Shown piece after piece: positions 1 through 41,377 of a stretch of 41,377 bases of DNA (its first letter is position 1; each line of letters begins with the position of its first letter). A model generated the notes under the pieces. That model did no database searches, was not told where the DNA came from, and was given only the letters and a program-made list of their open reading frames with translations. The translations under genes were made by a program, and so were the position numbers. The stretch is from Ignavibacteriota bacterium (GTDB taxonomy: Bacteria > Bacteroidota > Ignavibacteria > UBA10030 > UBA6906), in the NCBI GenBank assembly GCA_003158475.1, contig PMJR01000059.1, positions 1 to 41,377 on the forward strand, in the 5' to 3' direction.

Positions 1-891
1 CCGGAGATGCTGAAGGGGATCGACGTGCTCGTCTACGACATACAGGATATCGGGTGCAGGTCGTATACGTTCATAAGCACGATGGGGCTCGCGATGGAAG
101 CGGCCGCTGAGAACAAGATCCCGTTCGTCGTTCTCGACAGGCCGAACCCGCTCGGAGGGTTGAGGCTGGAGGGGAACCCGGTGGAAAAGGGGTTTGAGTC
201 GTTCGTCAGCCAGTATCCCGTTCCCTATGTCTACGGCCTCACATGCGGAGAGCTCGCCAGGTACCTGAATGATGAGGGTCTGCTTGCAGGCGGAGTCCGG
301 TGCTCACTCACCGTCATACCGATGAAGGGGTGGAAACGGAGTATGGCATTTACTGAAACCGGTCTCCCCTGGGTACCCACATCACCGCATATCCCGGAGG
401 CCCACTCTCCCGAATATTATGTGTGCTCGGGGATTATGGGGGAGCTGGGGGTTATTTCAGAGGGAGTCGGGTATACCGTCCCGTTCCAGATGTTCGCGGC
501 CGAGTGGATCGACCCGAAAATGATCGCCGACAAATTGAACCAGCTGGGACTTCCCGGCGTTTTGTTCCGGCCGACCATGTTCAATCCGTTCTACGGGAAG
601 TTCAAGGACAAGGAGCTGCATGGGGTACAGGTGCATATCGCACATTCTTCGCCTGTGAACCTGATGAGCATACAGTTTTTCTTCATGCAGGTCAATAACG
701 AACTCTACCCGGAGAAGAACCCTTTTGCGCTGGCTGATCCGGGGCGGCTCAAATCCTTCGACAGAGTTGCGGGGAGCGACAGCGTGAGACTTCTCTTTAC
801 CAAACGGATGATGTACGAGGATGTGAAACCGTTCCTGGAGAAAGGCCTGGACGGATTCAAAGAAAAAGCGAAAAAGTATATGCTCTACTGA
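1..891 (+). CDS. namZ: Exo-beta-N-acetylmuramidase NamZ-like (DUF1343), 5' end cut by window edge
   Basis: The reading frame is open from base 1 (Pro-Glu-Met...) to TGA at 889-891, giving 296 residues; family members are about 400 or more, so the N-terminal part lies outside. Family signatures are visible: 'DVLVYDIQDIGCRSYT' near the left edge, 'VLDRPNPLGG', and 'TGLPWVPTSPHIPEAHSPE'. NamZ enzymes remove terminal MurNAc from the non-reducing end of peptidoglycan fragments, in the periplasm or outside the cell. This copy has 'TSPHIP' and 'SEGVGYTVPF' where, from memory, characterised members have 'PSPN' and 'GRGTDTPF', so it belongs to a divergent branch and substrate use may differ. It lies on the strand opposite to the large muropeptide cluster but fits the same pathway. 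Its stop overlaps the convergent gene's stop by 7 bp. The family call is sure; the enzymatic activity is inferred. Confidence 0.88.
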   Translation, partial: PEMLKGIDVLVYDIQDIGCRSYTFISTMGLAMEAAAENKIPFVVLDRPNPLGGLRLEGNPVEKGFESFVSQYPVPYVYGLTCGELARYLNDEGLLAGGVRCSLTVIPMKGWKRSMAFTETGLPWVPTSPHIPEAHSPEYYVCSGIMGELGVISEGVGYTVPFQMFAAEWIDPKMIADKLNQLGLPGVLFRPTMFNPFYGKFKDKELHGVQVHIAHSSPVNLMSIQFFFMQVNNELYPEKNPFALADPGRLKSFDRVAGSDSVRLLFTKRMMYEDVKPFLEKGLDGFKEKAKKYMLY

Positions 892-1922
892 TCACGGGAG
901 GGGGGGACGAATATGGCGCTGATACCCCCGATGATGACCAGAGCAGTAAGCAGGACAACCCACCTGTTGACGACGCGCGAAGTCATCCAGAGCTCGTAAT
1001 CGGCGGCGTAGCTCATATCGGCCACACCTTTCCAGGACCCTCTGTTCTTATCGACATTCGGCGCGTTGGAGTCGATGAATGTCCCCGGCATTTCAATGGT
1101 CACCCGCTTAAGCTTCCCCATTATTTTTGCCGCGAGAGAGAGCTTTGCATTGTGAAGGGCGAACCCCCGCGCGTTGGACCGTATCGCCTCCCTGGCCTTC
1201 GGATTCCTGAAAATCGATTGAATGACGACGCCGATCGTGTCCATGGAGCCGGCGGATGCCCACCACTTCCCGCATTTTCGATAAATCTCTTCCTTGTGCA
1301 GTGCCACGATCGCCGGCGGGAGTGACGGATCGTTCAACATTCTCGCTCCCTTGAGGAATTCCGCGTAATAGGCCTCAAACATATCCCGGTACATCCACTC
1401 CGTCCATTTTTGACCGACCCTTTCCTTCGCCAGGCTGTCTTCCTTCGACGGGACTCGACCGGCGAAACCGATGTTCATACCGCGTGCGAGGTCTGCGGCA
1501 GAGACATATTCCGCCAGGGGTACCAGCCCGAATGGATTCCACTTCAGGTATCGCTCCCGGTAGGTGATCTCTGAGTAGAACCAGACAAACCGTCGTTCCA
1601 GCTGAGCCCGGAGGGGAAGTGTATTCGCGGCGGTGTCCCGGGTCGCAGCACTCAACTCGTCCGCGCTGAAGAAGAGCCTTGAAGCTTTGTGCTCGAACGA
1701 CCGTTCATCCGGACCTCCCAGCGTCACGCTCCACGTTGAGTCAACGGGTGAAATAAAGCCGTACGACAGGACTTCGGCGGAATCCCCCGAAACCACTTCG
1801 GTCCGGAGAAGTCTTCCGTCCCGGCTGACCTGCGTGGTGATCTCTATTTCAAGGCATCCGCAGGGGAGGAGTGAAAGGGAGACAAGTGCGATCGAACGGG
1901 TCAAACTCTGAAGTGTCGTCAT
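885..1922 (-). CDS. Putative membrane-anchored lipoprotein of unknown function
   Basis: A 345-residue protein that I cannot place in a named family. The start at 1922 is preferred over an in-frame upstream ATG because AAAGGAG sits 8 bases before it and the product then begins with a clear export signal (MTTLQSLTRSIALVSLSLLP) followed by Cys21 and Cys23. The lipobox (L-P-C-G-C) is atypical but tolerable for the relaxed boxes of Bacteroidota. The middle is soluble, with many charged residues and aromatic-rich stretches. The C-terminus has a hydrophobic segment (VVLLTALVIIGGISAIFV) ending in PPSRDQ, so the protein may be held in the membrane at both ends. It converges on the NamZ gene with a 7-bp overlap and is divergent from the small lipoprotein at 2164. 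Confidence 0.7.
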   Translation of the reverse strand: MTTLQSLTRSIALVSLSLLPCGCLEIEITTQVSRDGRLLRTEVVSGDSAEVLSYGFISPVDSTWSVTLGGPDERSFEHKASRLFFSADELSAATRDTAANTLPLRAQLERRFVWFYSEITYRERYLKWNPFGLVPLAEYVSAADLARGMNIGFAGRVPSKEDSLAKERVGQKWTEWMYRDMFEAYYAEFLKGARMLNDPSLPPAIVALHKEEIYRKCGKWWASAGSMDTIGVVIQSIFRNPKAREAIRSNARGFALHNAKLSLAAKIMGKLKRVTIEMPGTFIDSNAPNVDKNRGSWKGVADMSYAADYELWMTSRVVNRWVVLLTALVIIGGISAIFVPPSRDQ

Positions 1923-2163
1923 GATGCACACTCCTTTGCATTCAAGAGCGAGGCTGGTGGAATGATATCTAAGGAAGAACAGAGGGAGGTGGGAGAAATA
2001 TAGCAATATTCGGCAGAGAAGGGAATGAAATCGCGCCGGAGAGCGGTGCGGTCCGGAGAATATCTGCCATTCCGGGAGTAAAGTTGCGTTTTCGGACATG
2101 CGTTGGTATCTTGGCCGGAGAATCGCGCGTCGGGCATCGGTGGATCCTATCGTGAGAGGCAAT

Positions 2164-2505
2164 ATGAAACTTCCCGGTTTTCTGCTGTTCGCATTGTTGC
2201 TTATTGGATGCAATGACGCCCGCTTCTTCGAACCTCCGAACGATTCCAGCCTGATCCTCGTCAACGTCCACTGGCAAGACCACGGCGTCGCGGGCATTCC
2301 CGTGGTGCTGGTACAAACACGCGACTCCGTCAGCACGGGGGCCAACGGCCTGGCCATGTTTTCCGTACCCGCGGGGCACTATGTCGTTCGGGTCTACGGC
2401 ATTAACAGGGGCGGCCCTGTCTTCCTCACCACCGACTTCGATGTCGAGGCCAGGCCGGGAGAGGTTGCCACTGTTGATATCGTCGATTGTCTCCCCTGTC
2501 TATGA
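2164..2505 (+). CDS. Small lipoprotein with carboxypeptidase-regulatory-like beta-sandwich
   Basis: A 113-residue exported lipoprotein. The ATG at 2164 gives a short signal sequence with a good lipobox (L-L-I-G-C16). An upstream in-frame ATG at 2098 would bury the signal peptide and is rejected. The mature part (for example VNVHWQDHGVAGIPVVLVQT followed by 'TGANGLAMFSVPAGHYVVRV') has the pattern of a carboxypeptidase regulatory-like or prealbumin-like beta-sandwich: 'Gv..ipVvl', then 'T..nG.a.f.vpaG.Y.v.v'. The C-terminus carries a Cys pair (DCLPCL). The next gene starts 16 bp downstream on the same strand, so the two are probably co-transcribed. A surface or periplasmic binding role is likely; no enzyme motif is visible. 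Confidence 0.7.
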   Translation: MKLPGFLLFALLLIGCNDARFFEPPNDSSLILVNVHWQDHGVAGIPVVLVQTRDSVSTGANGLAMFSVPAGHYVVRVYGINRGGPVFLTTDFDVEARPGEVATVDIVDCLPCL

Positions 2506-2521
2506 CACGCGAGCAGGAACG

Positions 2522-3259
2522 ATGAATCCGGTAATGCGCTGGTTCGGTATATTGCTGATGATCATGTGCTTGCCGGGGGCAGGAAGAGCCGGCCCTCCCT
2601 TCAAGACGGACGATCCCCAGCCGGTCGATTTTCGTCACTGGGAATTCTATCTTGCATCTCAGCAGGAGTTCGCGAAGAACGGCACTCATGCGACGCTCCC
2701 GCACCTCGAGATTAATGTCGGCGCATTCCAGAACGTCCAGCTCCATCTCGTCGCCCCGATGGGGTACGTCCGCACAAGCGACGGAGAAGCGTACGGGTAT
2801 TCAGACACGGAATTCGGCGTGAAATACAGATTCCTCGAAGAGTCAGCGGCGTCTCCCCAGATCGGCATATTTCCGTTGATCGAAATCCCTACGGGAGATC
2901 CGGCAAAGGAGCTGGGGCAGGGGAGCGTCCAGGCCTACCTGCCAATCTGGCTTCAGAAGAGCTGGGGACAATTCACAACGTACGGCGGTGCGGGATTCTG
3001 GTATAATCCGGGGACCGATAACCGGAACTGGCTCTTCGCAGGATGGGAGGCACAGTACGATTTCTCAAAAACGGTGACAGTGGGAGGGGAACTTTACTAC
3101 CATACTCCAGACAAGAGAGATGGCCGGTCCGGCGCCGGATTTGATGTCGGCGGCTTCATCAATCTGAGCGAGAACGATCACATACTCATTTCACTCGGAC
3201 AAAGCCTCCGGGGAGAGAACGTCGCTACGGGGTACCTGGGATTTCAGTACACACTTTGA
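2522..3259 (+). CDS. Outer-membrane beta-barrel protein, MetA-pathway/phenol-degradation transporter-like
   Basis: A 245-residue protein with an N-terminal signal peptide (MNPVMRWFGILLMIMCLPGA then GRAGPP). The mature part starts with 'PPFKTDDPQPVDFRHWEFYL', a beginning I associate with the Phenol_MetA_deg / 'transporter' beta-barrel family. It continues as alternating hydrophobic and aromatic strands with many Gly, Tyr and Trp, and ends in a terminal strand YLGFQYTL. The length suits an 8-12 stranded barrel. The start could also be the Met four codons downstream (2534); there is only a weak GCAGGA before 2522. Family members are often named 'transporter' without a known substrate. It follows the lipoprotein gene by 16 bp and converges with the SDR gene. 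Confidence 0.7.
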   Translation: MNPVMRWFGILLMIMCLPGAGRAGPPFKTDDPQPVDFRHWEFYLASQQEFAKNGTHATLPHLEINVGAFQNVQLHLVAPMGYVRTSDGEAYGYSDTEFGVKYRFLEESAASPQIGIFPLIEIPTGDPAKELGQGSVQAYLPIWLQKSWGQFTTYGGAGFWYNPGTDNRNWLFAGWEAQYDFSKTVTVGGELYYHTPDKRDGRSGAGFDVGGFINLSENDHILISLGQSLRGENVATGYLGFQYTL

Positions 3260-3335
3260 TCTGCAGCAGGGGTTGGTGGCGGTGGCGCACGAGTGAGGGG
3301 ATCACATCACGTCCACGGATGAGCATGGCATTCAC

Positions 3336-4373
3336 TCAGGGCAATTTCCCCCGGGGTGAAACCGGAGGCCGGACTTCCTGCGACTGAACCCGACGGAGGC
3401 CAAGGAGGCTCATCTCGCTCCTGAGAGTCTCGGTCAAACCTTCCGTCAGGGGACGGGGACTGTACCCGAGCTCGCGTCTCGCCTTCGCGTTGTCCCCGAT
3501 GTACGTCACACCCGCATTCACCCTCAGGAATTCCTCGGTGAATTGCCCGGGAACGGGGACCACCTTCTCGAGTACGCCCATCGTCCCTGCCATCGCCTTC
3601 ATAACGCGGGGAGAAACGTGGATGCGCGGGGCAGGCATGCCGCTTATTTGCGAAACCATCTCCATGGCCTCGATGATCGAGTGCCGGGGCCCGGCAATGA
3701 TATAGGTCTGTCCCGGCGTGCCTTTCTCCATTGCAAGTACGTGCGCGCGCGCGACATCGTCCACATGCGCCCAGGTTAACTCCGTCCCCACAGGGAGCAT
3801 CGGAAGCTGGTGCTTGAAGAACCTGACAAGCGTGTCACGGAGGCTGCTCGTGTCCCCCGGCCCGTACACCTGCCCGGGGAGAACGATGACGAGGGGAAGT
3901 CCCCCGCTGATCATCGGTTCCGCCACGTGATAATGCGCGATGGATTTTGTCCGGTCGTACACGCTCAGGTGATCGCCGGAGAAGCAGTAGGATTCGTCGG
4001 CGAGCTCGCCGTGCGTGTCCGAGAAAACCGTGAGCGTACTTGTGTACACCCCCTTCCGGATACCCAGTTCTTTCATCAACCCGAGGACGTTGCGTGTGCC
4101 GTCGACGTTGACGGAATATGCCTGCGACTTGTCCCTGACACCGACCTTGTTCCAGGCTGCGACATGGAAAACGCCGTCGACTCCCGTCATCGGAACGCGC
4201 ATGCTCTCCCTGTCCGTTATGTCACCGGCCCAGAGATCCACCCCCATGGACCGGAGTGCGACAGCCTTGGCAGGGTTACGGGCAATCGCCACCACTTCGT
4301 GGCCGGCATCGACGAGCTGCTTCACAAGCCTGTTTCCGATGAACCCGGTCCCCCCGGTAACAAAGTACTTCAT
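3336..4373 (-). CDS. NAD(P)-dependent epimerase/dehydratase, extended SDR family (dihydroflavonol-reductase-like)
   Basis: A 345-residue Rossmann-fold oxidoreductase. The nucleotide-binding motif GGTGFIG is at residues 7-13, the acidic end of the second region appears as 'WAGDITD' near 48-54, and the catalytic set is Ser112 (TSTLTVF) with Tyr139-x3-Lys143 (YDRTK). 'GQVYGPGDTSS' and 'WAHVDDVARAHVLAME' are typical of extended SDRs that act on NDP-sugars or on flavonoid/sterol-like ketones. The nearest named type by pattern is dihydroflavonol-4-reductase-like, a broad and poorly specific label. It lies 85 bp downstream of the PBP1A gene on the same strand and may be the last gene of that transcript. 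The substrate cannot be read from the sequence. Confidence 0.85.
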   Translation of the reverse strand: MKYFVTGGTGFIGNRLVKQLVDAGHEVVAIARNPAKAVALRSMGVDLWAGDITDRESMRVPMTGVDGVFHVAAWNKVGVRDKSQAYSVNVDGTRNVLGLMKELGIRKGVYTSTLTVFSDTHGELADESYCFSGDHLSVYDRTKSIAHYHVAEPMISGGLPLVIVLPGQVYGPGDTSSLRDTLVRFFKHQLPMLPVGTELTWAHVDDVARAHVLAMEKGTPGQTYIIAGPRHSIIEAMEMVSQISGMPAPRIHVSPRVMKAMAGTMGVLEKVVPVPGQFTEEFLRVNAGVTYIGDNAKARRELGYSPRPLTEGLTETLRSEMSLLGLRRVQSQEVRPPVSPRGKLP

Positions 4374-4458
4374 ACTAATCCCCTTCTTGACATATCACTT
4401 TTTATACGAGTCCCCAGGACATTTGATTCACCCCCGAACGGCCGGAACCCCTTGAAAT

Positions 4459-6744
4459 TCAATAGCTTATTTTTCCGGTTCCGTCCTGTTCCTTCCGCCA
4501 ACCGGGGGAGGTGTGGACGTCGCATTTTCCCGGGCGGGTCTTGTCGGTGAAGTACTCGAGTGTCCTGTCCGGGCAGTAGGGCGTGGCGAGTTTCTTTGTC
4601 ACCGTACAGATCGAGTCGGCGTACACATTTGCCGGGCGCTCAAAATCCTCCAGGGGCATGGCAATCGATGGATCGTCATAGACGTACCTCATGAAGCGGC
4701 CCCATACGGGGGCGGCCGCCCTCCCCCCCTGCCCGTCCCAGGTAGTAAAATGGACGCTGGGTTCGTCAAACCCCATCCAGACCGCGGCAGAGATCTGCGG
4801 GGTGTACCCCACGAACCATGCATCCGCAAAACCCGTCGTCGTCCCGGTCTTTCCCGCCGCAGGTAACTGGAAATAGTCGCGCACACGGCCGCCTGTACCT
4901 CCATTGACGACCCCTTCCAGCATGGATGTCATGATGAAGGCGGTCGCGTCGCTGAGGGTCTCCTGACGAGTGGGAGAGTTCTCTTCCAGGACGTTGCCGT
5001 CCTTGTCTTCGACGCGGACAATCGAAAACGGCTCGACGCGGACTCCTTTGTCCGCAAAGACACTGAACGCCGCGGCCATTTCGAGCGGCGAGACATCGCC
5101 GACTCCGAGCGAGAGTGATGCAACAGCCGGGAGGGGGGAGGTGATGCCCATCCGCTTTGCGTAACCGATCACCTGGTCGACGGGAGCAATTTCAAGTATC
5201 GCACGGACGGCGACGAGGTTGATGGAGTGCTTGATCGCCTCGCGAATGGTGCTCTTCCCCCCGAACGACCCGTCGAAATTGGAGGGCGTCCAGCGTTTCC
5301 CGTCCGGCATCATAACCGTGACCGGCTGGTTGAGGAGCTCGTACACCGGGGAATAGCCGTTGTCTATCGCGACCGTGTACACGAATGGCTTGAATGCGGA
5401 GCCCACCTGGCGCCGTATCTGCGTGACGTGGTTTATCCCGTACCTGAACGTCTTGAAATTCGCGCCGCCGACCATCGCCAGGATCTCTCCGGTCTTCACA
5501 TCGAGCGCCACAAAACCGGTTTCGATGGACGAGGCGACACGCCTGACGGAATCCTCGAAAGCTTTGTTCCTCAGGAGCTGCCTCCTGATGGTATCCCGCT
5601 CGTCGGCTGTCACCGCCGTGCGGAAAAGGGGTGACGCGATGATGGCCTGATCGAGAACGCGCGCCGCCGCTTCATGCTGCTTCGACCAGTCCCATTGCTT
5701 GTTGAAAAGCTTCTGGTACGTTGCAAGATGTTCTTCGACGGCGCGGTTGGCGTGCCGCTGCATGCGGCTGTCGAGCGACGTGTACACCGAGAGCCCGTCC
5801 CGGTACAGGTCGAACCCGTACTTCTCCGCTTTCTTCGCCATCTGCTGGCGGACGTACTCGACAAAATGGGGCGCGATCCCCGCCACACCGGTCTCATCCG
5901 GCGGGCGGACATGGAGTTTCTCCGCGGTCCCCTCTTTTGCCTGCACACGGGTAATGAAGTTGTACTTGAGCATCTGGGCGATGACCGTGTTCCGTCTCTG
6001 GAGAACCCGCTCCGGATGATTTCCGGTGGGATCGTAGTAGCCGGGGCCCTTCAGGAGCGCGATCAGCGTGGCGGTCTCGCCGAGCGAGAGCCCGGCGGGC
6101 ATCTTGCCGAAGTAGATCTGGGAGGCCGAGGCGATCCCGTACGAACCATGTCCGAAATAGACGACGTTCAGATAGAACTCGAGTATCTCATCCTTCGTGA
6201 ACGTCCGCTCGAGTTCCATCGAGGTGAGGAACTCCCGGATTTTGCGCGTGACCGTGTCGAACACGTTCCTGTCGTTGCGACCGAGGTAGAGGTTCCGCGC
6301 GAGTTGCTGGGTGATCGTGCTGGCCCCTTCCTTCAGGCGCAAAGCGAACATGTTTTTTATCATCGCCTTGCCGAACCGGACAAGGTCGACCCCCCAGTGG
6401 CCGTAGAAATCTTTGTCCTCGGTGGCGATCAGGGCGTTGATCACTGCGGGGGGGATTTCGGAGAGGGGGAGATGAGTCCTGTTTTTTACGAAGAACTCGC
6501 CCAGGACCTCGCCGTCCGCCGCAATGACCCTCGTGGCGAGCTCGGGCCGCGGATTCTCTATGCGCGCCAGGGACGGGAGACCCGAGAGGAGAAAAATGAA
6601 GTAGGCGCCGGCGAGGAGAAGAAGGAGGAGGACCGCGGCCGCGATGACCTGCATCCTGCGTGAGAACCCGGCACGGAACCGGCTCCTCAGCCGCCGGCAG
6701 AGGGTCCTGTTGAAATACCTCGAAGGAGGAAGATCGGGCGTCAT
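4459..6744 (-). CDS. mrcA: Class A penicillin-binding protein, PBP1A family (transglycosylase and transpeptidase)
   Basis: A 761-residue bifunctional peptidoglycan synthase. There is a short basic cytoplasmic tail, one membrane helix at about 33-54, a GT51 glycosyltransferase domain at about 80-265 with catalytic Glu109 in 'ATEDKDFYGHWG' and 'GASTITQQLARNLYLG' at 140-155, then a transpeptidase domain with Ser449-x-x-Lys452 (GSAFKP), Ser507-Ile-Asn509 and Lys632-Thr-Gly. All catalytic motifs are intact. It polymerises lipid II and cross-links stem peptides on the periplasmic face. Its start codon overlaps the stop of the RND pump gene (ATGA, 6741-6744), so translation is probably coupled to pump synthesis, an unusual partner for a PBP. 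Confidence 0.95.
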   Translation of the reverse strand: MTPDLPPSRYFNRTLCRRLRSRFRAGFSRRMQVIAAAVLLLLLLAGAYFIFLLSGLPSLARIENPRPELATRVIAADGEVLGEFFVKNRTHLPLSEIPPAVINALIATEDKDFYGHWGVDLVRFGKAMIKNMFALRLKEGASTITQQLARNLYLGRNDRNVFDTVTRKIREFLTSMELERTFTKDEILEFYLNVVYFGHGSYGIASASQIYFGKMPAGLSLGETATLIALLKGPGYYDPTGNHPERVLQRRNTVIAQMLKYNFITRVQAKEGTAEKLHVRPPDETGVAGIAPHFVEYVRQQMAKKAEKYGFDLYRDGLSVYTSLDSRMQRHANRAVEEHLATYQKLFNKQWDWSKQHEAAARVLDQAIIASPLFRTAVTADERDTIRRQLLRNKAFEDSVRRVASSIETGFVALDVKTGEILAMVGGANFKTFRYGINHVTQIRRQVGSAFKPFVYTVAIDNGYSPVYELLNQPVTVMMPDGKRWTPSNFDGSFGGKSTIREAIKHSINLVAVRAILEIAPVDQVIGYAKRMGITSPLPAVASLSLGVGDVSPLEMAAAFSVFADKGVRVEPFSIVRVEDKDGNVLEENSPTRQETLSDATAFIMTSMLEGVVNGGTGGRVRDYFQLPAAGKTGTTTGFADAWFVGYTPQISAAVWMGFDEPSVHFTTWDGQGGRAAAPVWGRFMRYVYDDPSIAMPLEDFERPANVYADSICTVTKKLATPYCPDRTLEYFTDKTRPGKCDVHTSPGWRKEQDGTGKISY

Positions 6745-9700
6745 TCCTTTACGACGGATATCCGTTTCGAGATGAACGTATACATTGCAGGGATAACAAA
6801 AAGCGTCAGGACCAGGGAGAAAAAAAGGCCGCCGATGACAACAACCCCCATGGACACCCGGCTTTTGGCGCTTCCGCCGAGCGCAAGCGCGATCGGCAGG
6901 GCACCGAGGATTGTTGCAAGGCTTGTCATCAGTATGGGACGGAAACGGGAAGCCGCGGCATGCCGGACCGATTCCACGAGGGGGGTCCCCTTCTCCTTCT
7001 GCTGGTTTGCGAACTCGACGATAAGTATGCCGTTCTTCGTGACGAGCCCTATCAACATGATGATGCCGATTTCGCTGAAGATGTTCAGCGTCTTCCCCAG
7101 GAGCCAGAGCGAGAGGAGGGCACCCGCAAGGGCAAGTGGAACGGTGAGCATGATCGTGAACGGATCCCTGAAGCTCTCGAACTGGGCCGCGAGAACGAGG
7201 TAGATGAGAACAAGCGCCAGCAGGAACGCGAACACGATGTTCGAAGAGCTTTCGGCGTAGTCACGCGAGGCCCCGGCGAGCGTCGTGGCAAACGATTCAT
7301 CGAGGACGCTCTTCGCGATACGGTCCATTTCCGCGATCCCGTCACCGACCGTCCTTCCGGGGGCGAGTGCCGCGCTGACCGTCGCCGCTTTGAACCGGTT
7401 GAAATGATAGAGTTGCGGGGGAGCGCTTGCTTCCTTCATCTCCACCAGATTGTCAAGCTGGACGAGCTGTCCCCGGTCGTTCCGGACGCAGAGCGACTTC
7501 AGGTCGAGCGGCTCGTCCCGGTCCTCCCTGTTCACCTGGCCGATCACCTGGTACTGGAAGCCGTTCATCTCGAAGTAGGCGAACCTCCCGCCGCTCAGGG
7601 CGAGCTGGAGCGTCTGGGCGATGTCGATGACGGAGACGCCGAGGCTCCGTGCGCGGTCCCGGTCGATCGTGAGATCAATCTGCGGCTTGTTGAACTTCAG
7701 GTTGACGTCGGGCGTCTGGAAGACGGAGCTCCTGTTCACCTCCTCCAGGAAACGAGGGAGAGACCCGCGGATCTTCTCGAAGCTCTGGTTCTGGAGCACG
7801 TACTGGACAGGGAGTCCGCTTCGCGCCCCGCCGCCGCTCGCCGAGATTGTCTGCTCCTGGCTGACGAACACCCGGGCTTCGGTCATGCGCCGTGTCCTTG
7901 CAACAAGATAGTCAGCGACCTGCTGCTGCGAGCGGCGGCGCTCTTCGGGTCCGGAGAGGAGGAGCCGAATGCCTCCCGCATTCACGGATGACCCGGCGCC
8001 GGAAACGCTCAGGCAGACGCGTTTCTCCGGCACGGAATCCCCCACAAACGTGGAGAGGCGGTCCATGAAGGCGTCCGTGTACTCAAAGGAGGCACCCTCG
8101 GGCGCCGCGACGCTCAACCGGAGGTAACTCCTGTCATCGAGAGGGGCAAGCTCCGACTGCAATGATCGTCCGAACAGGAGTATGAGAAGAAGGGCCACCG
8201 CTATGATCGCCCCCGCCCACCACCGGTGGTTCATGAACCGGACGAGAAGATTTTCGTAGAGAGCATTCATTTTTTCGAAGTACGGTTCCGTCGCCAGGTA
8301 GAAACGACTGTGCTTCCGGGATTTCCGTATGAGCCGGGCGTTGAGCATCGGGGTGAGCGACAGGGAGACAAATGCCGAGATGAGCACCGCCCCGGCGATG
8401 ATAACGCCAAACTCGCGGAAGAGGCGCCCGACAAACCCCTGCAGGAATATGATCGGGAGAAAGACCGCGGCAAGCGTGATGGAAGTGGAGATGACGGCGA
8501 AGAAGATCTCTTTCGATCCCGCGAACGCCGCCTCCATGGGGGTGAGGCCCTGCTCCACTTTCTTGAATATGTTTTCCGTGACGACGATGCCGTCGTCCAC
8601 GACGAGCCCGGTCGCCAGAACGATCGCCAGCAGCGTCAATATGTTTATCGAGAACCCCATCACGTACATGATGAAGAACGCGCCGATGAGCGACACGGGT
8701 ATATCGATGAGGGGACGGAACGCGATGATCCATTCCCTGAAGAAGAGATAGATGATAAGTATGACGAGGAGGAGCGCGATGAATATGGTCTCCTCGACCT
8801 CCTTCACCGATTGCCTGATGAACCGCGTGTTGTCCACCGCCACATCGACCCTGTACCCCGGCGGGAGATCCTTCTGTATCTGCCCGAACCGTCTGTAGAA
8901 TTCATCCGCGATATCCACATAGTTGCTTCCCGGCTGGGGAACAATCCAGACGCCGATCATCGGGATGCCGGACTGCTTGAGCATGGTCTCCTCGTTCTCG
9001 GGGCCCAGGTTGGCGGACCCGACGTCGCTGAAGCGGACCGTGCTTTTCCCGTCAGCCTTAATGATGAGGCCGTTGAATTCCTCCGGCGTGCGCATCCTCC
9101 CCTTCGTGTTCACGATCAGCTCGGTCTGGTTCCCCGAGATCTTCCCGGAAGGGAGATCGACGTTCTCCTTGTCGAGCGCATCCCTGACATCCAGGGGCGT
9201 GAGCCTGTACGCCGTGAGCTTCGCGGGGTCCATCCAGAGCCGCATCGCAAAGCGTTTCTGCCCCTGTATCTGGGTGGCGCTCACGCCCGGGATCGTCTGG
9301 AGGTTCTGCGCGATGACGTTTTCCGCGAAGTCGCTCACCTCCATTGCGTTTTTGGTGTCGCTCTGTACCGTGAGGGAAATGATTGCATCGGCGTTGGCGT
9401 CCGCCTTTGTCACCACGGGGGGGGCATCGATGTCCTGCGGAAGGGAGCGCACCGCTCCCGATACCTTGTCGCGGACGTCGTTCGCGGCAGCCTCAAGGTC
9501 GGCGTCGAGGTTGAACTCCACGGTGATGCTGCTCGAGCCCTGGCTGCTCGCCGACGAGATGTTGCGTATCCCGGATATCCCGTTGAGCGCCTTTTCGAGC
9601 GGCTCCGTTATCTGAGATTCGACAACTTCGGCGTTGGCACCGGCGTAGTTCGTCCGGACGCTGATGATCGGGGGATCGATGGCGGGATATTCACGGACGC

Positions 9701-9797
9701 CGAGGAACCTGAAGCTGATCACCCCGAAGAGCACGATCACAAGAGACATGACGATTGCCAGCACCGGACGCCTGATGCTTATGGAGGCAAGGCTCAT
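6741..9797 (-). CDS. RND multidrug efflux transporter, inner-membrane proton antiporter (AcrB/MexB type)
   Basis: A 1018-residue HAE1-type RND pump. The ATG at 9797 is chosen because it gives the normal N-terminus (MSLASISIRRPVLAIVMSL) and has AAGAGGG about 10 bases upstream. An upstream in-frame start at 9857 would overlap the fusion-protein gene. Two repeats of a membrane helix plus periplasmic loop are visible, with the proton-relay pair Asp401-Asp402 in 'GLVVDDGIVVTENI' and the matching second-half segment 'GLVTKNGILIVEFAN'. Such pumps expel drugs, detergents or lipids across both membranes together with a fusion protein and a TolC-like channel; no channel gene is in this window. It follows the fusion-protein gene by 49 bp and is coupled to PBP1A downstream. 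Confidence 0.95.
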   Translation of the reverse strand: MSLASISIRRPVLAIVMSLVIVLFGVISFRFLGVREYPAIDPPIISVRTNYAGANAEVVESQITEPLEKALNGISGIRNISSASSQGSSSITVEFNLDADLEAAANDVRDKVSGAVRSLPQDIDAPPVVTKADANADAIISLTVQSDTKNAMEVSDFAENVIAQNLQTIPGVSATQIQGQKRFAMRLWMDPAKLTAYRLTPLDVRDALDKENVDLPSGKISGNQTELIVNTKGRMRTPEEFNGLIIKADGKSTVRFSDVGSANLGPENEETMLKQSGIPMIGVWIVPQPGSNYVDIADEFYRRFGQIQKDLPPGYRVDVAVDNTRFIRQSVKEVEETIFIALLLVILIIYLFFREWIIAFRPLIDIPVSLIGAFFIMYVMGFSINILTLLAIVLATGLVVDDGIVVTENIFKKVEQGLTPMEAAFAGSKEIFFAVISTSITLAAVFLPIIFLQGFVGRLFREFGVIIAGAVLISAFVSLSLTPMLNARLIRKSRKHSRFYLATEPYFEKMNALYENLLVRFMNHRWWAGAIIAVALLLILLFGRSLQSELAPLDDRSYLRLSVAAPEGASFEYTDAFMDRLSTFVGDSVPEKRVCLSVSGAGSSVNAGGIRLLLSGPEERRRSQQQVADYLVARTRRMTEARVFVSQEQTISASGGGARSGLPVQYVLQNQSFEKIRGSLPRFLEEVNRSSVFQTPDVNLKFNKPQIDLTIDRDRARSLGVSVIDIAQTLQLALSGGRFAYFEMNGFQYQVIGQVNREDRDEPLDLKSLCVRNDRGQLVQLDNLVEMKEASAPPQLYHFNRFKAATVSAALAPGRTVGDGIAEMDRIAKSVLDESFATTLAGASRDYAESSSNIVFAFLLALVLIYLVLAAQFESFRDPFTIMLTVPLALAGALLSLWLLGKTLNIFSEIGIIMLIGLVTKNGILIVEFANQQKEKGTPLVESVRHAAASRFRPILMTSLATILGALPIALALGGSAKSRVSMGVVVIGGLFFSLVLTLFVIPAMYTFISKRISVVKE

Positions 9798-9846
9798 GTC
9801 AGGTGAACCCTCTTTGCGGGGGGAGGGAAAACCGGGAAGGAAGCCG

Positions 9847-10905
9847 TCACTGCACAAGTACCTGGACAGGCATGCCTGGGCGGAGCTGCAATATGCCTGT
9901 CGTTATCACCGTATCCCCGACGGAGATGCCGTCCGTGATCTGGACGCTCGTCGCGGTGCGTATGCCGGTTCTGACGGGGACCGACACCACAACCCCGTTC
10001 CGCCGGAGGAGAATCGTCTGACCCTTGAACACCGGGATGATCGCCTGCGTGGGGACCATCAATGCGTCCTCGATCTCCCGGAGCCGGAGGTCGATGCGGA
10101 CGAAGGCTCCCGGGAATATCCTTTCGGCACGGTTATCGCACATTGCGCGAAGCTGGAGCGTCCCCATCGAGGGGTCGATCTTCGGTTCGATCGCGTAAAG
10201 CTTCCCCGTGAACCGGAGTTTCGTCTCATCACTGCCGAATTCCACCAGGTCCCCCACAGCCACCTGGCCTGCGTATTTCTCCGGTATCGAGAAATCCACC
10301 TTCAGGGGGTTCAATTTCTGGAGCGAGGCGATCCTGGTCGCCTGCGTCACATAGCCCCCTTCGCTCACATAACGGAGCCCCGCCACGCCGTCGAACGGGG
10401 CCCGTACCTCCCGTTTGCGGATCGAGGAGACAAGGTTGTCCCGGTCCGCCTTGAGCGTGTTCACCTGATTCAGGGCTATGTCGTACTGCTCCCGGCTCAC
10501 CGCGCTCTTATCAAACAATTGCCTCTGGCGTTCCTCCTGGTCTGAGGCGAGCTGTATCTGGAGCGTCGTCTTCCTGAGCTGGGCCTGAAGATCGTCATCG
10601 TTGATCTTCACGAGGATCTGGTTCTTCCTGACATGCCCCCCCTCACGAAACGCGATCTTCTCGACCCTCCCCGCAGATTCCGCAACGAGATCCACGGACT
10701 CCGAGGCCATGACGGTACCTGAAGACCGGACGACGTTTTCGAGCGGAGCGGGACGGACGACCACGCCGTTCACAGACATCGGCTCCGCCGCTGCGGAGCC
10801 CCCCGGCAGAGGATCGTTGGTTTTGGATCCGCAAGAGGCAAGCGCAATGGAACCGACTATCACCACCGCGGCCAAAGCGCCTAGTTCCATTTTCCTCTCG
10901 ATCAC
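9847..10905 (-). CDS. RND efflux membrane-fusion (periplasmic adaptor) lipoprotein
   Basis: Adaptor protein of about 352 residues. The GTG at 10905 is preferred: it has AAAAGGGG about 4 bases upstream and gives an n-region with positive charge (MIERKMELG) before the hydrophobic core and lipobox A-L-A-S-C. The ATG at 10890 is the alternative but leaves a signal peptide without a basic residue. The mature part shows the usual order: barrel-sandwich lipoyl half-motif ('AGRVEKIAFREGGHVRKNQILVKI'-like, about residues 58-85), alpha-hairpin, second half-motif ('VRAPFDGVAGLRYVSEGGYV'), then beta-barrel and membrane-proximal domains. It bridges the RND pump encoded 49 bp downstream to an outer-membrane channel. 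The 148 bp between the racemase gene and this start could hold a separate promoter. Confidence 0.92.
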   Translation of the reverse strand: MIERKMELGALAAVVIVGSIALASCGSKTNDPLPGGSAAAEPMSVNGVVVRPAPLENVVRSSGTVMASESVDLVAESAGRVEKIAFREGGHVRKNQILVKINDDDLQAQLRKTTLQIQLASDQEERQRQLFDKSAVSREQYDIALNQVNTLKADRDNLVSSIRKREVRAPFDGVAGLRYVSEGGYVTQATRIASLQKLNPLKVDFSIPEKYAGQVAVGDLVEFGSDETKLRFTGKLYAIEPKIDPSMGTLQLRAMCDNRAERIFPGAFVRIDLRLREIEDALMVPTQAIIPVFKGQTILLRRNGVVVSVPVRTGIRTATSVQITDGISVGDTVITTGILQLRPGMPVQVLVQ

Positions 10906-11053
10906 AGTGCCCCTTTTCTCAGCAATATACGAGGAATATTGTGTTAAAGTGAGCAGAAATGGCGCGTAGCATCGCCTGGTTGCGGCCATGTGTTTGGCGA
11001 GCCTCTGCAGGAGATCCTGGCGCTCCCCGGACGTCATCAGAACGTCTCTTGTG

Positions 11054-11746
11054 TCAGCATCTGCATTCCTTGACGAGTGCATCCACGTGTATCCGGGCGG
11101 GATCAATGCATGCAATATCCATATCCTTATGCGAGAGGATAAGCGGGAGCTCCGTGCAGCCGAGTATCACGCCTTCAACGCCAGCAGCTTTCCTGATCCG
11201 TCTGATGATCGCGAGCAGCTCCTTTCGCGATTTGTCCTTGATAATGCCGAGTTCTATCTCTTTAAAGAGGATGTGCTGGATCCGTTCGATCTCCTCGGGT
11301 TCCGGCGTAGTGAGACGCATGTTATATTTGTCAAACTCCTCCTGATAGTAGTCCGATGTCATTGTAAACCTGGTGCCAAGAAGGCAGAGTGAGCGGACAT
11401 TCAGCGTCCGGGCAAAATCACATGTCGCCTTCACGATGCTCAGGAGCGGAAGGCCGGTCTTTGCCTGTATGGCGTCAAACACCGCGTGCGGGGTGTTGGA
11501 AGCCATGGCACCAACATCCGCCCCGCACCGCCTGAGATGTTCACACCGGATGGAGATAAGCTGAATGATCGCTTCCCATTTACCGGCTTCGACGAGGGTG
11601 GTGAAATTGTTCAGGTCAAGGCTATCGATGACGATTTCGGGGAAACCGGTCTGTTCATATGACTCCCTGAACGACGCGATGATATTCCTGTAGTACTCGA
11701 GTGTCGATTCAGGGCCGAGGCCCCCGATGAGCCCGATCTTCTTCAT
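11054..11746 (-). CDS. Aspartate/glutamate racemase-family protein lacking the first catalytic cysteine
   Basis: A 230-residue protein with the fold signatures of the Asp/Glu/hydantoin racemase superfamily: 'MKKIGLIGGLGPESTLEYYR' at the N-terminus, 'LLGTRFTM' at 123-130 and 'GVILGCTELPLI' near 192-203. The second catalytic cysteine is present (Cys197). At the place of the first, where PLP-independent two-base racemases have 'CNT' (or 'CTNT' in the YgeA branch), this protein has Met-Ala-Ser83-Asn-Thr-Pro-His and no cysteine. It may therefore be a one-cysteine variant, a Ser/Cys racemase or a relative with another reaction. It is the last gene of the muropeptide cluster, 51 bp after DUF4922, so handling of D-Glu or D-Asp from stem peptides is a reasonable but unproved role. 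Confidence 0.82.
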   Translation of the reverse strand: MKKIGLIGGLGPESTLEYYRNIIASFRESYEQTGFPEIVIDSLDLNNFTTLVEAGKWEAIIQLISIRCEHLRRCGADVGAMASNTPHAVFDAIQAKTGLPLLSIVKATCDFARTLNVRSLCLLGTRFTMTSDYYQEEFDKYNMRLTTPEPEEIERIQHILFKEIELGIIKDKSRKELLAIIRRIRKAAGVEGVILGCTELPLILSHKDMDIACIDPARIHVDALVKECRC

Positions 11747-11797
11747 AAAGAGTCCTTTGCGCCGAAAGTATGTTTTGCCACGCCCTTGACGCCGCGA

Positions 11798-12817
11798 TCA
11801 GCGGGTTGTGAGGTTGCGGGAGAGATGCGCACAGGCCTTTTGAAACATCCCGGCGGAAAGGAAGATCTCCCCGAATATCTCGCGAATACGATCTGCCGTG
11901 AGGCGTTGAAAGTCCTTTTCAAGAGGGGTGGTGAGGACACCGCCACAGTCCACCGCCGCCGGACTGATGAGAATCCTCTCGTCCCCCTGCGCAAAATACA
12001 TGGACGGCCTGTGCTTCGCCCGGGGAAAAATCAACACGGTCCAGGTACCCCGGTCGAACGATGCGAGGATGTTCATCATGGGTTCCTCCTTGTCCCCCGT
12101 AGCCTCCGCGAACGCCGACTCCACAACACGGAGGGCCCCGATGAGGGATTCCCGCTCTCCGGACCTGAGCACGATGTGCCGCCGGAGCCCGGCGTCCACC
12201 GCGACAACCTGCATCGTCTTCGTGTCGGCGAGAACCTCCCCTCCGGCCACAAGACGGGTGATCTCCTTTTCCAGAGGGAGGAATCCTTTTTCGCCCGCCT
12301 GGAAATGGAGATGGTCGGGCGCGGAGGCGCCGCTCTTCGGGCCGTTATACGTCAGCATGTACCGTTTCTGCATCGCGTGTGCCAGGTCGAGCATCGTTCC
12401 GAACGAGGAACCGATCCGCTGCATCGTGTGGGTCGTGTGCGGAATCGTGAAATGCTCCTCGAATATCGGAAACGGGTTGCACAGGACAATGTAGCTGCTG
12501 GCGAAGAGTATTCCCCGCTGCTCCGCGAGAAGATTCGCCGGACAAAGGAAACACTTCCTCCGGCGGATCGATTCATCGTCCACCCTTGCCGATGACGAGA
12601 CGATGCGGGCGGGGTTCCACTGGACGCGGATCGTGAAGCCGTCCATGGCTATCGTCCGGGTCCGGACCTCCGCCAGTCCGGCGTACCCGGCTCGCAGGAG
12701 CGGCCATGTTTCCTTCTGCTGCCTGAGAAGGATATGCGCGCGGGCCGCGAGATCACTTCCGTCACGGAGATGGATCTCGCGGTCCGACAGGAGCAGGCGC
12801 TGGATTGATGGTTCCAT
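11798..12817 (-). CDS. DUF4922 protein, HIT/GalT-like putative nucleotidyltransferase or phosphorylase
   Basis: A 339-residue protein that I recognise as DUF4922. Seen: Cys89-x2-Cys92 in 'RKCFLCP', which could bind zinc; 'LCNPFPIFEEHFTIPH' at 112-127, like the 'NPFP...H' segment of GalT and ATP adenylyltransferases; then 'SGASAPDHLHFQAG' at 162-175, with His169-x-His171-x-Gln173 matching the HIT-superfamily active-site pattern. This is the arrangement of enzymes that move a nucleotide between a sugar phosphate and phosphate, such as GalT, Ap4A phosphorylase and GDP-L-galactose phosphorylase. No signal peptide, so cytoplasmic. It follows the double glycosyltransferase by 53 bp within the muropeptide cluster. 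I infer a nucleotidyl-transfer or phosphorolysis step on an amino-sugar phosphate; no member's activity is known to me. Confidence 0.85.
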   Translation of the reverse strand: MEPSIQRLLLSDREIHLRDGSDLAARAHILLRQQKETWPLLRAGYAGLAEVRTRTIAMDGFTIRVQWNPARIVSSSARVDDESIRRRKCFLCPANLLAEQRGILFASSYIVLCNPFPIFEEHFTIPHTTHTMQRIGSSFGTMLDLAHAMQKRYMLTYNGPKSGASAPDHLHFQAGEKGFLPLEKEITRLVAGGEVLADTKTMQVVAVDAGLRRHIVLRSGERESLIGALRVVESAFAEATGDKEEPMMNILASFDRGTWTVLIFPRAKHRPSMYFAQGDERILISPAAVDCGGVLTTPLEKDFQRLTADRIREIFGEIFLSAGMFQKACAHLSRNLTTR

Positions 12818-12870
12818 ACCGGCACATCAACAAGTGAGAAGAGTGGACGGTTCGGGGGAAGATGGTCGGA

Positions 12871-14400
12871 TCATTTCGTGCTCATGTGCTGACGGGCGCG
12901 GATCTCGATCGTGCGTGCTTTGTCCTTGTACCAGTTGTTCAGGTTCACATTCGCTATTCCGGGATCCGCGTCCGAGTTCCCCTCCCACCTTCGACACAGG
13001 TATATCGGCTCGTAGATCCGGCCGATACGGTACCGGCGCGACACCGAAAGTCCGACCGCGTAGTCCTCGCCATAGCTCACATTCGGGAACTTCACATGCC
13101 TCAGCACCGGCGTGAAGAATGCCCTCGGGGCGCCGAATCCGTTAACGCGGAGCGCGTTGTTCGGCCCGTTGTCGGGCGTCCATTCCCTGTGATCGATGAC
13201 GCCGGGGGGGATCTCACGGAGCTTCAGGTCGGTCGTGCGGTATGTCCCGACCACCATTGCGCACCGGTCCTTCAGGAACCGGTCGACGATCCGGCTCAAC
13301 GTCGATTCGTCGAGATACAGGTCGTCGCTGTCCAGCTGCGCCGCAAACCGGCCGCAGGATGGATGTTGCACGGCTTCATTCCAGCATCCGCCGATTCCCA
13401 GGTCCGTCCTTGAAGGAATGAGGTGCACGAGTCGCGAGTCGCGCATCGCAAACGTCCGGAGTATGTCTGTCGTTTCGTCCGTTGAATGATTGTCGACCAC
13501 GATGACGTTGAACGGGAACGAGGTTTGCTGGCGCAAGGCGGACGCCACCGCATCGCCGATCGTGTTGCCCCTGTCCCGGACAGGGATGATGATCGACGCG
13601 GTGACGGGGAATTGTCCCTCATTCAGATCCACGGAAGCCCGGACCGGCTTCAACCATGCGCCTATTTTCTTCAAATGGTGCGTGGCGGCCTTCTCCATCT
13701 CAATCTGGGCTGCACGGTTGCTTTGATCGAGATAATCGAAGAGCTTCTCACCCTGATTCCAGATTTCCGGACGGATGTCTGGCCGGATGCCCGGCAAGGT
13801 GACCGGTTCACTCTTCGTGTAGAGTGTCTCGGCGATCCGGAAAATTCCTCTCTTCCGCGCAATGGCAAGCCTGAGTGCGTAAAAGCCGGCATGGCGGTAG
13901 TTGTCGATCTCCTTTGCCGCCCCCTTAAGCGCGGAGGACTCCAGGGCGACGACCGAGCCGAAATCAAAGTCGTCCCGGATGCTCCCCTCCTGGTAGTCAA
14001 TCACGGGGTGAGGGACCGGGGAATTGCCTTTCGACTCCCGATGATCGCTGTAGACCATCCCCTCTCCTGTGGCACCGGCGACCGAAGCAATCCGTTCCAG
14101 GGCAAACTGGCCGAATTCGATCGCCACGTCACGGAGAACCAGGAGGGCGTACGGCGTTGTGGTCTTCGCCGCGATCTTCTTCATTGTCGAGCCCGCGGCG
14201 AGCGACTGCACACGGAGGGGGAAGCAGCCTTTGAAAGTGACAGGTGTGTTCTCCGGGGTGAGAAGGTAGATCTTCCCCACCATTCCGGAGCCCGCGAGCT
14301 GGGCGACTGTCCACTCCGTGCCGGGGTTGCCGCCGTAAGGAACGAATGCAGTGAACTGTGCTCTTTGTACTCCGGTTGTCTGGTACCCTGGCCGTTTCAT
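12871..14400 (-). CDS. Two-domain glycosyltransferase (degenerate GT-A domain followed by GT2)
   Basis: A 509-residue protein with no signal peptide or membrane helix. The start at 14400 has AAGGA 6 bases upstream, and the upstream AmpG-like gene ends 10 bp before it. The C-terminal half (about 266-480) is a clear GT2 domain: '[14 protein letters not shown]', '[10 protein letters not shown]', the metal-binding Asp357-Ser-Asp-Asp360 and Gly444-Glu-Asp446. The N-terminal half (about 10-200) also has a GT-A-like plan: '[16 protein letters not shown]' at 82-97 and 'VYSDHRE' at 116-122 where the DxD motif would sit, but the acidic motif is weak. It may be a tandem or bifunctional enzyme, or have a structural first domain. 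Between AmpG and DUF4922 it probably uses sugars recovered from the wall, but donor and acceptor are unknown. Confidence 0.83.
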
Positions 14401-14410
14401 AATGGTTCCT

Positions 14411-15688
14411 TCAGATTTTCCTCCCGAACTCTCTGTCAATCTTTATCAGCGCTGCCACGATAAACCCGGGAACCGTCGAGAGCATCACCCAGAGATAGAA
14501 TTTCGGATAGCCCAGCCATTCCTGGAGCGCTCCGCTGAACATTCCCGGAAGCATCATCCCGAGGGCCATGATCCCGGTGCAGATGGCATAGTGGGCCGTC
14601 CTGTGATCCCCCTCAGAGACCATGATCATGAAGAGCATGTACGCGGTGAACCCGAACCCGTAACCGAACTGTTCGATCGCCACGGCCGCGTTGATGACCA
14701 TGAAACTCGATGGCTGCACCTGGGAGAGATACACAAACATGAGGTCCGGCAGGTGCATGATGATGACCATCGGCCAGAGCCAGAACTTCAGCCCGCGCCG
14801 GGGGATCACAAAACCGCCGACAAGTCCCCCGAGCGTCAATGCGATGATCCCGACGGTCCCGTACGCGATACCGACTTCGCTCGTGGTGAGGCCGAGACCC
14901 CCTTTCATCCGGGGGTCAAGCAGGAACGGGGAGACGAGCTTGATCAGCTGCGATTCGGCAAACCGGTAGAGCAGGAGGAAGGCAAGGATCGAGGTGATGC
15001 GCGGTTTCCTGAAGAAGGCGGCAAAGACTTCAAAGAATTCCGCAACCGGGTTGCGCTCTTGCCCGCTGCGCACCGGCCGGTCCGCGGCGGGGAAGGGGAG
15101 CATGAACCTGTGATACACGCCGAAGACGATAAACATTGCGGCGAGTATGCCGAACGTCACCGACCAGGCAAGCACCGTGTTTCCGTTCGTGTTCGACTCG
15201 ATCATTCCTGCCACGATCACGAGAATGCCCTGCCCGGTCACCATCGCGATCCGGTAGAATGTGCTCCTGACCCCGACGAACGCCGCCTGCTCATGTTCCT
15301 TTAATCCCAGCATGTAAAACCCATCGGCGGCGATGTCATGCGTGGCGGAACTGAATGCCATGAGCCAGAAGACGGCCAGCGTGGCCCGGAAGAAGCCGGG
15401 CACGGGGATCGTGAGCGCGACCGAAGCAAGCGAGGCCCCGATGACAAGCTGGAGGAGGATGATCCAGAGTCTCTTTGTGCGGACAAGGTCGACGATCGGC
15501 CCCCAGAGCGGCTTGATGACCCAGGGGAAGTAGAGCCAGCTCGTATAAAGCGCAATATCAGCGTTCGATATGCCGAGGCGCTTGTACATGATGACCGAGA
15601 CAGTCATGACGACGACGTACGGGAGTCCTTCGGCAAAATAGAGGGACGGGATCCAGACCCACGGGTTGCGTCGTTCAGGTCGGTTCAT
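14411..15688 (-). CDS. ampG: AmpG-like muropeptide permease (MFS)
   Basis: A 425-residue polytopic membrane protein with about 12 predicted helices. The N-terminus '[20 protein letters not shown]' and the segment '[18 protein letters not shown]' match the AmpG / beta-lactamase-induction transporter branch of the major facilitator superfamily. AmpG proteins carry GlcNAc-anhydroMurNAc peptides or related disaccharides from periplasm to cytoplasm. The gene starts with an ATGA overlap on the GNAT gene and is followed 10 bp later by the double glycosyltransferase. Its position among an amidase, a SpoIID/LytB protein and an amino-sugar kinase strongly supports a wall-fragment importer. Exact substrate (anhydro or reducing-end muropeptide) cannot be read from the sequence. 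Confidence 0.88.
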
Positions 15689-16269
15689 GAGCCGGTTGTC
15701 ATATCGTCATTGAGATCCGGCGGAGAACCCGGCGGGGGGGTCCCCTGCGTGAGGAGCCTGAACCCGATGAAGTGCCTGACAGTCGTCTTTCCCATCGTGA
15801 ACGGGGCTTCTTCGACGAAGCTGAATCCGAGCGAATGATACCATGCGATCGTCGGCGAATTCTCCGACATGACGCCGAGCCAGACCCTGTCGTACTTCGC
15901 TTCGCGCGCCGCGCGGAAGGCCTCCTCCATGAGCATGGTACCGAGTCCGTATCCCTGGCACTCGGGGAGCACGTAGATGGAGGCGACGTGGCAGCGCCCG
16001 GCCTTTTCGTCGAACGACATGATCATGTACCCGACGGGCTTCCCCCTGAGGAGCGCCATACAGCCCCGCGTGGAGGCTCGATGGAAATTCCGGGTAAGCG
16101 CTTCGGTCGAGTAGTGCTCGTCGTGGTACGCACGCAGATCCTCTTCCGGAATGAACCTGCCGTACGTGGCCTTCCATGTCTCCCACCCGATCCGCCGGAC
16201 ATCGGGTATATCGCCGACGGTCCAGGGCCGGATGCCGGCCGGGAGAGGGGCGGGCACGTTTTCAGTCAT
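15685..16269 (-). CDS. GNAT-family N-acetyltransferase
   Basis: A 194-residue cytoplasmic protein with the GNAT fold. 'IRPWTVGDIPDVRRIGWETWKATYG' marks the N-terminal strand-helix unit, and the acetyl-CoA-binding motif A is 'SIYVLPECQGYGLGTMLMEEA' (Q/R-x-x-G-x-G/A pattern as QGYGLG). Motif B is 'SPTIAWYHSLGFSFVEE', typical of GNAT enzymes. It overlaps the amidase gene by 8 bp upstream and AmpG by 4 bp downstream, so it is surely part of the operon. A plausible role is acetylation of an amino sugar or amino acid released from peptidoglycan; general GNAT annotation allows many other substrates. Confidence 0.87.
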   Translation of the reverse strand: MTENVPAPLPAGIRPWTVGDIPDVRRIGWETWKATYGRFIPEEDLRAYHDEHYSTEALTRNFHRASTRGCMALLRGKPVGYMIMSFDEKAGRCHVASIYVLPECQGYGLGTMLMEEAFRAAREAKYDRVWLGVMSENSPTIAWYHSLGFSFVEEAPFTMGKTTVRHFIGFRLLTQGTPPPGSPPDLNDDMTTGS

Positions 16270-18052
16270 CGCATGAGGCGAGAAACTCCTCCACGCCGTC
16301 GATAATCCGTTCAGCGATCTTGTGCCGGAATTCCGGATCGGTCAGATTCATCTCATCGAGGGGATTGGAGACAAACGCCATCTCGACGAGCACGTTCGGG
16401 AGTTCCGTGGGAGCGTTCAGGGAAAAATTGAAGCTCCCGACGTTGCCGAACAGAGGGAGCCCGGTTTTGAGCAAGCTCCTGACTATCGCGAGCGCGAGCG
16501 GACGATAGCAAATGTGCTTGTAGAACGTCGCCGTGCCGCGCGTGTTCTCAGGATTGGTCGTGAGTCCGATCGAGTTGGAGTGGATGCTGATGAGCATATC
16601 CGCCCCCGAGGTAACAACCTTCCGGACCCGGTCGGCCATTGTAACATCGGCATCGCTGTCTCTTGTCAGGATGACCCGGGCGCCACGGTCTTCCAGCAGT
16701 GCCTTCAGCTCCTTCACTACTGCAAGATTTATCTCCTTTTCGAGCGCGCCGGTCGAGCCGAGGGCCCCCAGGTTTTCTCCGCCGTGGCCTGCATCGAGGG
16801 CGAACGTGAGTGCCTTGATCTTGAGCTTCTCTGGCTGGCGACGGACTTTGATCACGAGTCCCGAGGGGTTATAGCCGATCTCGTAGCCCCAGATCTGCTT
16901 GTGGCGGAGCTCGATCGTAATCCGGAAGACGCCCGTTGAAGGCTCAGTATAATACACGTTCCTGATCTCACGGGTCGTGAGCTGCTGTATGATCCAGTTG
17001 GTGTTCGAGGTCGCACCGTAGAGATCGATATGGATCCGCGACGGGTCGGACTCCGTGGTCGATGAATACGGGAGACGAAGCGGAATCCCGACGGTGACAT
17101 AATCGTATTTGTCGTCTCCGTATACCGTCCAGTTCTCCGTGAGGGCCGCGGGGAGTCGGGCTCCCCTCGGGATGAGGTCAACATTTGCCGCCGCGATCCA
17201 GGCTTCCTGTCCCGGCGACAGGGCAACGCGGTACTGGTTTCCGTGCTTTCCCGTGATTGCGAGTCGAATCCCCGAATTAATGAACGACATCTTGGCACCC
17301 CCGAGGCGATCTTCACCGAGACCGTAGGAAAGTGCAGGACGTTCTCCTTTCGTCACGCCGATGTACGGGAAGTCGCCGGGCCTCATGGTGACAGCCCCTT
17401 TCGAGGACGCCTCCACCGCCGCACCCGAAGGGCTCTCCAGGCGGAACCTGACCGGATGGGAAGAGAGCGTGTCACCGTCCTTCACGGTGTAGACGCCCCG
17501 GTAAATACCCCCCAGACCGTGCGCATAGTCGGGCTTGATCTCGGTCATCGGAATCCCCAGGTCACACGAGGCCTTGCCTCCGGGCGTCCCTTTGAATTGC
17601 ACCTCAAGACGGTCATCCTCGTTCAGCCAGAGCTCTGCGGAGGGCTCCGTCATGATCGTGTCTATGGTCAGGACGGAATCCGGCGTCGTCTCGGGCGGCT
17701 TTGCGCGGACGACCAGGAACGACTTCGAAACTGAATCTCCCTTCGGACCTGTCGCGGTGAGTGTAAAGCGGTTTTCGCCGACGTTCAGGTTGAGGAGACC
17801 TGCCGCGGCCCCGGAGGGATACACCTTCAGGGGTGAGCCGTTTATTGTGAGCTTGTTCCCCGGTGCCGTCCCGGCGGACAGCCGGTATGTGCCGGAGGAT
17901 GCCTGCACGGTGTCGGATTCAGGGACCACCAGGCGGACGAAATTGGGCCGGGCGGGGGCGGGCTGGGATGACAATGAGCCGGCGAGTATCAGGTTCACTG
18001 CGAACGGCAAAAGTGTTACCGTCAGGGACTTGTGGAGATGTGGGATTTTCAT
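16262..18052 (-). CDS. N-acetylmuramoyl-L-alanine amidase (Amidase_3) with long N-terminal region
   Basis: A 596-residue exported zinc amidase. The ATG at 18052 gives a signal peptide (MKIPHLHKSLTVTLLPFAVN...) and has TGAGG a few bases upstream; the longer open frame runs into the preceding gene. The catalytic domain occupies about 412-596 with zinc ligands and the general acid set His423 (LDAGHGG), Glu438 (LEKEINL), His491 (SIHSNS) and Glu557 (LVEMAFVSN), all intact. Residues 30-410 contain beta-rich modules: an Ig-like segment near 40-120, a segment with SH3-like spacing around 225-300, and an AMIN-like segment at about 310-405, which may hold it on the wall. It cleaves the MurNAc-L-Ala bond in the periplasm. 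It is followed by the GNAT gene with an 8-bp overlap. Confidence 0.92.
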   Translation of the reverse strand: MKIPHLHKSLTVTLLPFAVNLILAGSLSSQPAPARPNFVRLVVPESDTVQASSGTYRLSAGTAPGNKLTINGSPLKVYPSGAAAGLLNLNVGENRFTLTATGPKGDSVSKSFLVVRAKPPETTPDSVLTIDTIMTEPSAELWLNEDDRLEVQFKGTPGGKASCDLGIPMTEIKPDYAHGLGGIYRGVYTVKDGDTLSSHPVRFRLESPSGAAVEASSKGAVTMRPGDFPYIGVTKGERPALSYGLGEDRLGGAKMSFINSGIRLAITGKHGNQYRVALSPGQEAWIAAANVDLIPRGARLPAALTENWTVYGDDKYDYVTVGIPLRLPYSSTTESDPSRIHIDLYGATSNTNWIIQQLTTREIRNVYYTEPSTGVFRITIELRHKQIWGYEIGYNPSGLVIKVRRQPEKLKIKALTFALDAGHGGENLGALGSTGALEKEINLAVVKELKALLEDRGARVILTRDSDADVTMADRVRKVVTSGADMLISIHSNSIGLTTNPENTRGTATFYKHICYRPLALAIVRSLLKTGLPLFGNVGSFNFSLNAPTELPNVLVEMAFVSNPLDEMNLTDPEFRHKIAERIIDGVEEFLASCDD

Positions 18053-18101
18053 GCGAGCCTCATGAATTTGACGCAATGAATGAAAGAGCAATGACTCTCG
18101 G

Positions 18102-19451
18102 TCAGTAGAGTGTCGAGACCGACGTCCCGGGAAAATAATGAGACAGTATGGATTCAGGGGAGTAACCGCGATCCCCCATGACGGCCGCGCCGATCTGGCA
18201 GAGGCCGACCCCGTGCCCCCAGCCCGCCCCCGTGAGAACAAACCTCGAGGGGATAGTTCCCCTGATGTCCTCACTGTCGATGACGAACGCCGAGCTGTAG
18301 AGGTGCGACGGCGAAAGGGTCCGGCGGATCTCGAGCTCCTTCCCGATCGTGAGCGTCTTCTTTTCTCCCACAATCTTCAGGAGCGTGAGACGCCCCGAGG
18401 GACCGCGCTCAACCGGCGCCATATCAACGATTGCCCCGAAGTCGATGCCGGTCTTCTCGCGAATGAGCGCCGAGATGGATTCCTGCGTGTATTCAACTTT
18501 CCAGCGATAGAAATCCGCAGTCTCCTGGTCGTATGTGAGGAGGACCTGGGAGAGTATGCGGGTGTCCGCCGTGTTGCAGAATGCAGGGGGAGAGCTCCTG
18601 ATCCATCCCTCCGCCAGATTCTCCCTGCTGACGTCGGGACCCGCAAGAAAGTCAGGGAGACGCCCGGCGGCGGGGATATCCGCCCGGTTGACAAGGTACG
18701 GGATCTCAACGGGCTGCCACACGTTTCCAAACGGTTCGGTGATCCCGCCGCAGGACTTGGAGAACCGTGCGTCGCAGATACGGCCGTCGTACATGACCAC
18801 CTGTCCCCGCGTCTGCTCCACAGACTGCCTGACGGCGTCGGCAGACGATTTCGGGACCCCCTGGTAGCGCTGGCAATGGTCGTCGGCACACACGTCGTAG
18901 AGGTCGTGCTCCTCCCTGTCATACCAGCGGACCAGCCGGCCATGCGCCCTGGAAGTCGTCGGGTAACGCTTTCCCCCCGCTTTCAGCTCACCTGACCGTT
19001 CACGCTGCGCCAGGAGCCAGCTCCGTGATGTGATCGCGTGCGCCTTGAGGAGATTCGTGGAACTCGCAGCGCTCATCTCCGACGAGATGACGCTCGAAAG
19101 GTATTCTTCAACCGTGACGACATTGATCGCGACCACGTCACCCCCTTTCGCCACGAGACGGAGCGCGCCTGTGAAGCGTTGGTCTTCTTTCCGCTCCCAG
19201 TGAAACCCGATACCGATCGTCACTCCACGTATGACGAATGATGTCGTCCCGCGCACAGTCGGAGTCAGCAACACACCGGAAGCGTATACGGAACGCTTGC
19301 CGCCGCAGTCGATGAAGATGGAATTGCCGGAAACCGAAGCCCGCGCGGCCCCGCGAAGGGTCTCCTCCGATGCCGCGACATCAAACTCCCCTTCAAAGTC
19401 GACAACGGGTGCCGTGAGAACACCGACCGTGATCGTGGGTTCGGGGATCAT
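18102..19451 (-). CDS. SpoIID/LytB-domain protein without export signal
   Basis: A 449-residue protein of the SpoIID/LytB family, known for lytic transglycosylase activity on denuded glycan (SpoIID) or enhancement of the LytC amidase (LytB). Key family features are 'VVTVEEYLSSVISSEMSA' with the probable catalytic Glu125, 'LLKAHAITSRSWLL' at 134-147, 'CDARFSKSCGG' with its conserved cysteines, and the C-terminal 'GAGWGHGVGLCQIGA' plus 'YFPGTSVSTLY'. No signal peptide or membrane helix is seen: the protein starts 'MIPEPTITVGVLTAPVVDF'. This is odd for an enzyme expected to act on the wall, and suggests either cytoplasmic work on imported fragments or an unrecognised export route. It is 20 bp from the kinase gene and 49 bp from the amidase gene. 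Confidence 0.88.
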   Translation of the reverse strand: MIPEPTITVGVLTAPVVDFEGEFDVAASEETLRGAARASVSGNSIFIDCGGKRSVYASGVLLTPTVRGTTSFVIRGVTIGIGFHWERKEDQRFTGALRLVAKGGDVVAINVVTVEEYLSSVISSEMSAASSTNLLKAHAITSRSWLLAQRERSGELKAGGKRYPTTSRAHGRLVRWYDREEHDLYDVCADDHCQRYQGVPKSSADAVRQSVEQTRGQVVMYDGRICDARFSKSCGGITEPFGNVWQPVEIPYLVNRADIPAAGRLPDFLAGPDVSRENLAEGWIRSSPPAFCNTADTRILSQVLLTYDQETADFYRWKVEYTQESISALIREKTGIDFGAIVDMAPVERGPSGRLTLLKIVGEKKTLTIGKELEIRRTLSPSHLYSSAFVIDSEDIRGTIPSRFVLTGAGWGHGVGLCQIGAAVMGDRGYSPESILSHYFPGTSVSTLY

Positions 19452-19471
19452 GTCGCTGTCCTATTCACCCG

Positions 19472-20410
19472 TCAGTCCCCCTTCAGGCTGGCCATCGCCA
19501 GCAGCAGGGCACCGTGCGCCGGTCCGTTCAAAGGAGCCCGGAAGTCGACCGCGGGGGAGGATTTCCTGATCTCCGCGGCGAGCGTGCGCGCGTAAATTGT
19601 GTCGTGGTCGATGAGTCCGCCGATCATCACGATTCCCGTTCCCCCCTCCAAGCCGAGGCGGTTGACGGCCGTGACGACCTGGGGGGAAAACTCCCGGGCG
19701 GCGTGTGTGAGTATGCCGAGAGCGACCTGGTCCCCGGCTTCCGCGGCATCGAGAACGGCGGGCGCTATGGAGGGAATATCGAATTTCTCCCTGTAGATTG
19801 CGGCGATGATCCGTTCGCGTGTCTCGAGCCCGAACCGGGAGGAGATGGAAACACGCAGGCGGCCGGCCTCCCCCATGCCGTCGATCTCCCGCGAAACAGC
19901 TTTGAGGGCTTCCAGGCCTATGAAGTAACCGCTCCCTTCATCCCCGATCACTCTTCCCCACCCCCCGATCGAAAGCGTCTCACCGTCCGGGGACTTCCCC
20001 ATGACGACGGATCCTGTCCCGGCGACAACGACAATCCCCGCTCCACCGTCGAACGCCCCCTCCAGCGCGATGCGTCCGTCGGACTTGATGGAAATCGGGA
20101 GGGACGGAAGACCCATCGCACGGAGGCGGGCCTGTATCGCATCGATCAGGACCTGCCGGTCCCTCCCGGCCCCCGCCCCCGCAAGACCCAGCACCACGGA
20201 ACCGATCTCGGCAACAGGGCGATGGGCCGTCCGCGCAAGAGTCGCGATCAACTCGGCAAGATTCCGCGCGGCGTTGTCGATCCCGATGACATTCTGGTTC
20301 GATCCGTCCCCCCGGCCGCGGGCAAGGACCGTGCCGCGGCTATCGGCGAGGAGACCCAGGGTTTTCGACCCGCCGCCATCGGCACCGAGTACAAGCGTTT
20401 GCTGTGCCAT
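19472..20410 (-). CDS. BadF/BadG-type amino-sugar kinase (GlcNAc or MurNAc kinase, MurK-like)
   Basis: A 312-residue ASKHA-fold kinase. The phosphate-1 loop is 'GADGGGSKT' (9-17); 'VVVAGTGSVVMG' and 'GGWGRVIGDEGSGYFIG' are the typical phosphate-2 and substrate-loop motifs of the BadF/BadG/BcrA/BcrD ATPase family branch that holds eukaryotic-type GlcNAc kinases and bacterial MurK. Such kinases phosphorylate free GlcNAc and/or MurNAc, usually at C6, in the cytoplasm. Its start overlaps the stop of the T9SS-protein gene by one base (TAATG), and the SpoIID gene follows after 20 bp. No MurQ etherase is present in this window, so the next step after phosphorylation must be encoded elsewhere or is served by DUF4922. 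Confidence 0.88.
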   Translation of the reverse strand: MAQQTLVLGADGGGSKTLGLLADSRGTVLARGRGDGSNQNVIGIDNAARNLAELIATLARTAHRPVAEIGSVVLGLAGAGAGRDRQVLIDAIQARLRAMGLPSLPISIKSDGRIALEGAFDGGAGIVVVAGTGSVVMGKSPDGETLSIGGWGRVIGDEGSGYFIGLEALKAVSREIDGMGEAGRLRVSISSRFGLETRERIIAAIYREKFDIPSIAPAVLDAAEAGDQVALGILTHAAREFSPQVVTAVNRLGLEGGTGIVMIGGLIDHDTIYARTLAAEIRKSSPAVDFRAPLNGPAHGALLLAMASLKGD

Positions 20411-21717
20411 TACTTAAGAAGTTCGAGCTTGGTTGTCTTTACGTAGCGAATCCCCCCTCCGGGGTCCGCGGCGATCAGGCGCGCAAAGTATACGCCGCTC
20501 CCCACTGAGGAGGCGTTCCATGTGACAGAGTGCGGCCCGGCCTGCGTCGGCCCGTCGACGAGCGTCGCAATTTCCCGTCCAAGGACGTCGAACACTTTGA
20601 GCGTGACGCGCGCGACGGCCGGCAGGTAATACCTGATCACGGTCGACGGGTTGAACGGGTTTGGGAAATTCTGTTCCAGCGCATAGCGGCCGGGTAGCCC
20701 CCCCGACAGCGGGCCGACAGAGACCAGCACTTCCTTCGCCACCTGCAACTGATCAATGACCACGGTTCCGGATGAGGCGCTCGTCCCCCGAAGATAGCGG
20801 AACTGGAATCCGTCGAACCGCATCTGTCCACCGAGCGTCGGACCGCCGAGCCATAGACCGACGGAATCATTGACAAGGTCCCATTCAAGCAACCTCCATC
20901 CCACCCAGTTGAGAGGATACCAGCGGCTCACTTTGTGGTTCTGCGACCTTCCCTCCGGGTAGATATCGACGCTGTCCTCGATCCCGAACCGGAACTGGCT
21001 GTTCCCCCCGTCGTTGTACACGTACGCCGTGAGTATGGTCCCCACTTTCTGCCAGAGGAGAGATTTCTGAGGAGCGAGAGTATCGAGCGGGACACGGAGG
21101 AGCCACGTCGCGGCTGTCGTATCCCACGTGAACGAAAGGGCGGCCGCACCCGGATCGGTCTGGAGCCCGGGATAGACAGGGGCGGGGACGAATGAGAAAG
21201 ACGCGGTGTCGACCCCGGTCGTGTAGCGGGCGGCCATCGGTTGTTTCCATTGAACGGGAGCGGCGTCGAACGAATCAATTGTCGCGAGGATATGCGGGGG
21301 TGGTTTAACGGAAAAGTCCCAGATGACCGGAGACGTGTCCGGGATCATGTTCCCCATCGGGTCCTTCACGCCGCTCACACTCACCGTGTACGAAGCACCC
21401 GCTTCAAGGCCGGCGGTGACATAGATATTGACTCCCCCCCTGGTGGGGGTTTCCGTGTACTGGAGCGTCCGGGCGAGAGAAGGGAGGCCACCGATCTTCC
21501 CGATCCTGAAATTCTCGGTCGTGACAGTCGCCGGATCCAGCGGTTCATCGAATGTGATGTTGACGGTGTGATATGCCGTCCCCACGGCCATGGCGGAATC
21601 AGGATAGCGGCTGATGACCCTCGGAGGATCGACGCGAACAGGACCAGTCCGGGGCCGGGCACCCGATGAGGCCGCGCAAAGAGCGGCCACGCAGATGAGC
21701 ATCACCAGCCGCCTCAT
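20410..21717 (-). CDS. T9SS-sorted protein with Big_5-like Ig domain
   Basis: A 435-residue secreted protein. The N-terminal signal peptide (MRRLVMLICVAALCAASSGA) is followed by a bacterial Ig-like (Big_5/SbsA-type) domain at about 30-140, shown by 'VNITFDEPLDPATVTTENFRI' and 'LEAGASYTVSVSGVKDPMGN'. A jelly-roll-like segment (about 150-345) rich in Trp and Asp could bind carbohydrate. Residues about 348-435 form the type IX secretion sorting domain: 'NFPNPFNPSTVIRYYLP', 'VFDVLGREIATLVDG', 'SGVYFARL'. The start overlaps the stop of the preceding PD40 gene (ATGA) and its own stop overlaps the kinase start, so it is embedded in the salvage operon. No catalytic motif is recognised; a surface-bound wall- or glycan-binding role is possible. 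Confidence 0.82.
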   Translation of the reverse strand: MRRLVMLICVAALCAASSGARPRTGPVRVDPPRVISRYPDSAMAVGTAYHTVNITFDEPLDPATVTTENFRIGKIGGLPSLARTLQYTETPTRGGVNIYVTAGLEAGASYTVSVSGVKDPMGNMIPDTSPVIWDFSVKPPPHILATIDSFDAAPVQWKQPMAARYTTGVDTASFSFVPAPVYPGLQTDPGAAALSFTWDTTAATWLLRVPLDTLAPQKSLLWQKVGTILTAYVYNDGGNSQFRFGIEDSVDIYPEGRSQNHKVSRWYPLNWVGWRLLEWDLVNDSVGLWLGGPTLGGQMRFDGFQFRYLRGTSASSGTVVIDQLQVAKEVLVSVGPLSGGLPGRYALEQNFPNPFNPSTVIRYYLPAVARVTLKVFDVLGREIATLVDGPTQAGPHSVTWNASSVGSGVYFARLIAADPGGGIRYVKTTKLELLK

Positions 21718-22631
21718 CGGGATGCCTCACTGTACGTGATCACGAGTATCCTGCCTTCGAGCGTGCTGCAGACGATCGCGTCAGCGACAGGAGAGCACTG
21801 GGGGTACATCTCGATGCCGCGGGATTGTGGTGTAAGCACCCCGCTCACGTTTCCATCCGGAGAAACGTACGCAAGTTCGGACGAACGTAGTGCGTGGCCG
21901 TCGTCCGTGTCCGCCATGAAGATGAGCCACCTGCCGTCACGGGTCCAGACCGGGGCGTCCCGCCTCCCGATCCGCACGGCGTGGCTCCCGTCAGGCCCTG
22001 CGACAAATGCCCCCCGGTCCATCTCGCAGGCCACCAGCTTTGAGCCGTCGGGGGAGAGGGAAGGCCAGAGGTAACTCCCATTGCCGAGGGGATCGATGAG
22101 GGACTTCACTCCGTCACGGAGGATCGCAATTTTCGTCTCCTCGATCCCGAGTATCGAGACCGTCCCGGCGGGCTGGACTCCGGCAGTCACCCCCTGAAGC
22201 TGGTCGCCGACGGAATACACGGGATCGGACCGGACGAATGAAGGAAGTGAGATCGACTTCCCCGACGCGAGGACGGAGGAGGTACCGTCGGCGATATTTC
22301 TGACCACCGCCTCCTGCAGCCGCTCCCCGGGGAGCGGACCGGACAGGGTCCGGCGCCAGGCAATGCGTGACCCATCATCGGATATGCTGAATCCGTAGCC
22401 CGATCCTCTGTCTGAAGTAATCTGAACTGTCTTCCCTTCGACTCTCGAGTACGCCCAGATGCCGTCGAAATCCGATGCCGTGAAGAAGATCGTTTTTCCG
22501 TCGGGAGACCAGCGGGGCTGGGACCAGGAACGCGATCTTTCCAGCGGCAGCGTCTCTACTTTGAGCGATTTCAACTGTGCGGGGCTCAGGAGGGGGAAAA
22601 CAACGAGGACGAATGCAATGGCGACACGCAT
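21714..22631 (-). CDS. Exported PD40/TolB-like beta-propeller protein
   Basis: A 305-residue protein. The ATG at 22631 is used because GGAG lies 8 bases upstream and it opens a clean signal peptide (MRVAIAFVLVVFPLLSPAQ); an in-frame ATG at 22658 is less likely. Repeated PD40 motifs show a TolB-like propeller: 'SQPRWSPDGKTIFFTASD', 'GFSISDDGSRIAWRR', 'WPSLSPDGSKLVACEMD' and 'APVWTRDGRWLIFMAD'. These propellers usually bind proteins or peptides rather than catalyse reactions. It follows the dipeptide epimerase gene by 81 bp and overlaps the T9SS-protein gene by 4 bp. Its job in the operon is unknown; binding of wall peptides in the periplasm would fit the context. Confidence 0.83.
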   Translation of the reverse strand: MRVAIAFVLVVFPLLSPAQLKSLKVETLPLERSRSWSQPRWSPDGKTIFFTASDFDGIWAYSRVEGKTVQITSDRGSGYGFSISDDGSRIAWRRTLSGPLPGERLQEAVVRNIADGTSSVLASGKSISLPSFVRSDPVYSVGDQLQGVTAGVQPAGTVSILGIEETKIAILRDGVKSLIDPLGNGSYLWPSLSPDGSKLVACEMDRGAFVAGPDGSHAVRIGRRDAPVWTRDGRWLIFMADTDDGHALRSSELAYVSPDGNVSGVLTPQSRGIEMYPQCSPVADAIVCSTLEGRILVITYSEASR

Positions 22632-22712
22632 ATCCACTACTCCAGGAGTAAACATCAATATAGGAAAAAACGGGGACCGGGGCCCCTCAGCCGCGGAAAG
22701 ACCGTGATGAGA

Positions 22713-23726
22713 TTAGAGTTTCCTCGCGCCGATGCCGGGTCCCCCGGTCAACGTGACTTTGCCGTCGACGATCGAGGCACCCGAGAACAGGTCGTTGCGT
22801 ATCAGCAGCGCGCCGTCAAGGTCCGCGTAGTCCGCCAGCGGTGAGAGCTGGGCCGCGGCCGAGATGGCGCAGGATGTCTCCGTCATGCACCCGATCATGA
22901 CCTTCATGCCGAGTGCCCGGGCGGTCGCGATCATCTTGTATGCCTCGCTCATCCCGGTGGATTTCATCAACTTGACGTTGATACCGTCGAACACACCTAT
23001 CGACTTGCGTATGTCGGCGAGGCGCACCACGCTTTCGTCCCCGAAGATGGGGAGCGGGCTTTTTGCGCGGAGCCATGCGGTGTCATCCGGTTGATCTTTC
23101 GGCATCGGCTGCTCCACGATCTCCACTCCCCGTGTCGCGAGCCATTCGATCATCCGGAGAGCGAACTCCCGGTCCTTCCATCCCTGGTTCACGTCCACGC
23201 GGACCGGCTTGTCCGTGACCTCGCGGATCGTCTCGATCATCTCTTTGTCGTTTTCGCGACCCAGTTTTACCTTGAGGACCTTGTAGATCGCCGCCTCATT
23301 CACCTTTCTCCTGACGACCTCCTTCGTGTCGATGCCGATGGTGAACGTGGTAACGGGAGTTTTCGACGGATCGAGCCCCCAGATCCTGTACCAGGGGTAG
23401 CCCATCTTCTTCCCCAGCCAGTCGTGGAGCGCAATGTCGACGGCGGCCTTCGCGGCATTGTTCCCGGGCGCGATCGAGTCAACATCACCGAGTATGTCCT
23501 CGATGCGGAACAGGTCGGGATATTTCGCGAGATCGACCTTTGCCAGAAACGCCGTCGCGGTCGCCTGAGTCTCGCCGAGGTAAGGCGGCATCGAGGCCTC
23601 ACCGTACCCGGTGATCCCGTCCTCTTCCACCTCCACCATCATGGCAGCCGTCGCCGTCCGGGAACTCGTGGCAAGTGTGAAGGCGTGCTTCAGCTCCAGC
23701 GTGAAGGGATAGAATCTGAGTCTCAT
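22713..23726 (-). CDS. L-Ala-D/L-Glu epimerase (dipeptide epimerase, enolase superfamily)
   Basis: A 337-residue cytoplasmic enzyme of the muconate-lactonising subgroup. The ATG at 23726 (AGGGG upstream) gives the usual N-terminus 'MRLRFYPFTLELKHAFTLAT'. Catalytic Lys152-x-Lys154 (LKVKLG), metal ligands Asp178 (DVNQGW), Glu205 (VEQP) and Asp230 (GDES), and Lys252 (NVKL) are all present. The 'ADLDG' segment (Asp302-x-Asp304) matches the dipeptide-binding 'DxD' of L-Ala-D/L-Glu epimerases. The reaction converts L-Ala-D-Glu from peptidoglycan stem peptides to L-Ala-L-Glu, which ordinary peptidases can use. It follows a truncated symporter remnant; the 87-bp gap there is where the deletion ends. 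Confidence 0.9.
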   Translation of the reverse strand: MRLRFYPFTLELKHAFTLATSSRTATAAMMVEVEEDGITGYGEASMPPYLGETQATATAFLAKVDLAKYPDLFRIEDILGDVDSIAPGNNAAKAAVDIALHDWLGKKMGYPWYRIWGLDPSKTPVTTFTIGIDTKEVVRRKVNEAAIYKVLKVKLGRENDKEMIETIREVTDKPVRVDVNQGWKDREFALRMIEWLATRGVEIVEQPMPKDQPDDTAWLRAKSPLPIFGDESVVRLADIRKSIGVFDGINVKLMKSTGMSEAYKMIATARALGMKVMIGCMTETSCAISAAAQLSPLADYADLDGALLIRNDLFSGASIVDGKVTLTGGPGIGARKL

Positions 23727-23813
23727 GGGGTTCCCCTGGACGAAGTCCCCCCCTTTGGAGGCAAGGAACTCCAAACACGATGATGTCCGGAGAAATGTAC
23801 CTATTTTTCCTGA

Positions 23814-24077
23814 TTAAATGAAGGTGATGAAGTAGCGGAACACGAGCTGGAGGAAATGCATGCCCGATCTGAAGGCCAGGCCGGGAATGCTGATGAACAT
23901 GAGCGTGCTGGTATCGCTCGCGACGATGGAAAACCCGACCGACCACCAGGACATCTGCTTCCCCCCGGGGAAACAGTCACGGGAATCCTTCTGCCGGCCG
24001 GCGATAAGGACGCCTGCCACGGTGACACCGGCAAGGCAGACGATGACGGCGGCGTAGTCGATCGGGGAGAAACCCAC
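23814..24077 (-). pseudogene. Truncated sodium/solute symporter (SSS family), N-terminal remnant
   Basis: An 87-residue frame beginning 'MGFSPIDYAAVIVCLAGVTVAGVLIAGRQK' and including 'DCFPGGKQMSWWSVGFSIVASDTSTLMFISIPG', the start of an SSS-family transporter with its first Na+-site region. Full members have about 500-600 residues and 13 or more helices; here the frame ends at TAA (23814-23816) after the second helix. Only 87 bp separate it from the epimerase gene, so the other roughly 1.3 kb is absent, not frame-shifted. The remnant starts 4 bp after the methyltransferase stop. In related clusters, as I recall, a symporter sits next to the dipeptide epimerase, so an ancestor probably had an intact gene. 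A short functional peptide is unlikely. Confidence 0.75.
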
Positions 24078-24081
24078 GCGA

Positions 24082-24636
24082 CTACTTTGTCAACAGAGCT
24101 GAGTGGCTCCGGACGATCTTCCGGGTGTTTTGAATTTCAAATCCCACCGCGCGGGCGAGCGAAAGTGAACTGCTGAACCCGTCCCTGGACACATGTCCCG
24201 CGGGTTCCGAAAACAGGAGGCTCCCCCCTTTTTTCAATGCACTGAAGATCTCGGTGAGAAAGCGCCTCGGATCAGGGAGCTCGTGCACCACCGCAATCGC
24301 CAGAGCAAAGTCAAGTCGCCCCTTCAGGTCGTCAATCGCAAGGGATTCGGCCGTACAGACACGGAATTCCATGCGAGCCTCCAGTCCCGCCTTCACAGCG
24401 CGCTTCTTCAGCGAAACGATCATCCTCTCCTGGAGGTCGATACACACCACTCGTCCCGATTCCCCCACCAGACGGGCGAGCGGGAGACTGAAAAACCCCA
24501 TGGCGGTCCCCGCGTCCAGGACGGTCATCCCGGATCTGACGAAGGGCTTCAGGATGCGCTCGGGGTTCGTGATCAGTTTTCTTAGAGGGCTCAGGAGTAA
24601 GTACCCTACCCAGAACGGACAGACGTGCTGGCTCAT
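24082..24636 (-). CDS. Class I SAM-dependent methyltransferase
   Basis: A 184-residue cytoplasmic protein with a Rossmann-like SAM-binding core. Motif I is 'TVLDAGTAMGFFSLPLA' (Asp41-x-Gly43, Gly47), motif II is 'GRVVCIDLQERMI' with Asp at the ribose-binding position, motif III region 'RVCTAESLAIDDL', motif IV 'LDFALAIAVVHELPDP', and a post-motif 'LKKGGSLLFSEPAGHV'. The short length and lack of a specificity domain suggest a small-molecule substrate. It is the first gene of the minus-strand cluster and diverges from the POT-like transporter gene. Its substrate cannot be guessed; functional connection with wall salvage rests on location only. Confidence 0.85.
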   Translation of the reverse strand: MSQHVCPFWVGYLLLSPLRKLITNPERILKPFVRSGMTVLDAGTAMGFFSLPLARLVGESGRVVCIDLQERMIVSLKKRAVKAGLEARMEFRVCTAESLAIDDLKGRLDFALAIAVVHELPDPRRFLTEIFSALKKGGSLLFSEPAGHVSRDGFSSSLSLARAVGFEIQNTRKIVRSHSALLTK

Positions 24637-24920
24637 GCCGATTCCTCTTCAGTTCTGTTTGGACGAAATAAACTCCGCCGTCTGCCGGAGAGCGCGGATC
24701 CCATTGTCCCGCGCGCGATCATTCCATTCCCCGAGACATACCGGGATAACAAAAAGCGAAGAAAAGGCATTCTCCCGGCCGCACGACGGGGCCCCCGCGG
24801 GGTTGATTCTGTTGGCATATATCCCTTCCTTTCGTGATCGGAATATACTGAAAACAGATTCATCATTTCCACATGAAGAAGATCATTCGGCGCGTGAGAA
24901 AATAGCAGAAGGAGTACCCG
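24637..24920. other. Divergent intergenic region of the salvage cluster and the POT-like transporter
   Basis: A 284-bp stretch without a credible gene, between the methyltransferase start (minus) and the transporter start (plus). It should hold the promoter of the long minus-strand cluster and that of the transporter. A TATACT element lies at 24844-24849, but I do not see a convincing partner element at the usual distance. A perfect palindrome core CCCCGCGGGG is present near 24795. Small open frames here have neither start signals nor family features. Confidence 0.4.
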
Positions 24921-26327
24921 ATGCAGGATCCAGATCCAACCGCCGCGGGCGGGACCACGTCCATCGCCCGCCAGACGCTCAAGGAGATCTCCCAGCCCTT
25001 TATCGACCTCTTCCATGCGTCGCAGGCGCTCTGGGGGATCAACCTTTCCTACCTCCTGGAAGGGTTGACCTATTTCGGCGTCGTGGGCCTGCTCGCAATA
25101 TTCTTCAACGACTATATCGGGCTCGACGACATAAGCGCCGGGCAGATGGTGGGGTTCCTGACTGCCGGCATCACGCTCGGGATGCTGTTCATGGGAGCCA
25201 CCGTGGATCTGATCGGGCCGCGCAGGTCGCTCCTCCTTTCTCTGTTCCTGATGCTTGTCGGCCGAATCCTCCTGACGCTGAGCCCGGAGCTCGGGACCAG
25301 GGGACTCTGGTCCTCCTCCCACTGGCTCGCGATGGGCGGGCTGATGGGAATCATACTCGGGTACGGGATCTACCAGCCCGCATGCTATGCCGCGGTCAGG
25401 CAATTCACGTCGGAGAAGACGGCGGCGATGGGTTACGCGATGCTGTATGCGATTATGAACCTGGGGGGATTCCTGCCGGGGCTGATTTCACCTCCCGTGC
25501 GCAGGGCGTACGGGATCACGGGAGTCTTCTGGGTCTACGTCGCGCTGACAGTCGCAGGGATTCTTGTCATCGCGTTTCTTTTAACGCGGAAGGCGATCGC
25601 GAAAGCGACGGCGCAGGCCGAGAATGAGCGGAAGGAAAAGTCCGTACAGGAAGAGAAAAAACCGTTGAAGGAACAGATACTCTTTTATCTGAAGAACTTC
25701 CCCGTCAGGGACTCCCGGTTCATGTTTTTCATATTCATTCTGATCCCGGTCCAGACCCTCTTCGCACACAACTGGCTGACGCTCCCGCAGTACTGCAGCC
25801 GCGCATTCACGGGCGTCGTGAGCGACAACTATGAGTTCTTCGTCAACTTCAGCCCCTTGCTGATATTCGTGCTTACTCCCGTCGTCACCGCGCTCACATT
25901 CAAGAAGAACACGTACACTATGATGATCGTCGGGACGTTCGTCATGGCAGCGCCGACGTTTATACTCGCCCTCGGGCCGAACATCGTCGGGCTGTTTGCG
26001 TACCTCATACTTGCGACGCTCGGGGAGGCCACCTGGTCCGCGAGGTTCCTGCAATGGGTGGCGGAGATCGCCCCGAAAAGCATGACAGGCATATACATGG
26101 GGATCGGCCAGTTCCCATGGTTCCTGACGAAGGTCATCACCAGCCTCTACAGCGGCTGGTTCCTCATGCATTACTGCCCCGCGGGAGTCCCCCCCGGGCA
26201 GATGCATACGGGGACAATGTGGTTCATTTACGGAGTCATCGCATTGATGACCCCGGCAGGGCTCCTCCTGGCTTCAAAGTGGATGAGGAAAGGCTTCAAG
26301 GAACGGGCAGAAGTGCCTCAAAGCTAA
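24921..26327 (+). CDS. POT-like major facilitator transporter (putative oligopeptide/proton symporter)
   Basis: A 468-residue protein with about 12 hydrophobic helices. The ATG at 24921 has a strong AGAAGGAG 6 bases upstream. The first helix region 'LLEGLTYFGVVGLLAIFFNDYIG' resembles the N-terminal 'FEYYGM' block of the POT/PTR peptide transporters, and 'GRILLTLSPELG', 'YGIYQPACYAAVRQF' and 'YAIMNLGGFLPGL' agree with that branch. A charged cytoplasmic linker (about 224-250) separates the two halves. POT proteins take up di- and tripeptides with protons. It diverges from the salvage cluster and could import wall-derived peptides in place of the deleted symporter; this is inference. The peptide-binding ExxER motif is not clearly present, so substrate is open. 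Confidence 0.75.
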   Translation: MQDPDPTAAGGTTSIARQTLKEISQPFIDLFHASQALWGINLSYLLEGLTYFGVVGLLAIFFNDYIGLDDISAGQMVGFLTAGITLGMLFMGATVDLIGPRRSLLLSLFLMLVGRILLTLSPELGTRGLWSSSHWLAMGGLMGIILGYGIYQPACYAAVRQFTSEKTAAMGYAMLYAIMNLGGFLPGLISPPVRRAYGITGVFWVYVALTVAGILVIAFLLTRKAIAKATAQAENERKEKSVQEEKKPLKEQILFYLKNFPVRDSRFMFFIFILIPVQTLFAHNWLTLPQYCSRAFTGVVSDNYEFFVNFSPLLIFVLTPVVTALTFKKNTYTMMIVGTFVMAAPTFILALGPNIVGLFAYLILATLGEATWSARFLQWVAEIAPKSMTGIYMGIGQFPWFLTKVITSLYSGWFLMHYCPAGVPPGQMHTGTMWFIYGVIALMTPAGLLLASKWMRKGFKERAEVPQS

Positions 26328-26609
26328 GAAAATGACCAACATCGCCGATTTTGGGCAAAACGGCAAAAAAAGCTTGCAATTCTCGGTCGGGGTTTGTAGG
26401 TTTCAGAGGCAAATCGAGCGTACACCGTTCTTGCGCCATCAAGTGCTTGCTGATGTACAGCTTTAGCCTGTTAAGGTGAGTGTCGCCAGCAGTCGGATCG
26501 CAGACAATGGTGAAGGGAATGCCCCATTGCGTGCGATTTTTTTTTACTCCGAGCCGACCGAGACGATGTACACAATCCACTAAAATATTCACAGAAAGGG
26601 ATTTGTTCC
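26328..26609 (+). other. Long leader/intergenic region upstream of the cold shock gene
   Basis: This 282-bp stretch between the transporter stop and the cold shock start is visibly richer in A/T than the genes around it. It contains a very good intrinsic terminator at 26497-26545, listed separately, then only 64 bp before the cold shock ATG. A TAAAAT element (26581-26586) could be a -10 site for a promoter between the terminator and the gene, but no good -35 partner is visible. Alternatively transcription starts before the hairpin, giving a long 5' leader as is common for cold shock genes. Open frames of 44 and 98 codons exist here on either strand, without start signals or known motifs. Confidence 0.4.
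26497..26545 (+). terminator. Rho-independent terminator (or attenuator) before the cold shock gene
   Basis: Perfect outer arms ATCGCA (26497-26502) and TGCGAT (26532-26537) and inner arms CAATGG (26505-26510) and CCATTG (26524-26529) enclose a 13-base loop. A 2x2 mismatch separates the two arm pairs. Nine consecutive T (26537-26545) follow at once. It lies 169 bp after the transporter stop and 64 bp before the cold shock gene, so it ends transporter transcripts or attenuates a leader. Confidence 0.85.
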
Positions 26610-26810
26610 ATGGAGAAGGGAACAGTCAAGTGGTTCAACAGCGCTAAAGGATACGGTTTCATCTCCCGCCCCGGCGGTGAAGACGTGTTCGTGCACTTCA
26701 AGGCGATCAACGGCGAAGGCTACAAAACTCTGAACGAAGGCGACACCGTCGAGTTCGAAGTCGAACGTGGACCGAAGGGTCTCCAGGCAGCCAACGTCAC
26801 GAAGGTGTAA
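26610..26810 (+). CDS. Cold shock protein, CspA family
   Basis: A 66-residue single OB-fold nucleic-acid-binding protein. Both RNA-binding motifs are intact: RNP1 'KGYGFIS' (residues 13-19) and RNP2 'DVFVHF' (25-30), with the usual start '[17 protein letters not shown]'. GAAAGGGA lies about 10 bases before the ATG. Csp proteins bind single-stranded RNA and can melt hairpins, acting as RNA chaperones and antiterminators. Intrinsic-terminator-like hairpins lie both before this gene and after it, ahead of an acyl-ACP desaturase gene, so autoregulation or cold-linked read-through is possible. Confidence 0.97.
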
Positions 26811-26833
26811 CGGCTCTTTTGGTACAATGCAGT

Positions 26834-26873
26834 CCGCATCCTCTCCGATCGGGGGGGGATGCGGTTATGTTTT
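26834..26873 (+). terminator. Terminator-like hairpin between cold shock and desaturase genes
   Basis: Arms CCGCATCC (26834-26841) and GGATGCGG (26857-26864) are perfectly complementary, and the bases between (TCTCC, GATC, GGGGGG) extend the stem almost to a GATC loop with two U-G pairs and one bulge. A T-rich but interrupted tract (TTATGTTTTC) follows. It starts 23 bp after the cold shock stop and ends about 30 bp before the desaturase start, so read-through would be needed for co-transcription. Confidence 0.7.
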
Positions 26874-26903
26874 CAGTTCTTTGTTTTACTGAAGGAAGAC
26901 CCC

Positions 26904-27881
26904 ATGAGCGCCCTCGTTTCAAGGAGTTCCGCATTTTCCTCCAAGCTCGAGGTGCTCGCCGATCTCGAAGAGACCGTCCGTCAGTTCATGGCGAAACACG
27001 AAGAGAAACGCGACAACTGGTATCCGTCGGAGTTTCTTCCCGCCAATCCTGACGACCTGAACGACAGCGTGATCACCGAGCTTCGCGACAGGGCCCGGGG
27101 TCTCCCCGATTCGGCCCGCGTCGCCTTTACGATCAACATCCTCACCGAAGAAGGCCTGCCGCATTTCCACCGCCTGATCGCCGAGTCACTCGGCAGCCAG
27201 ACGTTCTGGAGCCTGTGGAACAGACTCTGGACCGCCGAGGAAGACCGTCACGGCAACATTCTCCGGGACTACGCCCGGGACTCGCGGCTCCTCAACTTCT
27301 CGGCACTCGAAGAGATGCAATTCAAGTACATCCGGAACGGGTTTTACCCGGACTGGGCGGGGGACCCGTACAAACTGTTTATCTACACCACCTGCCAGGA
27401 GCGCGCCACGCAGATCTCGCACCTCAACACGGGGAAACTCGCAGAAGGTCAGGAACCATTGCTTGTGGCAGTCACGCAGAAGATCGCACAGGACGAGTCG
27501 CGCCACTATGCGTTCTACATGAACGTCTTCCGCGAGATCCTGGCACGCGACCCGAACCAGGCGCTCGAGGCCGCATCGTCGATCATGCCCGCCATCGACA
27601 TGCCGGGAATCTCCATCTCGAATTTCAATGACTATGCCGACGTCATCAGGCGGGCGGGGATCTACGGACCGCGCGACTACAAGTGCATCATCGAGAACCT
27701 GATACACAACTGGAACATCGATGTGATGACGTACCTGAATGAGATCGGCAGGAAGGCCCAGGAAAAAATCATGTCGATACCGTCCCGCCTCGACAAGCTC
27801 TCCCAGTACATCGAAACGAGGAGCAAGGCCAAGAGCTTCACGTTCGAAGTGATCTACGGCAGGATACTCGAGATGGCGTAG
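26904..27881 (+). CDS. Acyl-ACP desaturase (soluble di-iron, ferritin-like)
   Basis: A 325-residue desaturase. The ATG at 26904 has AAGGAA a few bases before it; an upstream frame start at 26859 would lie inside the hairpin and is rejected. All di-iron ligands of the plant stearoyl-ACP desaturase family are visible: Glu82/83 in 'LTEEGLPHFH', Glu113 and His116 in 'AEEDRH', Glu166 in 'QERATQISH' and Glu198 with His201 in 'QDESRH'. The enzyme inserts a cis double bond into acyl chains on ACP with oxygen and ferredoxin, which raises membrane fluidity. Its position directly after a cold shock gene suggests a cold-adaptation unit. Confidence in family is high; the double-bond position is not readable. 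Confidence 0.93.
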   Translation: MSALVSRSSAFSSKLEVLADLEETVRQFMAKHEEKRDNWYPSEFLPANPDDLNDSVITELRDRARGLPDSARVAFTINILTEEGLPHFHRLIAESLGSQTFWSLWNRLWTAEEDRHGNILRDYARDSRLLNFSALEEMQFKYIRNGFYPDWAGDPYKLFIYTTCQERATQISHLNTGKLAEGQEPLLVAVTQKIAQDESRHYAFYMNVFREILARDPNQALEAASSIMPAIDMPGISISNFNDYADVIRRAGIYGPRDYKCIIENLIHNWNIDVMTYLNEIGRKAQEKIMSIPSRLDKLSQYIETRSKAKSFTFEVIYGRILEMA

Positions 27882-27900
27882 ACACCCGCAAGTGACCGAC

Positions 27901-28401
27901 ATGTCCATACGCATTTTCATAACCGGCGGCACGTTCGACAAGGAATACAACGAGATCGACGGAAAGCTCTATTTCAAGGATACCCATCTTCACGAGATGC
28001 TGACGCTCGGCCGATGCAAGGCGAACGTCGCAATGCGGACGCTCATGATGGTGGACAGCCTCGAGATGACCGACGCGGACCTGGAGATCATCACGAAGCA
28101 GTGCCTGAAAACTCCGGAGGAACGGATCGTCATCACCCACGGGACGGACACGATGGAGGTCACGGCCCGGGTGCTGGGGGAAAAGGTGAAGGGAAAGACG
28201 ATCGTGCTCACCGGCGCGATGATCCCGTACAAGTTCGGCAGCTCTGACGGGTTGTTCAACCTGGGGAGTGCGCTGGCGTTCGTCCAGACTCTCCCACACG
28301 GAGTGTACATCGCGATGAACGGACGGTGCTTCCCCTGCGACAATGTGAGGAAGAACCGGAGGACGGGGGAGTTCGAGGAACTCCACAAGGGGGGGGATTA
28401 A
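27901..28401 (+). CDS. Short asparaginase-family protein (N-terminal domain only)
   Basis: A 166-residue cytoplasmic protein matching only the N-terminal domain of type I/II L-asparaginases, which usually have about 330 residues in two domains. The first active-site threonine region is 'FITGGTFDKEYN' (Thr11) and the second is 'VITHGTDTM' (Thr82-Asp83). 'VLTGAMIPYKFGSSDGLFNLGSAL' matches the following conserved block. The start may be ATG 27901 or GTG 27892; neither has a good ribosome-binding site. The stop is natural and the neighbouring convergent gene begins soon after, so this is not a simple truncation. Short forms of this sort are known as 'asparaginase domain-containing' proteins; activity is uncertain. 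It is 19 bp from the desaturase gene. Confidence 0.83.
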   Translation: MSIRIFITGGTFDKEYNEIDGKLYFKDTHLHEMLTLGRCKANVAMRTLMMVDSLEMTDADLEIITKQCLKTPEERIVITHGTDTMEVTARVLGEKVKGKTIVLTGAMIPYKFGSSDGLFNLGSALAFVQTLPHGVYIAMNGRCFPCDNVRKNRRTGEFEELHKGGD

Positions 28402-28429
28402 AAGGGGAGCGGCTGACCGGGCCTGGAGG

Positions 28430-28705
28430 CTACGCGATGTGGACGACAAATATCGGAATCTGTTTCAGCGCGAAGAGGGCGACGAGAGCAAGTATCCACA
28501 GGAGGATCCCCGTGCGCGTGGATTTCACATCGGCAACGCTGAGGAAGCTGTCCGCCAGCAGCAGGAAGAAACTGCTGACGCACCCATTCTCCATCACGCG
28601 GTAGACAAGACCGGTTGCCGTCGGATCGAACCGCCCGAGGACCAGGGCAACGAACATCAGCGACGGTATCCAGAGGAAAAACCTCTGTTTCGCGGAAATG
28701 AGCAT
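28430..28705 (-). CDS. Small membrane protein of unknown function
   Basis: A 91-residue protein with three predicted membrane helices (about residues 9-26, 41-57 and 67-90) and basic residues near the first. The ATG at 28705 has GGGGAG closely upstream and lies 11 bp after the stop of the LiaF-like gene, so the two are probably co-translated. A longer frame up to 29092 overlaps the LiaF-like gene and is rejected. No family recognised. Context suggests a partner of the LiaF-like protein. Confidence 0.65.
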   Translation of the reverse strand: MLISAKQRFFLWIPSLMFVALVLGRFDPTATGLVYRVMENGCVSSFFLLLADSFLSVADVKSTRTGILLWILALVALFALKQIPIFVVHIA

Positions 28706-28716
28706 CGTTCTCCCCG

Positions 28717-29601
28717 TCAGTAGCGAACGACCTTCAGGCTGGACACGCCGGCCTTGAAGGTCAGGAAAATCCTCCTGGACGCGGTGTCGAAATTCGCCGT
28801 CCTGTACTCCCCCTCCCCCCGGTCCACAAACCCGTCGAACGCCTTCGAAGAGAGACCGCTCTCCGATCTGATCTCGCAGCCCGCTGACTCCGGCACCCGC
28901 ACGCTGATCGAGGAGACGCCCGCATGAATTCTCACCCTGCATTGCTCCGCACGGTCCCCCAGCCTTAGCCGGACATCCGCCGCGCCGGTCTTGATGTCGA
29001 TATTCTCCGCGTCGAAGGGGGAGAGATCGGCATCGAGTTTCGCGGCACCGAGCTCGAAATCGAGCGCCCAGACCGGGCCGGGATGGAGACACATCGTGAC
29101 GCTGTTGTGCCCCCCCGCAGGGAAACCGATCGTACGATTTGCGAGCCGAAGCGTCACGTCCTTCTTATCGGAGCCGGTCCGGCTGTCAATCTCATATTTC
29201 CCGAGGTCCGTCTCAGTTTCAGCGCGGAAGAGCGCGGCACACGTGTCCCGAAGCGTGAATGAGCCGGCCCCGGAGATGAACCTCAGCGAAGCCAGCGGGA
29301 GCGTGCTGTCGTACGTCTCCATGAATGTCTGGCTGGTCAGATCGCGGGGCTCGCGGCCCGATCCCCATTCCTCCCACAGCCCGTAGATGATGAGGGCCAG
29401 GAAAATCGCTCCGATGACGGCGAGAAGCGAGCGGATCGCCCTGGCACCTGTGAACATCCCGATGCCCCAGAGGACGAGCACCAGCGGCCAGAATTTCCAG
29501 AGCGAGCCGAGTTGGAGTGTCATGACGCCGAGCTTCGCGAGAAGGATGAGAATCCCCGCAAGGACCAGGAATGTACCCCAGAAAAACCTCGAAGTGTTCA
29601 T
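28717..29601 (-). CDS. LiaF/LiaI-like membrane protein (envelope-stress type, DUF5668 plus LiaF C-terminal domain)
   Basis: A 294-residue protein. Three hydrophobic helices fill the first 80 residues ('FFWGTFLVLAGILILLAKLG', 'LWKFWPLVLVLWGIGMF', 'SLLAVIGAIFLALIIYG'), a LiaI/DUF5668-type layout. The rest (about 95-294) is a beta-rich repeat domain ('GAAKLDADLSPFDAENIDIKTGAADVRLRLG', 'IHAGVSSISVRVPESAGCEI') like the C-terminal domain of LiaF and the DUF4097 adhesin-like family. In Firmicutes LiaF restrains a cell-wall stress two-component system; in Gram-negative phyla homologues occur without the known partners. No sensor kinase or regulator gene is near. It is followed by a small membrane protein gene after 11 bp. 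Confidence 0.8.
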   Translation of the reverse strand: MNTSRFFWGTFLVLAGILILLAKLGVMTLQLGSLWKFWPLVLVLWGIGMFTGARAIRSLLAVIGAIFLALIIYGLWEEWGSGREPRDLTSQTFMETYDSTLPLASLRFISGAGSFTLRDTCAALFRAETETDLGKYEIDSRTGSDKKDVTLRLANRTIGFPAGGHNSVTMCLHPGPVWALDFELGAAKLDADLSPFDAENIDIKTGAADVRLRLGDRAEQCRVRIHAGVSSISVRVPESAGCEIRSESGLSSKAFDGFVDRGEGEYRTANFDTASRRIFLTFKAGVSSLKVVRY

Positions 29602-29689
29602 GTGATGTGCCGTCGTAGTGTTAGTCAGAGTATGAAGACGCGAAAAAAGGTCACGGGACAGAGAGTGCGCACGACTGCCGACACAGCGC

Positions 29690-30775
29690 CTATTTGTTCA
29701 AAATGAGCGTATCGAGAGGCATCCCGTGTTCATTGTACACATACAGGCTCAGGGACGACGGCGTGACGTCAGCAACCGCCCAGTTGTGCTCTTTCACCGA
29801 TTTCAGCGTATACCAGGCCGCTGCCGGGTCATACAGTGGAGCTCCGGCGGAGCCAATGACCAGATGATGGATGCCGTTCACCCGGTTGTGCTGGTAGAAG
29901 TGCGAGTGGCCGGTCAGCACCAGGACGACCCCTGTTGGTTCAAAAACGGCGGTGGACAGCGCAATCATCGAAGAATCCTCCCCGTGCCCCCCGCCGCAAT
30001 AGGCGGGCTTGTGAACCATGACAAGCTTCCACCGGCGATTCGTCCCGTGCAGGTCGGCGTCTGCAAACGCGTACTGCGGACTTCCGAGCGTCAGCGGGAT
30101 CTCGCTGTTGAGAACAAGCACGTGCATATCGCCGCAGTCGAAGGAATAAAAATCCTGCGAGGCGGACCCGACCGGTCCGTGCGTGAAGGCCTGGGTGTTG
30201 GTTGTCCATTGTTCGTGGTTTCCCGGAGAATTGACCCAGGGGACCGATCCGCCGAAATTGACCTGCGGGCTGCGGAAAAACCCGGTCTTCCAATCGTCGT
30301 ACGCCGGCCGGGGGCAGAGATCCCCCCCGTAAAGAGCAAGGAGCGGGTGCATCGCCGTGACACGGACCATGACGCTGTCGAACACGTCCGGTCCGCCCCG
30401 GTCGTCCGCCACCCAGGCGAACCGGAATGGAGTACCCGGCAGTGCTCCGGTCCTGAACCGGGATAATTCCGAGAATGCACCCCCCTCTCCCGCCCTGTAG
30501 TAGTACTCCGTGCCCGGCCTCAGATCCTGAAGGGGGATCCGGTGAACGTATGTCACCGGGGAGGCGGTGGTCAGCGCGACGCTTTCGGTTTCGGCTGTGA
30601 GGCCGCAGTCAGGAGTCGTACCGTATTCCACCGTGATGACATCGGGCAGATCAGACTCCACCAGCACATAGACGCTCGTCGGCGTGAGGGCCTGCAAATA
30701 CGGCCGCATGATGACACCTGCGGTCGAGACCGACAGTGCAGCAAGGGGAAGAAGAAGGGTGAAGATGGAGCGCAT
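29690..30775 (-). CDS. Secreted purple-acid-phosphatase-like metallophosphoesterase
   Basis: A 361-residue exported enzyme. The ATG at 30775 has AAGGAA upstream and opens a signal peptide (MRSIFTLLLPLAALSVSTAG). Residues about 21-110 form a fibronectin-like domain ('PYLQALTPTSVYVLVES', 'LRPGTEYYYRAGEGG'), typical of purple acid phosphatases. The calcineurin-like core shows metal-ligand motifs 'ADDRG' (123-127), Gly151-Asp152 (YGGDLC), Asn186-His187 (GNHE), His255 (VMVHKP), His264 (GGGHG) and Gly289-His-Ser-His292. It is probably a periplasmic or outer phosphomonoesterase or phosphodiesterase. It lies 14 bp downstream of the BNR/T9SS-protein gene and forms a pair with it. Confidence 0.9.
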   Translation of the reverse strand: MRSIFTLLLPLAALSVSTAGVIMRPYLQALTPTSVYVLVESDLPDVITVEYGTTPDCGLTAETESVALTTASPVTYVHRIPLQDLRPGTEYYYRAGEGGAFSELSRFRTGALPGTPFRFAWVADDRGGPDVFDSVMVRVTAMHPLLALYGGDLCPRPAYDDWKTGFFRSPQVNFGGSVPWVNSPGNHEQWTTNTQAFTHGPVGSASQDFYSFDCGDMHVLVLNSEIPLTLGSPQYAFADADLHGTNRRWKLVMVHKPAYCGGGHGEDSSMIALSTAVFEPTGVVLVLTGHSHFYQHNRVNGIHHLVIGSAGAPLYDPAAAWYTLKSVKEHNWAVADVTPSSLSLYVYNEHGMPLDTLILNK

Positions 30776-30789
30776 CAGGTTCCTTCCGG

Positions 30790-32421
30790 TTATTTCAGAA
30801 AAATCATCGCCCTCTGTGCAGAAAAGCCCGCAGCAGCGAGACGGCAGAAGTAAATCCCGCTCGAGAGGTGAGAAGCGTTAAATGTCGCCTGATAGAATCC
30901 GGCGGAACGGGGCCCGTCGAAGAGCCGGGCAACTTCGCGGCCAAGCAGGTCGTAGACGGCCAATCGCACATCACCGGGCCGGGGCGTCTGGTACGATATG
31001 GTTGTCGAAGGGTTGAACGGGTTAGGATAATTCTGGGAGAGGGCGAAAGCCGAGGGAACGCCGGGTTCCTGGTTCCCTCCCCGTCCGGTCGAATCCGTGT
31101 AAGGAGCAGCCCAGATGCTCAGCACCTTGGCGTCCATCCTCATCCAGATCGGGTAGACCCTCCCATCCCGCGCCGCAATGCCGGTGTAGTCGCCGAAAAA
31201 GACGGTGGGATCAGGAGTGAATGAGGTCGTACTCACCTTGAAATCGGCAAACGTCCTCCCGCCGTCGGAGGAGTGGGCAACGTACACATCCGTTCCATCC
31301 CCGTCCGTCCCCCGCCGGTCGTAATAGATGACGTAGATGCCACCCGTCAGAGGATCGACAGTCAACCAGGGAAAGAAATGCTCGCGATCAGTCCGGTCGG
31401 TGTTCACTTGCTCCGCCGCCTGCCACGTGGCGCCGCCATCCGTCGAGCGCCGGAGGAAGATCCCCGTGTTACCTCGGCCGAACCTGATATCAGACCAGCA
31501 CACATAGACTGTCCCGCGATCCGGTGAATTGCTGATATCGCACCCGGTCACCGGCATGCCGTTGCACCTGTAAATCCCGGAGACATGCTGGTCCCACCCC
31601 CCGGGGAGGGAATCAACAAAGACATTTCTTCCCCACGTCACTCCGCCATCGGTCGATTTGCTGAACATGATCCCGAGCGGCCCCCCCCAGCTCAGGTAGA
31701 CTTCGCCGTTGGGTCCGACCGCAGGCACAGCCCCCTCAACGGTGTTGGAGGAATCAACGCAGTCTCCGGCACGCTCGCTCACACGCACGGGCGCCATCCA
31801 TGTGGTGCCCCCGTCGGTCGAGCGTGAGAAGAGAATCCGGGAGCTGTCGCCCGGGACACGGCTGGCGAGCAGATCGAATTGCGTCCAGGCCAGGTAGATG
31901 TTGTTCCTGTAAGGGGATTTCGTCAGATCGGCGGCGAGGTAGTCCTTGTCCTGCTGCCGGGGAGGATTGTAGCCGACGATCACGGAATCCCTCCAGGTGT
32001 ACCCGCCATCGGAAGACCGGTGGACGCCAAGACGGTCTATAAACTTCGCTCCCGGTACACCGATCATGCTGTAATTGGAGAGGTGACAATAATAGAGGTT
32101 TCCCTCTCCATCGAACGTGAGGCTCGGATCCCCCCAGGTCCCCGGAGGAAGGAGCTTCTCCGTCCAGGTCAGGCCCCCGTCTGCGGATGCATATGCGTAG
32201 CGGACATTGGCGGAGGCGGCAATATTCAGCGGATTGACAGGATTGATCGCGATAGATACTTCCTCCGGCGGATAGAAATCCCCGGTGATCGGCGGGCTCA
32301 CCCGGATGTTCAGCGGCTGGGCGTCAACCGACCCGGCCACGAATGACGCGCATAGTAAGGCTGAGAAAGCAGAACCCCAGGTCACGACCGTGTAATCCGC
32401 CGGTTTCTGAATATCGCACAC
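30790..32421 (-). CDS. Six-Asp-box beta-propeller (sialidase-like fold) protein with T9SS tail
   Basis: A 543-residue secreted protein. The start at 32421 is GTG and its signal peptide ('AFSALLCASFVAGSVDAQP') begins about 18 residues in, so a later GTG might be the true start. Six BNR/Asp boxes (S-x-D-G-G-x-T-W pattern) lie at about residues 79-86, 136-143, 201-208, 256-263, 326-333 and 383-390, as in sialidase-type propellers; the arginine triad and other catalytic residues of true sialidases are not evident. Residues about 464-543 are a T9SS sorting domain ('NYPNPFNPSTTISY', 'VYDLLGREVARLFDG', 'SGIYFCRL'). Probably a surface propeller that binds or cleaves glycans. The phosphatase gene follows by 14 bp. 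Confidence 0.87.
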   Translation of the reverse strand: MCDIQKPADYTVVTWGSAFSALLCASFVAGSVDAQPLNIRVSPPITGDFYPPEEVSIAINPVNPLNIAASANVRYAYASADGGLTWTEKLLPPGTWGDPSLTFDGEGNLYYCHLSNYSMIGVPGAKFIDRLGVHRSSDGGYTWRDSVIVGYNPPRQQDKDYLAADLTKSPYRNNIYLAWTQFDLLASRVPGDSSRILFSRSTDGGTTWMAPVRVSERAGDCVDSSNTVEGAVPAVGPNGEVYLSWGGPLGIMFSKSTDGGVTWGRNVFVDSLPGGWDQHVSGIYRCNGMPVTGCDISNSPDRGTVYVCWSDIRFGRGNTGIFLRRSTDGGATWQAAEQVNTDRTDREHFFPWLTVDPLTGGIYVIYYDRRGTDGDGTDVYVAHSSDGGRTFADFKVSTTSFTPDPTVFFGDYTGIAARDGRVYPIWMRMDAKVLSIWAAPYTDSTGRGGNQEPGVPSAFALSQNYPNPFNPSTTISYQTPRPGDVRLAVYDLLGREVARLFDGPRSAGFYQATFNASHLSSGIYFCRLAAAGFSAQRAMIFLK

Positions 32422-32517
32422 TCTTTAAGACGAGTCGGAATGCCGGGTTGTTTCGAAGATGCCGGGCGAAGCGCGACCCGTACTTATGGAATATACGATA
32501 GTCAGGGAAGAAACCCA

Positions 32518-35500
32518 CTATTTTCCCACACGGAGGCGTCCGCCGCCGCTTGCGGAACGGTAGTCGGCGTTGTACATCGCCTCCGCGACGACAGGCGCAT
32601 ACTGGAAATTCCCCTGCGTGACCGCGCGGACGGCATAGTAGAACTGCATCTGCCGGCGGCCGCCCCTGATCGCCGTGTACAGGTTGATCCGGTCGTCGCG
32701 GATGTCCATGTAATCTGCGCTCGCCGGGTTCCTGATGAAAGCATAGTTCGTGGCCTCCGTGATGCGAGGGTTCTCGAGCTCGAATCCTCCCGGGAGGAGG
32801 TCGGTAATCGCGATGTTGTCCAGGTCGTTGACCGACGACGTCAGCGTGATCCGCACGACGATGAGATCGTTCTGTTTGATCCCGCCGGGATTGACCGGGT
32901 TCCCGTTCCGGTCGAGGAGTTCGCGGCGTACCTGGAGGTTCTTATCTTCGATCTTCACCGCACCGTCAGAACGGATCCCTTCGGTCACGAGGGAGTAATA
33001 GATTCTCCCCTCCCCTTTCATCGCGATCGTCACTTTCTTGCCGAAAGGCTCGATGTCCATCCTCCGGTTCCCCCCTTTGTACGCATACTCCTTTCCACCG
33101 ACCGAGACATTTCCCTCGACCTTTGTCGCGGTCGCCATGCGGGCGGCCTTCCCGAAGGCAAGGAGCGTGAACGCGTCATCCTGGGTGCTGCACCACCAGT
33201 CGTTGTGGTAGTGGGTCGAAAGGTATTCCATGAGGCGCGGAATGTTCGGGTTGTTCAGGTCCGTCTCAAGGAGTATGTTCAGCATGAGCGCATTCGCCCT
33301 GATCGGCGAATCGAAATTCCATCCGGATTCGCGGACCGCCTCTTCGACGGAGAATTGCGACGGAAGGATCTCGCCATAGACGGCCCGGTCGCCTGCAAGC
33401 GCGTACGCGCCGGCAAGAAGATATTTCGTGTCTGTCGTCAGGAGACCCTTTTCGCCCCGGTAGAAGTCCATGACCGGTTTCTCCGGCGCCCCGCCGATCG
33501 CCAGGACATACAGGGCGTAGATCGTGCTCTTGTCGGCGATCCGGGTCACCGTTATCTGGTTGTTGCCGTGGGAATAGTAGTCCTCCGTGAGCTTGCTCCG
33601 GGCGATCCCGGCAACAGCGCCCAGAGCCGATTTCAGCGTCGCTTCGGGAACCGCAAACCCGGCCTTCCGCGCTTCGAGAAGGAAGTGCGTGGCATAGACC
33701 GTCGACCAGCGGTTCGAGGATGTCCCCCCGGGCCAGTACGAAAAAGTCCCGTCGTACAGCTGCATCGAGGTCACCTTCGTGATGGCCTCGTTCACAAAAT
33801 AGACCGGGCTCCCTGTGTTGAGCGTCGAGGGAGCGAGAATCACGGCGATGTCGCGGAGATAGATCTGGGGGAACGCCTTCGAGACGGTCTGTTCAAGGCA
33901 ACCGTGCGGATAGCCGATCAGGTACGCCAGCTCCTTCGCAAAATTCGCCACAGGGTACGGGCTGAGGGTCAGGTACGCCCTGCGCCCGTACGAGAGGTAC
34001 GCATCCGGGATGTCATGGGAAACGGTTTTCCCCCCGTCCACCACCCCCGTGACGGCGTCCGACGAAAAGGGGGCTGCGGGACGCACCGGCAGCTCGGTCG
34101 TCGATTCGAGTGTCTCGCCGAACGCTTCGGTCCGCACACTGACCGTGCCCTTGCCCACCTGATTGGATCCACGGAGCGGAATGTTCGTGAACCGTTCCTG
34201 GTTGGGACCGACGTCCAGAGATGCGCTTTTCGACACCGCGGCAACCGGCCCGTCGGTCCGGACGGCAAACTGGAGAGTGACGGCCTTCCCGGTAGTGTTG
34301 AATGCCGTGAGGGGCATGATGATCGAATCGCCGGGGCTGAGGAACCTGGGGAGCGCCGGCGTGATCACGACGGGATCAGAGACCTTCATGGGGATCTGGG
34401 CGGAGCCGAACCGGTCCCCCTTGTAGGCCAGAGCCATGAGACGGAGCTCGCCGTTGAATTCGGGGACATCGAGCGTGACCTCCGCCTCGCCGCTCCCGTT
34501 GGTCTTCAGTATCCCCGACCAGAGCGCGAGCGGCTTGAACCTCTGGACGCCGAGCGGGTTCGCGCGCTTTGCCAGCTCCGCGTCGCTTCCCCCGGTGGTG
34601 CTCGCCTTCGTTTGCTTCGCCTCCGGGATCAGGTGTTTGAAGAAATCAAACGTCTCCGTCTCGAGCGTCTTCCGCGCATAGAAATAGCCGTACGGGTCGG
34701 GGGTCTTGTAGTTCTTCACCTGGCAGATCCCCTCGTCAACCGCTGCGAGCGTGACATACACGTTCTTTTCGTTTCCTGCAACGACCGTGACTTTCTGCTT
34801 TCCGCGGGGGCGGATCTTCTCGGGCGCCCTGATGGCGACCTCGAACCGGTTCGATTTCCTTTCGACAAAGAGGGGGGCAAAGCCGTGCCCTGCCAGGAGC
34901 GGGATGTCCTCATCCCTGATCCTGCGGAAGAGGACGGCGGCGACGTACGCGTTGGGGAGGAACTTCTCGTCGACCGCCAGATCCATCGAGGCGGCGTTGT
35001 TCACCACGTCGAGGTACCTGTAACTGAACTCCCTGTTCCTTTCGACAGTCACGAGCATCCTCCCGCTGAACGGCGTCTGGAAGAGCACCCGTGCCTTCTC
35101 CCCGGGGGCATACACAGGCTTGTCGAAGACGATGTCCACGCGTGCCTCCGGGTTCACCTCAAACGACGTCACATCGGACGTCCCCCAGCTGTAGGAATAG
35201 AAGGAGAACTGGTTGTACCCCGTTCCTCCTTCCTTCGACACGCGGACGACATAGTCGCCCGAGCGGGAAGTCATGTACGTGTAGTCGTAGGAGCTGTCCC
35301 GCAGCTTGAGGTGATCGGTTCTCTCGACTATCTCGATCCGCTCCGAGACGTAGCGAAGCGTGTTCGTCCCTTCGTGCTGGCGGAGGACCGAGTGCCATTC
35401 ATGGCGGATCAGTTCAATTTTTGCGGCAAAACCCGCGATCGGTTTATCGCCAGGATCGACCGCAACGATCTGGAGTTGCTGAGGCGTGTTCGGACTGACG

Positions 35501-37953
35501 TAGTACGCCCCCTGGTTTCGTATGCCGATGAAATAGTCTTTGGGGTAGACGACCGTCTGCGCGAGCTGGTAGACGGGGCGGCCCGACTCGTCGAAGACGG
35601 CAACGCGCCCCTTCCCGCGAAGGAGCCCGCTCGCCGTCAGGTCCTTCGGCATCGCAAATTCCACCAGAGCCTTCCCCCGGTCATCGGTCTTCCCGCTGAA
35701 CACCTCCGGATTGGCGGAGTAGTTCTTCGCGGCATCATCGTAGAAACGGAAGGCGGGGAACCGTTTCGAGACAAACGGGACGGCGTCGAACGATCCTTCA
35801 AACTCCCAGTTCCGCCCGGCCGCCGGAGGTCCGAAGAAGTTGAGCGCGAGGAGGTCGTACCTGATTTTGTCCCCGGGACGCGCGGTCTCCTGTGACGCGG
35901 TGAGCGTCAGCCGGAGGCGGTCGGGGACGAAGTCCTCCACGCTCACCTTGTAGCCCGCCAGGAACGTGTTGTTCCCGGTGTAGAGCTCCATCCGGTAGTC
36001 ACCCGTGGCCGCTGTGGGCTGCGTCTGGTAGGAGGTTTCGAACGAGCCCTCTTCATTGAGCGAGTACTGTTGTTCCGACACGACCGTTCCCCGGGGGTTG
36101 GAGATCTTCACCTTCACGGGCATGCCGGAGGGGAGCGCCTCGTTCAGATTGCGGACGATGCCCGAGGCGATGATTTTCTCACCGGGACGATAAATGTTCC
36201 GGTCCCCGTACAGGAAGGCGTCATAGACCCCCTGGGCGTCCCGCTTCCCCCCGACGTCAAACCGGGAGTTTTCAACCCTGTAATCCACGAGGTTGATGAT
36301 ATTGAAGTCGTTCTCTGCCTCGGCCGTAATGAGCTTCAGGACGAAATCCTTTGCCGTCGCCCTGTAGCTGGCGAACCTCGCTTCCCCGTCACTCCCGGAT
36401 TTCACAGAGGCGATGACCTGGTTGTTTATCGAGACGAGCGTCACGAGGGCGCCGGGCACCGGCTTGTTCGTCAGAAGGCTGACGACGAACACCATCACCT
36501 CGTCGGGACTCTGTTTGACGATCAGCCCGAGATCGGAGACCGAAACAAGCTTGGAAGTTGTCCGCCACGGTTCTGCCGGGTTTGCAATCTCCACCAGATA
36601 GAAACCCTTGTACCCGTTGTTCGTGAACCGGTTCAGGTCGATCCCGGAAGTCACCTCCTGGTTGTTCGCACCGTTCGTGACGATCGTGTCGACGCTGAGC
36701 TGGCGCCCGTAGGTCCCCAGCTCGTAGCGGTACTTCGCCCGCCAGCTCCCCCCGTCTTCGTCGCCTCCGCCGTCTTCCCCCTCGTAGTAGTCGTACGACC
36801 GGCCGTTGTCGAGGAAGAAGACCAGGTTGTTCTGAAACACCTGGCTCACCCGCACGAACAGTTTCGGCATGTTGACGGTTTTGACCTCCAGGGTCCGCCG
36901 CCCCCCCATGAGCATGTAGATGCCAGAGGAGGAAGTGAAGCGAAACGACGGTGCGATGTTGCCTATGACAACGTCCGCCGGATAGTCGTTCTGCGTCTTT
37001 CCGCCGAGGACGCTTTCCATCCCCTTCCGGATCAGGAGCCGGAACGCGGTCCCCGGCTCGAACTTCCCCCTGATCGTAAAGCCCGTCCCCTCGTTCGTCA
37101 CGGTGAAATCGCGGACCGGATCTATCGTGACGTTCGCTTTCGCCACGGCCGCGTCGACCTCCTGGGACGTCGAGATCTTTATCGAACTCGTCACGCCGTC
37201 AAATGCGACCGAGTGGCCGTAGATCTTTAACTCGCCCAGCGGAGGAAGCTGGCACGTGAACGGCCGTTCCATCCAGATGTGCGTGTTCGTCTCGGGAGAG
37301 ACCAGTTTGTCGTCGAACGTAATTGCAATGTTGCGCGCCTTCTCCAGTTGTGTCACGGTCCCCACCTCGAGGGCGATGACCCGGTTCTTCTCCTGCGTGA
37401 CCACCTTTGCGATCTGCTGCGGAGCGTCATCGAGGGTCACTTTGATGTTCGCGCCGACGTCCTGCGGGTTGACCGGGTATGTGAACTCCAGGTTCGCCTT
37501 TATGCCGACCTGCCGTTTGTCGCCGATCCTGTCATAGAAGAACTCGGCGGTTTTCAGCGTAAACCGTCCGGTCGAAAATGTGAATTCTTCCCCTCCTTTG
37601 AACGACGTCGCGTGCGCCATCCCCTTCAGCAGTGCCGTGTTCAGTCTTCCGCTGAACTTCGCGTCTCCGGCGAACGGCTGATCGGGGCTGAACACAAGCC
37701 GCGTCGTGTCCTGCCAGACGAACTTCCCGGGGATCCCGGGGGTGAATTCGATGAACGGCGTGCTCGTCCAGAGGTTGAGAGAATCAATGGGAACCACCCC
37801 GCGGGAGAATGTAAGCGTGATGACCGCGTCGCGGGAGAGGACGCCCGAAGGAAGGTCCGATGTGAGCCGCAGGACCTGCGAATCCGGACCCGAGCAGGAA
37901 AGGAGAATGATCCCCAGGAGGAGGGTCAGGACGATGACGTGCAGTGGCTTCAT
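32518..37953 (-). CDS. Bacterial alpha-2-macroglobulin lipoprotein with intact thioester
   Basis: An 1811-residue envelope lipoprotein of the bacterial alpha-2-macroglobulin (YfhM/MagD) family. The signal peptide ends in L-L-S-Cys20. Then follow the N-terminal macroglobulin-like and MG2 domains, a bait-region segment (about 950-1050), the A2M domain near 1150-1250 ('LALWSGILKTNGSGEAEVTLDVPEF'), and the thioester domain with Cys1352-Leu-Glu-Gln1355 in 'YPHGCLEQTVSKAFPQ', so the covalent trap can form. Such proteins protect the periplasm by trapping proteases and are paired with PBP1C, as here: the PBP1C gene is 23 bp upstream. Ordinary length for the family is about 1600-1900. It starts with no separate promoter visible. 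Confidence 0.95.
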   Translation of the reverse strand: MKPLHVIVLTLLLGIILLSCSGPDSQVLRLTSDLPSGVLSRDAVITLTFSRGVVPIDSLNLWTSTPFIEFTPGIPGKFVWQDTTRLVFSPDQPFAGDAKFSGRLNTALLKGMAHATSFKGGEEFTFSTGRFTLKTAEFFYDRIGDKRQVGIKANLEFTYPVNPQDVGANIKVTLDDAPQQIAKVVTQEKNRVIALEVGTVTQLEKARNIAITFDDKLVSPETNTHIWMERPFTCQLPPLGELKIYGHSVAFDGVTSSIKISTSQEVDAAVAKANVTIDPVRDFTVTNEGTGFTIRGKFEPGTAFRLLIRKGMESVLGGKTQNDYPADVVIGNIAPSFRFTSSSGIYMLMGGRRTLEVKTVNMPKLFVRVSQVFQNNLVFFLDNGRSYDYYEGEDGGGDEDGGSWRAKYRYELGTYGRQLSVDTIVTNGANNQEVTSGIDLNRFTNNGYKGFYLVEIANPAEPWRTTSKLVSVSDLGLIVKQSPDEVMVFVVSLLTNKPVPGALVTLVSINNQVIASVKSGSDGEARFASYRATAKDFVLKLITAEAENDFNIINLVDYRVENSRFDVGGKRDAQGVYDAFLYGDRNIYRPGEKIIASGIVRNLNEALPSGMPVKVKISNPRGTVVSEQQYSLNEEGSFETSYQTQPTAATGDYRMELYTGNNTFLAGYKVSVEDFVPDRLRLTLTASQETARPGDKIRYDLLALNFFGPPAAGRNWEFEGSFDAVPFVSKRFPAFRFYDDAAKNYSANPEVFSGKTDDRGKALVEFAMPKDLTASGLLRGKGRVAVFDESGRPVYQLAQTVVYPKDYFIGIRNQGAYYVSPNTPQQLQIVAVDPGDKPIAGFAAKIELIRHEWHSVLRQHEGTNTLRYVSERIEIVERTDHLKLRDSSYDYTYMTSRSGDYVVRVSKEGGTGYNQFSFYSYSWGTSDVTSFEVNPEARVDIVFDKPVYAPGEKARVLFQTPFSGRMLVTVERNREFSYRYLDVVNNAASMDLAVDEKFLPNAYVAAVLFRRIRDEDIPLLAGHGFAPLFVERKSNRFEVAIRAPEKIRPRGKQKVTVVAGNEKNVYVTLAAVDEGICQVKNYKTPDPYGYFYARKTLETETFDFFKHLIPEAKQTKASTTGGSDAELAKRANPLGVQRFKPLALWSGILKTNGSGEAEVTLDVPEFNGELRLMALAYKGDRFGSAQIPMKVSDPVVITPALPRFLSPGDSIIMPLTAFNTTGKAVTLQFAVRTDGPVAAVSKSASLDVGPNQERFTNIPLRGSNQVGKGTVSVRTEAFGETLESTTELPVRPAAPFSSDAVTGVVDGGKTVSHDIPDAYLSYGRRAYLTLSPYPVANFAKELAYLIGYPHGCLEQTVSKAFPQIYLRDIAVILAPSTLNTGSPVYFVNEAITKVTSMQLYDGTFSYWPGGTSSNRWSTVYATHFLLEARKAGFAVPEATLKSALGAVAGIARSKLTEDYYSHGNNQITVTRIADKSTIYALYVLAIGGAPEKPVMDFYRGEKGLLTTDTKYLLAGAYALAGDRAVYGEILPSQFSVEEAVRESGWNFDSPIRANALMLNILLETDLNNPNIPRLMEYLSTHYHNDWWCSTQDDAFTLLAFGKAARMATATKVEGNVSVGGKEYAYKGGNRRMDIEPFGKKVTIAMKGEGRIYYSLVTEGIRSDGAVKIEDKNLQVRRELLDRNGNPVNPGGIKQNDLIVVRITLTSSVNDLDNIAITDLLPGGFELENPRITEATNYAFIRNPASADYMDIRDDRINLYTAIRGGRRQMQFYYAVRAVTQGNFQYAPVVAEAMYNADYRSASGGGRLRVGK

Positions 37954-37976
37954 GACAGGTGCCTTCCGGATAGGGA

Positions 37977-40286
37977 TTAGAGGACGTACTTCACTTTGAT
38001 ATGGACGGAAGTCGCTCTTCCCCTGTCATCGATGCAGGTGACAGTGTGTTCCCCCGCGGCAATGGGGACGAAGAGCTTCTCTCCCGGACCGTTCTTTCCG
38101 AGATAGGTATCATTCACATACCAGGCGTGCTGGTGCACATCGACTCCCGACGTCGCCTGAAGGACGAGTTTCTGTTTTGCCGCGACGAAGTAATATGTCA
38201 TGTCGTCGGAGGGGCTGACGATCGATGGGCCGTCGCCGCTGAAGAGCCTCGAGCACCGCGGATTATGCGGAGGGGCGGCGGCATACGCCGTCCCCGACTT
38301 GCGCCAGAAGTCGAGAAGCTCCGCGGGATATTCCGGGACTGTGACGGTCCGGAACGGATGTTCGGCAACGCAGGACGGGCAGTAAGAGAGACGCCCATCC
38401 GGGGACTCGAGGACTTCACGGCAGATATCGCAGACGCGCTGCGACGTATGAGATTCCGAGCTCACATCATCAATCAGGTTTTCGCACCGCGCCCCCGGAA
38501 GGAGACCGCTCCGGGCGCAGACGAGGCGGCCGCGTATGTCCTTCGGCTGCGGGAGTATCGTCTTCTGGCTTCCCCGGGAAATGGAATTGAAGATATCGAT
38601 CAGGAGCGGCGCGGCCGACTTTCCCCCTACAAGCTCCGGGTTGCCCCTCTGGTCAACGTTCCCGATCCAGACACCGACGGTGTACTCGGCAGAATACCCG
38701 ATCGACCACGCATCCCGTCTTCCGTAGCTTGTCCCGGTCTTGAACGCGACGGCCGGGAGGTTGAGAGCAAACTCGAAGTTGTTGGGAAGATCGGGCCGGT
38801 CGAGGCCGCGAAGGATCTCCGTCACCATCCAGGCGGAGGCGGGGGAAAATATCTGTTTCCCGTCGCCGGCGCGGTCAGCAGCTTCGTGCGTAAACCGGAG
38901 AGGGGCGTATCGTCCGCCGGCCGGAAAAGCAGCGTACGCGGCGGCAAGCTCTTCGAGCGTCACCCCGCATCCGCCAAGTATCATGCTGAGACCGAGCCGC
39001 GTCCGTTGTCCGGCCAGCGAGGCAAAACCGGCGGAGGAAGTGAAATCCAGGAACTGATGCAGTCCGGCTTTCTTCAGCATGCGCACCATGGGGACGTTCA
39101 ATGACCGGCGGAGCGCGTCATCGGCATACACGTAACCGGAATAGGTCCCATCGTAGTTCTCGGCGAGAAATCCCTCGGCATCGTACGGCGTATCGAGGAG
39201 CCTCGACCGCGGGGTCAGCTCTCCCCTGTCCATCTGCATCGCGTACAAGAAAGGTTTAAGCGTCGAACCGGGTGAACGGAGAGCGCGCACTGCATCGACC
39301 TGTCCGGAGGCGGCCGCGTCCGTGAAATCCTCGGAACCGGCATAGGCGAGGATTTCCCGTGTCGTATTCTCCACGACAAGCACGGCACCGTTGCGGACGC
39401 CGCGCTGCTTCCAGGGGCGGATGTGATTCGAGAGGAGTTGTTCCACCGTATGCTGGATCCCGAGGTCAAGCGAGCTCCGTACGTCACCCCCACCAGGGAA
39501 GAGCTCTCTGATGCGGAGCGCAAAGTGGGGTGCAGCGCGGGGGAGTGCGCGGCGGAGGGCCAGAGCCGGCGTGTTCCATATGACGACGGAATCCTCTGCG
39601 GTGAGGAGCCCCCGCCGGATCCATTCCGCAGCCTGGCGTTTCCGTTCACTCAACAGTCGGTCCGCCTTCCGGTCGGGCTGCAGGCCATTCGGGTCCCCCG
39701 GCACGAGCATCAGGTCAAAGAGCTGAGCGATGTTGAGCCTCTCCAGGGGAGTGTCATAATAGAGGAGAGAGGCTGACCTGAGACCTTCAATGTTGCCGCC
39801 GAGCGGCGCGATGGAAAGATAAATCTCGAGGATTTCCTTCTTCGAATATCGTGCCTCGAGCTGCAGCGCCCTGAACACCTCCACGGCTTTGTGCAGGTAG
39901 GTACGCTCTCCGGGGTGAAGCATCCGCGCTATCTGCATCGTTATCGTCGAGGCGCCCGAGACGCGGTGGCCTGAGCGCACATTCTGGACGACCGCGCGGA
40001 GAATCGCAAAGGGATTGACGCCGGGATGATAATAGAACCACCGGTCTTCACGGCGGATAAGTATTTCTTTCAGCCTCGGGGGAATTTCGTCCGGGGAAGT
40101 ACGCAGCCGCCATACACCGTCCTCGGCGAGGAATGCCTGAAGCAACCTGCCATTCCTCTCCTCCACCACGAGGGAGTAGGGCTTTAGAGGCGGCAACGGG
40201 AACAGAATCGAGAGAACAAGGAACACGACCGGGACAGCCGCCGCGACGAGGAATCCGCGTATGATAATCCGACGTGGCAGCGTCAT
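37977..40286 (-). CDS. pbpC: Penicillin-binding protein 1C (class A PBP with BiPBP_C domain)
   Basis: About 769 residues from the ATG at 40286, which gives the normal N-terminus (MTLPRRIIIRGFLVAAAVPV) and the usual family length; upstream starts at 40325 or 40460 would add an unlikely tail. No good ribosome-binding site is visible at any of them. GT51: Glu80 in 'RREDRWFYYHPG', 'GASTITMQIARML' at 111-123. Transpeptidase: Ser341-x-x-Lys344 (GSTLKP), Ser395-Leu-Asn397 and Lys516-Thr-Gly. The BiPBP_C domain is at about 680-769. A cysteine-rich segment lies between these domains (Cys590, 601, then CxxC at 619-622 and 636-639), which could bind zinc. It precedes the alpha-2-macroglobulin gene, the usual partner. 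Confidence 0.93.
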   Translation of the reverse strand: MTLPRRIIIRGFLVAAAVPVVFLVLSILFPLPPLKPYSLVVEERNGRLLQAFLAEDGVWRLRTSPDEIPPRLKEILIRREDRWFYYHPGVNPFAILRAVVQNVRSGHRVSGASTITMQIARMLHPGERTYLHKAVEVFRALQLEARYSKKEILEIYLSIAPLGGNIEGLRSASLLYYDTPLERLNIAQLFDLMLVPGDPNGLQPDRKADRLLSERKRQAAEWIRRGLLTAEDSVVIWNTPALALRRALPRAAPHFALRIRELFPGGGDVRSSLDLGIQHTVEQLLSNHIRPWKQRGVRNGAVLVVENTTREILAYAGSEDFTDAAASGQVDAVRALRSPGSTLKPFLYAMQMDRGELTPRSRLLDTPYDAEGFLAENYDGTYSGYVYADDALRRSLNVPMVRMLKKAGLHQFLDFTSSAGFASLAGQRTRLGLSMILGGCGVTLEELAAAYAAFPAGGRYAPLRFTHEAADRAGDGKQIFSPASAWMVTEILRGLDRPDLPNNFEFALNLPAVAFKTGTSYGRRDAWSIGYSAEYTVGVWIGNVDQRGNPELVGGKSAAPLLIDIFNSISRGSQKTILPQPKDIRGRLVCARSGLLPGARCENLIDDVSSESHTSQRVCDICREVLESPDGRLSYCPSCVAEHPFRTVTVPEYPAELLDFWRKSGTAYAAAPPHNPRCSRLFSGDGPSIVSPSDDMTYYFVAAKQKLVLQATSGVDVHQHAWYVNDTYLGKNGPGEKLFVPIAAGEHTVTCIDDRGRATSVHIKVKYVL

Positions 40287-40729
40287 AGGGGCAAAAGAGG
40301 GATCGCGGAGTAGTCCAGGCGCCATGGAACAATGCCGCGCGGCGGGAATGCGCGGGTGGAAGCAGTGTGGAGTGAATATAGAGAAGCGCGCGTGTGAAGT
40401 CAAGAAGATGAACGAGGCGCCATCCTCCTCATCCTCTTTAAGGCTTGCGTTTGAAATCACGCGAAGTTAAATTCCCTTGCGCTCAGTGTTCTTTGAGAGG
40501 ACCTCTTTATACCCATCAGCCCAAACGGGGAAGAAGAGGTCTTCGCTGTTTGTCGGATATCCAGTCGCTGAAGTGCTGTCACCAACGGGTTGCTTCATCT
40601 GCGAAAGAGCGGACCACCGGAACATTCGCCGGGGCGCGATAGTACAATTGATATCAACCCACATCGACCTGCAGAATGTGCGTCCCCCTTTTGATCATGC
40701 TCCATCACTTCACAAATGACAGGAGTACC
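40287..40729. other. Divergent intergenic region between pbpC and the small-membrane-protein operon
   Basis: This 443-bp stretch has no convincing gene. Open frames of 65-80 codons occur on both strands but have no ribosome-binding site, no signal peptide or membrane helix, and no family motif that I recognise. An imperfect inverted repeat lies at 40497-40544, and a 10-bp perfect palindrome TTGATATCAA at 40648-40657 might be an operator-like site. It should contain the promoters of pbpC (minus) and of the gene at 40730 (plus). No clear promoter boxes can be assigned. Confidence 0.4.
40497..40544. repeat. Inverted repeat (hairpin) in the pbpC divergent region
   Basis: Left arm GAGGACCTCTT (40497-40507) pairs with right arm AAGAGGTCTTC (40534-40544) over 11 bp with a single G-T pair. 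The 26-base spacer is unpaired or weakly paired. No T tract follows in either direction, so it is more likely an operator or RNA structure than a terminator. Confidence 0.55.
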
Positions 40730-41041
40730 ATGGATCTCAAACTCACTACCGAGGAAGAATCATATCTGAGGGATTTACTCAGCAATCAGTCCCGAGGGAT
40801 TCTCCCCCTGGATATCTCTGCCAATCTTCTCCTGATGGCGGGTGGTCTTCTTATCGTCGGGACAGCTCTCTACCTGGCCCGACAGTTGACCGACACTGCA
40901 GTGTATTCAGTAGGGTTGCCAAACTTCGTCGGGGGTATGCTTCTGATCGTAGGCTACATATTTCTCTCGAGGAGAGTCGCTCACATGAAAAAACTCACTT
41001 CGATACTGTTCAAGCTCACGAGCAATAGGATTGCTGTTTGA
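40730..41041 (+). CDS. Small membrane protein with two helices, unknown function
   Basis: A 103-residue protein beginning 'MDLKLTTEEESYLRDLLSN'. The ATG at 40730 is chosen over an in-frame upstream ATG at 40676 because AGGAG lies 5 bases before it. Two hydrophobic segments lie at about residues 29-49 and 60-80, followed by a basic tail (RRVAHMKKLTSILFKLTSNR). No known family recognised. It is the first gene of a string of tiny plus-strand membrane or lipoprotein genes, 21 bp before the next. Confidence 0.7.
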   Translation: MDLKLTTEEESYLRDLLSNQSRGILPLDISANLLLMAGGLLIVGTALYLARQLTDTAVYSVGLPNFVGGMLLIVGYIFLSRRVAHMKKLTSILFKLTSNRIAV

Positions 41042-41062
41042 AGGGGAGCCGGGGAGGCAAGG

Positions 41063-41233
41063 ATGAACGTGCATTTTCCGGTATGCTGTCAACAGATACA
41101 GCGCTTGTTGCCCATTCTGTGGTTCGCGATTCTATCGTTGTCATGCACCGATCTGGGCACTTCGCCCGACCGGACTTGGCTGGCCGACCACTCTGAAAAT
41201 GTGAGTCAGTCAATTTTGAGGAGAGTCTCATGA
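41063..41233 (+). CDS. Very small putative lipoprotein, 56 residues
   Basis: A short frame from ATG 41063 with GGGGAGG about 6 bases upstream. It begins 'MNVHFPVCCQQIQRLLPILW' and continues FAILSLSC-TDLG, a signal sequence with Cys28 in a usable lipoprotein position (A-I-L-S-L-S-C; the lipobox is not perfect). The mature part would be just 29 residues, hydrophilic (TDLGTSPDRTWLADHSENVS). Its stop overlaps the start of the next gene as ATGA (41230-41233), which supports that it is translated. No homologue recognised. Confidence 0.6.
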   Translation: MNVHFPVCCQQIQRLLPILWFAILSLSCTDLGTSPDRTWLADHSENVSQSILRRVS

Positions 41234-41377
41234 AACAGCAATGCAATATCGCTTTTATCTACGGGAGCTGGTTCATACTTCTTGGCGGGTTAGTCTTCTA
41301 TCTCATCCAGGGAAACGTCCTCCAGGCTGTACTCTGGGTCGGCTTCATCGCGCTGTTCCTGTGGCTCTACGTCCGGT
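41230..41377 (+). CDS. Small membrane protein, 3' end cut by window edge
   Basis: Open frame of 49 codons from ATG 41230, running off the right edge. GAGGAG lies about 7 bases before the start and the start is coupled by ATGA to the small lipoprotein gene. The visible part 'MKQQCNIAFIYGSWFILLGG' continues 'LVFYLIQGNVLQAVLWVGFIALFLWLYVR', two hydrophobic helices with a short polar link. Function unknown; this is the third gene of the small envelope-gene string. Confidence 0.6.
   Translation, partial: MKQQCNIAFIYGSWFILLGGLVFYLIQGNVLQAVLWVGFIALFLWLYVR

Follow-up and report, generated by a model that had tools for sequence, protein, structure and literature searches.

The window, a stretch of 41,377 nucleotides from an Ignavibacteriota bacterium (contig PMJR01000059.1), carries on its reverse strand genes in the order AmpG, GT2x2, DUF4922, where GT2x2 is our name for a protein with tandem glycosyltransferase halves (Table 1). 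The AmpG gene ends 10 bp ahead of the GT2x2 start codon, an ATG giving a product of 509 residues (522 residues if begun at an upstream TTG), and 53 bp separate GT2x2 from the gene for the 339-residue DUF4922 protein. A check of the window's open reading frames thus returned the frames, the 53-bp gap and the placement of the 509-residue protein directly behind AmpG as they had been given in an initial annotation made from the sequence alone.

Table 1. Genes of the window considered here, in order of position.
Position	Strand	Protein	Remarks
7..891	+	NamZ exo-beta-N-acetylmuramidase	Truncated at its N-terminus by the end of the contig; on the other strand from the recycling cluster, same functional neighbourhood
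4459..6744	-	Bifunctional transglycosylase/transpeptidase PBP	
11054..11746	-	Asp/Glu racemase-family protein	Possibly same operon; beside DUF4922 only in close relative L054
11798..12817	-	DUF4922 (PF16269), Apa2-like HIT nucleotidyltransferase/phosphorylase by sequence and fold	HxHxQ 169-173, CxxC 89-92
12871..14400	-	GT2x2, tandem GT-A protein, C-terminal half GT2	ATG at 14400; DSDD 356-359, GED 443-445
14411..15688	-	AmpG-type muropeptide/disaccharide MFS permease	TIGR00901-like
15685..16269	-	GNAT acetyltransferase	Recurs as a neighbour at L041, L047, L050 and L051, ordered as in the window
16262..18373	-	Amidase_3 N-acetylmuramoyl-L-alanine amidase, exported	Start probably downstream, at MKIPHLHKSL
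18102..19451	-	SpoIID-domain protein without signal peptide	Glu125 aligned to catalytic Glu101 of C. difficile SpoIID
19472..20410	-	BadF-family MurNAc/GlcNAc kinase, frequent neighbour	Closest PDB entry 8zo3 (MurNAc/GlcNAc kinase), E 9e-35
22713..23774	-	L-Ala-D/L-Glu epimerase-like protein (stem-peptide recycling)	DgcA/YcjG type
32518..37953		Bacterial alpha-2-macroglobulin	Adjoins the PBP1C-like protein
37977..40460	-	Bifunctional transglycosylase/transpeptidase PBP	PBP1C-like

The closest relatives with a name are Ignavibacteriae MAGs that bear the label 'fen'. Recurrent neighbours of the GT2x2-DUF4922 pair in relatives were an SpoIID-domain protein, AmpG, a NagK/MurK-type kinase, GH3, NamZ, an amidase, an epimerase, MurQ and NlpC/P60. 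This company supports the wall-sugar salvage setting that had been proposed for the pair, and a strict tie to non-wall loci did not occur in the neighbourhoods of other genomes. GT2x2 and DUF4922 lay no more than 2.2 kb apart in 22 of 28 genomes of the same class; given this proximity and the near-perfect co-occurrence described below, the arrangement of the two genes with AmpG is far beyond chance. The epimerase in the cluster suggests stem-peptide recycling alongside sugar salvage, and the L113 locus additionally encodes a YkfC-like NlpC/P60 peptidase. As candidate members of the module, the racemase and the RND genes were ruled out by the neighbourhoods in relatives.

The DUF4922 protein matched PF16269 with 191 bits (E 1.2e-56), against a gathering cut-off of 23.6. 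Its motifs H169-L-H171-F-Q173 and C89-F-L-C92, both pointed out in the initial annotation, are conserved in an alignment of 30 relatives from Ignavibacteria and Bacteroidales (33-86% identity): H169, H171, C89 and C92 were invariant and Q173 was kept in at least 90%, with N114, P115, H122, H130, N158, G159, R266 and R270 as further unchanged positions. HxHxQ is a sign of the transferase/phosphorylase branch of the HIT superfamily, as opposed to HIT hydrolases. A single-sequence phmmer search of the PDB gave no match for DUF4922, and the yeast Ap4A phosphorylase Apa2 surfaced only with the family profile, as its only close relative in the PDB; in the profile match HxHxQ aligned to DHKHLQ of Apa2 and H171 to its nucleophile histidine. 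The predicted model (pLDDT 90.5) superposed on Apa2 (4i5t/4i5v/4i5w) with Z 22.2 over 269 residues, compared with 9.8 for ADP-glucose phosphorylase and 8.6-8.8 for GalT. VTC2/GGP and GalT share the HIT transferase branch with DUF4922, GalT being a much poorer fit than Apa2 (Z ~8.7), and some plant proteins of the GDP-L-galactose phosphorylase family carry a DUF4922 superfamily annotation. On the basis of the predicted HIT-type fold and HxHxQ, DUF4922 is assigned to the transferase branch of the superfamily (GalT/Apa2/GGP), in keeping with the nucleotidyl-transfer pocket first suggested for it; the comparison of folds that had been proposed at the same time puts it far nearer to Apa2 than to GalT, with a HIT pocket present.

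On these grounds DUF4922 could be a phosphorylase of dinucleoside polyphosphates (Ap4A type) with a part in signalling or nucleotide housekeeping, linked to wall salvage by co-regulation only. Apa2 is by far its closest solved fold (Z 22.2 versus ~9 for GalT and ADP-glucose phosphorylase) and the PDB contains no other close HMM match, but an identity of ~15% says little about the substrate, and the fusions to SpoIID and to the glycosyltransferase, together with the strict co-occurrence with AmpG (see below), call for one related to sugars. We consider such a housekeeping role very unlikely; in contrast to the close fold, the partners and the likely substrate of DUF4922 differ from those of Apa2.

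In GT2x2, Pfam recognised the C-terminal half only (PF00535, E 1e-20). The predicted model (pLDDT 87.4) consists of two GT-A-like halves, bearing out the tandem GT-A partner of the initial annotation. The C-terminal half carries invariant DSDD and GED motifs (numbered in Table 1 as in alignment A2), matched many GT2 enzymes with Z ~20 and has the DxD and ED motifs of glycosyltransferase family 2, which holds for this half only; mainly the C-terminal half is likewise taken in by the VIA rows for GT2x2. There was no match to an NTP_transferase family, and all Pfam and NCBIfam matches with E up to 0.01 were to glycosyltransferase families. The earlier hint that GT2x2 might be a sugar nucleotidyltransferase has accordingly given way to GT2 matches: judged by its sequence, it is a glycosyltransferase and not a MurU-like nucleotidyltransferase. 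The model's best PDB match, which spans both halves, was the E. coli K4 chondroitin polymerase, whose domains are arranged differently (rmsd 21 over both halves). Like this enzyme and PmHS2, GT2x2 is a soluble GT2 protein that combines two GT-A halves; unlike them, it has a diverged N-terminal half, another domain arrangement and a wall-salvage context.

A third protein of the locus, which does not figure in the initial annotation, proved to be a near-obligate partner of the pair. The SpoIID-domain protein (PF08486, E 1.6e-22) retains the catalytic glutamate and an invariant DVCADDHCQR motif. Its N-termini begin M..EPxIxVGI and lack a signal-like hydrophobic stretch as judged by hydropathy, in contrast to the signal-like N-termini of the amidase, GH3 and NamZ proteins. 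It is therefore probably cytoplasmic. In rumen Bacteroidales and at L161, DUF4922 and SpoIID are fused, with SpoIID as the C-terminal part and no signal peptide, and at L163 GT2x2 and DUF4922 form a single protein of 826 residues. These fusions indicate that the three proteins most likely share one compartment, the cytoplasm. The protein has the SpoIID/LytB domain and catalytic glutamate in common with the SpoIID lytic transglycosylase of sporulating Firmicutes, from which it differs in the missing signal peptide, the lack of sporulation and the DUF4922 fusions. Many genomes of two families (L099-L110; L037, L046, L048 and L056) encode a GT4-family glycosyltransferase directly beside the signal-less SpoIID, which may be a further part of the module in those families. 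In some families SpoIID adjoins GT4 and housekeeping genes and not wall genes, which counts against a salvage reading.

The initial annotation had suggested an analysis of co-occurrence, and in two sets of genomes the pair tracked together and with AmpG. The first set, taken from the window's class, comprised 49 genomes, of which 28 had a full DUF4922 and 21 did not; G027, G136 and G160, with weak PF16269 matches in frames of 166-184 residues, were scored among the latter. GT2x2 was found in 27 of the 28 DUF4922 genomes and in none of the others, and the AmpG-type permease in 28/28 versus 3/21. The signal-less SpoIID, counted genome-wide in the window's class only, occurred in all 28 DUF4922 genomes and in 0/21 others. 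In 18 of the 28 genomes SpoIID is unlinked to DUF4922, yet it is always present, so linkage alone cannot explain its co-occurrence. For the second set, 119 genomes were drawn independently from the order to which a Bacteroidales MAG belongs. Of these, 26 contained DUF4922; all 26 encoded GT2x2 and AmpG, compared with 1 and 10, respectively, of the remaining 93. DUF4922, GT2x2 and SpoIID thus make up a putative module that is tied near-obligately to AmpG in two bacterial groups, even where the genes are unlinked. Against TIGR00901 the permease of the window scored 177 bits (E 5e-52), under the curated cut-off of 350 bits, and the same applies to all related genomes. Many module genomes (G019, G051, G062, G066, G070, G074, G148 and G188; in Bacteroidales, L145-L154) encode a long AmpG of ~600-640 residues, in which each of the two MFS halves gives its own match and an additional segment lies between them.

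Among the Bacteroidales loci, L145 shows the order GT2x2, DUF4922, SpoIID, AmpG, NamZ, BadF kinase, MurQ. At L153 a Golvesin-domain protein lies just upstream of GT2x2; the Golvesin domain often gives rise to 'xanthan lyase' annotations. The ampG operon of Tannerella forsythia (Tanf_08345-08385) runs xanthan lyase, gtf, gtf, lytB, ampG, ybbC, murT, murK, murQ, and was described as encoding protein glycosylation in addition to enzymes of recycling (PMC5388701). From gtf to murQ its order corresponds to that of L145. The two gtf genes and lytB, the latter annotated as an amidase enhancer, have no assigned function in PMC5388701 and PMC7670621. Going by the matching order in L145 and the Golvesin protein upstream in L153, Tanf_08350, Tanf_08355 and Tanf_08360 are probably GT2x2, DUF4922 and SpoIID, an assignment made from gene order and annotation and not from sequence. 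AmpG of T. forsythia takes in GlcNAc-anhMurNAc and GlcNAc-MurNAc; growth is supported by GlcNAc-anhMurNAc and only poorly by anhMurNAc alone, the species has no predicted AnmK ortholog, and the processing of imported fragments is described by the authors as an open question (PMC7670621). The HIT nature of the second gtf, the missing signal peptide of lytB and the avoidance of AnmK are not described in these two reports.

That avoidance, likewise absent from the initial annotation, was apparent in both genome sets. The window's genome (97.85% complete) gave no match to AnmK (PF03702). In the window's class AnmK was present in 9 of the 28 module genomes versus 20 of the 21 module-less ones (Fisher 6e-6), and in the Bacteroidales draw in 3/26 versus 78/93 (Fisher 1e-11), values that overstate independence, as the class contrast lies mostly between families and phylogeny inflates its p-value. 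The 9 and 3 genomes just counted contain both the module and AnmK. The pattern might then be an accident of descent, in which lineages without AnmK happen to carry AmpG and a module with some other task. The split between families within the class is what such an account would expect; however, the same pattern recurs in the separate Bacteroidales set, AnmK is patchy inside module-bearing families, and the physiology of T. forsythia (PMC7670621) also speaks against it. We therefore hold an accident of descent to be unlikely and, from the repeat in Bacteroidales and the patchiness within families, argue that AnmK avoidance is real. Part of the pattern could be an effect of the presence of AmpG and not of the module itself.

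MurQ is intact in the window's genome (E 3e-111) and occurs in 21 of 28 module genomes and 19 of 21 others of the class, so it does not track the module. For MurU the model cut-off was passed by no genome, control genomes included, and stand-alone matches of 100-145 bits were taken as MurU-like; such proteins, of 230-250 residues, occur alongside the module in several genomes, those lacking MurQ among them. The genomes in which no MurQ passed the cut-off (G009, G019, G031, G116, G124, G140, G188, G128 and G180) have a stand-alone MurU-like protein of ~230-260 residues, and the two routes look complementary in the window's class. These counts bear on the initial proposal, according to which DUF4922 and the glycosyltransferase replace AmgK/MurU or MurQ and make UDP-MurNAc from MurNAc-phosphate. 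A HIT transferase pocket in a recycling setting would suit this role, as would the window's genome itself, in which no MurU-like stand-alone protein was found. Replacement of MurQ is rejected in view of an intact MurQ that is uncorrelated with the module, and MurU-like proteins coexist with the module, as do AmgK and MurU in T. forsythia with its same operon order. The substitution as first framed is consequently quite unlikely; the wider interpretation is partly supported and is probably to be redirected to AnmK-independent processing of wall disaccharides imported by AmpG.

The module might instead build a glycan, with GT2x2 as a two-site polymerase or assembly glycosyltransferase of the chondroitin polymerase kind, DUF4922 supplying or repairing nucleotide sugars, SpoIID trimming the product and the AmpG link reflecting a shared sugar supply. 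The K4 chondroitin polymerase match over both halves of GT2x2, the GT4 gene that in many genomes adjoins SpoIID and the mention of protein glycosylation for the T. forsythia operon (PMC5388701) are compatible with such a role. The near-obligate tie to AmpG and the avoidance of AnmK are not readily accommodated by it, many neighbours are wall-salvage enzymes, and genes for a flippase, a polymerase or a lipid carrier were not seen to recur in the labelled neighbourhoods. On balance we judge glycan building rather unlikely.

Our preferred reading is that DUF4922, GT2x2 and the signal-less SpoIID probably form a cytoplasmic module that processes AmpG-imported GlcNAc-anhMurNAc and GlcNAc-MurNAc in place of the usual AnmK route. 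Taking the evidence as a whole, we lean towards an AnmK-replacing disaccharide-processing module as its best explanation. As in the AmpG-NagZ-AnmK recycling of E. coli and Pseudomonas (with MurQ or MupP-AmgK-MurU), GlcNAc-anhMurNAc would enter through AmpG and the sugars would reach the same end use; in contrast to that route, AnmK is mostly absent and SpoIID, a tandem glycosyltransferase and a HIT protein would serve as cytoplasmic enzymes. The physiology of T. forsythia suggests an enzyme that acts on the disaccharide rather than on anhMurNAc. Since an active site of the lytic transglycosylase type recognises anhydro ends, SpoIID is proposed to act at the anhydroMurNAc end of the disaccharide and to open the 1,6-anhydro ring with water or another acceptor, which would be lytic transglycosylase chemistry run backwards. 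GT2x2 would then shift GlcNAc between disaccharide and nucleotide, most economically as GlcNAc-MurNAc + UDP -> UDP-GlcNAc + MurNAc. An inverting GT2 enzyme working in reverse is energetically uphill and unusual. DUF4922 may form a nucleotidyl-His171 intermediate and exchange the nucleotide sugar with phosphate or a sugar-1-phosphate, a step that would regenerate the nucleotide and keep the energy of the glycosidic bond as sugar-1-P or NDP-sugar. If the glycosyltransferase were coupled to HIT phosphorolysis, the net reaction would be disaccharide + phosphate -> GlcNAc-1-P + MurNAc, near equilibrium like known disaccharide phosphorylases, and MurNAc would pass on to the MurK/NagK-type kinase and MurQ or to AmgK/MurU. 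We infer these steps, with their direction, nucleotide and order, from fold and setting, and the specific succession of SpoIID, GT2x2 and DUF4922 given here is doubtful.

The module accounts for the odd annotations found beside ampG (gtf, gtf, amidase enhancer). It also names three proteins to test for the handling of AmpG-imported fragments in bacteria that lack AnmK, the MurNAc auxotroph T. forsythia among them. If the proposal is true, enzymes of the lytic transglycosylase and Ap4A phosphorylase types would have an unexpected metabolic role. Only tentatively do we suggest that peptidoglycan recycling has a new branch in Ignavibacteria and Bacteroidales, in which SpoIID-type ring opening, a glycosyltransferase that runs towards salvage and a HIT phosphorylase resembling Apa2 would keep the bond energy without AnmK; should this chemistry hold, it would be an energy-saving alternative to kinase-based salvage.
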